Of a stretch of 64,000 bases of DNA, positions 1 to 64,000 are shown one piece after another. The DNA lies in NCBI RefSeq assembly GCF_026151205.1, contig NC_087077.1:16652983-16716982 (forward strand). Direction: 5' to 3'. The stretch is from Bolinopsis microptera. Its lineage: Eukaryota > Ctenophora > Tentaculata > Lobata > Bolinopsidae. Numbering within the stretch: position 1 is the stretch's first letter; each line of letters starts with the position of its first letter. Both the position numbers and the translations under genes were made by a program. The notes under the pieces were generated by a model that saw only the letters and a program-made list of their open reading frames with translations, ran no database searches and was not told where the DNA came from.

Positions 1-510
1 GTATTCGATCTCATTCATATATTCCTTTCGGTGCTTGATCAGTTTTATTATGGCATAATATTGAATACAATGAGTTCAGCATCTGATGGTTATGTATTAT
101 GTAGTCGCATAGTCATACTCATAACTTTGTTGATATTTATTTTCTCTGATCGACTGCCAAGAAGCAGTAAATATTAAAACTTAACCACTCTATTTTGTTT
201 TGCTCTTTTGGTATTTTAACCCCCAGTATAACGTCACAGTGATAGATCCCGAATAAAAGTAATACAAATCTGTGATTATTTTTAGGCTGGTAATTCTCCG
301 GCCTCTTGATAACCTTAGGTAATTCAAAGTGGATCTGATAATTTCTATACATGATACAATATCATTATGATTATATAAAGACATTTAAACAGAAACTTTC
401 CGAGACTTACAATTTAGTATTGACATGATGAATGATAATTTCCCCCGACTATTCAATGTTTTATAATGAAAGATCTTAACGCATAATTTATAACCTTCTC
501 TAGACCCCCG
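1..510. other. No gene recognised, AT-rich flank
   Basis: Short overlapping open frames occur on the minus strand near 137-384, but they have no recognisable motif and no splice context. I see nothing else that can be supported. The 3' end may hold the 5' leader of the gene at 511, because a TCTCTAG followed by ACCCCCG just before the start codon could be a splice acceptor. Confidence 0.5.
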
Positions 511-1077
511 ATGAACACATGTCGTATGCACGCTCTCTTCTGGACCATGGTTGTTACCTTAATCCCAGTGATCGTGTCCATAGCCTTGCTGAAACTAACA
601 GTAATACCCAATTACCATGGAGCCCAATTCGAAGTAGGAACATGTCTTCTAAAGAACTCTTCCGATTTCAACGTGGAACAATACGTTTGGAAGGACTGTT
701 TTTGTGGGATTAGCTGCACTGCTAAGTTCCCGTGTATCCCTCTTGTCGGATATTTCACCCCGCTTGAAGGAGGTTCTAAGCGTGAAGGCTTGTTTTACAC
801 CGACTACAGTGCTCTCCAGAAAGACTGCTTCGTGGAACCTGATAAATGTGAAAAAGATAGTTTTGATAACTCTAAAACCGTCGCGTCAGTCATATCACAT
901 ACCTTTCATTTACATTGGGATCAGAGAGCTAGCTTTCACTGTTGGGGTTTCGGGAGAACTTTTTATTTGGAGAATAACTACTCTATAGAAAAGGCGATTG
1001 TGGCATTCTTCACGCCTCTTTTCTTCGTCATTGCAGTCCCCTCGCTGGCATTTATGATTTGGTGTATATATTCTTGA
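511..1077 (+). CDS. Two-pass membrane protein resembling BK-channel beta subunit (KCNMB-like)
   Basis: The 188-residue product has a hydrophobic segment at about 9-31, a Cys-rich loop of roughly 120 residues, and a second hydrophobic segment at about 160-185 with a very short tail. This is the layout of the KCNMB family (two membrane passes, disulfide-rich extracellular loop, usually about 190-280 residues), whose members modulate large-conductance calcium-activated potassium channels. Loop landmarks that resemble the family are a Cys-x-Cys cluster followed by FPCIPLVGYF, the segment CFVEPDKCEKDSF, and a Cys in SFHCW before the second pass. The loop cysteines are even in spacing and suggest paired disulfides. 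Start is the first ATG after an in-frame gap; a possible acceptor lies just upstream, so an untranslated first exon may exist. Insect tipE-like subunits share the same topology and are the main alternative. The family call is by fold and cysteine pattern, not by search. Confidence 0.55.
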   Translation: MNTCRMHALFWTMVVTLIPVIVSIALLKLTVIPNYHGAQFEVGTCLLKNSSDFNVEQYVWKDCFCGISCTAKFPCIPLVGYFTPLEGGSKREGLFYTDYSALQKDCFVEPDKCEKDSFDNSKTVASVISHTFHLHWDQRASFHCWGFGRTFYLENNYSIEKAIVAFFTPLFFVIAVPSLAFMIWCIYS

Positions 1078-1342
1078 AGCTGCTCAGAAATGCTGGCTGG
1101 TGTCACAATGCCTGCCAAATACTAACCTTTTTAACGAAAAGAAAAAAATTGATTTTTTTGATGTTTCATGGGTAAAGTTTCGTCGATTAAATTACATTTA
1201 TGGTTATTTTTCCTAAGTCAGGAAGTTTGGTGTCAGGACGTCTTTTGGCTTGACGACTGACGTCCTCGAACTTACAGCCAATGGCGCTAAAAATCTGTTA
1301 CTCAAAACGCTTGTGTGATTTAAGATGTTTATTACTCATAAC
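1078..1342. other. Intergenic, nothing recognised
   Basis: This is the probable 3' flank of the KCNMB-like gene. I see no repeat or RNA gene in it before the transposon arm begins. Confidence 0.4.
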
Positions 1343-4300
1343 TATAGATGTGGATACTGGCGGGGAGGTGATAATTGTTTGTTTACATTAATAGTGAGCA
1401 CATGTTAAGCAGGCTGAGGAGGTGATAATTGTTTGTTTACATTTTAGGTCGAGCACATGTTAAGCAGGCTGATGAGGTGATACATATTTTGTGTTATAGA
1501 AGGTTTGTAACACTTGTAACGCCTTCTTGTTACCCCCCTTTGAGGACCCCGAATTATTTTCTGAACGAAAGCTCAAAAATAACCGAGAAATCGACCTTCT
1601 TATTAACTCATTTTGATGACTGTTTCTGACCTAAAATTGCACGAAAAATCGATTTAGCTAGGTTTCAGAACCTATAAACACTTCCTGAACCCTCAAAATT
1701 GATGTTTTATAGTTAATACGACCAACAAGCAACATATATTTTGATCCTTCGGTTCTACTCATGACCTAGACAGTTAAGCTGAACCCGACAGATTGAGGCA
1801 ATCCTCACCTTAACTGATCAAACTGGTACTAACACAATTTTCAGATATAAATGTTCTTTGCGATACGTTTATTGCAGCTTTGCAACTTGAGTGAAGACCA
1901 GGTAAGCAACACACAGCAGGTAAGCAACTCACTTTTGGTGACTGTTCCTCACGAACATTCTGATCCTGTAACATATGAACAGGGAGATCGTCTCCTCAAC
2001 AAATCGAACAGGTACTATCACAATTTCCAGAGCACAGCATGATAACAAAGTCAAAAGAAACACAATGAAGGTAGGTTACCAACACCACAATATAACAATC
2101 ATACCAACAACTGAATTAAATTTATTCTGACGACGGGCAGCCCTGATGTGCTCCGTGATCCTCAACGAGCGACCACTTATAATAGAGGTGTTATGTCACG
2201 TGACACTGATCCGTCCAATCACAAACAGGAAAAGTGAGCAGATCGATATCGTGTGTTTACTTTCCTTATCTTTATTTGACCCTCTGTTCACATTGTTATC
2301 TCTACCACATCTTGACTCGGCAAGGTCCGCGTGCAATATCTGCACCGTGGTAAACACGCGTCGCGCCATGATTACGTCATGAACTTGAAATAGTGTGATT
2401 GTTGTACACTTATATAACCGTGCCCATTGCCCACGTACAATACAAACTGTTGGGGGGTGGGGGCGGGGGGGGGGGGGGGGTGGGGTTTAAGATAAACAAC
2501 CGATCTTGATAGTGTGTTGGTCGCTCCTCCAACTGAATGTGATGCTAACCGTTCAATCATGAACGGAACATTAACATTGTTTAGTTATAGCATGTTTCGG
2601 TTTAATTGTTCAATTGCGGAGATTAGTATTATCAAAAACATTTACTCTAATATGAGGTCGCGATTATGAACTGAGTGAGATTCCAAATGATGAACTGTGC
2701 TTTAAGTTTACACCAACTGGAAGCAAAGGAATAATGCATATTATTATATATATATCCATGAGTGCTCCTTTGCTTAACTTAGACAGTAAGTGTTTGGAAA
2801 CAGAATCTAGGACACGACTTCACTGACAAGAACTGTATGTTCCAGGAGGAGGCAGTATACAGGAGGACAAGCATGATTATACCTGACAGAGTTGAAGTAC
2901 TAGTTCAACATGGTGCAGTTCATTTTTGCCAGGTTAGACACTAAAAATTTCAATTTTTGCTGTGTAATTAGTCATTGCCGTTTTAAATATGTAAACTTGG
3001 AATCCTTCTCACAATTGTAATAAGAGTTTGTGTAACTTTTTGTGTTAGGGTTAGGGTCATTCTGGGTGGTTAAGGTTTCAGAGCCAACTAGAAAACGTGT
3101 TGAAACGTCACGTAACAGTTGAGTGTAGAGTGATTAATCATCGTCCGGTTAGTTAAGAATAAGCAGAATAAAAAGCAAATTAAATTTCAGGAGTTACACT
3201 AAACATCCCAGCGGGGATGTGGGGCAAGACTCAGTTCACGCCGGAAGAAGTAGCAGCCAGCAGGAAAGTCAGCATCGCCCGCATCCACGTGGAACGCTCC
3301 ATTGGCTATCTGAAGCGGTACAAGATTTCGGGAAACAAAGTTGTGGCGAAGATGTTGCCTTATCTGAGCGACATCGCATTCGTGTGTGCCCAACTTGTCA
3401 ATTTGAACCCTGTTTTTTAAGGGAGGTGGACAACGATTTTTAAAAAATGACCAGGGCTACTTGAATAAATAAAAAATTATGTTATTATTCTGTTCCTGAC
3501 TGGACGATAAGCACCACAGTCAGTTGGGGGAGAGACCAACACACTATCAAGATTGTTTGACTATCATAAACAACCCCACCCCCCCCCCCCCCAACAGTTT
3601 GCATTGTACATGGGCAATGGACACGGTTACATTGTAATGATCACAGTTCACACTATTTCAAGTTCATGACGTAATCATGGCGCGACGCGTGTTTACCACG
3701 GTGCAGATATTGCACGCGGACCTTGCCGAGTCAAGATGTGATAGAGATAACAATGTGAACAGAGGGTCAAATAAAGATAAGGAAAGTAAACACACGATAT
3801 CGATCTGCTCACTTTTCCTGTTTGTGATTGGACGGATCAGTGTCACGTGACATAACACCTCTATTATAAGTGGTCACTCGTTGAGGATCACGGAGCACAT
3901 CAGGGCTGCCCGTCGTCAGAATAAATTTAATTCAGTTGTTGGTATGATTGTTATATTGTGGTGTTGGTAACCTACCTTCATTGTGTTTCTTTTGACTTTG
4001 TTATCATGCTGTGCTCTGGAAATTGTGATAGTACCTGTTCGATTTGTTAAGGAGACGATCTCCCTGTTCATATGTTACAGGATCAGAATGTTCGTGAGGA
4101 ACAGTCACCAAAAGTGAGTTGCTTACCTGCTGTGTGTTTTCGTACTCTGGTCTTCACTCAAGTTGCAAAGCTGCAATAAACGTATCGCAAAGAACATTTA
4201 TATCTGAAAATTGTGTTAGTACCAGTTTGATCAGTTAAGGCGAGGATTGCCTCGATCTGTCGGGTTCAGCTTAACTGCCTAGGTCATGAGTAGAAGGATC

Positions 4301-4700
4301 AAAACATATGTTGCTTGTTGCTCGTATCAACTATAAAACATCAATTTTGAGGGTTCAGGAAGTGTTTATAGGTTCTGAAACCTAGCTAAATCGATTTTTC
4401 GTGCAATTTTAGGTCAGAAACAGTCATCAAAATGAGTTAATAAGAAGGTCGATTTCTCGGTTATTTTTGAGCTTTCGTTCAGAAAATAATTCGGGGCCCT
4501 CAAAGGGGGTAACAAGAAGGCGTTACAAGTGTTACAAACCTTCTATAATACAAAATATGTATCACCTCATCAGCCTGCTTAACATGTGCTCGACCTAAAA
4601 TGTAAACAAACAATTATCACTTCCTCAGCCTGCTTAACATGTGCTCACTATTAATGTAAACAAACAATTATCACCTCCCCGCCAGTATCCACATCTATAG
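1343..4700. mobile_element. DNA transposon remnant with about 1.2-kb inverted arms (ISL2EU/IS4EU or Harbinger-related)
   Basis: The left arm (about 1343-2532) reads as the near-exact reverse complement of the right arm (about 3523-4700). Shared marks include the outer CTATAGATGTGGATACTGG, a repeated AATTGTTTGTTTACATT motif, and an inner G-run (about 2453-2484) matched by a C-run (about 3578-3593). Between the arms about 990 bp are single copy and contain the transposase exon at 3191-3420. Outside the shared CTATAG the flanks diverge, so this marks the element edge; a TA or TATA target duplication is possible. The open frames within the arms are non-coding-looking. Such long arms suggest a foldback derivative or two elements in opposite orientation. 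Confidence 0.7.
3191..3420 (+). pseudogene. 3' exon of DDE_4-type transposase
   Basis: A splice acceptor (AAATTTCAG) opens a frame that runs 76 codons to TAA. The peptide carries the end of a DDE_4 superfamily endonuclease: a GMWGKTQFTPEEV stretch, then RIHVERSIGYLKRYKI, whose Glu is the third acidic catalytic residue in this family, and finally DIAFVCAQLVNLNP, the usual closing segment. This is the signature of the IS4EU/ISL2EU and HARBI1-like transposases. The earlier Asp-containing exons are not visible in the 650 bp upstream, so the copy cannot encode an active enzyme. It sits between the long inverted arms and probably came from the parent autonomous element. Confidence 0.75.
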
Positions 4701-5067
4701 CAACTTGAATGTTTTTATATTGTTTAGATGATAAACGCCTTTTAGTTTTATGGCGTCATGATTCTTTATATTAACAATAACAATTTATATTTATAGCATT
4801 ATACTTCTCGTTTACTTTTAATGATCGGAACAAGCTAGTAATAGTATTTGGTATTCTGTTAGCTGGATTGCAATACTATTACTAATTGATTGTAATTATT
4901 ATATAAAATTCTGTAGGTGGTTGTGAGTAGCATTAGGAATCGACCGGTCTGGGATTTTGCCGGATATTAATATATTTTGATCGGTTTGCCAGATTCTGCC
5001 ATACCGAAACCGGGAGTTTAACAGAAAAGATGTCAAGCCACCAAATAATTTTCATTGTACTTAATGG
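4701..5067. other. Intergenic, nothing recognised
   Basis: AT-rich sequence between two inverted-repeat elements. I see no coding or structured feature. Confidence 0.4.
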
Positions 5068-6290
5068 ACTAGCCCTGGCTAACATTTCGAGAAGAAAGCA
5101 GCGCGCGCTACTTCGAAGAAATTTAGACGAGTAACATCCGTTAAAATCAGCTTATTCATTAAATTACATTTGTACATAATTGTAGCGCTTTGTCTCATAT
5201 CGTGATCCTCATCCACAATCCATATCATCGTCATTTCATTTAATAATTTACTGAGGTGAAAGCCACGATACGGCCGCGGTGGGCCCACAACTAACAACGT
5301 GATATGACCATGTGTTGATACACGTTGTATAGTGTATATCTTCGGCCGCGAAAAGAGGTATATTATACAACTTCAAAGAAATTTAGACGAGTAACATCCG
5401 TTGCAACACCAAATATTGCCGGAAATTTAAATTCCTTAATTCTTAACTAACATTTAACGGCCAGGTAGCGCAGTTGGTTAGAACGCCTGTCTTACAATCG
5501 TTAGGTTGCGAGTTCGAAACCCACTGACTGCCTGGTCGTGGGGTGAGCGTCGTCGACGTTCAGCTAAGGATCATGAGTGGTCTATGCAGCCCCCCGGTCT
5601 ACTCAGCCGAATACTCGAGAAATCGGGTGTGAGGGTTAAATGAGGAGCTGCACATTGCAGCAAAGTCTCGGACGAAGAAAGTATGGTACACACTACCTTA
5701 ACCGTCACTGGCAAAAAAGATCCTTCGGCTTCCTGTAATTGGCTGGTTGCACTTGTGTAACATTGTGGCTGTTGGAATACACCGAAGTAAAATAAGTGTC
5801 TAGATAAATAAAAAAAATTTGGCAGTTGCGAGCAAAGTGGTCCAGAAATACGTCATACGTGCATAGCGCACTACTTGCTCCATATCTTGATACACGTTGA
5901 CGGATGTTACTTGTCAAAATTTTTTCGAAGTAGCGCGCGCCGCTTTCTTCTCGAAATTTTAGCCCGATGGCAAATACTACGCGTGATTGAAGCTTAGCGC
6001 GCGCCGGGCCAGACCATTAACAATGGTCAAAATACACGTTGTATAATATACATCTTTTCGTGGCCAAAGGTATACACTATTATATATAATATACAACGTG
6101 TATCAACACATGGTCATACTACGTTTAGTTGTTGGTTGTTGTCATACGTTGTATGACCCGCGCACGAGTGCGTGGCTCCCCCTGTATCGTAGAAACTCTA
6201 CATAGTGAAACGCAAACGTGTAGTGGGAGCCACGACGTGATACAAGTTGGTTGTGGGCCCACCGCGGCCGTATCGTGGCTTTTGCCTATA
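5068..6290. mobile_element. Long imperfect inverted-repeat element with a SINE inside
   Basis: Blocks on the left recur inverted on the right. TTTCGAGAAGAAAGC near 5087 mirrors the run near 5940. The block around 5256-5345 (CGATACGGCCGCGGTGGGCC, then a ACACGTTGTAT tract) mirrors 6065-6285. A further copy of GAAGAAATTTAGACGAGTAA lies at about 5372. The middle contains a tRNA-like SINE head at 5459. No open frame of a transposase is seen, so it is a non-autonomous foldback or MITE-like structure with secondary insertions. Confidence 0.5.
5459..5700 (+). mobile_element. tRNA-derived SINE
   Basis: The first 75 bp look like a tRNA gene: a box A-like TAGCGCAGTTGGTTAGAACG and a box B-like GGTTGCGAGTTCGAAACC at the expected spacing, with GGCCAGGT opposed by a CCTGGTC at the end of the head. 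A further unrelated stretch of about 165 bp follows, as expected for the body of a SINE rather than a free tRNA gene. The anticodon arm pairs poorly. The 3' end is not sharply defined. Confidence 0.6.
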
Positions 6291-6405
6291 ATGTTTTATA
6301 AACATTATAGCCTGTACTGCCTACTAGGGTCCCCAGTGCCCAGGTAATTGGTAATGGGTAAGAAATAAATGTCCGTATTTCCTAAAATTAAAAGCTGACG
6401 TTTAG

Positions 6406-6501
6406 TTGTAGGTTTACAACCTACCAGGACGCGCGCCGAGTTAGACTCGTCGACGGTCCTGTATATGGAACAGATATTTTACGAGTATCACCCGTAATTA
6501 A
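6406..6501 (+). mobile_element. Family A short element, copy 1
   Basis: About 96 bp starting TTGTAGGTTTACAACCTACC and ending in GAGTATCACCCG plus a short TA-rich tail. It contains two successive inverted repeats, GTAGGTTTACAACCTAC and CAGGAC...GTCCTG with an inner GAGT...ACTC stem. Flanks ACGTTTAG and ACATTTAG look like an 8-bp target duplication with one change. It forms a near-perfect large palindrome with copy 2. Confidence 0.7.
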
Positions 6502-6509
6502 ACATTTAG

Positions 6510-6608
6510 TTAACAGGTGATACTCGTAAAATATTTGTTCCATATATATATACAGGACCGTCGACGAGTCCAACTCGGCGCGCGTCCTGGTAGATCGTAA
6601 ACCTACAA
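6510..6608 (-). mobile_element. Family A short element, copy 2 (inverted)
   Basis: This is the reverse complement of copy 1, flanked on both sides by ACATTTAG (6502-6509 and 6609-6616). It appears to have inserted into the target duplication left by copy 1, giving three copies of the same octamer. Confidence 0.75.
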
Positions 6609-6805
6609 ACATTTAGATTTTTAATTTTAATCAGCCAAATTGAGGAATTAATTAAAAAATAAATGATACTTGTTTACATTTTTTCTAAGTAGCGCGCGCG
6701 CCGGGTTAGTCCATTAACAATCACAAATCAGTAAAATTGATTAATGATTTTAGTCAATTAGACGGCCGAAAACAGTTAAACGAAAAACAAATAGTAAATG
6801 GATTA

Positions 6806-6890
6806 TTGTAGGTTAACAACCTACCAGGACGCGCGCCGAGTTGGACTCGTCAATATATGGAACAGTTATTTTACGAGTATCACCCGTTAA
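6806..6890 (+). mobile_element. Family A short element, copy 3
   Basis: Begins TTGTAGGTTAACAACCTACC and ends TATCACCCGTTAA. It lacks part of the central hairpin (the CGACGGTCC stretch). The flanks share TAAATGGATTA, but offset by a few bases on the right, so the duplication is less clean than in other copies. Confidence 0.65.
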
Positions 6891-6902
6891 ATCATAAATG
6901 GA

Positions 6903-7073
6903 TTACTGGGCCACGCTCAGCTTACTGGGCCGCGCTCAGCCTGTCATTCCGCCAAATCTTTATTCTTTATGTTAATGAACATAATAGCCTGGGGTCCTCA
7001 GGTAACGCTCAGCCTGTCATTTCGCCGAATCTCTAAATTTTTATGAACATGATAGCCTGAGGTCCCCAGGTAA
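6903..7073 (+). mobile_element. Family B MITE interrupted by a second copy of itself
   Basis: An outer copy opens with TTACTGGGCCACGCTCAGC at 6903-6921, is interrupted by an inner complete copy (6922-7005), and resumes with CGCTCAGCCTGTCATTTCGC to end in CCCCAGGTAA at about 7073. The octamer CGCTCAGC is present on both sides of the inner copy, so it is the target duplication. The outer copy is flanked by TAAATGGA and TAAACGGA, a duplication with one mismatch. The ends TTACTGGG and CCCAGGTAA form an imperfect terminal inverted repeat. Confidence 0.75.
6922..7005 (+). mobile_element. Family B MITE, inner nested copy
   Basis: An 84-bp copy running from TTACTGGGCCGCGCTCAGCC to GGGGTCCTCAGGTAA. 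It inserted inside an older member of the same family, as shown by the CGCTCAGC duplication on both sides. Confidence 0.75.
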
Positions 7074-7495
7074 TAAACGGACGGAAGAAACAATTTTTCA
7101 AGAATGCGCGGCTTTGGCGGCCAGTTATTGACTTATACATTAAATTGAATTTTAAATAGTAATGTGAATATATTAAAATTTAAAACTTTCAAAACGAAGG
7201 CTTATAAATATTATTATATTATGATTGTAAAATAAAGGATAATATTTTAAATTTGTTTCACTAAAAAATTTGTTTCACTAATGTTATTTTCCAAAAGTGC
7301 TAAATCACTTTATCTTTGAAATTTTTCTAAAAGGGCCCCGCTGGCCCCCAAAACCAGTTTGAATCGAATATGTGTATGTATATTATATTATTCTCGGACG
7401 CTAATTTCGAATAATCTCCCATGACCAATGACATATAGAGTTAAAATGCTCCCCTGTCGAGATATTGGCGAAAAACTGTTTCGATCACGTGATAT
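7074..7495. other. AT-rich spacer, nothing recognised
   Basis: No open frame or repeat can be supported here. A short direct repeat of AAATTTGTTTCACTA occurs near 7250-7280. Confidence 0.4.
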
Positions 7496-7504
7496 GACTG
7501 TATA

Positions 7505-7585
7505 TTACTGCAGGCGGCGCTCAGCCTGTCATTCCGCCGGCCGAATCTCTATTTATGAACATTATAGCCTGGGGTCCCCAGGTAA
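7505..7585 (+). mobile_element. Family B MITE
   Basis: An 81-bp copy starting TTACTGCAGGCGGCGCTCAG and ending GGGGTCCCCAGGTAA. GACTGTATA is present immediately on both sides (7496-7504 and 7586-7594), a 9-bp target duplication in this reading. Confidence 0.75.
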
Positions 7586-7613
7586 GACTGTATAAGGAAA
7601 TTGGTATAATTTC

Positions 7614-8300
7614 TTGTTAGGGTTAGGGTTTCAGCATTATATTATCTTGTTAAGGATTGGGTTAGGGTTAGGGTTGGGATCAGATTAGAGGGTTGCGGTT
7701 TCGGATAGTCGCTCAGGGCTAGCTATACAGAACGGGTTGAAGAAGTTACATGACAGTCGAGTGTAACGTGATTAATCCATAATTTGTAGGTTTACAACCT
7801 ACCAGGACGAGCGCCGAGTTGGAACAGATATTTTACGAGTATCACCCGTTAATCCATAATCATCATCCATCACTTCCGAGGCACCTCAAAAGCTATTTAG
7901 GCTATGGTGCTTTTTACGGAGAAATAAGTTATGACAATATACAAATAAATACCAAATAGTGTTGAGTTTGTTATATTTTAAAAGTTTCCCAAGTCAAAAA
8001 TGATTTACATAAATAAAAGTGCACATATTGATTTTAAAAATAAATTACGAAAGATGAAGATTCGGAATGTGCTTTCGCGGGAGATCATATAAAATGTAAA
8101 CTGCACCTTTCAGATTTTAAGAAGCTTGAATAGGGATAATGATTAATCACTCTATACTCGACTGTTACGTGACTTTTTCAACCCAGTCTCAAGCCAGCCC
8201 TGAACGAATATTTGAAACCCTAAGTCCTAACCCTCTAGTCTGATCCCAACCCTAACCCTACTCAATCCTTAACAAAAGCATATGCTGAAACCCTAACCAC
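7614..8300. mobile_element. Inverted-repeat element with telomere-like motifs
   Basis: The left arm (about 7614-7800) contains GGTTAGGGTTAGGGTTGGGA and ends GTGTAACGTGATTAATCC. The right arm (about 8138-8300) is its diverged reverse complement with CCCTAACCCTA. A similar arm fragment lies alone at about 3045-3165. The 340-bp centre is unrelated AT-rich sequence, and the left arm holds a family A insertion. It is non-autonomous; the TTAGGG units are part of the repeat, not a chromosome end. Confidence 0.55.
7784..7852 (+). mobile_element. Family A short element, internally deleted copy
   Basis: A 69-bp copy that lacks about 24 bp of the central hairpin. TCCATAAT flanks it on both sides (7776-7783 and 7853-7860), a clean 8-bp duplication. 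Confidence 0.7.
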
Positions 8301-8321
8301 AGAGAGACTAAAGTGCAAAGA

Positions 8322-8450
8322 ACTGCTGCTGACTGCTGCTAACTGCTGCTAAGTGCTGCTAAGTGCTGCTAAGTGCTGCTGACTGCTGTTGCTAACTGCT
8401 GCTAACTGCTGCTGTCATGCGCCCGCCATTTTCAGCAGTTAGCAGCAGTT
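8322..8450. repeat. CTGCTGCTAA short tandem repeats
   Basis: Degenerate 10-12 bp units of the ACTGCTGCTA and AGTGCTGCTA type, followed by an inverted block (CAGCAGTTAGCAGCAG) so that the ends can pair. No coding interpretation is supported. Confidence 0.7.
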
Positions 8451-8736
8451 TTATGCGTGTCTTTACTGAGCAGCGCATGCTCTAAAAGGGGATGCTCCGA
8501 TCAGCAAACATTCAAAATAGTCAAAAACTGTTTAATCGTTAACGATTAATGATTTTTGAAAAGTAAAATGAGAGCTAAGTAAATTTGGGATTCCTAGCGT
8601 ATATATTAATTAAATATGCCTTTAAAAATAAACTATAAAGGCCCTTTACTATAATAATATCGATGAAGCAAATAATTATAACTCATACTCGACAGCATGT
8701 TAGTCTTGTTCAGCTTTATTTGGGGGGAAGGAAATG

Positions 8737-8829
8737 TTAACGGGTGATACTCGTAAAATATCTGTTCCATATATTGGACCGTCGACGAGTCCAACTCGGC
8801 GCGCGTCCTGGTAGGTTGTAAACCTACAA
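8737..8829 (-). mobile_element. Family A short element, minus strand
   Basis: Reads on the plus strand from TTAACGGGTGATACTCG to GGTTGTAAACCTACAA. AAGGAAATG flanks both sides (8728-8736 and 8830-8838). The central hairpin is complete. Confidence 0.75.
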
Positions 8830-8838
8830 AAGGAAATG

Positions 8839-10244
8839 GCAAGGATAAAAAAGCTTAAAATGATAAATTAAATCAAATCACGTAGTGCTTTCACTAATTT
8901 AATTTATGTCCTTGTATTAAAAAAGGATTGCATCCTATATTTCAGCTGCTTCCCTGCTTTATGACTTTGGTACTGAACCGCCTCCTGTAGTCAAGAAGAC
9001 ACAAATTTTAATTACGGGCTCAAAGAAGCATTATTAGCAATTGTGAATTGCTCATCCTTTACCCTCCTACTATACACAAGTAAAATACAATTTTTAAGTA
9101 AAATACAATTTTTATTTTCCTCAGAAGAATCAATACATATTGAATTATAAAACTCCGATAATTCCATTAACAATGATTAAAAGTTGCTTTGTCATTTGTA
9201 AAATCAAAAACGAAAAGCCGTACGCTGGACGCGCGCTGCATTTTTTCTGCAGCTGCCTAGCTTGTAGCCGCTAACATCAAAGCATTCTCATTGACAATTA
9301 AACTTGGTCAAAGATATTTATATACAATTCCTAAATTAAATCAATAATCATATTAATATGAGTATTCAACACTACTCGACAACAGATATTTGCCGGCCCA
9401 TCGACGATTCAGTCGCCGAAACAAAAATCAAATGTTTGCTTTTTCGTTTCGGGAACTGTTTGAACTCAGTACTATAGCCATTATCCGACTAATCATACTT
9501 TATAATGGTTAAAAAACAAAGTAAAAAGATTTTCCTCGATGGGCCGGCATTCGCAACCGCGAAACGCCAGTCTGTAGTCAGATCGTTAATAAAATTTGAA
9601 CATTTTCGTGGCTAATTCATTGAACAACGCCAGACTTAATATGTATTTAGTATTAAACAATTCAGTAAGTTATCTTTTCATGTAAGTTGTAGTTAGTAAA
9701 TGCAAACCAAACTTTTTTATCAGCCGCGCGCTGAACCAGTGTTGCAGAGTACAAATTGTGTATTTTTTGTACATTTTTTGGTGTAAATTAATTTATTAAT
9801 TTATCACTTGTACACATATCAAAAAATAATTTTATTATAATAAAACCACTTCTGTGAAATGGTTATTTCGATTTTAAATATTTGAACTAAATATGAATTG
9901 TTTGTGGCGTGGGTATAAAATAAAATTTTGTTTTGCTAAAAGTATTAAAACCGGTGTGTGGTTGAAATAATGTTAATTGATCCATAGTACGTAATATAAG
10001 GTGTTTAAGTAACTGGTATAAATATGTTAACAATTCCCAACACATTCGTCATTCAGCTAACAAAATAATGCTAGACTATTCGGCATTTCTTGTCAGGATG
10101 TCATAAAAATCCCTCATATAAATTTCTTAAATGTGTGACAGAATTGGTGGTACCATTTAACGAAAAAAAGTCTATAAATATGGAGATAATAGTCATATGA
10201 AACTATCCTATGGATTGGAAATTCAAAAATTTGGTCAAACACTA
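8839..10244. other. AT-rich spacer
   Basis: No gene is seen. A short inverted pair, GCCGGCCCATCGA near 9393 and TCGATGGGCCGGC near 9537, encloses about 130 bp and may be a decayed hairpin element. The remainder has no structure that I can support. Confidence 0.45.
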
Positions 10245-10931
10245 AACAGTCACTGAGTGCCCAATTGAAATAATTTTCTCTGGTATGAAGTTTACTTCCA
10301 CCACTGGTTCGATGAATTTGTCAAATCAAAAAATATTCATGTTCATTTTTTCAAATGAAGGTTCATTTTCGCATTTATTTGAATAGTCGGATCGAGCCAA
10401 ATGTTATTGAATGGTGTTTGGTCACTTTAATTACGTTTGTCATGAAAGAATGATAGTTCTAGCTTCTCAGATGACCAAGATATGAAGCATAACGAGTTTG
10501 TTCATTGCGTGTGATCAGGTGATTCGGTTGAGGCTAGATCCGCATTATGGGAATCGTGCAGAGAGCCCAATTACGGTGTCGTAATTCGGTAATCATTGAG
10601 TACCCAATCAATTTTGCTAACGAGACAAAAAAATTGCTTGATAACTTCGTCATTTTAAATCCGTTTCGCACCATCTTTTCAGATTATATTCCGGATTAAA
10701 TGAGCTATTGTAATATGTTACAACGGAGTCTCTAAACATGTTCACAAACACGAGTATAAGCAATTCAATGTTGATTGGGTGTGGCCCCCAAAAATCGAAT
10801 TTTTCAAATTTTGGTGACGGAGTCCTCGAACAAGTAGGTACAGTATGCCATCTGCAAAGCAACAACTCTCAAATATAAAACACGGCGGTGGCATAAGACC
10901 CAACGTATGGGTAATGACTTTTGGCCCCATG
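10245..10931. mobile_element. Decayed copy of the 775-bp TA-flanked MITE (family C)
   Basis: From TCACTGAGTGCCCAATTGAA onward the sequence parallels the element at 36027-36801 for about 680 bp and ends with ATGACTTTTGGCCCCATGTA, a worn version of that family's terminal repeat. The left terminus is lost. Short minus-strand frames here are artefacts of the repeat. Confidence 0.6.
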
Positions 10932-10985
10932 TATTTATTTTGATATATTTTAAAAGTGTAACCTGACCTTAATTATAGTAGTAGC

Positions 10986-17765
<6,780 letters not shown>

Positions 17766-18201
17766 ACACCGCTAAAATCCCTCCTCCATCTACTTCATTT
17801 TGTCGGGTCAACGTGCTTTGATCGAGATATACTATACAAGATCCTCGGATGTATTCTTATATTCTGTTCGGATCTACTAAACAACCCTTTGCTGAGAAAT
17901 AGTGTTAATGATTTTTAACGATTTCTATGATCAGCAGGAGGGCGCATGTTCTTTATCTCTTTAAGTTGGAGAAACACGGTTATTCAAAACATTGATGTTA
18001 CTATATTTAGGGAGGCGACGTTGAACTTTAATTTTAGCAATTTATTAATTAGCGATTTCGTCCCCCTCCAGATAGCGACATTCCCTTATTAGTTGCTATT
18101 GTAACATATATATTTCCAAGCTCCTGTTTTTACCACGGAATTAATCCTAAACCATTATACTCTGTAATGATATGCCTGGTCCAGTTTTGAAATTGTTGCT
18201 G

Positions 18202-18207
18202 AATAAA
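18202..18207 (+). terminator. Likely FOXK polyadenylation signal
   Basis: AATAAA about 437 bp after the FOXK stop codon, with no other gene between. It is the first canonical hexamer in the plausible 3' UTR that I noticed. Confidence 0.45.
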
Positions 18208-19931
18208 TTTCTTAACTTATTATTTTTACTGTCGATCGATTTGGCTGATTAGGTCGGATAATTTTATGATCATTCCTCTTGATTTCTATGAATTTTGATT
18301 CATATTTGATTCCATATTGTTAGGATAAATGATATGGCTATACGTTTTCACAGATTTATTGACAAGCTAGGGATTAAAAGGTTGGGAAAGTTGATTAGAT
18401 TTGATAAAAATTTGGTGGGATCATTGAAACTATGTCGTGAAACATCTATTTCCTTACCAAAGAATTGTCTTATACATAACATTTTTCAAGGCTTTTTACA
18501 AGAACATTGTATAACTTTTATCGCAATGTTAAGAATGATACCTTGACCCTTATTAACCGATCATTTTTGATATTAATAGTTTATCTTTCGTGATTTAACA
18601 TCCGATTGCCAATTTGATGATTCTGCTTTGAGGTTTTACGTTCGAGTTAACAAATAATTATTATTGATGAGAAAATTTTTTGGAATCGAGCTTAAGTTTG
18701 TCGTGATGTTACCTATAAGTTTGAAATGTGGAACTTCATGGGAGGGTAAAACAAATGAGCCTCCTATCCAGCAGCATATCGGTTTGCCGAAAGGTCGCAT
18801 CAAATTCCCGGACTTCCCATACCGCGAAAGGTTGGCCTCTAAAGTTTGAGCCTTTATGCTATTGCAAGTTCTAACCTTTTGCTACAGTGTGTTTGCAAAT
18901 GAAATTTCAGACGGCTGATACCGTATTATGGGAAATCTGTGATGGTTCTCTGTGAATATCCACGTGATTTATGATTTGAACTGTATTTCGACTGTGAGAG
19001 AAGTAAGCCACTATTATAGTATATATAGGCCGGTATCTACCGGTTTCTATCAGTATTTCTACTGCCGTTTACACTGTATTTCCCGACTGTGAAACTGGAA
19101 ATTAGTAAGCGAATATATAGGCCGGTGTGTTTACACTAAGTTTATTTTTGTTATGTGCCGACTGTAATATTAACATACATTACAATTTCATGCCAATCTT
19201 AAACGTGTTGTGTCAGTTTCTTTTAAACATCTCATCATGCAAATCATATACAAAATAGTTTGTTGGCTGCTTCAAAAATGGTCAGAAAATTGTACTTTTT
19301 GATAATGTATTAGTCATTGATATAAAGCTTGTAAAACCTGAGCTGTGTTACAATCTGAAAGGGAACTGGACTGCTTAGTATACCCCATACGTAAAAAAAA
19401 ACTGTCATCTGATTCTGTACAAATCAAGAAACAAGCTATATTTTATGTAAATCATGTTTAAATCAGTAATTGTAAAATGTATGTACATATCGAGTTGACA
19501 AGCAAAACAATACCCTGTATTGCATCACGAGGAAGGTATGATTACAATTCACTAAACAGCAAGAGCAGCCGTACAAATACACGCAAAGATCGAGAGATAT
19601 CATCACTCTACTCGTCACTCTTAAATTAAATGTACACTGTCACACATAGCGCTGATATTCTCCTCCTTTTTCAGCACTTGTCGTTTTTTGCGGTCTAGTC
19701 TGTCTGGTTCTGTACATTTCGCTTTTGTGTAACAAATGCATTGGTAGTCGACTTATCTGTCTGACTTGACGAACATCACAGGTCTGTTCATTTGTTCGTG
19801 AGTGATTTGTTCAGGGAATAATTGTAAGCTCTGTTTCAATTGTTCATGCTCGGAGCTGTACTAGTATTGCATGTGAGTTTTGGAGGAAAGGCTGGTTCTG
19901 GTGGTCAGGGTATGGAATCAGCTGCTGTCTT
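18208..19931. other. Gene-poor intergenic region
   Basis: Open frames of 60-70 codons (18334-18546, 18664-18849) have no motifs. Near 19676 a good pyrimidine tract and acceptor precede a 31-codon hydrophobic frame on the plus strand, but no partner exon is visible. I do not call a gene. Confidence 0.4.
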
Positions 19932-20351
19932 TCATCTTTGTATAGCGACCGGATTAGCTTCAATCGTATCGCTGTCCTGTCAGGGTGACGGGTTTATTAT
20001 GTTTCTGCCTTGCACAAGAATTTCTCATCAAAAAATCAAAATTTCGAAAATTAAGCATATTTAAACCGAAAAAAGGATTTACGTAAGTATTTATGTTAAA
20101 GATGAAATAATTTAGCTCATTGTCATAAAATTAGTTGAACATGTTCCCTAACTACAAACCCTACTACTACTATACTAACTAACCTGTATATTATTAACCC
20201 TGTACACTACGCGTGGGTGGGCACTGTGCCAAGGTTTCCTCCAATTCCTTCTCTCCACCCAAGGGCAGGTCAGGGCGAACACAAACACTAAGAGCGCCAT
20301 TATTGAGATCAGTGTACCGACTATGAACTTTGCTTCGTCTTTTGGGGTCAT
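19932..20351 (-). CDS. Candidate 70-residue single-pass membrane microprotein
   Basis: On the minus strand an ATG at 20351 opens 56 codons to a donor CAG|GTTAGT (exon 20184-20351). A phase-0 acceptor (CCCTGACAG) at 19977 joins it to 15 codons ending in TGA (exon 19932-19976). The product has a short charged N-terminus, one strong hydrophobic helix at about 9-29 (FIVGTLISIMALLVFVFALT), a basic aromatic patch (WVERRNWRKPWHSAHP) just after it, and a polar tail. An upstream in-frame stop precedes the ATG. If the intron is not used, the frame still closes after 58 residues. I do not recognise a family. Minus-strand reading runs away from neighbours, so it would be an independent small gene. Evidence is composition and splice phase only. 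Confidence 0.35.
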
Positions 20352-20539
20352 CTTTGTGCATTCTAATCACTTCTATTTGGGTTAGTTGTCAGCATTAATA
20401 ACTTACGTTGAAAAATGTACGTTGATACTTTCTGACTGATAATATTTAATAACAGATATGGAAATCGAGTAAAAAACATTGCGAGAATACCAAAAACAGA
20501 GTTATATTAAAGTAAAATAAGCAACCTGGACAGCCCTAT

Positions 20540-20650
20540 CCCGACTGGGCTGTTAAACAGTACTCTAGTTCGACATCTGAAGTTCGCTAGAAATCACCAC
20601 TGTCTAACTTCGGTACGTGTCGAACTAGAAGTAGAGTACAGTAAGCAAGC
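20540..20650. repeat. Imperfect hairpin repeat
   Basis: GTACTCTAGTTCGACA at about 20562 is mirrored by TGTCGAACTAG...AGAGTAC at about 20618-20640. It is probably a decayed short inverted-repeat element. Confidence 0.5.
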
Positions 20651-20692
20651 GTACTCTAGTCGGACTTTACGGTTTGTTGAACTACAGAGCTT

Positions 20693-20773
20693 TTACTGGG
20701 CCGCGCTCAGCCTGTCATTCCGCCGAGTCTCTATCTATGTTTATGAACATAATAGCCTGAGGTCCCCAGGTAA
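20693..20773 (+). mobile_element. Family B MITE
   Basis: An 81-bp copy from TTACTGGGCCGCGCTCAGCC to GAGGTCCCCAGGTAA, flanked on both sides by CAGAGCTT, an 8-bp target duplication. Confidence 0.8.
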
Positions 20774-20830
20774 CAGAGCTTCGGTACGTGTCAAACTAGG
20801 GTGCGTGTACCTCCCGACTGTACTACGACT

Positions 20831-22610
20831 TGAAGCCCGAGTTGAAGCCCGAGTTGAAGGGTGGGTCGCCCATATTCAGAGGTAATGACCATCACATACA
20901 ACAGTAATAAGCAAAAATGTACTGGCTCTAGCACTCTAGCTGTAGTAGTAGTAGTAGTGTAGTGGCGACATCTAATTTCCTACTGCTATATATTATAAAT
21001 GTCACATAATACATATGGATTGTGATATAGTGATCTATACCAAGCTTATTGTTCTAAAGTCAGAAGTCTAGACTATGTAAAGTGAGAATAATGAAACAGT
21101 GCTCGTTATTTCAAACTGTATTGTCTAATATCATTAAGAGTCAGGACCCTCAGGGGTCGCTCACATACAACAAATCACGTTATCACTGAGAGGGACTGAT
21201 TACAGTGAGGGGCGGGGGGTTATTGGTTAAAATTGGTAAAAATGTGATTATTTATAATATCTATATTAGTATTACTATCAAGACGTGTTTCAAAACGTTA
21301 CAAAAGTTGGGAAAGTTGTGATTAAAAGAAAACACAACTCAAATTTCAAAGCTTTAAGTTAAATATGTTGAAGAAAAGACTGATAAATCTAAATATCTAA
21401 TAAAACGATCGGGGAAAATACAACCAACCCAAACAGATTGACCTTAAATCTCACGAACCTAAAAGTACATTTTCATCAGTACAAAGTTTCCAATAAGGAA
21501 ATATTGCTGAAGTAAGCTGTAAGCCACTATATCTCTATATATAGCTCATGGAGTCATGGAGTCATGGCTACTGCGAAACTAACAAATTTTGACTAGCGTA
21601 CAAAAAACACATGAAACTGTAGAAGCGTAAAAATAGATATAAAAAGATAAGGTGTCCCACCCGTGAAATTAATTTCAAAAGCTGCCTCATATCTCTTGGT
21701 ATGATTGCGTGAGCTGGACACCAAAAGTGATTATATGAACAACTGCTGATTTTAGCAAGGACCAATTTGATGTCAATAAATCACAAACCATACAAGATTA
21801 CAAATATTTGTTAGAGTTATTAATCAAGCCATTATTGCCGGGTTGAGTGCTTATCACGACTTTCTCTTTTTAAAGAAGCTGCGCACATAGTTGGACACTT
21901 CCTTCTTGCAAGAGTGCATGCAGCTGATCAGTATTTATCTCATCACAATTCCATAGCTGGCTCTTGATTGTGATACGCGTGAGGCCCAGATATATGTGGT
22001 GTGATCATGCTCGCAGATACCTTTAAACCTTAGCTTGTATAGTAGGACATACTCAGATATTGTGATGGAGATGCGGGTGGGTGGATGTAAGGACTGCAAA
22101 GTGAGGTTACTAGGTTAGCTTTACCAGATAGTGTCACCTGTTAGTTATCCGGTACCCGGTGCTGCAGGTATCTTTCCCCGCTTTACCTCATGTTTTGCAA
22201 TGCCAACAGTCAATAACTGCGAAGCCTGAGGTCTTGACGCACGTTGCATTCCCCTTTTCGTGGCAAGCCGGCTTCGCGTGCACGAAAGGGATATGCATTA
22301 TGCAACGTGTATCTAAAGGGCGCTTACGTGCTATCCCCAGTCCAGTCTCCAGCCAAAATGAAGTTGGTGTGACCTATTGAGTGAGGCAGTCAACTTTGAA
22401 GAAGCTAAGCTAGAAGCCTCATAATTTAAATGCTTCTGGCAAATTGTGGAATTGGTACAATTTACAACCTATTGTAAAATGGTTTTAGCAATTACTTAGC
22501 ACAGGAAACGCTTGATTATCAGCAAATTATTGGATTATTGAAACACTGAGCCTTGCTTACTATGTAATTGCAAGTTTGCGTCGTTTTGAATTGTTATGTG
22601 TGCCTAAACT
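20831..22610. other. Intergenic, no gene recognised
   Basis: Short frames at 21568-21765 and 22159-22380 have no recognisable domain or splice context. There is a short GTA repeat near 20942. Nothing else can be supported. Confidence 0.4.
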
Positions 22611-23058
22611 AGATCTCAATATATTTAGGATATAGTGAACCAACTTATCCGACAAGCAGAAGAAATTAGCAATACAAATGTTAGCCATAACAAAACACGA
22701 TTAAGCGCCGGCTATCAGGTATTTTGTTACAGTAACAGCCCTCTAACAGCCATTTTGGGTGCACTCACTAATAAATAATACTAATACAGCTAACAGCCCT
22801 CTAAACAGCCATTTTGGGTGCACGTTCACTAATAAATAATACTAATACAGCTAACAGCCCTCTAAACAGCCATTTTGGGTGCACTCACTAATAAATAATA
22901 CTAATACAGCTAACAGCCCTCTAAACAGCCATTTTGGGTGCACTCACTAATAAATAATACTAATACAGCTAACAGCCCTCTAACAGCCCTCTAAGTCTAA
23001 GGTAAGCTTCTGCTGGTCGGATAAGTTGGTTCACTATATCTTGAATATATTGAGATCT
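22611..23058. mobile_element. MITE with about 50-bp inverted ends and an internal minisatellite
   Basis: The left end (AGATCTCAATATATT then GATATAGTGAACCAACTTATCC) is mirrored at 23005-23058 with few changes. Between them, about four 59-61 bp units (22735-22990) carry ACAGCCCTCTAAACAGCCA, TTTTGGGTGCACTCAC and AATAAATAATACTAATACAG. No protein is encoded. Related ACAGCCCTCTAACAG fragments recur near 23230 and 55720. Confidence 0.7.
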
Positions 23059-23331
23059 TGAAACCTGTTTATCTGTTATTTCTAGTGACGATTGCAGGTT
23101 CATGAGTTGTCGTTTCAAAGTTAATTAGTTGACTCATTGGGTTTATAATTATTTTCCCAAGCTACCCTTCCTAGGAAAAGTCAAAATTGGGTTCAGCCGT
23201 TCAGTTGTCCGGCAGCCCTATTAGTAACTCGTTAGAGGGCTGTTAGTGTTACAGCCAGCTAATAGCCCTTTAACAGCCGGTCTCAAATCTCACAGAATCT
23301 CATAGAATTATAATTAGGCATGTTTCATGAC

Positions 23332-23418
23332 TTACTGGGCGGCGCTCAGCCTGTCGTTCCGCATAATCTCTATTCGTTTATATGTTTATGAACATTATAG
23401 CCTGGGGTCCCCAGGCAA
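23332..23418 (+). mobile_element. Family B MITE
   Basis: An 87-bp copy from TTACTGGGCGGCGCTCAGCC to GGGGTCCCCAGGCAA, flanked by TTCATGAC on both sides (23324-23331 and 23419-23426). Confidence 0.8.
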
Positions 23419-23426
23419 TTCATGAC

Positions 23427-26300
23427 ATGAAGTTTTGACATTTCCTTCACATTGCTTAGGGTCATATTGATATAATACATCTTGTTCCTATTTTGTTTGA
23501 TCGTATAACTAAAAGTAAACAATCAGTAATAAATCCGAATCTAGGAAGTAATATAATATTATCACTGCTTTGTCCCTTTGCTTATGTACCGCTTGTTTCA
23601 ATACCATATATTACTGTCACTGCCAAACCTGTATTTACACACCGTAATTCCGCTAGCTAACTGTTTCAATTTGGAATGTCTTCTAAGAAGAGCTATCCAG
23701 TATATTATTATAATAATTGGCCAGTCTCCTGCAATCAGCTCACACCCTGTCACCTCTATCCCGTTAACCAGTTGGTTATAATCCCAGATAACGTGCCGAG
23801 AACACACAATTTTTCCCTCAGAACAGTTAGGTATTCAGGCAAAGTTCGCTTGTCGTCATATAATTATAATACGCTAAGTTATTTGTAATACATCCCTCTG
23901 ATCTAAGCCTAAGGCAATATCGGTATCAGATTATATATGCCCAAAGCCGATGACAGCAACATTAATTACTTTCATTCCAGTTATTTTTTTGCGATTCAAT
24001 TTTATGATTGTAACCCGTTGAACAGACTGTACATTTTCGTTCTTTTCGTTAAATTTAGTATAAAAAATGGAGGCATTGTTGATTTCTTAACTGGAACTGA
24101 GTTGCCCAAATATCGTACTGCTAATTTCATGTCAATGCCATCTAAAAATAGATAGATGTCCTGATGTCTAGCTATGGGCTGATTTTTGACCTTCAATGCA
24201 AGCGAATATTCAAATACAACTTCTGAACATCGTTAGAATGTATTTATAGAATGTACCTTTCATAATTTATCGACGTAAGTTCTATGTACCTTTGTGAAAG
24301 CTCTCTCTCTCTGTTGAAGAAAATAAAAATAATCAGAATGTTTAATGCACACCATGACCAAGAAACTTATTAAGTCTGAAAAATTAAATCAAGCCGGAGT
24401 GACCTTTAAAATGTAATGCACATTGTTTTGCTCTTTTGGATCTTTCTCACCGAATTTTGTCATTGCCGGCATCTTCTTCATGTAGGCCTGCCACACCCTA
24501 GATCACAGGTAGATTGAGCTTCTTCGATCTTCATGCTATCGTCTCGTGGGCCACCGGCGTTTCGGAAAACTATAAGCAAACCTAGTAGTATAGGTATGTA
24601 TCGAAATTCAAAAAATACAAAAGTGTCTGGATATCAGTAAATCATTAAAAAAGTCGATCGTTCTCTGTTCATTTTATTTTATACTTTATTTGACAGCCCG
24701 GAGTACAAATGAAATAACAACGAATGCTCAAAGTCAATGAATACAGTAATTATTTTATATAATGAGCTCAGTCTCTTTACTTGAGTTTGCAGGCCATGTA
24801 CCAAAGTATTAAGTAACGCATGGAAAGAGGGCAACCAGTTTTACTAACCATGTGGAGTAATATGGATCTTAGCTCTGGATCTTTAAGTCGTCAGATTAGC
24901 TCTTTATAATCATATTTGTTCTCCAAATCGTTCCTACAGATCTAACTTAACCTTGTTCCAACCTTGATTATTATTTTATTAGATATTCACTGAGCTTAAT
25001 TTCTTGAAGTCTGCGGAAAGCGTGTAAAGGAGGAGGTGTAAATTGGTATCTATCATGCAGCTTAGTGACAGGGTGTACAGAAGGCCGGCACACACAACAT
25101 TACACAGTATACTACACTCGTCTAGTAGTAGTACTAACCAGTTTTACACAAGCAGCGTAACCCAGCTAACTTATGTCGACCTGTTTCCGCTTGTCAATTG
25201 CATTTTGATTTATTAAACCGTTTAAAAATCAAGAAATTCACTTTATACTGAGCTGCAGGACTTAAAATCATGGAATTCTGTATAAAATTAGTTTGTTCTT
25301 ACCGCTTACGACATTTTTCTCGGTCGTGACTCGTGCATGTAATTTTGATATGTTTTCCTCGATTTCGTGTGCAACACTTGTAATTTAAGTACATATTAAT
25401 TGAATACATGTGGTTCTCTCAAATCACAATGCTATCAAAACATTCATATTGAACGCTTTTTGTTGTTGAGATCTCGTTGTTTTGATTCATTCCCACCTAG
25501 TTTAAAGAGGATCCTCGACTTGCCACGTTAATATTAGGGTGTACAATTTCATCTGACCCATTCGCCAGAGAATTTTATGACATCGATCGTTGGGTTACGT
25601 AACTAAACCATTCTATTCATATTTGGGCCTTGAGAATTTAACAGTTCTTTGTATGAAGTGAGTGTAAATGTTTTGTTTGTATTTGATGTTGCTGAAAAAA
25701 TGTTACCTTTTAAAGTGATGAAAGAAATCAAAATTAATTTCCAGCTAATTAGACGGCGTGTAACGTGTCACGTGATCGACTACGAGATGCGTTACCTGCC
25801 GTCTAGCTGGGGTCTGATATCTAGCTGGGGTCTGATATCATAATTGACCTTATACTACTATACTATATAATGCAGATTGCAGAGGCGGGTTGCAGTTTAT
25901 TATTTACCCCCGCTTGCTAATTGAAAGTATCCAATAGAACTTAACTAATTTCAGTTTTGAATTCTAGTTCATTTGATTGAACATCGCATCAAACATTTGC
26001 CATGCTCAAAACCTTTTGTTAATGACCTCTATTAGTATTACTAAAACTTGATTTTAGCCGCTTTTAACCGTTTTCAACAGTTTCTCATACAGTTTCAGCA
26101 CAATTTGATATTCGTTTAGCTTGTCCTTATATGGCTAATGAAATTCTACAACTACCAATACCAAAGTCATAACCCCAAATTGTCCGATTTTTACGCCTGA
26201 TGATCAGCACTCTTCTAAACTAAAATTTAATGTCAACCTCATAAATAGTTGGACTGATTCGGCAGAAAGTTCAACCCTGAGTGTCCCTTGGCAATGTATA
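23427..26300. other. Intergenic, no gene recognised
   Basis: Several frames of 60-73 codons on both strands around 23578-24196 and 25649-25843 overlap one another, lack motifs and look like AT-rich chance frames. There is a CTAGCTGGGGTCTGATAT direct duplication near 25805. No RNA gene is seen. Confidence 0.4.
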
Positions 26301-26815
26301 CCTTAGTCGGTAATATTATGGGGGGTCTAATTTGGTCCTTTTCGGGCCAAAGAACCATATTTATAACAGCCCATATTTTTACCCCCCATAATTTAAACCC
26401 CCGAGTCAAATTTTGGTGTTCCTTTTGGTATATCAGTCATAATATGCTTAACGTTTCTTTCATTCACGTCCAGAAGTATGCTTACGTTATTGTTTGCTGA
26501 ATTGAAGCTAGTTCTGGTTCAAAAAGTCCGATTTGTCTACTATTCAATCCTTTCAATTTGAGGGGTTAACTAAGAACAATTTCAATCGGATATATAATGA
26601 AAAGTTATTAAATTTGGCGTGAAAGCGGCAATGTGGTTATAATTCCGAAAAATATTTGATCAATATTTTTTATTTGAGATTTTTTCACGAAAGGAATGTC
26701 GCATTTAAAATTGTGGGGGGTCGAATTTGGTTCTTTTCGGGCCAAAGAACCATATTTATAACAGTCCATATTTTTAGCACCCATAATTTTCCCCCCATAG
26801 TATTACCGACTAAGG
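26301..26815. mobile_element. TA-flanked MITE with GGGG-rich inverted ends
   Basis: CCTTAGTCGGTAATATTATG at the left is mirrored by TAGTATTACCGACTAAGG at the right, with a subterminal block (TTTTCGGGCCAAAGAACCAT) present in both arms. TA lies on each side, as for Tc1/mariner-type targets. The interior is non-coding. Confidence 0.75.
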
Positions 26816-27647
26816 TACTCTGAACTCCGAATTTCATATTCCGAAATCACTTGTGAAATACCTTCACTCAGCTGGTCACGTGATAAGATCTTAAACTAAT
26901 ATCATCCCAAAAAGGGTACAACTAAACATGTCAATCTGTAGAGTAAACAAAATAAGTGACAATTAAGCCTAATTAAGGAAAGTGAGGTGGAAACAGCTTG
27001 CTAACCGTGTCTAATGAGGTAAAGAACAAAATGCCAATAAAAACATAGGAAGAAGAACTAGTAGTATAGTCTACAACACATATTATGTGGATGAGATGCA
27101 AATGTTTTGTTTATCATCATGTATTTGATGTTGTTGAAACATTTTACCGTTCTATCTGCTTGCTATCCTTTCAAAATCAAAGTGACGAAAGAAATCAAAA
27201 TTAATTTTCTGTATAACGTTGTTGACCCGTAACATTGCCCTAATCCTATGTAAATTGTAAGGCCCTCTTACTTTCTTAGTCTTACGAAATTTTACAATTT
27301 CATAGAGTCTTTCAATGAGCGGTTGAATCATAACAGTCGAACAACAGTATATAATGGTGTGAAAATAATTAAAAACTTGTACTGATAAAATAATCACGGT
27401 AGTATAGCTGTGAAGCTTTTATTAACATGATTATGCTTGTCAGTCGTATTTAGATACAACTTTTTACGAATAGAAATGTTCACTTTCTACAGTTTTGAAA
27501 CTTAAAATCAGGTTTTCTCGTCTCAGAAAATGATTCTATTGATACGAGTTGTTTCTAGATATCTATAAATCTTCGCAATTCGCATAATATTTTGATATGT
27601 TTCCCTCAATCTCGTGTGCTGGAATACAATTTCAGGTCCGAATTAAA
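26816..27647. other. Intergenic, nothing recognised
   Basis: One 81-codon minus-strand frame (27152-27397) is without motif. Nothing else can be supported. Confidence 0.4.
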
Positions 27648-27649
27648 TA

Positions 27650-27918
27650 CAGGGTGGGCCAAAAGTCAGTACCCATACGTTCGGTCTTATACCTCCGCCG
27701 TGTGTTTTATGTTTGAGAGTTGTTAATGCTTTGCAGATGGCATACTGCACCTACTTGTTCGAGGATTCCGTCGCCAAAATTAGAAAATTCGAATATTTTT
27801 GACCGCGCCCATTCAATATTAAAACACCTATATTGTTCTCTCTGAATTATTTCAATTGGGCACTCAGTGACTGAGCTATAAAGGCCAACGTATGGGTACT
27901 GACGTTTGGCCCACCCTG
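27650..27918. mobile_element. Family C MITE, 269-bp copy (Tc1/mariner-like ends)
   Basis: The ends CAGGGTGGGCCAAAAGTCAG and its reverse complement extend about 30 bp as an inverted repeat, and TA flanks both sides. It is a shorter relative of the 775-bp copy at 36027. No transposase is present. Confidence 0.8.
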
Positions 27919-28281
27919 TAATTGTATAAATGAACACGTATTATGCACTATGGTTTCAAATTCTTTCATTGCGATATAATGATCGATCCAGTAACGGCCC
28001 ATCTACAGTGAACTTAAAGTTCTTAAATTCTTATCCTTTAGAAAAACATATCTGGGTTCAGTAAATTGTTCCTAAAAAGTTAGACCATGTCCAGAACCGG
28101 ACCACACCACTTCCGGCTAATAAGTTAAACTCGACTACTTTACTGATAACTTAAATTGGTCAGGGTCAGTACCAGGCAGGTATTAATTTCCGAAATCGGG
28201 AATTTTTGGTTAAAAACTTGATCTAAGTGACATATACATTATATTTATATTTATAAAGTTTGATCACACAGAACCACCATA

Positions 28282-31200
28282 ATGAGCTACGAAATGGTGG
28301 GTAAAAATGGAGATGCTGAAGTCGGCGCGAGTGCAGATTACGTGAGAGTCAATGTCAACAGTGGAGCAAAATCCGTGAGTACTATATTAATATCATAGAC
28401 AGTGCATGAGCAACAGTTAACAGCTGGTCACAGAAAGGGGATTGAGAGATTTATTTGACCTTTAAACCTGCACATTCCCAATAAAGTATGAATAACTTAT
28501 CGGAAATGACGCCCAAATTGAAGTCCGGCTACCATGTATGATGTATGTTTAAAATAAGGTCTGATAATGTAGTAAAATTAAAAGGAGCTACATGCTTCCC
28601 GTACTCAAAAGATGGCAGCTTCTAAATAGTTTAAACGATACAATCTCTGACTTTGTAAATTACTGATGTACAATTTGGGTAGAAAATATCGATAACATCC
28701 AATTCCCTTTAGGGTAACTTCATTACAAACAACATTTGTGAACTGCATAGCGATAGAGACCCAATGAGTACAGAAGAGATGCCCTTACTAGAGCAGCTGA
28801 ATAAATCCCCTTATTCCCCAGAACAGAACATGAAACCTGCTCAGACTTACGGGTGTTTAAATTCAAAATGGGTCGATGAAAATTGCTATATCAGGTATAT
28901 AAAACAAACGATATAAAGAAGCATATTGATATGAATCAGTGACGATGTAAGAGTAAGACATCGATTATGGTATTGGTTTCCATAATTCAATTTGTTATTT
29001 GGAGTGGTATTAAACCTTGTAAATAATAATCAATGACACCCTTATACTCTGATTTGCCCAGACCAAAGTTTCTAAAGTTCGCTCCTCACGAAGGAGTTCT
29101 ACAGCATCTACAAAACCTCTTGTGTGAGAAATGGAAAATGGACCAAGCCAAGTTCCTTATCAACGTCTTCACAGCTAGTGAGAAGCCTCTTATAGAGACG
29201 TTAATTTCAATTGTGAATTACCTGGTTGCTTTGAAAACATACTATGTAGTTGGGTTTCTGATTATAAAGACTATATTTCGGTCTAATCCACTTATAGCCA
29301 CGTCTGTTTAAGTTATTGATATCTAATTCCAAAATTAAGCTGACGAGGATGAAAGAGAAGATCAGTCTCCTGAAACGAGAGAGAAGTTGAGAAAAATAGT
29401 CAGACTGGGGAGAAAAACTAACTCTTGGTTTATGGCACACAGTCAGGTTTTTAACCAAAACTTCACTCCATTATTCACATAATTAGTTTATTCAGTTTTC
29501 AATAATAGACTATACATAATGAGAAACTTTCCAGTGAGGAAGTTTCATTAATTAAAAATGAAAAAACGTTTAAAAAAATTGTTTACCATAACGTATCGAC
29601 TCGTAAGTCAAAGTTATAAACTACGTGCATTTTGCTCCTCTTTAACGTTTATGAAGACAAAAAGTCAGTATAAAATCGACACCAAGTGCTAGCTGGCGAT
29701 TTTATGTATTAGATTGTTATCTTGCTTCTTGTGCAACAGATGGTCAACAGTAAAATTTTAATCGATAAATGATAGAGCTTATTGAACAAACTTTAGCAGT
29801 CAAACAATAGCAGTTATAAGATACGATGATTGAAATCTATATTACTCAAGAGTGCAAAAAGATTTTATTGATCAAGTCATCCAACCGTGGGTTTATTTCA
29901 GACAGACCCTAGGATAGCACACTACAGCCGGGAGGAGTCACAGAAATCAGCCACCTCTCACAGGAACATGGTGTACTGGAAAACTTGGTCAGATATAAAG
30001 GAGGAGGATAGAAAAAAACTCACTGGTCCTGATCCGGCAACACTAGTAAGTTTTGTGTGAATTTGAGCGTTGAAATACCCCATGTTCTCTCTATAAAGGA
30101 TGTTTGAAAATCTTTAAAATGAGTAAGGGGTGATCCCTCATATTGGGACAAGGATTTATCGCTTTGCTTTGTATTATCGGTAGACATTGTATCCAGGTAT
30201 CTACATTTTGTATTCTATATATTTTTCTATATTTTGGTATTAATAACCCATCGTTGACAGGGTAGTAGAATCAACACCCCTGAGGTTAGGGTAGTGGAAA
30301 ACGATCATGATCAGAAGATGTTGGCCCGAATGTCATCCTGTTTCTTGTTCCCTGAGTACTCCAGTAGTAATGAAGTTAGAGATCACCTGGTACTGGTCAA
30401 GGAACTTGCCAAAACTTTTGACGACGGTAAGACATCTCGTGCTAGCTGTTAATTTTGAACTCCATTTTGCAGCACCTAGTTTACCTTTTGTTTACTTAGC
30501 TCTTTATAACATTTAGTGCAACATAATATTTCAAACCACTAGTAAACCTTCAACCTTGCCACTTCCCCTCAAAACCACTAGTAAACCTTCAACCTTGCCA
30601 CTTCCCCTCAAAACCACTAGTAAACCTTCAACCTTGCCACTTCCCCTCAAAACCACTAGTAAACCTTCAACCTTGCCACTTCCCCTCAAAACCACTAGTA
30701 AACCTTCAACCTTGCCACTTCCCCTCAAAACCACTAGTAAACCTTCAACCTTGCCACTTCCCCTCAAAACCACTAGTAAACCTTCAACCTTGCCACTTCC
30801 CCTCAAAACCACTAGTAAACCTTCAACCTTGCCACTTCCCCTCAAAACCACTAGTAAACCTTCAACCTTGCCACTTCCCCTCAAAACCACTAGTAAACCT
30901 TCAACCTTGCCACTTCCCCTCAAAACCACTAGTAAACCTTCAACCTTGCCACTTCCCCTCAAAACCACTAGTAAACCTTCAACCTTGCCACTTCCCCTCA
31001 AAACCACTAGTAAACCTTCAACCTTGCCACTTCCCCTCAAAACCACTAGTAAACCTTCAACCTTGCCACTTCCCCTCAAAACCACTAGTAAACCTTCAAC
31101 CTTGCCACTTCCCCTCAAAACCACTAGTATACCTTCAACCTTGCCACTTCCCCTCAAAACCACTAGTATACCTTCAACCTTGCCACTTCCCCTCAAAACC

Positions 31201-34200
31201 ACTAGTAAACCTTCAACCTTGCCACTTCCCCTCAAAACCACTAGTAAACCTTCAACCTTGCCACTTCCCCTCAAAACCACTAGTAAACCTTCAACCTTGC
31301 CACTTCCCCTCAAAACCACTAGTAAACCTTCAACCTTGCCACTTCCCCTCAAAACCACTAGTATACCTTCAACCTTGCCACTTCCCCTCAAAACCACTAG
31401 TAAACCTTCAACCTTGCCACTTCCCCTCAAAACCACTAGTAAACCTTCAACCTTGCCACTTCCCCTCAAAACCACTAGTAAACCTTCAACCTTGCCACTT
31501 CCCCTCAAAACCACTAGTAAACCTTCAACCTTGCCACTTCCCCTCAAAACCACTAGTATACCTTCAACCTTGCCACTTCCCCTCAAAACCACTAGTAAAC
31601 CTTCAACCTTGCCACTTCCCCTCAAAACCACTAGTAAACCTTCAACCTTGCCACTTCCCCTCAAAACCACTAGTAAACCTTCAACCTTGCCACTTCCCCT
31701 CAAAACCACTAGTAAACCTTCAACCTTGCCACTTCCCCTCAAAACCACTAGTAAACCTTCAACCTTGCCACTTCCCCTCAAAACCACTAGTAAACCTTCA
31801 ACCTTGCCACTTCCCCTCAAAACCACTAGTAAACCTTCAACCTTGCCACTTCCCCTCAAAACCACTAGTAAACCTTCAACCTTGCCACTTCCCCTCAAAA
31901 CCACTAGTAAACCTTCAACCTTGCCACTTCCCCTCAAAACCACTAGTAAACCTTCAACCTTGCCACTTCCCCTCAAAACCACTACCTTCAACCTTGCCAC
32001 TTCCCCTCAAAACCACTAGTAAACCTTCAACCTTGCCACCTTCCCTCAAAACCACTAGTAAACCTTCAACCTTGCCACTTCCCCTCAAAACCACTAGTAA
32101 ACCTTCAACCTTGCCACTTCCCCTCAAAACCACTAGTAAACCTTCAACCTTGCCACTTCCCCTCAAAACCACTAGTAAATCTTCAACCTTGCCACTTCCC
32201 CTCAAAACCATTAGTAAACCTTCAACCTTGCCACTTCCCCTCAAAACCACTAGTAAACCTTCAACCTCGCCACTTCCCCTCAAAACCACTAGTAAACCTT
32301 CAACCTTGCCACTTCCCCTCAAAACCATTAGTAAACCTTCAACCTTGCCACTTCCCCTCAAAACCATTAGTAAACCTTCAACCTTGCCACTTCCCCTCAA
32401 AACCACTAGTAAACCTTCAACCTCGCCACTTCCCCTCAAAACCACTAGTAAACCTTCAACCTTGCCACTTCCCCTCAAAACCACTAGTAAACCTTCAACC
32501 TTGCCACTTCCCCTCAAAACCACTAGTAAACCTTCAACCTTGCCACTTCCCCTCAAAACCACTAGTAAACCTTCAACCTTGCCACTTCCCCTAAAAACCA
32601 CTAGAAAACCTTCAACCTTGCCACTTCCCCTCAAAACCACTAGTAAACCTTCAACCTTGCCACTTCCCCTCAAAACCACTAGTAAACCTTCAACCTTGCC
32701 ACTTCCCCTCAAAACCACTAGTAAACCTTCAACCTTGCCACTTCCCCTCAAAACCACTAGTAAACCTTCAACCTTGCCACTTCCCCTCAAAACCACTAGT
32801 AAACCTTCAACCTTGCCACTTCCCCTCAAAACCACTAGTAAACCTTCAACCTTGCCACTTCCCCTAAAAACCACTAGAAAACCTTCAACCTTGCCACTTC
32901 CCCTCAAAACCACTAGTAAACCTTCAACCTTGCTACTTCCCCTCAAAACCACTAGTAAACCTTCAACCTTGCCACTTCCCCTCAAGACCACTAGTAAACC
33001 TTCAACCTTGCCACTTCCCCTCAAAACCACTAGTAAACCTTCAACCTTGCCACTTCCCCTCAAAACCACTAGTAAACCTTCAACCTTGCCACTTCCCCTC
33101 AAAACCACTAGTAAACCCTCAACCTTGCCACTTCCCCTCAAAACCACTAGTAAACCTTCAACCTTGCCACTTCCCCTCAAAACCACTAGTAAACCTTCAA
33201 CCTTGCCACTTCCCCTCAAAACCACTAGTATACCTTCAACCTTGCCACTTCCCCTCAAAACCACTAGTAAACCTTCAACCTTGCCACTTCCCCTCAAAAC
33301 CACTAGTAAACCTTCAACCTTGCCACTTCCCCTCAAAACCACTAGTAAACCTTCAACCTTGCCACTTCCCCTCAAAACCACTAGTAAACCTTCAACCTTG
33401 CCACTTCCCCTCATCCCTAAGCACAATCTTCACAACAACAAAAAAACATTCACATAGTTGTTCCAGCTACAGTAACACCTCAAATTCCAGATGAACATAG
33501 GGATAGTTGCAAGTTCAGAGTCAACGTCTGCTCCCCTATCAACTTCTTCGTTCCCACTAGTGACTCCCCTGAAGAAGAACTTAGTGACGAAGAAAAAGAC
33601 ATGGTCACAGAGCTTCTCAAGAGTGGCATCCCAACTATTGTCCTGTACAGCAGCGCTATCTCCATTAGTGACTTTAAATTGAAATTAGGAGACAGATTGG
33701 ATGGTGTTTCAGATAACGATATTTGGGTGAGAAATATTTTACTTAGAAATCAGTTATAACGGCCACAATTTCCACACGTAATTTTCAATTTTTACCTCAA
33801 TATAAAAGATTAAACAGATAATAAATTTAAATTGCCATGTCAGAATTTGACTGTAATCACGATTTTCACGATGTACAAATACAAGATTCGTGTCTGGATA
33901 AACAACGAAGATAACAACGATGTAGAACAACCGGAACATACATTTATTGACCTTCCCACGGGACTTAAAGATGTCCTTGTGAAAAGTACAGAACACAGTG
34001 GACAGAACGAATTCAAGTAAGATGAAGTATATATACTTAAATATTACGATGCATATCCTTCAATCGGTATTTACTGTTTCTTAATTCTAACCCTGAGTTT
34101 AATTAACCTTTCAATCACCATTTCAATCACAGAGAGCACTGTACTCAACTATACTTGAGCATGGTACTGGGGTTAGAAGAGACGTGTAAGAGCATCATAA

Positions 34201-37200
34201 CTGATGAGGAACTCGGGGATGGGCAGAAAGATGATCTTGTGTCTATGATACATTTATACGATAGACCTGATTTGCTAGGTTCGTGTATCAAATTTTGATA
34301 TTCTCGCGTGATGACTTTCTCATTTTATTCTGATGGCAACTATCTAGCAAGTAGCAAGGTTATGAATACATCGCAAAAAGGCAAATAAGGTAACACCTTC
34401 TAATCTTCTGTTTGAGTTGAAATAAGTAACTAATCCATTACCAGATCTTTGTATAAAGAGCAACTACGACATAAAGTCCTGTTTGTACAACTGTGGAGCT
34501 GGAATAGTAGGGATGATGCTACAAAAGGCTGATAAAACTATCACAAAAGAGATTAAAACTGCCGTGGTGAAATACCAGGTATAACTTCATTGATATAAAG
34601 TTCCCAAAAATGAATCTTAAGCATTAGGTCAATACTATTTCCCTTATGACCAAAGTAATTTTTCCTACAACTCATTCGACCCTTTTTAGGGAGAGGACTT
34701 TAAGAAACGTACAGCCGAATTCTACAATTGTATCTACAAGTTGATAGGGAAAGACGGTCGCTCAATCATTAACCCGATCGATCTTGATAATCCCAACCAA
34801 GCCCAAGGCAAACTAGAGCTGGATGACGTCATGTATATTTTCTACTGCTTCAACGAGGATTGGGAGATGGCAGAGATAATGAGGAAACATTCCGATTTCT
34901 CAATATTCAAATGTTTTGTGGCCATCAAAGCCATGCAGCAGATAAAGAAGATTCAGAGTAACACAGGTTCTTCAGACTATGTTGAGATGCTGGATGATCA
35001 GATAGAGTAAGATAATTAATTATATTGCTAATTGATTATCTTGCTACTCTTCGACTATTTGATCAGATAATCATAATAACACTATTTTTCCAATTTCACC
35101 AAATTTCTATCAGTAAGCATTAGAAGTTGAGCAACATAAACTGATTTTCCGATGTCACTTTCATCATAATGACCGAACAACAAGCTTTACTCTTGTCTCA
35201 GGAAAATGGACAAGCAAGCAGGAAAAATGATTGAGAATAGCTATAAACAAAGTCTTGATATCGGACCAGTCGTCTTCTGGGAACATCATCAATATAACGA
35301 CAAGGTAAGGCATGAAACAATGGAACTATTAGTATTACCTACAGGAAACAACAGAAATTAAAAATTTTACAATAGATCACAGAAACTTGCAATCAAAATT
35401 ATGGATATGAAGTCGCATAAAGGATGCTCTTCATTTATTTGCTCCTTGAACAATAAACGTCCTAATATTCAATTTTCTCCAGACGATAATAGATATGGCA
35501 GGAGAGACAGGATGTCATAGTATTCTGGAGGACAAAACCCACATCCACTCCTACATAACAACCCGGTTTAACGGAGCTCTTGACCCCACTACATGTTGGA
35601 TCAATGTAAGGGTTTGATCTAACGATTTAATAGCAACGCTATTATATTCCATTTCCAATACCTACTTTATCAATAAGACACCTTTGTGCCCTAATTAATA
35701 TGTGTTTTTCAAAGTTATTGATCCTTGGTGCTAAAAGTAGTTACTTATAGTTACTAATATTTACTAATAGTTACTAATAGTTACTAATAGTAGTTACTTA
35801 TAGACTGCCAGTGGTTTCAAAACCATGACTGGCGGAAGGATTGAAACGGTCAAATTGTATCATCAATAAAAGTAACTAAAATTCCAACTCCCAGATAGTT
35901 TTATCGTGGGTAACATGTGGACTGCTAGCTCCCCTCCTAATCAAATTTGTGAGTACCTAACTTTTCTCTGACGATTGTTTTCGTGTGTGACGTCATAAGG
36001 TGAACTTGCGAAATATTATTTATATACAGGGTGGGCCAAAAGTCAGTACCCGTACGTTGGCCTTTATACTTTGATAGCTCAGTCACTAAGTGCCCAATTT
36101 AAATACTTCTTTCTGGTATGACTTAGTACCACCACTGGTTCGAGGAATTTGTCAACTCGAAAAATATTCGCGTTTATTTTTTTCAAATGGAGGTTCATTT
36201 TCACATTTATTTGATAGTTTGGATGGTCTGATCAAGCTAAATGTTATTGAATTGTGTTTGGCCATTCGAATTACGTTTGTCCTGAAAGAATTAGAACTGT
36301 AGCTTCTCAGATGACCGAGATATGAAGCATAACGAGTTTATTCATTACGTGTGATCAGGTGATTGGTTTACCTAATCACGTGATAAGGTGACCCCTTTAA
36401 CTACCCCGTTAAACATTATGGGAATTGTTAAGGGTGCCCAATTATGGTGTCGTGTCACGGTGTCACATAATCACCCAGTCAATTTTGTTAACGAGATACA
36501 GAAAATGCTTGATAACTTCGTCATTTCTAATCCGTTTTGCTTCATGTTTTCAGATCATATGCAACATTTGATAATCTACTGTCTCTGAAAAAATTAGGCG
36601 TTCAGCATGTTCAGAGAAAACAATATAGGTGTTTTAATATTGAATAGGCGTGGTCTAAAATATTCGAATTTTCCAATTTCGACGACGGAATCCTCGAACC
36701 AGTAAGTACAGTATGCCATCTGCAAAGCAACAGCTCTCAAATATAAAACACGGTCAGTAACCAACGTATGCCGTATGGTTACTGACTTTTGGCCCACCCT
36801 GTATTAGTATATATATTGTATTAGTATCCCACTGTAACTGCTGTGCTAGCAATACCACAAAAGTGACAGCGAGATACTGATGAAATACTGAAACAAGCGC
36901 TTTGAACATTTCCTCACTGATTTTACAAATCACAAAATTTGCATCAAGTATGAAACATTATCTAATTTTGGTTGTTACGATTGTTAAGTTGGTTTGCCTG
37001 TGGGTTTTGAAAACAATTCTCTCTGACAGGTACCCAAACAGAGCAAAAGAGATGAGACTACTTTATTTCTAAATGAAAAGGGGACTAAGCGGACATTTCT
37101 TGAGAAAATAACCTCATTCTGGGCGTCTCCCCGCAGCAAGTGTTACCTCCTCATGGTTAGGATATATTTGCTACATTTTTATTTTTTGGCACTTATTCTG

Positions 37201-40200
37201 AATCATAATGTATTGAATTTGACATGAGTTGCAGAGAAGCAATAATCGCCACTGCACTTACCACACGAAACCATAATATTAGAAAACAGCTACGCAGAGA
37301 TCATGTTAACAAATTAAACAAAATCATATTTAAAATTCTCCGTATTATCCTATTTATTTAAAAAGAGACTTACACTTCTACCTAACTTCAGGTAACCTAC
37401 CTGGTGTTCTTGTACTTACAAACTCTGGTGATACTGGACACTACCAGGATAACGCCAACTATATACGGGGATATATATGGGGATCAAGGATGGTACTTCG
37501 GAAAAGAAAAAAGGTAATGTGTAATAATAATGTTAATGAGTCAAAAATATGCCTCACCTCCCCACCAGAATCTATATTTATTTAGATCTTTTTTGTGAAT
37601 GGAGTACAACCTAAATCAATTAAACAAATTCAGTCGACTGTGCGTTTTTGTTTTCTTGTAAGCTTACAATTTACATTCGCTGTATCGAGTCTCACTACCT
37701 ATACCACAGATCAGATGAAGAAGAAAGGCTCCGGTGTTACATTAGAGCGTGTTTGGTGTTTGTGTTATGCTTTCTTACAGTGGAGATCGACATCAGTCAG
37801 GTAACAGTTTGATTTCGATATTAAAATTTTAAAAAAATCTTTGCCTGCTTTGTGTTCAGGTTATCTTCGGTCGTCGCCGTACAGCCAACTATTTTAGATT
37901 TATATCCTTCAGCACGGCACTTTTTATACTTCTTGACGGTCATGTCGAATTTCTTGCCCTCGCATTTTGACCCAGCATCTATCAAAATGAAAAGAACAGA
38001 GAAAGTTACAATCAGGATGAAATTCCTCATCGCAGTAAATAGAGTGAAAGTGAAACGTTAGTGAAGTTTAGATAGTCGAACTGATGCCGATGAGACAAAA
38101 GCAGTTAACACGATATATTGTTAATCACGAAACAATGTCTGTTTGGGAGTTTAAGCCAACATCAAGGTCCCTTCCTGAGCCAATCCATTGCTGTGGAACA
38201 TTTGTCCGGCCAGTTCCAGCAGGGTTAGAGACGAAGTCTTCATCCCAGGAATATCAGAGATGTCAAGAAATATGATCCAACTAATCGGACGAAAGCAGTT
38301 GTTACGATGTGTTCAACAATCAACATGAACCAATGTACTGGGTGTGCCACAGAAAGTGTGACTTTTATGAGTAAGTATAGATTGGTCAGTAAAGAATTAA
38401 CAGTTCATCATTATCATAGTTCTAAGCCACACCACAACCCGTAGACTATTCAAAATTTAAATACAAGCAAAATTGTTGAATTTTCAGTTCCAGTGCAAGC
38501 TGAAATAACAACGATCTGTCACTTGGAAACTATGTCGCCCCACGTGAAACTGTTGCCTCTGAGAGTATCATACTCCTTTAATGAAACTGCCAGTGCCCTT
38601 CATCACTGAACTACCTGTGACAACACGTGCTGTGAAGAATTGCTAATGATCAGATTCGCGACGTGCAATGCGAGATCGAAAGTGTTGTGACTTGTGATCG
38701 TGAGTGGACAGATCTGACTTCTCTGTCATTCCTGGGATGAAGACTTCGTCTCTAACTCTGCTGGAACTGGCCGGACAAATGTTCCACAGCAATGGATTGG
38801 CTCAGGAAGGGACCTTGATGTTGGCTTAAACTCCCAAACAGACATTGTTTCGTGATGAACAAAATATCGCGCGACAACACGGTGACAGCACGTGCTGTGA
38901 AGAATTACTAATGATAATTTCCGTGACGAGCAATGCGAAATCGAAAGTGTTGTGACTTTTGATCGTGAGTGGTCACGATTATGGATTAACAATTACACTC
39001 AATGTAATCTCTGTGCTTAGACTGGTTATGAAGATAATCATTTAAGGAGTCTGAAAATCTTTAAGAATTATACTTGTTCTTTCATGGTTAATGCGATAAA
39101 CCTCAGCAAATTAGATTTTGTCACGGTCCAACCTACCCAATTTAAGACTTACCAGCGAAACTGGTCTAGTATCATCAAACATTAGTTAACCCTACAGTGG
39201 TTTTCAGCTTTTTTGCTTGAAAAAAATACATATATATATACATAATTCTGGTCTAATTTAATATTTTCAGCTTTTGCTTTTTCCACTTTTTAAGAGCTCA
39301 AAAAAAGAAATAAGACAATTTTTATAATTACTGTACAACTTATTCAATGTAAAATAGTGAGATATGTACACTAATTGTACTTAATTAAAAGTGCATTACA
39401 GTATTTTCCGCTATTTACAAACTTCATCTACAGATGGAAATTCTTACTGTTGTAGTGAACAGTAAGAAAAATCACTCTCATAAAATGAACAACAAAAGTA
39501 CACTAACCCAGGTGGTCACGATTATGGATTAACAATTACACTCAATGTAAACTCTGTGCTTAGACTGGTTATGAAGATAATCATTTAAGGAGTCTGAAGA
39601 TCTATAAGAATTATACTTGTTCTTTCATGCCAAATCTATTCATAATGAAATGTATTGCGCAATGTTGTGTGTTACAACTCTGGTTCTGTGAGCCAGGTCC
39701 TTGACATCCTGCTCCACCATTTCGAGGGGCAGGGTTAGTGCAGCTTCTTGACCTACTTTGAGATCCGCCACCACATTTTGCAGAGCACCCAGACCAACCC
39801 CCGAAGCCACTCCATCCTCCATTAATAGGGCAAGCTTGTGTGTTACAATTCTGGATCTGTGAGCCATTTCCTTGACATCCTGCTCCACCATGTTGAGGGG
39901 CAGGGTTAGTGCAGCTTCTTGACCTAACCTGAGATCCTCCACCACATTTAGCAGAACACCCAGCCCAACCCCCAAAGCCACTCCATCCTCCATTAATCGG
40001 GCAAGCTTGTGTGTTACAATTCTGGTTCTGTGAGCCCTGACCTTGACATTCTGCTCCACCATGTTGAGGGGCAGGGTTAGTGCAGCTTCTTGACCTACTT
40101 TGAGATCCTCGACCACATTTAGCAGAGCACTCAGACCAATCTCCGAAGTCAGTCCATCCTCCATTAATCGGACAAGCTTGTGTGTTACAATTCTGGTTCT

Positions 40201-43200
40201 GTGAACCGTGACCTTGACATCCTGCTCCACCATGTCGAGGGGCAGGGTTAGTGCAGCTTCTTGACCTACTTTGAGATCCTCCACCACATTTAGCAGGGCA
40301 CTCAGACCAATCTCCGAAGTCAGTCCATCCTCCATTAATCGGGCAAGCTTGTGTGTTACAATTCTGGTTCTGTGAACCGTGACCTTGACATCCTGCTCCA
40401 CCATGTCGAGGGGCAGGGTTAGTGCAGCTTCTTGACCTACTTTGAGATCCTCCACCACATTTAGCAGAGCACTCAGACCAATCTCCGAAGTCAGTCCATC
40501 CACCATTGACAGGGTCAGTACATGTGTAGCCACATTTTTTTAAAGATGTCTCAGCTTTTGCACACTTCTTTGCCTTCTTTGTGTTCAGGTTATCTTCGGT
40601 CGTCGCCGTACAGCCAACTATTTTAGAATTATATCCTTCAGCACGGCACTTTTTATACTTCTTGACGGTCTTGTCGAATTTCTTGCCCTCGCATTTTGAC
40701 CCAGCATTTATCAAAATGAAAAGAACAGAGAAAGTTACAATCAGGATGAAATTCCTCATCGCAGTAAATAGAGTGAAAGTGAAACGTTAGTGAAGTTTAG
40801 ATAGTCGAACTGATGCCGATGAGTCAAAGGCAGTTAACGCGGTATTTTGTTAATCACGAAACGATGTCTGCTTGGGAGTTTAAGCCAACATCAAGGTCCC
40901 TTCCTGAACCAATCCATTGCTGTAGAACATTTGTCCGGCTGCAGTTCCAGCAGAGTTAAAGACGAAGTCTTCATCCCAGGAATGTCAGAGATGTTAGATC
41001 TGTTAAGAAATATAATCCAACTAATCAGACGAAAGAAGTTGTTACGATGTGTTCAACATAAACCAATGTACTGGGTGTGCCACAGGATGTGTGACTTTTA
41101 TGATTAAGTATAGATTGGTCAATAAAGAATTAAAAGTTCATCATTATCATAGTTCTAAGCCAAACCACAGCGTAGTTGAAATGATCATACCCGTAGACCA
41201 TTCAAAATTTAAATACAAGCAAAATTGTTGAATTTTCAGTTCCAGTGCAAGCTGAAATAACCAATAACAACGATCTGTCACTTGGAAACTATGTCGCCTC
41301 ACATGAGACTGTTGCCTCTGAGAGTATCATACTCCTTTAATGAAAGTGCCAGTGCCCTTCATCACTGAACTACCTGTGACAACACGTGCTGTGAAGAATT
41401 ACTAATGATCATATTCGTGACGTGCAATGCGAGATCGAAAGTGTTGTGACTTGTGATCGTGAGTGGACAGATCTGACTTCTCTGTCATTCCTGGGATGAA
41501 GACTTCGTCGCTAACTCTGCTGGAACTGACTGGAAAAATGTTCCGCACAGCAATGGATTGGCTCCGAAAGGGACCTAACACCTGTCACTTGGAAACTATG
41601 TCGCCTCACATGAGACTGTTGCCTCTGAGAGTATCATACTCCTTTAATGAAAGTGCCAGTGCCCTTCATCACTGAACTACCTGTGACAACACGTGCTGTG
41701 AAGAATTACTAATGATCATATTCGTGACGTGCAATGCGAGATCGAAAGTGTTGTGACTTGTGATCGTGAGTGGACAGATCTGACTTCTCTGTCATTCCTG
41801 GGATGAAGACTTCGTCGCTAACTCTGCTGGAACTGACTGGAAAAATGTTCCGCACAGCAATGGATTGGCTCCGAAAGGGACCTAACACCTCTATAAAAGC
41901 TGTTCTGAAGCAAGTTTTTTAACAATTTAACTGCCCAGAGAGGACGGAATTGAAAGCACTCTCACGGCCTACTTGTTAATTCTAACCTTCATTGTTTATT
42001 TAGGAAACTTCAATCCTCTGTCTGAAGCAAGTTTTTAAACAATTAAACTGCCGAGAGAGGACGTAATTGAAAGCACTGTCATGGCCCACTTGTTAATTTT
42101 AACATTCATGCTAGAAATGCCATTATTTAGCTAGGAAACTTCAATCCTCCGTCTCTCTGATATATCCATTATGAATACTGCCTGATATATATATTTCTCA
42201 ATGGGTGATACTCGTAAAATATTTGTTCCATATATTCCAGGACCGTCGGGACGAGTCCAGCTCGCCTTCGGCGCGCGTCCTGTTAGGTTGTAAACCTACA
42301 AAATATTTCTAAACTGATAATTGTAATTTTTTCACTTACCTTATTTGTAGCGCGATGCACTACTGGGTCGCGCGCGCATCAGATAATGCTTCTCGCAACC
42401 ACTTAAGCAGATCGGCGAGATGCGAAGGATTGACATCGTCAACCAATTACCTTATCGGACCTTATTTGAACGTACATTAATTGAACGCTGGCTAAGTGGC
42501 TTAGTTGGTTAATCTGCTTGTCTACTGGCCCTGACGTTGCGAGTTTGAATCCCAGTTGGGCCAAGATTTCAAAATTGATGGGCAGCCGTCACTCACCAGC
42601 CCATTTCTAGGTCAGTTAAATCCTACTGATGGATCACATCACTAATTATACGTCACTAATTAGTGACATGATCTGATCTCCATGAGCCCCCTAGTAATGA
42701 GGGGGCCTGGAAGTCGGCCTCCCGATCGAAGTGTTGTCACTAGCTTGTGATCGTGAGTGGTCACGATTATGAATTAACAAATACACTCAATGTAATCTCT
42801 GTGCTTAGACTGGTTATGGAGATAATCATTTAAGGAGTCTGAAAATCTATAAGAATTATACTTGTTCTTTCATGCGATAATGCAATAAACCTCAGTAAGT
42901 TAAGACTCACCAGCGAAACTGGTCTAGTATCATCAATCATTATAGTTAACCCTACAGTGGTTTTCAGCTTTTTTGCTTGAAAAAAATACATACATATATA
43001 ATATTATAATCCAATTTACCCAATTTAAAATTAGCCAAAATTAAGTATGAAGTAAGTAATTTAGTAGGCTCTTACTAATTCGCTCGCCCAAAAATTTCAC
43101 GGCCTACTTGTTAATTCTAACCTTCATTGTTTATTTAGGAAACTTCAATCCTCTGTCTGAATTAAGTTTTTTAAACAATTAAACTGCCGAGAGAGGACGT

Positions 43201-46200
43201 AATTGAAAACACTGCCATTGGCCATGGCCCACTTGTTAATTTTAACATTCATGCTAGAAATGCCATTATTTAGGAAACTTCAATCCTCCGTCTCTCTGAT
43301 ATATCCATTATGAATACTGCCTGATATATATATTTCTTAATGGGTGATACTCGTAAAATATTTGTTCCATATATTCCAGGACCGTCGGGACGAGTCCAGC
43401 TCGCCTTCGGCGCGTGTCCTGTTAGGTTGTAAACCTACAAAATATTTCTAAACTGATAATTGTAATTTTTTCACTTACCTTATCGGACCTTATTTGAACG
43501 TACATTAATTGAACGCTGGCTAAGTGGCTTAGTTGGTTAATCTGCTTGTCTACTGGCCCTGACGTTGCGAGTTTGAATCCCAGTTGGGCCAAGATTTCAA
43601 AATTGATGGGCAGCCGTCACTCACCAGCCCATTTCTAGGTCAGTCAAATCCTACTGATGGATCACATCACTAATTTACGTCACTAATTAGTGACATGATC
43701 TGATATCCATGAGCCCCCTAGTAATGAGGGGGCCTGGAAGTCGGCCTCCCGATCGAAGTGTTGTCACTAGCTTGTGATCGTGAGTGGTCACGATTATGAA
43801 TTAACAAATACACTCAATGTAATCTCTGTGCTTAGACTGGTTATGGAGATAATCATTTAAGGAGTCTGAAAATCTATAAGAATTATACTTGTTCTTTCAT
43901 GCGATAATGCAATAAAATTAAACCTCAGTAAGTTAAGACTCACCAGCGAAACTGGTCTAGTATCATCAATCATTATTCATTATAGTTAACCCTACAGTGG
44001 TTTTCAGCTTTTTTGCTTGAAAAAAATACATACATATATAATATTATAATCCAATTTACCCAATTTAAAATTAGCCAAAATTAAGTATGAAGTAAGTAAT
44101 TTAGTAGGCTCTTACTAATTCGCTCGCCCAAAAATTTCACGTGACTTTGGTTTTTATGGTTTTGCAGCCGTACAAAACGGTTTTACATAAACCCTTATCC
44201 CAACCCTAACCCTAACCATAACCCCGAAGCTAACCCTAACCCTTACCACAACCCTAACCCTAACCCGAGCCCTAAACAATCGAATTCGTATTTTACTAGC
44301 CTGTCACGTGACCAAAACGGTTTTTTGCCAATAACTCTCCAGGGAAGCATTTTAACCCTACGTCATGGGGGGTGATTCGGAATCAGCATCAAAAATACAC
44401 TGATTCAGATCACTTTCATACCCAAAGGGCCTTTTCACAAGAATTTTCTTAAAATTTGGGCGAGCGATTTAGTAGAAGCGAACAATAAGTGGTCGTGCTC
44501 TTCGTAGTTCTTGTTTTAGGGATATGAAGGTTAGGGATAATGATATGAAGGTGTTTGCTTTTTCTTACTGGGCGGCGCTCAGTCTGCCATTCTGCCGATT
44601 GCCGAATCTCTATTCGTTTATGAACATTATAGCCTGTGGTCCCCAGGTAAGCTTTTTCTAATGTTTTCTATGTTGCACAGTCATATTTCTCGTCACTTTC
44701 ACTTCAGTCCATGGTGGAACAGTATTAAATCCTAGTTTAAAATTAAATGATGTTTACAAATGAAACACAATATGCACTGAATGATAATTTAGCGTGAAGG
44801 GATCTGTGCTGAAAATTGGATCACTTTTTATAATTACTCATTCTTTAAGAATTAGGGAGATAACGCGAACCAAAATGTTTACAGGTTTATTATTACTCGG
44901 CCATCGATGAGGATACATGTGCCGCTTTATCTTTAGTCGTTAGTATGGTTAACTCCTGAACTGGAAGTTTGCCTTCTTCATCCGTTCCGTCCGCACATCT
45001 TGTCCGCTCTACCATTTTTAAGTCCAATATTTCTGCTAAACATCAATAACAATGAATCCTTGTGTTTGAAAATAGTGTAGGACTGCAAGCTTACTGTTTA
45101 AATAATGTTTTAAAATATGTCTTATTACCTGATATTTAATCGAATTTGGAATCAAAATAAGGTATGTTTTTATAATGTATAGGAAAATTTATTATAAAGG
45201 ACGATGGAGAACGGACGAAATATTCGCAACAATGCAAACATCACCACAGAGAATACAGGAACAATTATATCTAACCCCATTGCTGACACAATCTGTCAAG
45301 AAGAATTGGGCGGGAAGCCAGCAGAAATCCCTCCCACAGAAGTGACAGAGAAAAAACCAATAAAGACTCGGATTGTAGGATTTTCTCTGATGGTATTGAC
45401 GAGTGTAACAGCTACAACTCAAGGGTCCATCGTGAAATACGTCAACGCTCTTCCAACCGGAATGATACTCCTGCCTGTTGCTATCTACATGTTCTGTTTC
45501 TTCTGTACTATAGTCACCTACATGGGCGTGTCTATAACTGATTTTCCCATGAAAAAATGGGTTGCAGTCAGGGTGGCTTTTGGTTCCGTCGCTTACTTAT
45601 GCAAGGTCTGGAGTTTCCAGTTCTTGCCGTTAGGTGATGCCAGTGCTTTGGTATTTACCTCTCCCCTCTTCACCTGCCTGATAGCTCGGATCTTTCTCAA
45701 AGAGAGGATAACTCCAGTTACAATATTCGCTCTATTTACAGGACTTACTGGAGTTGTACTCATTGCTAAACCTTCCTTTATCTTCAACACAGAGTCCCAG
45801 GAATTCCCCTGGTACTACACCTTAGTACCTCTTCTTTCATCATTCACCCTAGCTGTAGTCTACGTCATCCAGCGTAAAATAGCAGGGAAAGTGAATCCTC
45901 TAACTATCTCGTTTTACATTGCAGTCGCCCAGCTCTTCACAGGAGTTGGATGGCAGGTAGCTTCGGGTGATGAATACACACTTCCCCTCTGTTACACCCC
46001 CAGAATACTCCTAGTTATTTGTAGCATCTGTCTTCCAATTGTCTGGGTTGCCATGAACTTGGCGTTGAAGTATGAAAGCGCGGCTTCTGCGTCACTTGTC
46101 AGGAACTTGGACACTGCACTTGCGTTCTTCATACAGATTGTGTTGTTCGGGAATTCAGCGGAGACGTTGTCCTTGATAGGAGCTGTGCTTATTATGTCGG

Positions 46201-48965
46201 GAACTATAATCATTGCTCTTTCTAAAATATTCAATATCACCTGTGGTTTCAAGTTGTAATTTTAGGTCGATCAGAAAAATTGCAGAATGTTCTGTGTGTG
46301 TTGAAGTGGAACTAGTTTCACTTTCACGATGATTTATTTGACGACTAGAGTCCCTGACCAGTACTATATTTTATATTATTACGCTAAATGTTTAGCAGCT
46401 ATAGTAAAAAACTATTTGATTGTATTCCTTGGTATTTGCAAGAAACGTACGTAAGATTGTAAATTGTTTGACTAGCTTTTAAGTCTTAACTGTATCTAGA
46501 AATTGGGAATCACACTACAATAATAAATCATAGATCTGGAAATTCATCTGGAAATTGATCTGGAAACTATAAATTACATAATGAATATAAAAATCAACGC
46601 AAAACAGTTAATGGAGAGCAAAGTGAACTTGAAAAATGTTGATAACCTGTTGTAAGAACCTTTTTTGAGCTCAACCTCGAGCTCTTTCTTGTTCTGTTTA
46701 AGTCGCTGAAACCGATTGCAAAACATTTATAAAAAATGCTATTTTACTTTTATCATAATACCTAAAAAACTTTATTATGCAGGTGAAAAGCTACAACATA
46801 AAGTCCAAGCTGTGTCACTACTTCAGCAATGGTTACAACCAAGTTGATCTGTTCTCAGCATCTACATTCCTTTTATACGTGATCCTTACATTCCTTCTCC
46901 AAGGAAACGAAAACGCTTACCTCGTAGCTAAAGCTGTTTGTGAGTACCTAACTTAACTTTATTTGTGGGTACCGGCCTTACTGGATGGTGCAATCTTGTC
47001 ACTCCGCCATATCCTTCTTATCTGATGCGTGTGTCTTTAAGCCTGAAATTCCTCGGCATAAAGGTACCAAACTCAGAGCTGTAGTTGTACTTCTCCCTTA
47101 ATGAGAGCACTAGAGCATTCTCATTTATTGAACCTATTGAAACAGAGCTGTTCTTAAGATTTGTAAAGTGATGATAAAAGCTTTACTAACTTTAAAGTTA
47201 TACTATGGTGTATATTGCAATTTCGAACTTTTACCGGCCAGATTTTTCAACCGTGCTAATATATCTAAATCTTTTCAGTGTCTGCGTCCTACATCGGGTA
47301 CATCATCCGGTTTACTCAGTTCTTACAACTGTTCGAGGATATTGGACCAAAACTCATCAGTATTAAAAACATGATAGCAGATCTAGTTTTCTTTGCCTCC
47401 TTTTTGTTGCTAACCATCTTCGCTTATGGAATCGTTTCAGGTATGATATTCTGCTAGACAAAAACATTAAAAGGATTTGATACGCTCTTTCAAAAATCTA
47501 GGAATATCTTTGCTGAGGCGTTTCCCTTTAGTTTGATTCTCGGGAATTAAGTCCCGACCATTACATGATATTAAATGATTAAAGTCCAACATGAGCCTAC
47601 TTTTGAGAATTTAATCACAAAACCACTTTCATGTTACAAATTCCAATCAACAAAAATTCCGCAGAGTTTCTGTTGCACCCATATCCGAGGAGTGTACCTG
47701 CTGGTCAGATAGCTGATATTCTCAAGAGACCCTATGTGAATATGTTCGGGGAGTTGGACCTGGACACTCTTGAACAAGGGGTGGGTTTCAAGATGATGAA
47801 TATAATTTTCTAATGATCATGTGACTGTATTGGTGCATCGTTCTATTATATCTATGTGCAATACATATGATTATCACCAATTATCACCAATTAGCAACGA
47901 TTAGCAACATATTACCATGACTATAATTGTTACAGATAGAAACAGGAGTATGTAAGTACGAACACTATCTAGATAGTGTTAAGCTTAACAATGACGGTAC
48001 ATCAGTAGATGAGGCCGCTAACTGCGAGGATTACATTTGCGGGGATACTTGTCGTACATTCAAGTTAGTTATTAATTAATTTTAGTTTAAAAATAAGTTA
48101 TTAATTAATTTTAGTTTATAAATTAGTTGATTATTTGCATAGCTGTATATTATCAAAAGCTATAATGAGGTTTTTGAAGGGAGAACGTTGCATTTCTGGG
48201 CGGAAAAGGAGTAAAACTTCTAAAACATGAGATAAGTTTTATCCTCATTCCTCAAGGTCCTCTCTTTGCCGAGGCAATGGTCTCACAATCAAAATTTTCT
48301 CCAGGTTACTGGGAAGAATAATGCTGGGAATGTACACAATGATGACCGTAATTCTCCTGACAAACCTTCTTGTGTCCATATTCGGCAAAACTTACGACGG
48401 AGATTTTGATAAGACCAGGCAGTTGTGGCAATTGCAAAGATACAAGGTATAAATAATACCTTCCATTTGTAAAAGAGAATAATATGGACTTGAGATTGAA
48501 CAATTTCTGAATGTTTATGTAACAGAATTTTGTCCTGAATTGACAACTTAATTTCATTTCAGCTGGTAAAGGAGTCCGAGTCTCAGTGTTTTTTACCCTT
48601 CCCACCGTTCAACTTCCTACATTCTGTATATACGTGGATAAGATCGTGTCCCTGCTGCTGTAATGGTTCGTAATAACTACAGGATCATCACAACTATTTT
48701 ATCCTACGTCCGGACTCCGGAAGGCCGAAATAGCACAATTGTATCGTACCTTACATACATTACATACCTTTAAACATAAATTACACTAGTGTTATCATTT
48801 CGAAACCCCCTAGCCTCCCCCTCGGCTGATTACGTTATATATGAACGACCCCATATTCTTGCAGGAAAGAATACAGAGTTCTATGAGCAGTATATTAAAG
48901 AGGTGGAGTACCGGTGTGGTAGACAACTTGAGGAAGATGACAAACAGGAAAAAGATGACAAATAG
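28282..48965 (+). CDS. TRPM: TRPM-like cation channel, 24 exons
   Basis: Exons: 28282-28374, 28713-28894, 29062-29177, 29340-29446, 29902-30045, 30261-30426, 33458-33726, 33886-34016, 34133-34278, 34445-34578, 34690-35006, 35202-35304, 35483-35605, 35895-35948, 37030-37155, 37392-37513, 37710-37800, 46783-46939, 47279-47440, 47665-47780, 47936-48063, 48305-48446, 48563-48665, 48865-48965. Phases all agree and total 1110 codons plus TAG, close to TRPM5/TRPM8 length. The N-terminal half carries TRPM homology-region features (PKFLKFAPHEGVLQHL, KFLINVFTA, RKTNSWFMAHSQ, MIHLYDRPDLL). S1 is at about 735-760, S2 at 790-808, S3 starts NQVDLFSAS, S4-S5 includes RFTQFLQLFEDIGPKLI. The pore ends RPYVNMFGELDLD, S6 has ILLTNLLVSIFGKTY, and the TRP helix is LWQLQRYKLVKE. 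The tail is short: no Nudix or kinase domain. Predicted plasma- or organelle-membrane cation channel. Exon 3's donor is the least certain border. Confidence 0.92.
30531..33413. repeat. 39-bp minisatellite, about 74 units, in TRPM intron 6
   Basis: The unit is CCTTGCCACTTCCCCTCAAA followed by ACCACTAGTAAACCTTCAA, repeated head to tail for about 2.88 kb. Because 39 is divisible by three, both strands stay open for hundreds of codons (a PLPLKTTSKPSTL repeat on the plus strand and a VLRGSGKVEGLLV repeat on the minus strand). I regard these as by-products: the flanking TRPM exons splice in phase across the array, and stops lie between exon 6 and the array. A shortened unit at about 31984 shifts the frame and separates a very uniform left half from a more varied right half. 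Confidence 0.95.
36027..36801. mobile_element. Family C MITE, 775-bp copy in TRPM intron 14
   Basis: The ends CAGGGTGGGCCAAAAGTCAG and its reverse complement are flanked by TA. The interior parallels the decayed copy at 10245-10931. No intact transposase frame is present; the ends and TA target fit Tc1/mariner-type elements. Confidence 0.8.
37821..38030 (-). pseudogene. Truncated copy of the TSP1-protein gene
   Basis: It matches the first 60 or so residues of the intact gene at 39611-40759 (same signal peptide, CEGKKFDMTVKKYKKCRAEG) with a few substitutions. It then departs from the homology within the six-Cys domain and ends after 69 codons, before any TSP1 repeat. The homologous block continues through the upstream flank to about 38750, so this is a segmental duplicate cut off about 40 bp after the donor of TRPM exon 17. 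It is unlikely to be functional. Confidence 0.8.
38110..38870. repeat. Inverted repeat upstream of the truncated TSP1 copy
   Basis: About 135 bp at 38110-38255 (AACAATGTCTGTTTGGGAG, GGTCCCTTCCTGAGCCAATC, CGAAGTCTTCATCCCAGGAA) recurs inverted at about 38737-38870. The same pair flanks the upstream region of the intact gene (about 40850-40985 and 41490-41575), so it belongs to the duplicated upstream unit. Confidence 0.7.
39241..39512. mobile_element. Dispersed repeat, family F, copy 1
   Basis: The sequence from AATTCTGGTCTAATTTAATA to AACAACAAAAGTACACTAAC recurs at 49541-49932, where it carries about 120 extra bases in the middle. It interrupts the duplicated 3' flank of the TSP1 gene. There are no clear termini or coding content, so the class is unknown. 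Confidence 0.55.
39611..40759 (-). CDS. Secreted protein with five thrombospondin type-1 repeats
   Basis: A single-exon frame of 382 residues. A signal peptide (about 1-20, FILIVTFSVLFILINA core) leads to a Lys-rich six-Cys domain (about 23-82) whose last cysteines (KKCGYTC) faintly recall ShKT-type domains. Five TSP1 repeats of about 57 residues follow, each with NGGW, CSAKCGGGSQ, SRSCTNPAP and NCNTQ. Repeats 1-3 are almost identical; 4-5 read WSGFGGW instead of WTDFGDW. The protein would be extracellular, in adhesion, matrix or mucus; TSP1 arrays of this kind are common in cnidarian secreted proteins. The usual O-fucosylation site (CSxS/TCG) is absent because Lys occupies the Ser/Thr position. 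The gene is intronless and nested antisense in TRPM intron 17. A 297-codon open frame on the same strand is only a shadow caused by the 171-bp repeat. Confidence 0.88.
   Translation of the reverse strand: MRNFILIVTFSVLFILINAGSKCEGKKFDKTVKKYKKCRAEGYNSKIVGCTATTEDNLNTKKAKKCAKAETSLKKCGYTCTDPVNGGWTDFGDWSECSAKCGGGSQSRSRSCTNPAPRHGGAGCQGHGSQNQNCNTQACPINGGWTDFGDWSECPAKCGGGSQSRSRSCTNPAPRHGGAGCQGHGSQNQNCNTQACPINGGWTDFGDWSECSAKCGRGSQSRSRSCTNPAPQHGGAECQGQGSQNQNCNTQACPINGGWSGFGGWAGCSAKCGGGSQVRSRSCTNPAPQHGGAGCQGNGSQIQNCNTQACPINGGWSGFGGWSGCSAKCGGGSQSRSRSCTNPAPRNGGAGCQGPGSQNQSCNTQHCAIHFIMNRFGMKEQV
40760..41274. promoter_or_regulatory. Upstream flank of TSP1 gene, shared with its truncated copy
   Basis: This 5' flank matches 38031-38520 closely. 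It must contain the promoter of the TSP1 gene, but I see no convincing TATA box or known operator. Open frames in it are not conserved between copies. Confidence 0.4.
41275..41888. repeat. 307-bp tandem duplication
   Basis: The block from CTGTCACTTGGAAACTATGT to GGGACCTAACAC is repeated immediately with an offset of 307 bp (41275-41581 and 41582-41888) and almost no differences, implying a recent event. It lies in the upstream flank of the TSP1 gene. Confidence 0.85.
42199..42302 (-). mobile_element. Family A short element in duplicated block, copy 1
   Basis: Reads from AATGGGTGATACTCG to GGTTGTAAACCTACAA, with ATATTTCT on both sides. The central hairpin is expanded by CTTCGG-like bases. Confidence 0.75.
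42484..42740 (+). mobile_element. tRNA-derived SINE, duplicated block copy 1
   Basis: The head contains a box A-like AAGTGGCTTAGTTGGTTAAT and box B-like TTGCGAGTTTGAATCCCAG at tRNA spacing. An unrelated body with a hairpin at CCCCCTAGTAATGAGGGGG follows. The 3' limit is approximate. Confidence 0.6.
43338..43441 (-). mobile_element. Family A short element in duplicated block, copy 2
   Basis: The duplicate of the element at 42199, again flanked by ATATTTCT on each side, so it was copied with the block rather than inserted anew. Confidence 0.75.
43511..43765 (+). mobile_element. tRNA-derived SINE, duplicated block copy 2
   Basis: The duplicate of the SINE at 42484 with very few changes: same box A and B and the same CCCCCTAGTAATGAGGGGG hairpin. 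Confidence 0.6.
44108..44480. mobile_element. MITE with telomere-like CCCTAA tract
   Basis: The ends TACTAATTCGCTCGCCCAAA and TTTGGGCGAGCGATTTAGTA form an inverted repeat of about 25 bp. The interior holds a degenerate CCCTAA tract (about 44197-44275) and the subterminal pair TTCACGTGACTTTGG / GTCACGTGACCAAAACGG. No open frame is present. Confidence 0.65.
44565..44650 (+). mobile_element. Family B MITE
   Basis: An 86-bp copy from TTACTGGGCGGCGCTCAGTC to GTGGTCCCCAGGTAA with GCTTTTTC on both sides (44557-44564 and 44651-44658). Confidence 0.8.
45204..46259 (+). CDS. EamA/DMT-family transporter, SLC35G-like
   Basis: An uninterrupted 351-residue frame. After a polar N-terminus of about 55 residues, hydrophobic segments are arranged as two EamA repeats of five, typical of the drug/metabolite transporter superfamily. 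The first repeat ends with GDASALVFTSPLFTCLIARI, FLKERITP and TGVVLIAKPSFIF, the pattern seen in SLC35G1-type proteins; the second includes LVRNLDTALAFFIQIVLFG and closes with a hydrophobic helix. Probable multi-pass membrane transporter of the plasma membrane or secretory pathway; its substrate is unknown. It has no introns and lies in the same orientation as the host gene inside TRPM intron 17, which suggests a retrocopy origin. The start is the first ATG in a frame preceded by AT-rich non-coding sequence. Confidence 0.88.
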   Translation: MENGRNIRNNANITTENTGTIISNPIADTICQEELGGKPAEIPPTEVTEKKPIKTRIVGFSLMVLTSVTATTQGSIVKYVNALPTGMILLPVAIYMFCFFCTIVTYMGVSITDFPMKKWVAVRVAFGSVAYLCKVWSFQFLPLGDASALVFTSPLFTCLIARIFLKERITPVTIFALFTGLTGVVLIAKPSFIFNTESQEFPWYYTLVPLLSSFTLAVVYVIQRKIAGKVNPLTISFYIAVAQLFTGVGWQVASGDEYTLPLCYTPRILLVICSICLPIVWVAMNLALKYESAASASLVRNLDTALAFFIQIVLFGNSAETLSLIGAVLIMSGTIIIALSKIFNITCGFKL

Positions 48966-49540
48966 TAAATAGGAATGATGATTTATTTTGGAGATAAAAA
49001 ATAGGAATGATGACTGATATTTATTTGTGTTTCTGTTGGAGACGGATAATAGTCGGAGACGAATATGTCGGTGATTTCCTCAAGTAAAACTTACTTATAG
49101 TACATGAATTTGAAATGGTATTTGATTCAGAATTATACCCTGATGGTATGTGCCAACAACTAAAGGTTGCAATTACAGTTGGACATATTTCTGAGAAATG
49201 ATCACTAAGAATCAGTGCAATCTTTTACTCTTGGTAGAGAAAGATCGTTAAAAAGCATTAAGCAGCCTAAAGTTAGCTCAATAACTGCAATGTTACGCTC
49301 CAACATAAGGAACTAGGACGTCCACCCCTGTTTTTTAAGTTGCTACTAGCGGACCAGCGGTGTGTTCTTAACTGAATAGTAAATCTGTAATAATGGGACG
49401 GGATTATTTTTACATTGTTATATATGATGAAATATGGTTGAGTCAAGTTTTTTGAGCTTAGTATTGGAACTCTTTGCTTTTATCATATAGATATTGAGAT
49501 TGCATTTTATTTTAAAATTTCTGATTGTTGTTAATAATAA
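48966..49540. other. TRPM 3' flank, nothing else recognised
   Basis: Probable 3' UTR and flank of the TRPM gene. No gene or repeat is seen apart from a GATTTAT...GGAATGATGA short duplication just after the stop codon. Confidence 0.4.
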
Positions 49541-49932
49541 TATAATTCTGGTTTAGTTTAATATTTTTAGCTGTTGCTTTTTCCGCTTTTTAAGAGCTCA
49601 AAAAAAGAAATAAGACAATTTTTATAATTACTCTACAACTTATTCAATGTTAAATATAAGTGACATATGTACACTAATTGTACTTAATTAAAAGTACATC
49701 ACAGACTTTTCCGCTATTTACAAACTTCATCAAAACTTCTACATAACATATTATACATAATTTAGGGAAAATGTCTGAGATGAAAAACAAATGAAAATAC
49801 GACTAAAAATTCGTAACCAGTAAAAATTCTTAACTTATATAATACTGAATCTACAGATGAAAATTCTTACTGTCGTAGTGTACAGTAAGAAAAATCACTC
49901 TCATAAAATGAACAACAAAAGTAAAATAACCC
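49541..49932. mobile_element. Dispersed repeat, family F, copy 2
   Basis: The longer relative of 39241-39512, with about 120 extra bases (about 49737-49855). Shared parts include AAGAGCTCAAAAAAAGAAAT and GAAAAATCACTCTCATAAAA. The class is unknown. Confidence 0.55.
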
Positions 49933-50777
49933 ACGCGCCACTGCACATTATCTTTGAAATGTTGCAATTGCAAAAACTGATACAACTTGGAGATATATTT
50001 GTCACAGAATGTTTAAAATGATCCCATAATAAATTACCTGCATCTAAATGTTGAAATAATCCTGCCACAAGCACTCGGATAATGATCTATATGATCCAGA
50101 TCACATTGTTTAGGCAAGACCCCGAAATATTATGCCACGTTGTTAGCACAATCTGCTCTAATCAGCCAGGGTTTGTTTCACTTCTTCTGATGAATTGGCA
50201 AAAGTAATCATGGGAGGGGGAGGGGCCAACTTCATCGCATAAAATTGTGCTAGGACTAAACCGTTGAGTCAACAGGGGTTAAAAATACCCAAAAACACTA
50301 CATTCTTAAACAAACAGCGTTCCTGATGTTTGAATAGACCGCGAAAATTTTGTATTTAAAGACGCAACGAAAATGATGACTAACAAACGCAATGATGGCC
50401 GGAAACATTACCCTAATTGATGCTTACTTATGAGCTATTTCTAGTTTTTTAGCGGGTTTCAATGGTGGCAATATAATATTAAATATATTTGTTCATTTTA
50501 AACGCGTTGTAAATCTTCGAAGACAGATAGATAAACTGCAAGTATATATTTATGAATATGAGATCACGATTTAAAAAAGATCCCAGCCACAGTTTAACGG
50601 TTAAAGTTGAAACCTAAACTGTGGCTGGCATCTCTTATAAATTGTAATTTGTAGTGTGAACTGGTCATGGTCATTTTCTTAAATCTTTCCAAGGAAAAAA
50701 CCGAACACTTTAAAAGTCCAGATTATACCAGTCCTTGTTATAGTTTTACAGTTTTAGAGTTTTATAGTTTTATAGTT
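49933..50777. other. Intergenic, nothing recognised
   Basis: A short hairpin (ATCCCAGCCACAGTTTAACG... against ...AACTGTGGCTGG) lies at about 50580-50627. A GTTTTATA repeat leads into the last exon of the minus-strand gene. No other gene is seen. Confidence 0.4.
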
Positions 50778-53700
50778 TTAGAGTATGGTACACGCTTTAG
50801 ATTTGGTCTGGTCAGCAACCTCCTTAACATCCTCGTTAGTTTTAACAGCTTTAGCAGTGGTTTTAAACAGGTTACCTTCCTCTCTTGCTTTAGATACCTT
50901 CATCTTGAAAACTGAGGAGAGATGCGGGGAAACAGGACTTTAGTCTTGCTGTTCAGAGACAAATTTTACACAAGCCTTATAGTTCTGTGCAGAGACACTG
51001 AGACAGATTTTACACAAGTTCTAAAACACATCTAAATCTTAACTCTAAAGTTAAACTTCCACAACCAAATCGTATTATTGGAGATCATGCATTGAGTTAA
51101 TTCGATATTTATGTTAGAACTAAGATAATAATTGTACCAAAAAGAAGCATATAAGTCTAATAATGTAGCATTCTCAATACACGTGGCAATGGAGAGGAGG
51201 TGGCCGTGCAGGTAACATCAGCACGTGACAGGAATGCTGGAATTTGATTGGTCACAACTGCAAGCATTGGTTAATCACTAAATCACTGTCACGTGCCAGA
51301 AAAAAACTTGCACCACCTCCCCTCTATCACTCACTTCTAATACTGACACCAATTTGACCACTTCGAAGTTCGAGGTTTACAATTTAAGCTCATCTTTTTT
51401 AGAATTTTTTCTAGAATTTTTTCTAAATTTTAGAACAGCAAGAAGTCCTGTTGTACCCGGTGAATTGGTTAGTTGCTAATATAACTAGTTGATGTTAGTT
51501 GCTATTTGCTAATGTTTAACAATCAATAAAACAATGAGTTTATAGATCATCTTACAGATTGATTTGTCAGCCTTAGATTCTTGTAGGAGCCTGCCCTAGA
51601 TAATTCACGAAATAAATAACGAACAAGGACTATTCTCCCATTTTAAAAACACTATTGTCATTATAATAATCTCTTACCTGCCACACAGATCCCCATAGAA
51701 TCCGCATTTGACTCCAGAATCTTCTGGAGGTCAGCAACCTGTAAAATGTAAATAATAGTTTTAAAAAACGGAGATAGATTATTAGTTATAAAGTTTAATT
51801 AGAACATAACTGATTTTAGATTTTCTCGAATATAGCTGCATTTGACCAGCAGGTTTAAGGCATTTGAAACAGTCAAAAAAGTTTAAGTTCTATATCTTTT
51901 ACGGTTTTTGCGGAAATTCGTGTTAAAGTTGATGCCATGGTGTGTCAGTAAAATAGTACGGATATATAAATAAATATATAAGGATGGAAGGATGTGGTTA
52001 TTAGACCTTTTGACAAAGGGGTAGGATTCTTTCTTCTTGGAGAGGAAGAATATATTCAACGAATAGGTGTACATTTGAATGATAGATCTGTATATAGTAT
52101 TGTAAATAATGTAGATGATTTAGTTTCAGAATTAATTGATAAAATTTCATGTTGGACAGTCAAGTATAAAGAAGAATTAGGTATGTCTAAGAAGGTCAGG
52201 GAGTGGGTTATTCCGTGTACGGAGCTCAACCAGCCTGGTAATATGTACCTGAATCCCAAGGCCCACAAGCCACCTTTGTACCCTGGGAGGATGATTACTA
52301 CTGGATGTGGTTCGTACATTGAGAACCTATCTGCCCTGACTGCATACGAATTGAAGAAGGCTATTTTAGATTATAGAATTATTGACACCCCTCATTTTTT
52401 GAGGAAGATTGATAGCTTGAATGAGTCCACCATATTGTTGGGTAAGGAGGTGATACATGTTGCCATAGATATATCCAACATGTTCACCAATATCCCCAGG
52501 GATATGGGGATCCAACAATGCACCAAGCACCTGAATGAAAGAAGTAGTTATGATCAATTGTTCAGTACAGAATGCATTATTAGTGCTCTAGAAATCACTC
52601 TTGATTACAACATAGCTTCGTTCAACGGTATAACATACCGTCAGGAGCGTGGAGCGGCGATGGGTCCTAAGAACTCATGTGAGTATGCAGATTGTGCAAT
52701 GGATAAGATCGATATTTTAGTTAATGAAAGAGATTTAGAACATGGCCCGCCACACAGACCAGCATTCTGGGGTAGGTTGCGTGACGATATATACATGGCC
52801 TGGCCTGGTACTGTTGAGGAGCTTCTACAATTTATGGAATGGCTCAATAGTATCCATCCGGACCTTGTGTTTACTTACGACTACTCTAAGGATGGTGTTG
52901 AGTTTTTAGACACCTATGTCTATGCTGTTGGCGATGTTATTCATACCAAACTTTACTCTAAGCCCAGTGACACCCACTGCTATCTCATCCCCACCTCATG
53001 TCATAGGAGCCATGTTCTCAAAAACATACCCTATGGTGTGGCGAGGCGAGTGAGGCAGAACAATAGCGAAGACACTAATTTCTTAGAGCAAAGGGAGGTA
53101 TATACTGGTTACCTTGTAGCCCGTGGTTACCATTCTAGTATTGTAGACGATGCTTTCAACAAATTTAGTGATATAACCAATAGGAAAAACTTGTATGCCC
53201 CTAAAAATAAGGATGAGACGACTACTTGTCTAATACCCATGGTGATGGATCAAAATCCAGCACTTCCCAACATGGGGAGCATTATTCACAAGTATAAGCA
53301 CCTTCTTAATCTCGATCCAGCCTTGAAGAAGCTAGTACGTGCTGACAGTGTATTTGTAAGTCACCGAAAGAATCAAACTATCGGTGGCATGCTTGTACAC
53401 AATAAGTATCGTGCTAGTGGAACTGTAAGCAGTGATAGAGATGGAGAAGCCACTGCTAGTCAATTTCTTGAACCAGACGCTGCAATATTGCCGGCTGTTC
53501 GGGAGGCTGACAACGCAGGGTGCCATGCCTGTGGAAAATGCTATGTTTGTAAGCAATGTTTCCTGTCCCCTTGTTCCAAATTTAGTAGTCACCATTCCAA
53601 ACAAGTTTTCCCTATTACTAAATATATAACTTGTCAGAGTAATAACCTTATTTATTTAATGGAGTGTAGAACTTGTAAACAGTCGTATGTAGGATATACT

Positions 53701-55987
53701 ACTTCTAATCTCCCTAAGAGATTTTCTAATCATAAGAGCCACATTAAGAAAGGTATCAGAAGTTGTAAGTTAGTAAATCACTTTTTAGATATTGATCATG
53801 ATTTAGATTTTAGTTCAGTAGCCTTATATAACTCTTCACTTAGTACGCACCTTTCTGTTATTATAGTGGACGCTCTTGAATTTAAACCTGAAATAAGTCA
53901 AGCAGATAGGGAAAAGGCCATGGAAGCTAGAGAGGGGTTCTACCAGACCCAATTGAAAACCCTTGAGCGTTATGGGGGTATGAACACCCTCGATAGTAAC
54001 CACATCCTTTTTAAATCCGCTGGAGCTTAGTGTTTAGTTTATTTATTTTATTTGACATGATCTCAGCCTATAAACCCGTGTTTAGTTTACAATATTGCTA
54101 TCAGAGACGTGTTATATTCTTTACTATTTATATATTTTTACTGCTTGATTCAGAGAAATCTAGCTTTTTCCGAGAAACTAATCTTGAATAGATTAGATAA
54201 AATGTACACAGCCATTCTTTTCGTTTGATTATTACACAGTATATTTTAGTTTTGTACCGTTTTAAGTCACATAGTTTTGTACGTCTTCCTAAGACTTGTT
54301 TTCCTTTCCTAGTTTGTAAGTTATTTTAAAGATTTGTGAATATTCCAGTTGCTTTTAGAACAATTTTATCTCAGATAACGATGTTTAATAAAATGATGCA
54401 AAGACTTATTTCGAAGATCTAATCAACACCGACTTTTAATGTGTAGGAGTACAGCTACAAAATATATATATATATCGTCTCTCTTTATATATAAGTATAT
54501 AGTAAGATATACAATTAGTTTGTTAGACTAGGATAAAAGTATGTCTTATTATCATCTTATTGCTATTACTTACTGATATTGTTTCAGATTCGTTATCATT
54601 CGCAGCATCCAGTAGTTCCTGTACTTTAATCTGAAATTAAAGTTTTTTATTAAGCTTAATAAGATTACATTGGTGCGCCACGCCCACATTGTTCTATGAA
54701 ACTGGTCGTGACAGCACGGTAATAATCAATAGTCGAGACCAACTTTATTGCTTCCAAGATGACAGCATTATATTAACATGTCTTCTTATGAACTGGGACA
54801 CAATCAGGGAGATCACAAATATTTCTTATCAGCTAGATACCGTTCATTCATCTCGCTGTCTAAGTGATATCTACCATAATCGAGACCACTATCATTGTAC
54901 TAGTTCTTCAGATAGGAAGTGATGAGTTGCTTTAATCGGATTCGAAAAACAACAAACAGTTTTTCTGCTGCAGGCTGCAGCAATAATTATAATATGATCG
55001 AAAAAATCTCATCAGATATTATAAATATAAACATATCGAAACTGCAGTGTTTGTTCAACCGCTTAGACTTGCAGGTTTCTAAAAAAGACGTACCAGTTTA
55101 TTTTGCTGTTTCTTCGCTCGTCTCTGTGTGGACTGCAGCTCACCCATTATGATCTGTTTCTCAGGATCCATCTGTCATTAAATTTGGCTATTTTTTGCTC
55201 TAATATAATTTCTGAATGATTATTTTACTCGTATTTTACTTTTATAGTAACCGATGTTATGAAACATTGCGGTGCGTTGAAACGACAAGATTTAGCTTAG
55301 TGGTGAACAATAACTCGATTTATCTTCTAGTATATAATATACTAGAGTTATTATATATAAGTTATTATATTGATTGAGATTTGGGACAATCTAGCATAAC
55401 GATATTAGTATATTCTAGTCCGCGATTTATCATTTTCCTGACATTTAATACTGATACAATATGTCATAGTTCTTGGATTCAACAACGAACAGCGATGACT
55501 TATAAAACTTATCAAATGGATGACAAGGACATAATTACATGAATAATCAAGCGATCTGCAATTAACTTAGACATACCATAACCAAGTATTATATGACATA
55601 CCAAGTATATGACATACCATTACCAAGTTTATGGAAGCAGAGTCAGTGCCCCACAACCAGTACCTTCAGACGGCAAGTACAATACCGACTGTTAGAGGGC
55701 TATGAGCTGTTACGGTAACAGCCCTCTAACAGCTGGCTAATTGCCATTAGCATAACAAAACAGCCTTCTTAAATCATGTTATTGTTTGAGTAGGAGAATA
55801 GGATTGATAGACATTTACCTAAAAGGTGGTATGCTTAGCTTACCAATGCTAGTTGGGTCTGGTTCAAAGAGAAGTTAGAAGCCATCAATTGTTTGGTGGT
55901 TCTCTCATCTCCAGCTTTCATTGGAGTTGGTATCTGGGTTCCTACCACTTCAATAACAAGACTCGTCTTCTCCAGGTAGTCTATAAA
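50778..55987 (-). CDS. C-terminal exons of a kinesin-3-like protein ending in a possible CaaX box (partial)
   Basis: Five minus-strand exons with GT-AG borders and consistent phases: 55844-55987, 55094-55171, 54574-54630, 51678-51738, 50778-50911. Together they give 157 codons plus TAA. The first begins FIDYLEKTSLVIEVVGTQ, a segment much like the C2-like region of kinesin-3 family motors (KIF1/KIF13/KIF28 group). It is followed by charged, probably coiled-coil sequence (EKQIIMGELQSTQRRAKKQQ, VADLQKILESNADS) and a Lys-rich tail ending CTIL. A terminal Cys-x-x-Leu could be a geranylgeranylation site. No motor domain is in the window; the upstream exons should lie beyond 56 kb on this strand but I could not place them. 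The gene itself is well supported by splice phase; the kinesin assignment rests on one short segment. Confidence 0.6.
51982..54030 (+). mobile_element. Penelope-like retroelement ORF (RT plus GIY-YIG), 5'-truncated
   Basis: About 680 codons are open from a TAA at 51979-51981 to the stop at 54030; the frame begins GWKDVVIRPFDKG, and the first start-like codon is a GTG at 51994. Reverse transcriptase blocks: DISNMFTNIP (about residue 157, motif A), ERGAAMGPKNSCEYAD (about 216, motif B), RLRDDIYMAW (about 261, motif C), and SCHRSHVLKNIPYGVARRVR. A Cys-rich knuckle CHACGKCYVCKQC (about 510) precedes a GIY-YIG endonuclease (LIYLMECRTCKQSYVGYTT, about 550, then LPKRFSNHKSHI). This order, RT then Cys linker then C-terminal endonuclease, is that of endonuclease-bearing Penelope-like elements. 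The N-terminal part before the VIRPFDKG block is missing. It lies antisense in an intron of the kinesin-like gene, with no internal stop or frameshift, so it may be young. Confidence 0.9.
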
Positions 55988-56650
55988 CTGAGGAGAATTT
56001 AGAGTTATTTGGGGGCAAAATGTCTTAACATGTTTGTGAGTCAGATGTTAACAGAGTAATTGATTTAATTTTATTGCCTTGAGGTATCTAATCTAATTAT
56101 AGGCTGGGAACCTGACCCAGTTGCAGTGACCTTGTGTAAGTTGTCCAGAGATATCAGATTATAGAAGGAACAAAGTAAGAAATAAGTTAAGTCATACTTG
56201 ATTAAAGTTAATAAATAAAATCTACACGTGCCGCCAGCAATCTGTCTGATAATAATGTTGAAGACTTGATTTTTAGGTTTCAGCTATTAAGTTATTTCAT
56301 AAAAGCAATGCAAGTTATAAAATTAGCTTAAAAACTGATATAAATAACTAAATAAGTAAAAGTAATGCATAGGTATGGGTTGTGTAAGGTGCATAAATTA
56401 AGTGCTAACAAATATATTAACTAACGACATATCGTAAGTAGTAAGATGTCGAGATTTGTCATTTTATTTGTAAGATTTTGAATTAAATTATGCAGGACTC
56501 TGACACATCTGACAAATTGTTTGATTTATGACAGATTTTATAAATTCCTGCTCTAATTGGATAATCAACCCTCAAAAATAATTTTTGAGAATGGTATTGA
56601 TTTGTTCATCCTCAAATGTGATCACAACTGCAACACAAAAATCTTGTTCA
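55988..56650. other. Probable intron of the minus-strand gene
   Basis: AT-rich sequence upstream of exon 55844-55987. I looked for the preceding exon and found none that I could support. Confidence 0.35.
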
Positions 56651-57000
56651 GGGGTGGGGTGAGGGGTCTTCATCAAAATTCTCTCGAAATTGACTTTATA
56701 GTTGTTTCTGGCAGAAGGGAGTGATATCTACCAGCTGCTTTTGGTCCCATGGAAAAATATTGTTCCTAGCCGAAATTATCGCCGGTCTAAGGTCAGCGCT
56801 TATAAGTAATTGTATTGCGCGAGCGATTTTCAATCGAAAATTCTGAAAATCGAGTCTTAAAAACTATCTTCTCCTACATCGGCTAGGAAAAATATTTTTC
56901 CATGGGACCAAAAGCAGCTGGTAGATATCATTCCCTTCTACCAGAAACAACTATAAAGTCAATTTCGAGAGAATTTTGATGAAGACCCCCCCGGCCCCCT
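56651..57000. mobile_element. Palindromic MITE
   Basis: Arms of about 110 bp (about 56660-56775 and 56877-56995) are near-perfect reverse complements, with GGGGTCTTCATCAAAATTCT and GGTCCCATGGAAAAATATT as landmarks, around a 100-bp centre. It is non-coding and would form a long hairpin if transcribed. Confidence 0.75.
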
Positions 57001-59250
57001 TAAACTGTTTATTTAATAAAATTAAAGTGTGACGTTGGTAGTTTTATTCCCCGTTTTTAAGCAGTTTGATTTGTCGTTTTAAGCGGTTTTGAATGATCGA
57101 TTTTCGGCCCCCTTAACAAGTTCATAATGTTGTAAGTGCTGCTAACTGAATTTTGCTGAGCTGCTCTGAGTTGTGCAGATCTCGAGCACCTTTAAAATCT
57201 GCCACATTGAACAGAATAAGTCAGGACAGTTTAAAATCAATTAATCTATCATTTGATAAATCGCAAAGGATCCTTCTTTTGAGAAGCAGCTCTTTGAAGC
57301 AATCTAAAGATAACTTGATTGTCGACAGCTATGACGACGATCAGTTTATCTTTATGAAGAAATGGAAATTGAAGATCAATATTCGTTTATACCGCGGTGC
57401 TCGATATGATTATCAGTCTCAAAATCTGCACTGCAGTCAATAAAAGTTCATTTTCGTGGTGCTGATACTACGAGCTCGCATGCTCCACTATAAACTCCCT
57501 GCATGTACTCAGTGGCGTAACGTGTTGCCCCCCCCCCCCCGCCGAAAAGATTACACAGCACACCTGACCTATTGATTAAAAATGTAAGCTCAATAATATT
57601 CATGTCATATATCATGCTCTACTGAAATTTTGGTCTGCTTTTAAATTAGTCGCCGAATAATGTAGTCTCAATAAATTTGGTTACCAACAATTTTAGTCAA
57701 AATTTTGACTAAACTTATGGTAGACTAAATTTGTCGTTCTAAAGGTAGTATAACTATAATCATCAAGAGTATAATGATTATAATGTGAAAAGACATGCAA
57801 AGAAATTTCGAGATCTTTCACTATGTTTTAGTAATATATTTCTTTAGAGCTGCAATGTTTAGTGGCCGCACTTAAACCCCAGCTAGACGGTATGTAACGC
57901 GTCACGTAATCAGTTACGTGGTGGAGTCTTTGTTTTAGTTAGAGGGCACTTTCTGAGTACGTGATGCGATAGAACTTCTATGGTACGGTTTATATTAACA
58001 ATAAAATATTAAATTTTTGCTTCTATTAGAAACAAAATCTTGACTTTCGTTACATCAAAATACAGTCACCTATTAATGGCTCATGCGAGAGATCATAAGT
58101 AAGTTAGTACCTGATTTTTACGCTGGACGTAAAGCCAAAGGCCCAGTCTAATACCACCGAGTATATACTAACCACCCCTAGTAGCCTAGTGGCTCCTAAT
58201 TACGATTTAAAGTATACAGTAAGATGGCAAGTGGTTAATTAGGAGCGTAGTATCTCAGGGTGACAGGTGCTCTCTCTCTATATATCTGCTCTATATCTTT
58301 CTAGTTCAGTTACTCTTCCGTAGACTATTTCTCACGTACTTCACGTTGTTTAGTTATATAGAACCGTTTCTCTCCCAAAATCATACTTTTGCAGATGATC
58401 GGCAATGTCTGAACAATGTGAGGGCATTTGCACCGCTCAGAAGGAGTGTGAAGGTATTATCAAATTATAGATATTCCAATTACCTGCGAGGATATAACGA
58501 GATCAGAATACTTGATTCTTAAAGGCTAAGATGGCGCGTCTAAAAACTACGGCCATTACCTTGCGTAATTATTCATTAAAACAAATATTATGCATATAAA
58601 TATAATTGTTCATTAAACTAATGAACAGAAAGATTAAAAGTGTGGCACTGGTCGTGACGTGTATTAGGAGTATGACAGGTGCTCTCATTTAGGACAGCTG
58701 TTCTCATCTACCAGCTCAGTTTATATGCTGTGTCTTAACAGCTTCTTAACAGCTTCACCCCCTGCCCCTAGCCTTAACAACTTCACCTCACAGTCACTAG
58801 ATTGTGTTCGCGTGTGCGTGATTTCTTAAATTAGTGGTTAAATTAGTGGTTATATCTTATGTCTTGCGAATTGCTTTGATAAAATTATTTATCACAATTT
58901 CGCCATTTTGGTGAGCTCTAAGGAACCGACTGCATATCTGGTTGAATCCGGATCCGGCCGGATAATTGATCAATGTACTCCGGATATAAGCTACCAGAAA
59001 CCAATATTTTAAGAATTTCTAGAATTTGGCAATGTTAGCATTTTTAGTTTGAAATCTTGTGAAATTTTGCCTTTTTTGAGAAAAAAACATCCAACTGAAA
59101 GAACCAGTTCGGTTTCCGGTTACAAAATTAAAATGCGGTCCCTTTCTGACTCGCCTGAAAATAATCTGATATGGCCAGTTCCGCAGGACACTTACTTTTC
59201 ATCAAAAACTCAGTGTACATTAAGTCAAACTTGATGTGGGTTTGAATTTA
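57001..59250. other. Non-coding or intronic, no gene recognised
   Basis: A 96-codon frame (57153-57443) has no recognisable motif. A C-run lies at 57528-57541. A short exon-like stretch at 58395-58453 is discussed under rejected items. Nothing else can be supported. Confidence 0.35.
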
Positions 59251-59396
59251 GCTTTCAGTCTCGGTCTCAGTCTCGGTCTCAGTCTCGGTCTCAGTCTCGG
59301 TCTCAGTCTGGTCTCAGTCTCGGTCTCAGTCTGGTCTCAGTCTCGGTCTCAGTCTGGTCTCAGTCTCGGTCTCAGTCTCAGTCTCAGTATCAGTGG
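59251..59396. repeat. (CTCGGTCTCAGT)n short tandem repeat
   Basis: About twelve 11-12 bp units of TCTCGGTCTCAG with occasional loss of CG. There is no coding role. Confidence 0.8.
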
Positions 59397-61020
59397 CCTA
59401 GATATTCCAGACTAACCTTGTTTGGCTCATATCATATAAACTCAAAGACTAGGGTCTCAGACTATCAGCAGTGTTCTTAAAAAGTCGTCTGAATGCAAAC
59501 ATGAGTCAATTACACTGATAATCACCCGTGTTAAGATGTTGAATAAGTTGATGAGTAAACAGTTTTTTCCTATCTTAGACGTTTAGACATAGTCTAAAAC
59601 CTATGAATAAAATTAGCGACTAATTGATTATTATACCCCATCATTCAAAAATGCTATGAATATTTAAATGCCTGTTACTCTAACACCATTCTCTTAAAAG
59701 CGACTCTTTTTAGAGTAATACGCTGTACACGACTCTGCATGTGCTCTCTCTGTCGGGCAGTGTCTGACAATATAAAACCTATGAATATGATTAACTCCCA
59801 CCCAAATAACAACGGTTAGCTTCCAAAGTATTCATAGCCCCTTTTAGAGGGTAATGAACGGGATAACTACAATTATGGTTGAGGGGGTTTCAAGCACAGG
59901 TCACTCTCAAATCTTAAAGATAAGCAGTGGCCTTCGGCACTTGAAACCTCTTCAAACCTCCCCTGATTTATTTAGTATTGATATTGTTTGATTGTGCCGT
60001 AAAAATAAATATTTGTTTTATTAATATTTGTTTTATTATTGTGTCACCGGTTCTATATAAATACAGAGTTGGGCGACATGATGTTTGGCAAGTTTGAAAT
60101 GTCATCGTCATGTCACATGTGTACTGTTTAGTTGAACCAATATTTTTACTGCCATTACTCAATTTCTAAGTATTGAAATAACAAGACTCAAAAATTGGCG
60201 CGTTAGAAAATGTTTCATATCTTATTCTAAAATTTCTTCTAAACCCGAGATGCAAACCTTCATTTAAAGGGTTGATTTCCAACTTAACTAATTTTATGAA
60301 GGATGAAGGTATCCAGTTAAATCCCAAATTTCACATAAACTAATTAAATGAACGCGCCAAAAATCCCGCCACTCTGCTCTACATTAAGGTTGATCAGGGG
60401 TGGTGCTGACTGTACTACAAGTATGATAAACAGATATTGTATTCACCTAGTCAATCAAGACGTTACAGTTCACTTGTTCAGTCCTTTTGAGAGAATTTGA
60501 ACAAGTTAGTAATATGAAATTATCAAGAATGCTTAAATATCAGGGCTGCATTCGGAAAACTGCTAGGCATAATGAATGAATAGTATTGTAACATGTTCTT
60601 TAAAAAAAACAATGGTATATGTTACTACAAGGTTTCCCGATACTCAAATGAGAAGGCTGAAAGCTTAATTCCTAGCCGTGTTAATTCCTAGCGTGGTTAA
60701 AAACGTTTTTATTCCAAAAACAACCGTCCATAACAACTATAAAGCTGTAAAGCTCCAACTCTATTAATGAATACATTTATCATATTGTTTCGGTTCATTT
60801 ACTTAATTATTCTTAGAACATCCTCTTATTAGTTTAAGTAGATATGTGATATTAGAGTTGAACCAAGATCTTGAAGTATAACAGACCTAATGAATAAAAA
60901 TCAACCTCCTCACTGCCAAAATCAATATACTGATTGGAAGTTGGAATCTTCGACCGTTTGCAGTGTTCAGTGTTCTCGTACGTTATACATATTAAAATGC
61001 ACTAGCATGAAGTGCTCGTT
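59397..61020. other. Non-coding, no gene recognised
   Basis: A hairpin pair GAGGGGGTTTCAAG / CTTGAAACCTC at about 59880-59950 encloses about 50 bp. No other structure is supported. Confidence 0.35.
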
Positions 61021-61023
61021 TGT

Positions 61024-61221
61024 TCAGATATTAACACATTTACCAGCGCAAATATAGCGTACAAATTGAATGAGCATGTTAATAGCAAGTTTACTGTTTA
61101 ACAGGTGCAGTGTGCACCGTGTGTAGGACTTATTCTGACACTGACCTCCGGGCTGGTCGCACATCATTTCATAACAGAACTTGCAATTTTTGTGGGGAAC
61201 TTCTGGACGCTCACTCTTAAT
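61024..61221 (-). pseudogene. Cys-rich ORF fragment
   Basis: A stop-to-stop minus-strand frame of 65 codons with clustered cysteines: HKNCKFCYEMMCDQ, GGQCQNKSYTRC and ICAGKCVN. The C-x2-C pattern suggests a small zinc-binding or secreted domain remnant. It has no suitably placed start Met, and no family is recognised. It could be part of an exon, a transposase zinc domain, or chance. Confidence 0.25.
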
Positions 61222-61989
61222 TTAAATTAACTTGTTGTTTACATAGAATCCTTTTCACAATCCCGTAAAAATAAATTCAATTTTCTTTAATTTTGAAGTT
61301 ATGTTATATTAGTAGTTATATGATATTTAGTAGTTATATGCTATTTAGAGACTACGATTAGTCAAAAGCCTGGAGGTTTTTTAACCACATTATATGGTTA
61401 ATTATTTTATCAATTTAATCCTAAATGTCAATATAATCCGTTAAAATAGCCGCTAAATATATTTCTTATTAAAAGTAATGTTTATAAGTCCATTTCATCG
61501 TGTTTAACATTACTCGACTTCCTTCCTCTAATGGCACGGTCGCTTAAATCTGCAGATTTGTTGACTAAGCAATCCTCTGGGTAACCGCTATATTTATAGA
61601 AATATAAGCAATTTCAACAAATTAGTCTCACCTCCCACACAGTTAAAACCCAACAGAGTGAGTTGTACAAACTTAATATTCACTATAAATTGAAATATAA
61701 TCTCACGCAAAATTGAGAGCAGCTGCCCATGTAACTATCACTGAATCAGTGATTCATTGACTGAGTTATTAAATCGGACACTCGGTAGTGCAAATATAGT
61801 GGTTGGGTTGAGGGTTATATCAGCTTGTAGGTACATGAAACTAGTTATAAAGAGATTTACAGAGCAGCATTTATATTAATTTTGTGGTTCCTCATTAAAA
61901 AACTTAACTCTTTCACAATTCCTTGTTATTCCTTTGTTCGAGACAAGCGGTTATATACTGAGTCAGCATATATAAAGAGTATACACCCA

Positions 61990-62075
61990 GTGAGTGTTAC
62001 CCAGTACCCACGGGGTGTGTATTCTACATAACTCTGTACCCACGAGGTGTGTATTCTACATATCTCTGTACCTCA
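61990..62075. repeat. Short tandem repeat of about 34 bp
   Basis: Two to three units of CTGTACCCACGAGGTGTGTA followed by TTCTACATA. Confidence 0.6.
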
Positions 62076-62457
62076 TCAAGCATTAAACATTGTATATTTT
62101 ATTATGAGTCGGTCTTAAGGAAAACCTTTATCAACCTTAAACATTATTTTCCATTGTTCTGTAAATCCAATCTAAAAGTTTTACATTAAGGAGGGACAGA
62201 TATTCAGCTGTAGTCGCAATTGAGTGTATTTATCAGTACATATTGAAAAATGTGCAGGGGGTAGGGGAAATAATTGATAATACACACACGTGGGGCTTAT
62301 TTCTATTATCTTTCTGCCCGATTGAAATAACTTTTTCTGGTATGACTTGATATTATCACTCATTCGAGGAGTATACGGGAGTATAAAAAATCAAATAATA
62401 ACGACTCAAGTATTGAATTTTGCCTCCTCCTCCCCTTCTCCCTGTATTATATACATA

Positions 62458-63205
62458 CTAGTGTAACCCGGCCTTCGGCCGGGATTTCACTGCCGCAGTT
62501 AAAAAGGGTAGGAGTAATTACCCGCTGAGTCAAAACCCGCATTAGGTGACCCAATAGTATCTTTAAAAATAATCTCATAATCAGTTCTTTCGTGTGGATA
62601 ATTAAGTCATTATTAGCGGATTAGCCATTAGGCACCATATTCCATGATCATAAGGTCTGAACACCGACTATTACACCTCATCACTCCCGTCTTGAACCGC
62701 TTTCCATTTTTATTTAAATCGTTATAGAATTAACCCTTGTTAACTCCGCACCACATCCGCCTATTATATTTGAAAACACGCATAACATTGTCGTATGAAC
62801 TCTCTCTACGGTCAAAACAGGCCCCAAACAATAACAGAATAACAGTGCCCCCTCCCCTAATAAACTTATGGTATAACATTACAGCGAATCTTACCGGGCT
62901 AACCCAATTATGCCGCTACTTATGCAGCTACATAATATACAGTAATGGGAGAGAGTGAGCGAGCCCCGTAACTCTTGCCGTTCTGCTCAAGCCATTTTAT
63001 GTAACAACAATTAAACCACTTACCACCGACTGATTTAAAAACCCTTTGCCATTTGATTTTGACTTACTCATAGTTTTGTCGGCACTATACAGAAAAAACC
63101 AGCCCAGTAACTCTTACCGTGTTCTTGATTAAGCCGCTCGGAAATTACACGCGGACACACAGACAAAACACACACATCTTGAAAATATTATTATAGCTTT
63201 ATAGA
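62458..63205 (-). mobile_element. Non-autonomous Helitron, about 748 bp
   Basis: On the minus strand the 5' end reads TCTATAAAGCTATAATAATA followed by a TGTGTGTGTTTTGTCTGTGT tract. The 3' end has a GC hairpin CCCGGCCGAAGGCCGGG, then TTACACTAG. TC at the 5' end, a hairpin about 9-10 bases before CTAG at the 3' end, and insertion between A and T (plus-strand bases 63206 t and 62457 a) are the defining marks of Helitrons. No Rep/helicase frame is present. Confidence 0.75.
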
Positions 63206-64000
63206 TAGCTATTGTGCACACGTTTTGCCTCCCCCCGGATTAATTATTATGTACATATAGCTGCACAGCTTTCCAAGCGTCGTGTATTTGAACTCAATTA
63301 GGAGTCGAAGGGTTTGCTAGCAGATTATGTAATTCAACTTTTATAATCTATTCTGTTACCTTAGTAATAGTACTCAATACTCAGGTATATTCTATATATT
63401 AATGCTTTCTTTCTCTTCCTTCCGTTTTTGGTTTTTTAACTTGAAAACCTCTTGAATATTCAAAGTTTGAATTTAAAATCAGTGGTTCCGAGTCAGAATT
63501 ATGTTCGCCGGTCCGGATTTTGGGTTGTGTCAAAATTCAGTACAATTCCTTACTCGAATCGAAATTGAGTTCCAGACTGAATAGAGTGCAGGAATCCACA
63601 AAAGTAATCTTTAACCAAGTTGAACTTGACCAGTTAACCAGTACAACATATTAACACGCACGGTCTGAATCGATCTTTACTAGAGTTGACCAGATTTTAA
63701 TCTCTTGAGTCCGAGTATTACTTGATTACTTGATTTAACGTTAGAGTATTAAAGATTTTGGCGGATAAGTAACAGGGAAATGTAATGCGATTCCCCAAAT
63801 GACAAAAAACCGTGCCAATTATATACACCCGATAAGGCAAACCTAGTTTTGTTATCGCGTTTGTTCATGTACTCTGTTACAAAACACACAATACTCCTCC
63901 TAAAAATTCTAATAAAGAAAATCAGATAACACCATTGTGTTAAGTGTTAACCACCAGTAAGACTGAATTTCGAAGGAATAATAATTTAATTTACATTATA
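63206..64000. other. Window end, nothing recognised
   Basis: AT-rich sequence without motifs that I can support. Confidence 0.4.

Follow-up and report, generated by a model that had tools for sequence, protein, structure and literature searches.

A probable nested-gene arrangement in the ctenophore Bolinopsis microptera: two unrelated single-frame genes within one long intron of a TRPM-like gene

The closest described system is that of another comb jelly, Hormiphora californensis, where a published survey counts 1,654 host genes with 2,357 genes nested in their introns, many of the latter parallel to the host, and reports leaders on 56% of Iso-Seq reads (PMC8527503). A limited literature search returned nothing on the locus described below, and nothing naming leader trans-splicing as a mechanism by which nested genes are released. 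In the window analysed here (the whole 64-kb stretch of DNA), we find two genes that each lie wholly within one intron of a TRPM-like host, the host exons on both sides forming, on the basis of sequence, one gene. We consider it very probable that this is a nested-gene arrangement in which an old phase-0 intron between the S2 and S3 exons, about 0.2 kb long in two paralogues and 8,982 bp long here, has grown at the DNA level and not by retroposition, and that it holds two unrelated guests from large families with many single-frame members.

The host model consists of 11 exons (35483-48965) separated by 10 GT-AG introns, which together give a single 467-aa open frame with its stop at 48965. The exon boundaries were picked by hand to preserve the frame and GT-AG, and neither property is an independent test of the model. 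Its exons and the intron of interest are as follows.

35483..35605, plus strand: TRPM-like host exon (before S1), aligned with the single-frame paralogue L007
35895..35948, plus strand: TRPM-like host exon (before S1)
37030..37209, plus strand: TRPM-like host exon (S1), PDB alignment
37663..37800, plus strand: TRPM-like host exon (S2), phase 0 end after VEIDISQ, same intron position in L005 and L006
37801..46782, plus strand: host intron between S2 and S3, 8,982 bp (183 and 216 bp in two paralogues)
46783..46939, plus strand: TRPM-like host exon (S3), phase 0 start, PDB alignment
47279..47440, plus strand: TRPM-like host exon (S4-S5), PDB alignment
47665..47780, plus strand: TRPM-like host exon (pore region), PDB alignment
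47936..48063, plus strand: TRPM-like host exon (between pore and S6)
48305..48446, plus strand: TRPM-like host exon (S6), PDB alignment
48563..48665, plus strand: TRPM-like host exon (after S6), PDB alignment
48865..48965, plus strand: TRPM-like host last exon and stop

The identity of the host comes from a phmmer search of PDB, in which 71 sequences matched the host protein at E <=0.001. The best 60 of these 71 are led by 6co7 (named TRPM-like 2; best, E 5.3e-23), TRPM4, TRPM2, TRPM5 and TRPM8, and all 60 are TRPM by name except 6pw4 ('TRP-like ion channel') and one 'MKIAA1616 protein', which we take to be TRPM3; 6co7 is presumably from Nematostella. The likeness to 6co7, TRPM4, TRPM5 and TRPM8 extends over S1-S6 and the segment after S6, and the first 6co7 alignment, which is gapped, covers query residues 79-308 and crosses the S2/S3 junction after residue 165. 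Nevertheless, the host is distant from 6co7 and the other TRPM channels, and the host model does not recover an N-terminal melastatin homology region. Pfam Ion_trans matched residues 119-383 of the spliced model at 23.4 bits, slightly under the Pfam cut-off of 25, and five candidate pieces of the N-terminal part gave no TRPM-type Pfam match; the exons at 28-35 kb stay outside the assembled frame. Two further exons (34690-35006 and 35185-35304) were drawn and then dropped from the 467-aa model; their phases do not join as drawn. Upstream of the exons described, positions 30533-33413 are occupied by a 39-bp minisatellite of 74 units (98% matching) with a very strong GC skew. On the other side of the gene, a 682-aa open frame on the plus strand (51982-54030) resembles, in our reading, a reverse transcriptase of Penelope type whose end is GIY-YIG-like.

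The preliminary description of this DNA placed an intron of about 9 kb between position 37800 and position 46783, both in phase 0, and these boundaries hold: the S2 exon ends AGTCAG/gtaacagt and the S3 exon begins tattatgcag/GTGAAA. The other 11 introns of the host model as drawn, two of which border exons excluded from the final model, measure only 116-1081 bp. We compared the S2-S3 intron with TRPM paralogues of the same genome, where six loci (L005-L010) were sampled and the intron boundary was compared in five (L005-L009). L006 and L005 have a phase-0 intron at the identical codon boundary, of 216 bp and 183 bp respectively, so that the intron is some 40-50 times longer in the host; the residues at the junction are VEIRQ/IYHS and LEMRQ/VYHS in L006 and L005, against VEIDISQ/VKSY in the host. 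In L008 and L009 an intron lies close by at a different boundary, as judged by eye. L007 (on C11) is a paralogue with a single 1386-aa open frame, which aligns with query residues 1-427, straight through the junction, at 21% identity. Because its position is shared with paralogues, the S2-S3 intron is best read, from these alignments, as old.

The same comparison bears on whether there is one host at all, since the exons on either side of the intron might derive from two distinct genes, with an mRNA each, or from one TRPM gene that is broken. That they have been joined from DNA alone, with the N-terminal exons left out of the assembled frame, leaves some room for this explanation. Against it, the frame runs continuously across the flanking exons, the PDB alignment passes through the junction, the same intron is present in L005 and L006, and L007 spans the junction in one frame. 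Two separate mRNAs are unlikely in view of the intron position shared with L005 and L006 and of the single-frame L007, and we regard a split or broken host as highly improbable. The earlier proposal of one TRPM-like host with one large intron is thus upheld, and the host mRNA would be made by splicing over the whole 8,982-bp intron.

The two guests occupy different parts of this intron:

39611..40759, minus strand: guest 1, a 382-aa gene intact in a single frame; it has a start that looks signal-like by eye, a Cys-rich N-terminal part and five TSP1 repeats (ORF and Pfam)
45204..46259, plus strand (host strand): guest 2, an EamA/DMT transporter of 351 aa, likewise intact in a single frame (ORF and Pfam)

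Guest 1 resembles TSP1-repeat proteins (PF00090) in its five repeats, seen as five Pfam TSP_1 matches (E 2.2e-45), and differs in its Cys-rich N-terminal part, which is common to relatives in the same genome; no NCBIfam match was obtained. Its product is probably secreted. A search of the genome (264.65 Mb, 232 contigs) with guest 1 gave at least 134 matches including the guest itself, with 108 of 661 candidates scored, and among the 133 other matches listed 10 have no stop and reach from residue 17 or before to at least residue 196. TSP1-repeat matches are densely clustered at C1:10.90-10.95 Mb, where their open frames reach 2,346 codons. Guest 2 is likened to EamA/DMT transporters through its two EamA stretches (Pfam EamA, E 4.1e-19), an assignment at the level of the family, and it has no PDB relative by sequence. 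Searching the genome with guest 2 returned 40 matches including the guest, and 20 of the 39 others cover at least 285 of its 351 residues in a single frame uninterrupted by stops, with 49-51% identity for the nearest of them. A closer match at C4:4754329 (67% over 45 aa) is a broken piece adjoining a minisatellite. Two complete genes on opposite strands, a secreted TSP1-repeat gene on the minus strand and an SLC35G-like transporter on the plus strand, had been proposed from first reading of the intron; both are confirmed, the transporter as a member of the EamA/DMT family.

What finds no support is the suggestion that both intronless guests look like retrocopies. Under that explanation, mRNAs of multi-exon parents would have been reverse-transcribed and inserted in the TRPM intron, and the absence of coding introns from both guests is what it has in its favor. 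Its premise, however, was that intronless genes stand out here, and genome-wide this fails: it is not unusual for large genes to lack coding introns, as L007 illustrates and as do 10 of 32 Lig_chan matches that lie in frames of at least 900 codons (glutamate-receptor loci). Single-frame relatives are numerous for both guests, and for this reason single-frame structure gives no hint of retroposition here. In the transporter family such structure is, judging by the genome matches, common and also old, given that the closest single-frame relatives are 49-51% identical. These closest full-length paralogues are themselves single-frame and the sole closer fragment is broken, and no close multi-exon parent was found for either guest among the genome matches listed. 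Multi-exon relatives of the transporter may exist in the form of two pairs of adjacent pieces, C1:7212234 with C1:7216586 (35% and 30%) and C8:15122508 with C8:15123050 (32% and 31%). No poly-A run was seen by eye in 46260-46782, between guest 2 and the S3 exon. Finally, a second, truncated copy of guest 1 includes non-coding 5' flank, so at least that copy is a DNA duplication, although this is silent on how the first copy arrived. We hold retroposition of the two guests to be very unlikely.

The changes that can be read in the intron are, as far as its sequence goes, changes at the DNA level, and by themselves they are silent on the first arrival of either guest. The principal features are these:

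37827..38027, minus strand: 67-codon truncated copy of guest 1; relative to the intact gene, 7 of its codons differ nonsynonymously and 0 synonymously, and the last 3 of these differences fall in its frayed end
41275..41890, plus strand: exact tandem duplication, 307-bp unit
41962..44141, plus strand: roughly 1-kb tandem duplication (blastn: 95.7% and 97.5%)
44107..44482, no strand assigned: dispersed element of some 375 bp whose inverted ends measure 13 bp each (44120-44132, 44455-44467)

The truncated copy of guest 1 is held in a 1-kb segment (37838-38815) that repeats 40567-41576 at 91.7% (blastn), and the homology found by blastn begins 37 bp past the host splice donor. A 155-nt inverted repeat (38111-38265 and 38715-38869, 96% complementary) adjoins the truncated copy. 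Scoring of 40 places out of 6,308 candidates yielded at least 38 further copies of the dispersed element at 94-97%; within the element, at 44190-44275, are telomere-like AACCCT repeats (67% matching). A further piece of the intron, 39232-39510, recurs at 91-94% at 49534-49933, just 3' of the host gene. In our favored account, growth of the intron would have taken place at the DNA level, through insertion and tandem duplication of this kind and not through retroposition. An Rfam search of 37000-47500 gave nothing at gathering scores.

We also considered whether the TSP1 gene was carried by a common mobile unit. The 5' flank of guest 1 (40787-42126) has 15 genome matches, of which 9 are in the host intron (itself included) and 6 elsewhere (one each on C4, C8 and C65 and three on C5), the latter with its last 250 bp only, and none of these 6 lies within 100 kb of any TSP1 match listed. 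The 3' flank (38950-39613) has 5 genome matches, 3 in the host intron (itself included) and 2 beyond the 3' end of the host gene, at 49542-49933. The flank searches gave no sign of a shared unit and the idea was rejected. The reading of four repeats of the region around the 3' end of guest 1 (at 38956, 39499, 42744 and 43771) as relics of a gene array was also dropped; by eye, what they have in common with guest 1 is confined to its final five codons and the adjoining 3' flank.

Near-identical duplications are hard to assemble, and it might be argued from their presence in this intron that the guests are there through an assembly or haplotype artefact. The locus, however, lies deep within a 20.9-Mb contig, guest 2 is outside the duplications, and no near-identical full-length copy of either guest appears elsewhere among the matches listed, all of which makes such an artefact extremely improbable.

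With regard to expression, guest 1, on the minus strand, would use its own promoter; it has no noteworthy acceptor-like site before its ATG and one ATTAAA downstream. Guest 2 is on the host strand, and from this geometry it is predicted to be transcribed within the TRPM pre-mRNA, as the preliminary description had it. Its own mRNA may be made from a promoter of its own or from the host pre-mRNA, in either case ending near a signal in the 3' part of the intron:

46522..46527, plus strand: AATAAA, 261 bp short of the S3 exon and 3' of guest 2; the intron contains 5 such hexamers in sense orientation

We treat this AATAAA as weak evidence because there are five in sense orientation in the intron, one of them inside the coding frame of guest 2, and because 48966-49600, 3' of the host stop, contains neither of the hexamers AATAAA and ATTAAA.

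A more specific possibility is that guest 2 is without a promoter of its own and that the TRPM pre-mRNA yields it, through trans-splicing of the spliced leader immediately ahead of its ATG and polyadenylation near 46522. This would be compatible with nesting, and competes with the account above only on how guest 2 is expressed. The trimmed Hormiphora leader gave 0 genome matches at up to 3 mismatches, and a leader-like sequence was found via its conserved end; by eye it shares blocks with the Hormiphora leader. The conserved end, AATTTGAGGTANGT, has 46 genome matches against 13 for the reversed pattern, and of 8 loci fetched for it, 5 have the full leader, 1 a partial leader and 2 none. Genome-wide there are 298 leader-like loci at up to 3 mismatches, compared with 0 for the reversed control; none is within the 64-kb window. 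GTATGA follows the leader in many of the copies listed. The leader-like loci are also in keeping with a comb jelly genome. Of two glutamate-receptor loci compared with PDB, one has ML032222a, a Mnemiopsis protein, as its best hit, while in the other kainate and AMPA receptors precede that protein, which stands at ranks 30-32. The 298 loci speak for the release of guest 2 by trans-splicing, as does the frequency of the leader in Hormiphora, where it is on 56% of Iso-Seq reads (PMC8527503).

We looked for acceptor-like sites ahead of 15 of the 21 full-length transporter genes, guest 2 included and six other frames left out, taking the first Met of each frame as the start codon. In all 15, the highest-scoring site of the 75 nt that precede the ATG surpassed that of the adjacent upstream 75 nt; it was the best of five windows in 9 of the 15 and lay within 24 nt of the ATG in 13. 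The combined shuffle P was 0.0004, or 0.0006 without L022 (L021 and L022 are near-copies). Across the family, this signal favors trans-splicing, but the case for guest 2 itself is poorer: its own site at 45200 is weak (shuffle P 0.127), and stronger AG sites lie farther upstream at 44343 and 44885. Only 2 of the 15 genes have a single-gene shuffle P <0.05. A fixed score threshold is passed by all 15 genes and also by 39 of 60 control windows. The 13 sites that trained the scoring matrix all come from a single gene; one is doubtful, and they include the acceptors of the dropped exons 34690-35006 and 35185-35304; for the later scan of AG sites upstream of guest 2, only 35185 was removed from these training sites. 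In addition, a gene with its own promoter would also predict a leader acceptor, and an intron in the 5' UTR would look identical. We therefore regard leader trans-splicing or a 5'-UTR intron as plausible for the transporter family, and release of a promoterless guest 2 from the TRPM pre-mRNA as unlikely.

Carried further, the intron could be a hidden operon, with guest 2 freed from the TRPM pre-mRNA by leader trans-splicing upstream of 45204 and polyadenylation near 46522. If this took place before splicing of the host intron, the host mRNA would end after S2, and reading past 37800 into the intron adds VTV and then a stop, so that a two-helix truncated channel would be made. TRPM2-S of vertebrates is a truncated channel form, like the product proposed here. 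We rate this scenario as quite unlikely; were it true, it would follow that ctenophores tolerate same-strand nested genes because leader trans-splicing already supplies the cap.

Whichever way guest 2 is expressed, the nested arrangement that we favor is a well-supported further example of nesting already known as common in comb jellies. As in Hormiphora californensis, the genes lie wholly in one host intron in a ctenophore, many of the Hormiphora examples being host-parallel, as guest 2 is, and leader trans-splicing being widespread; the part of that paper considered does not tie nesting to leader trans-splicing (PMC8527503). Taken alone, the locus is an ordinary case of a class that numbers thousands in this related species. 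It is also a concrete place to test how a same-strand nested gene is handled in an animal with leader trans-splicing. The Hormiphora survey gives counts (PMC8527503), whereas the present locus is in another genome and its intron has been compared with paralogues. From these same-genome paralogues the probable 'before' state of the host intron can be read (about 0.2 kb, at the same position and in the same phase), and the growth of a guest-bearing intron can therefore be followed.
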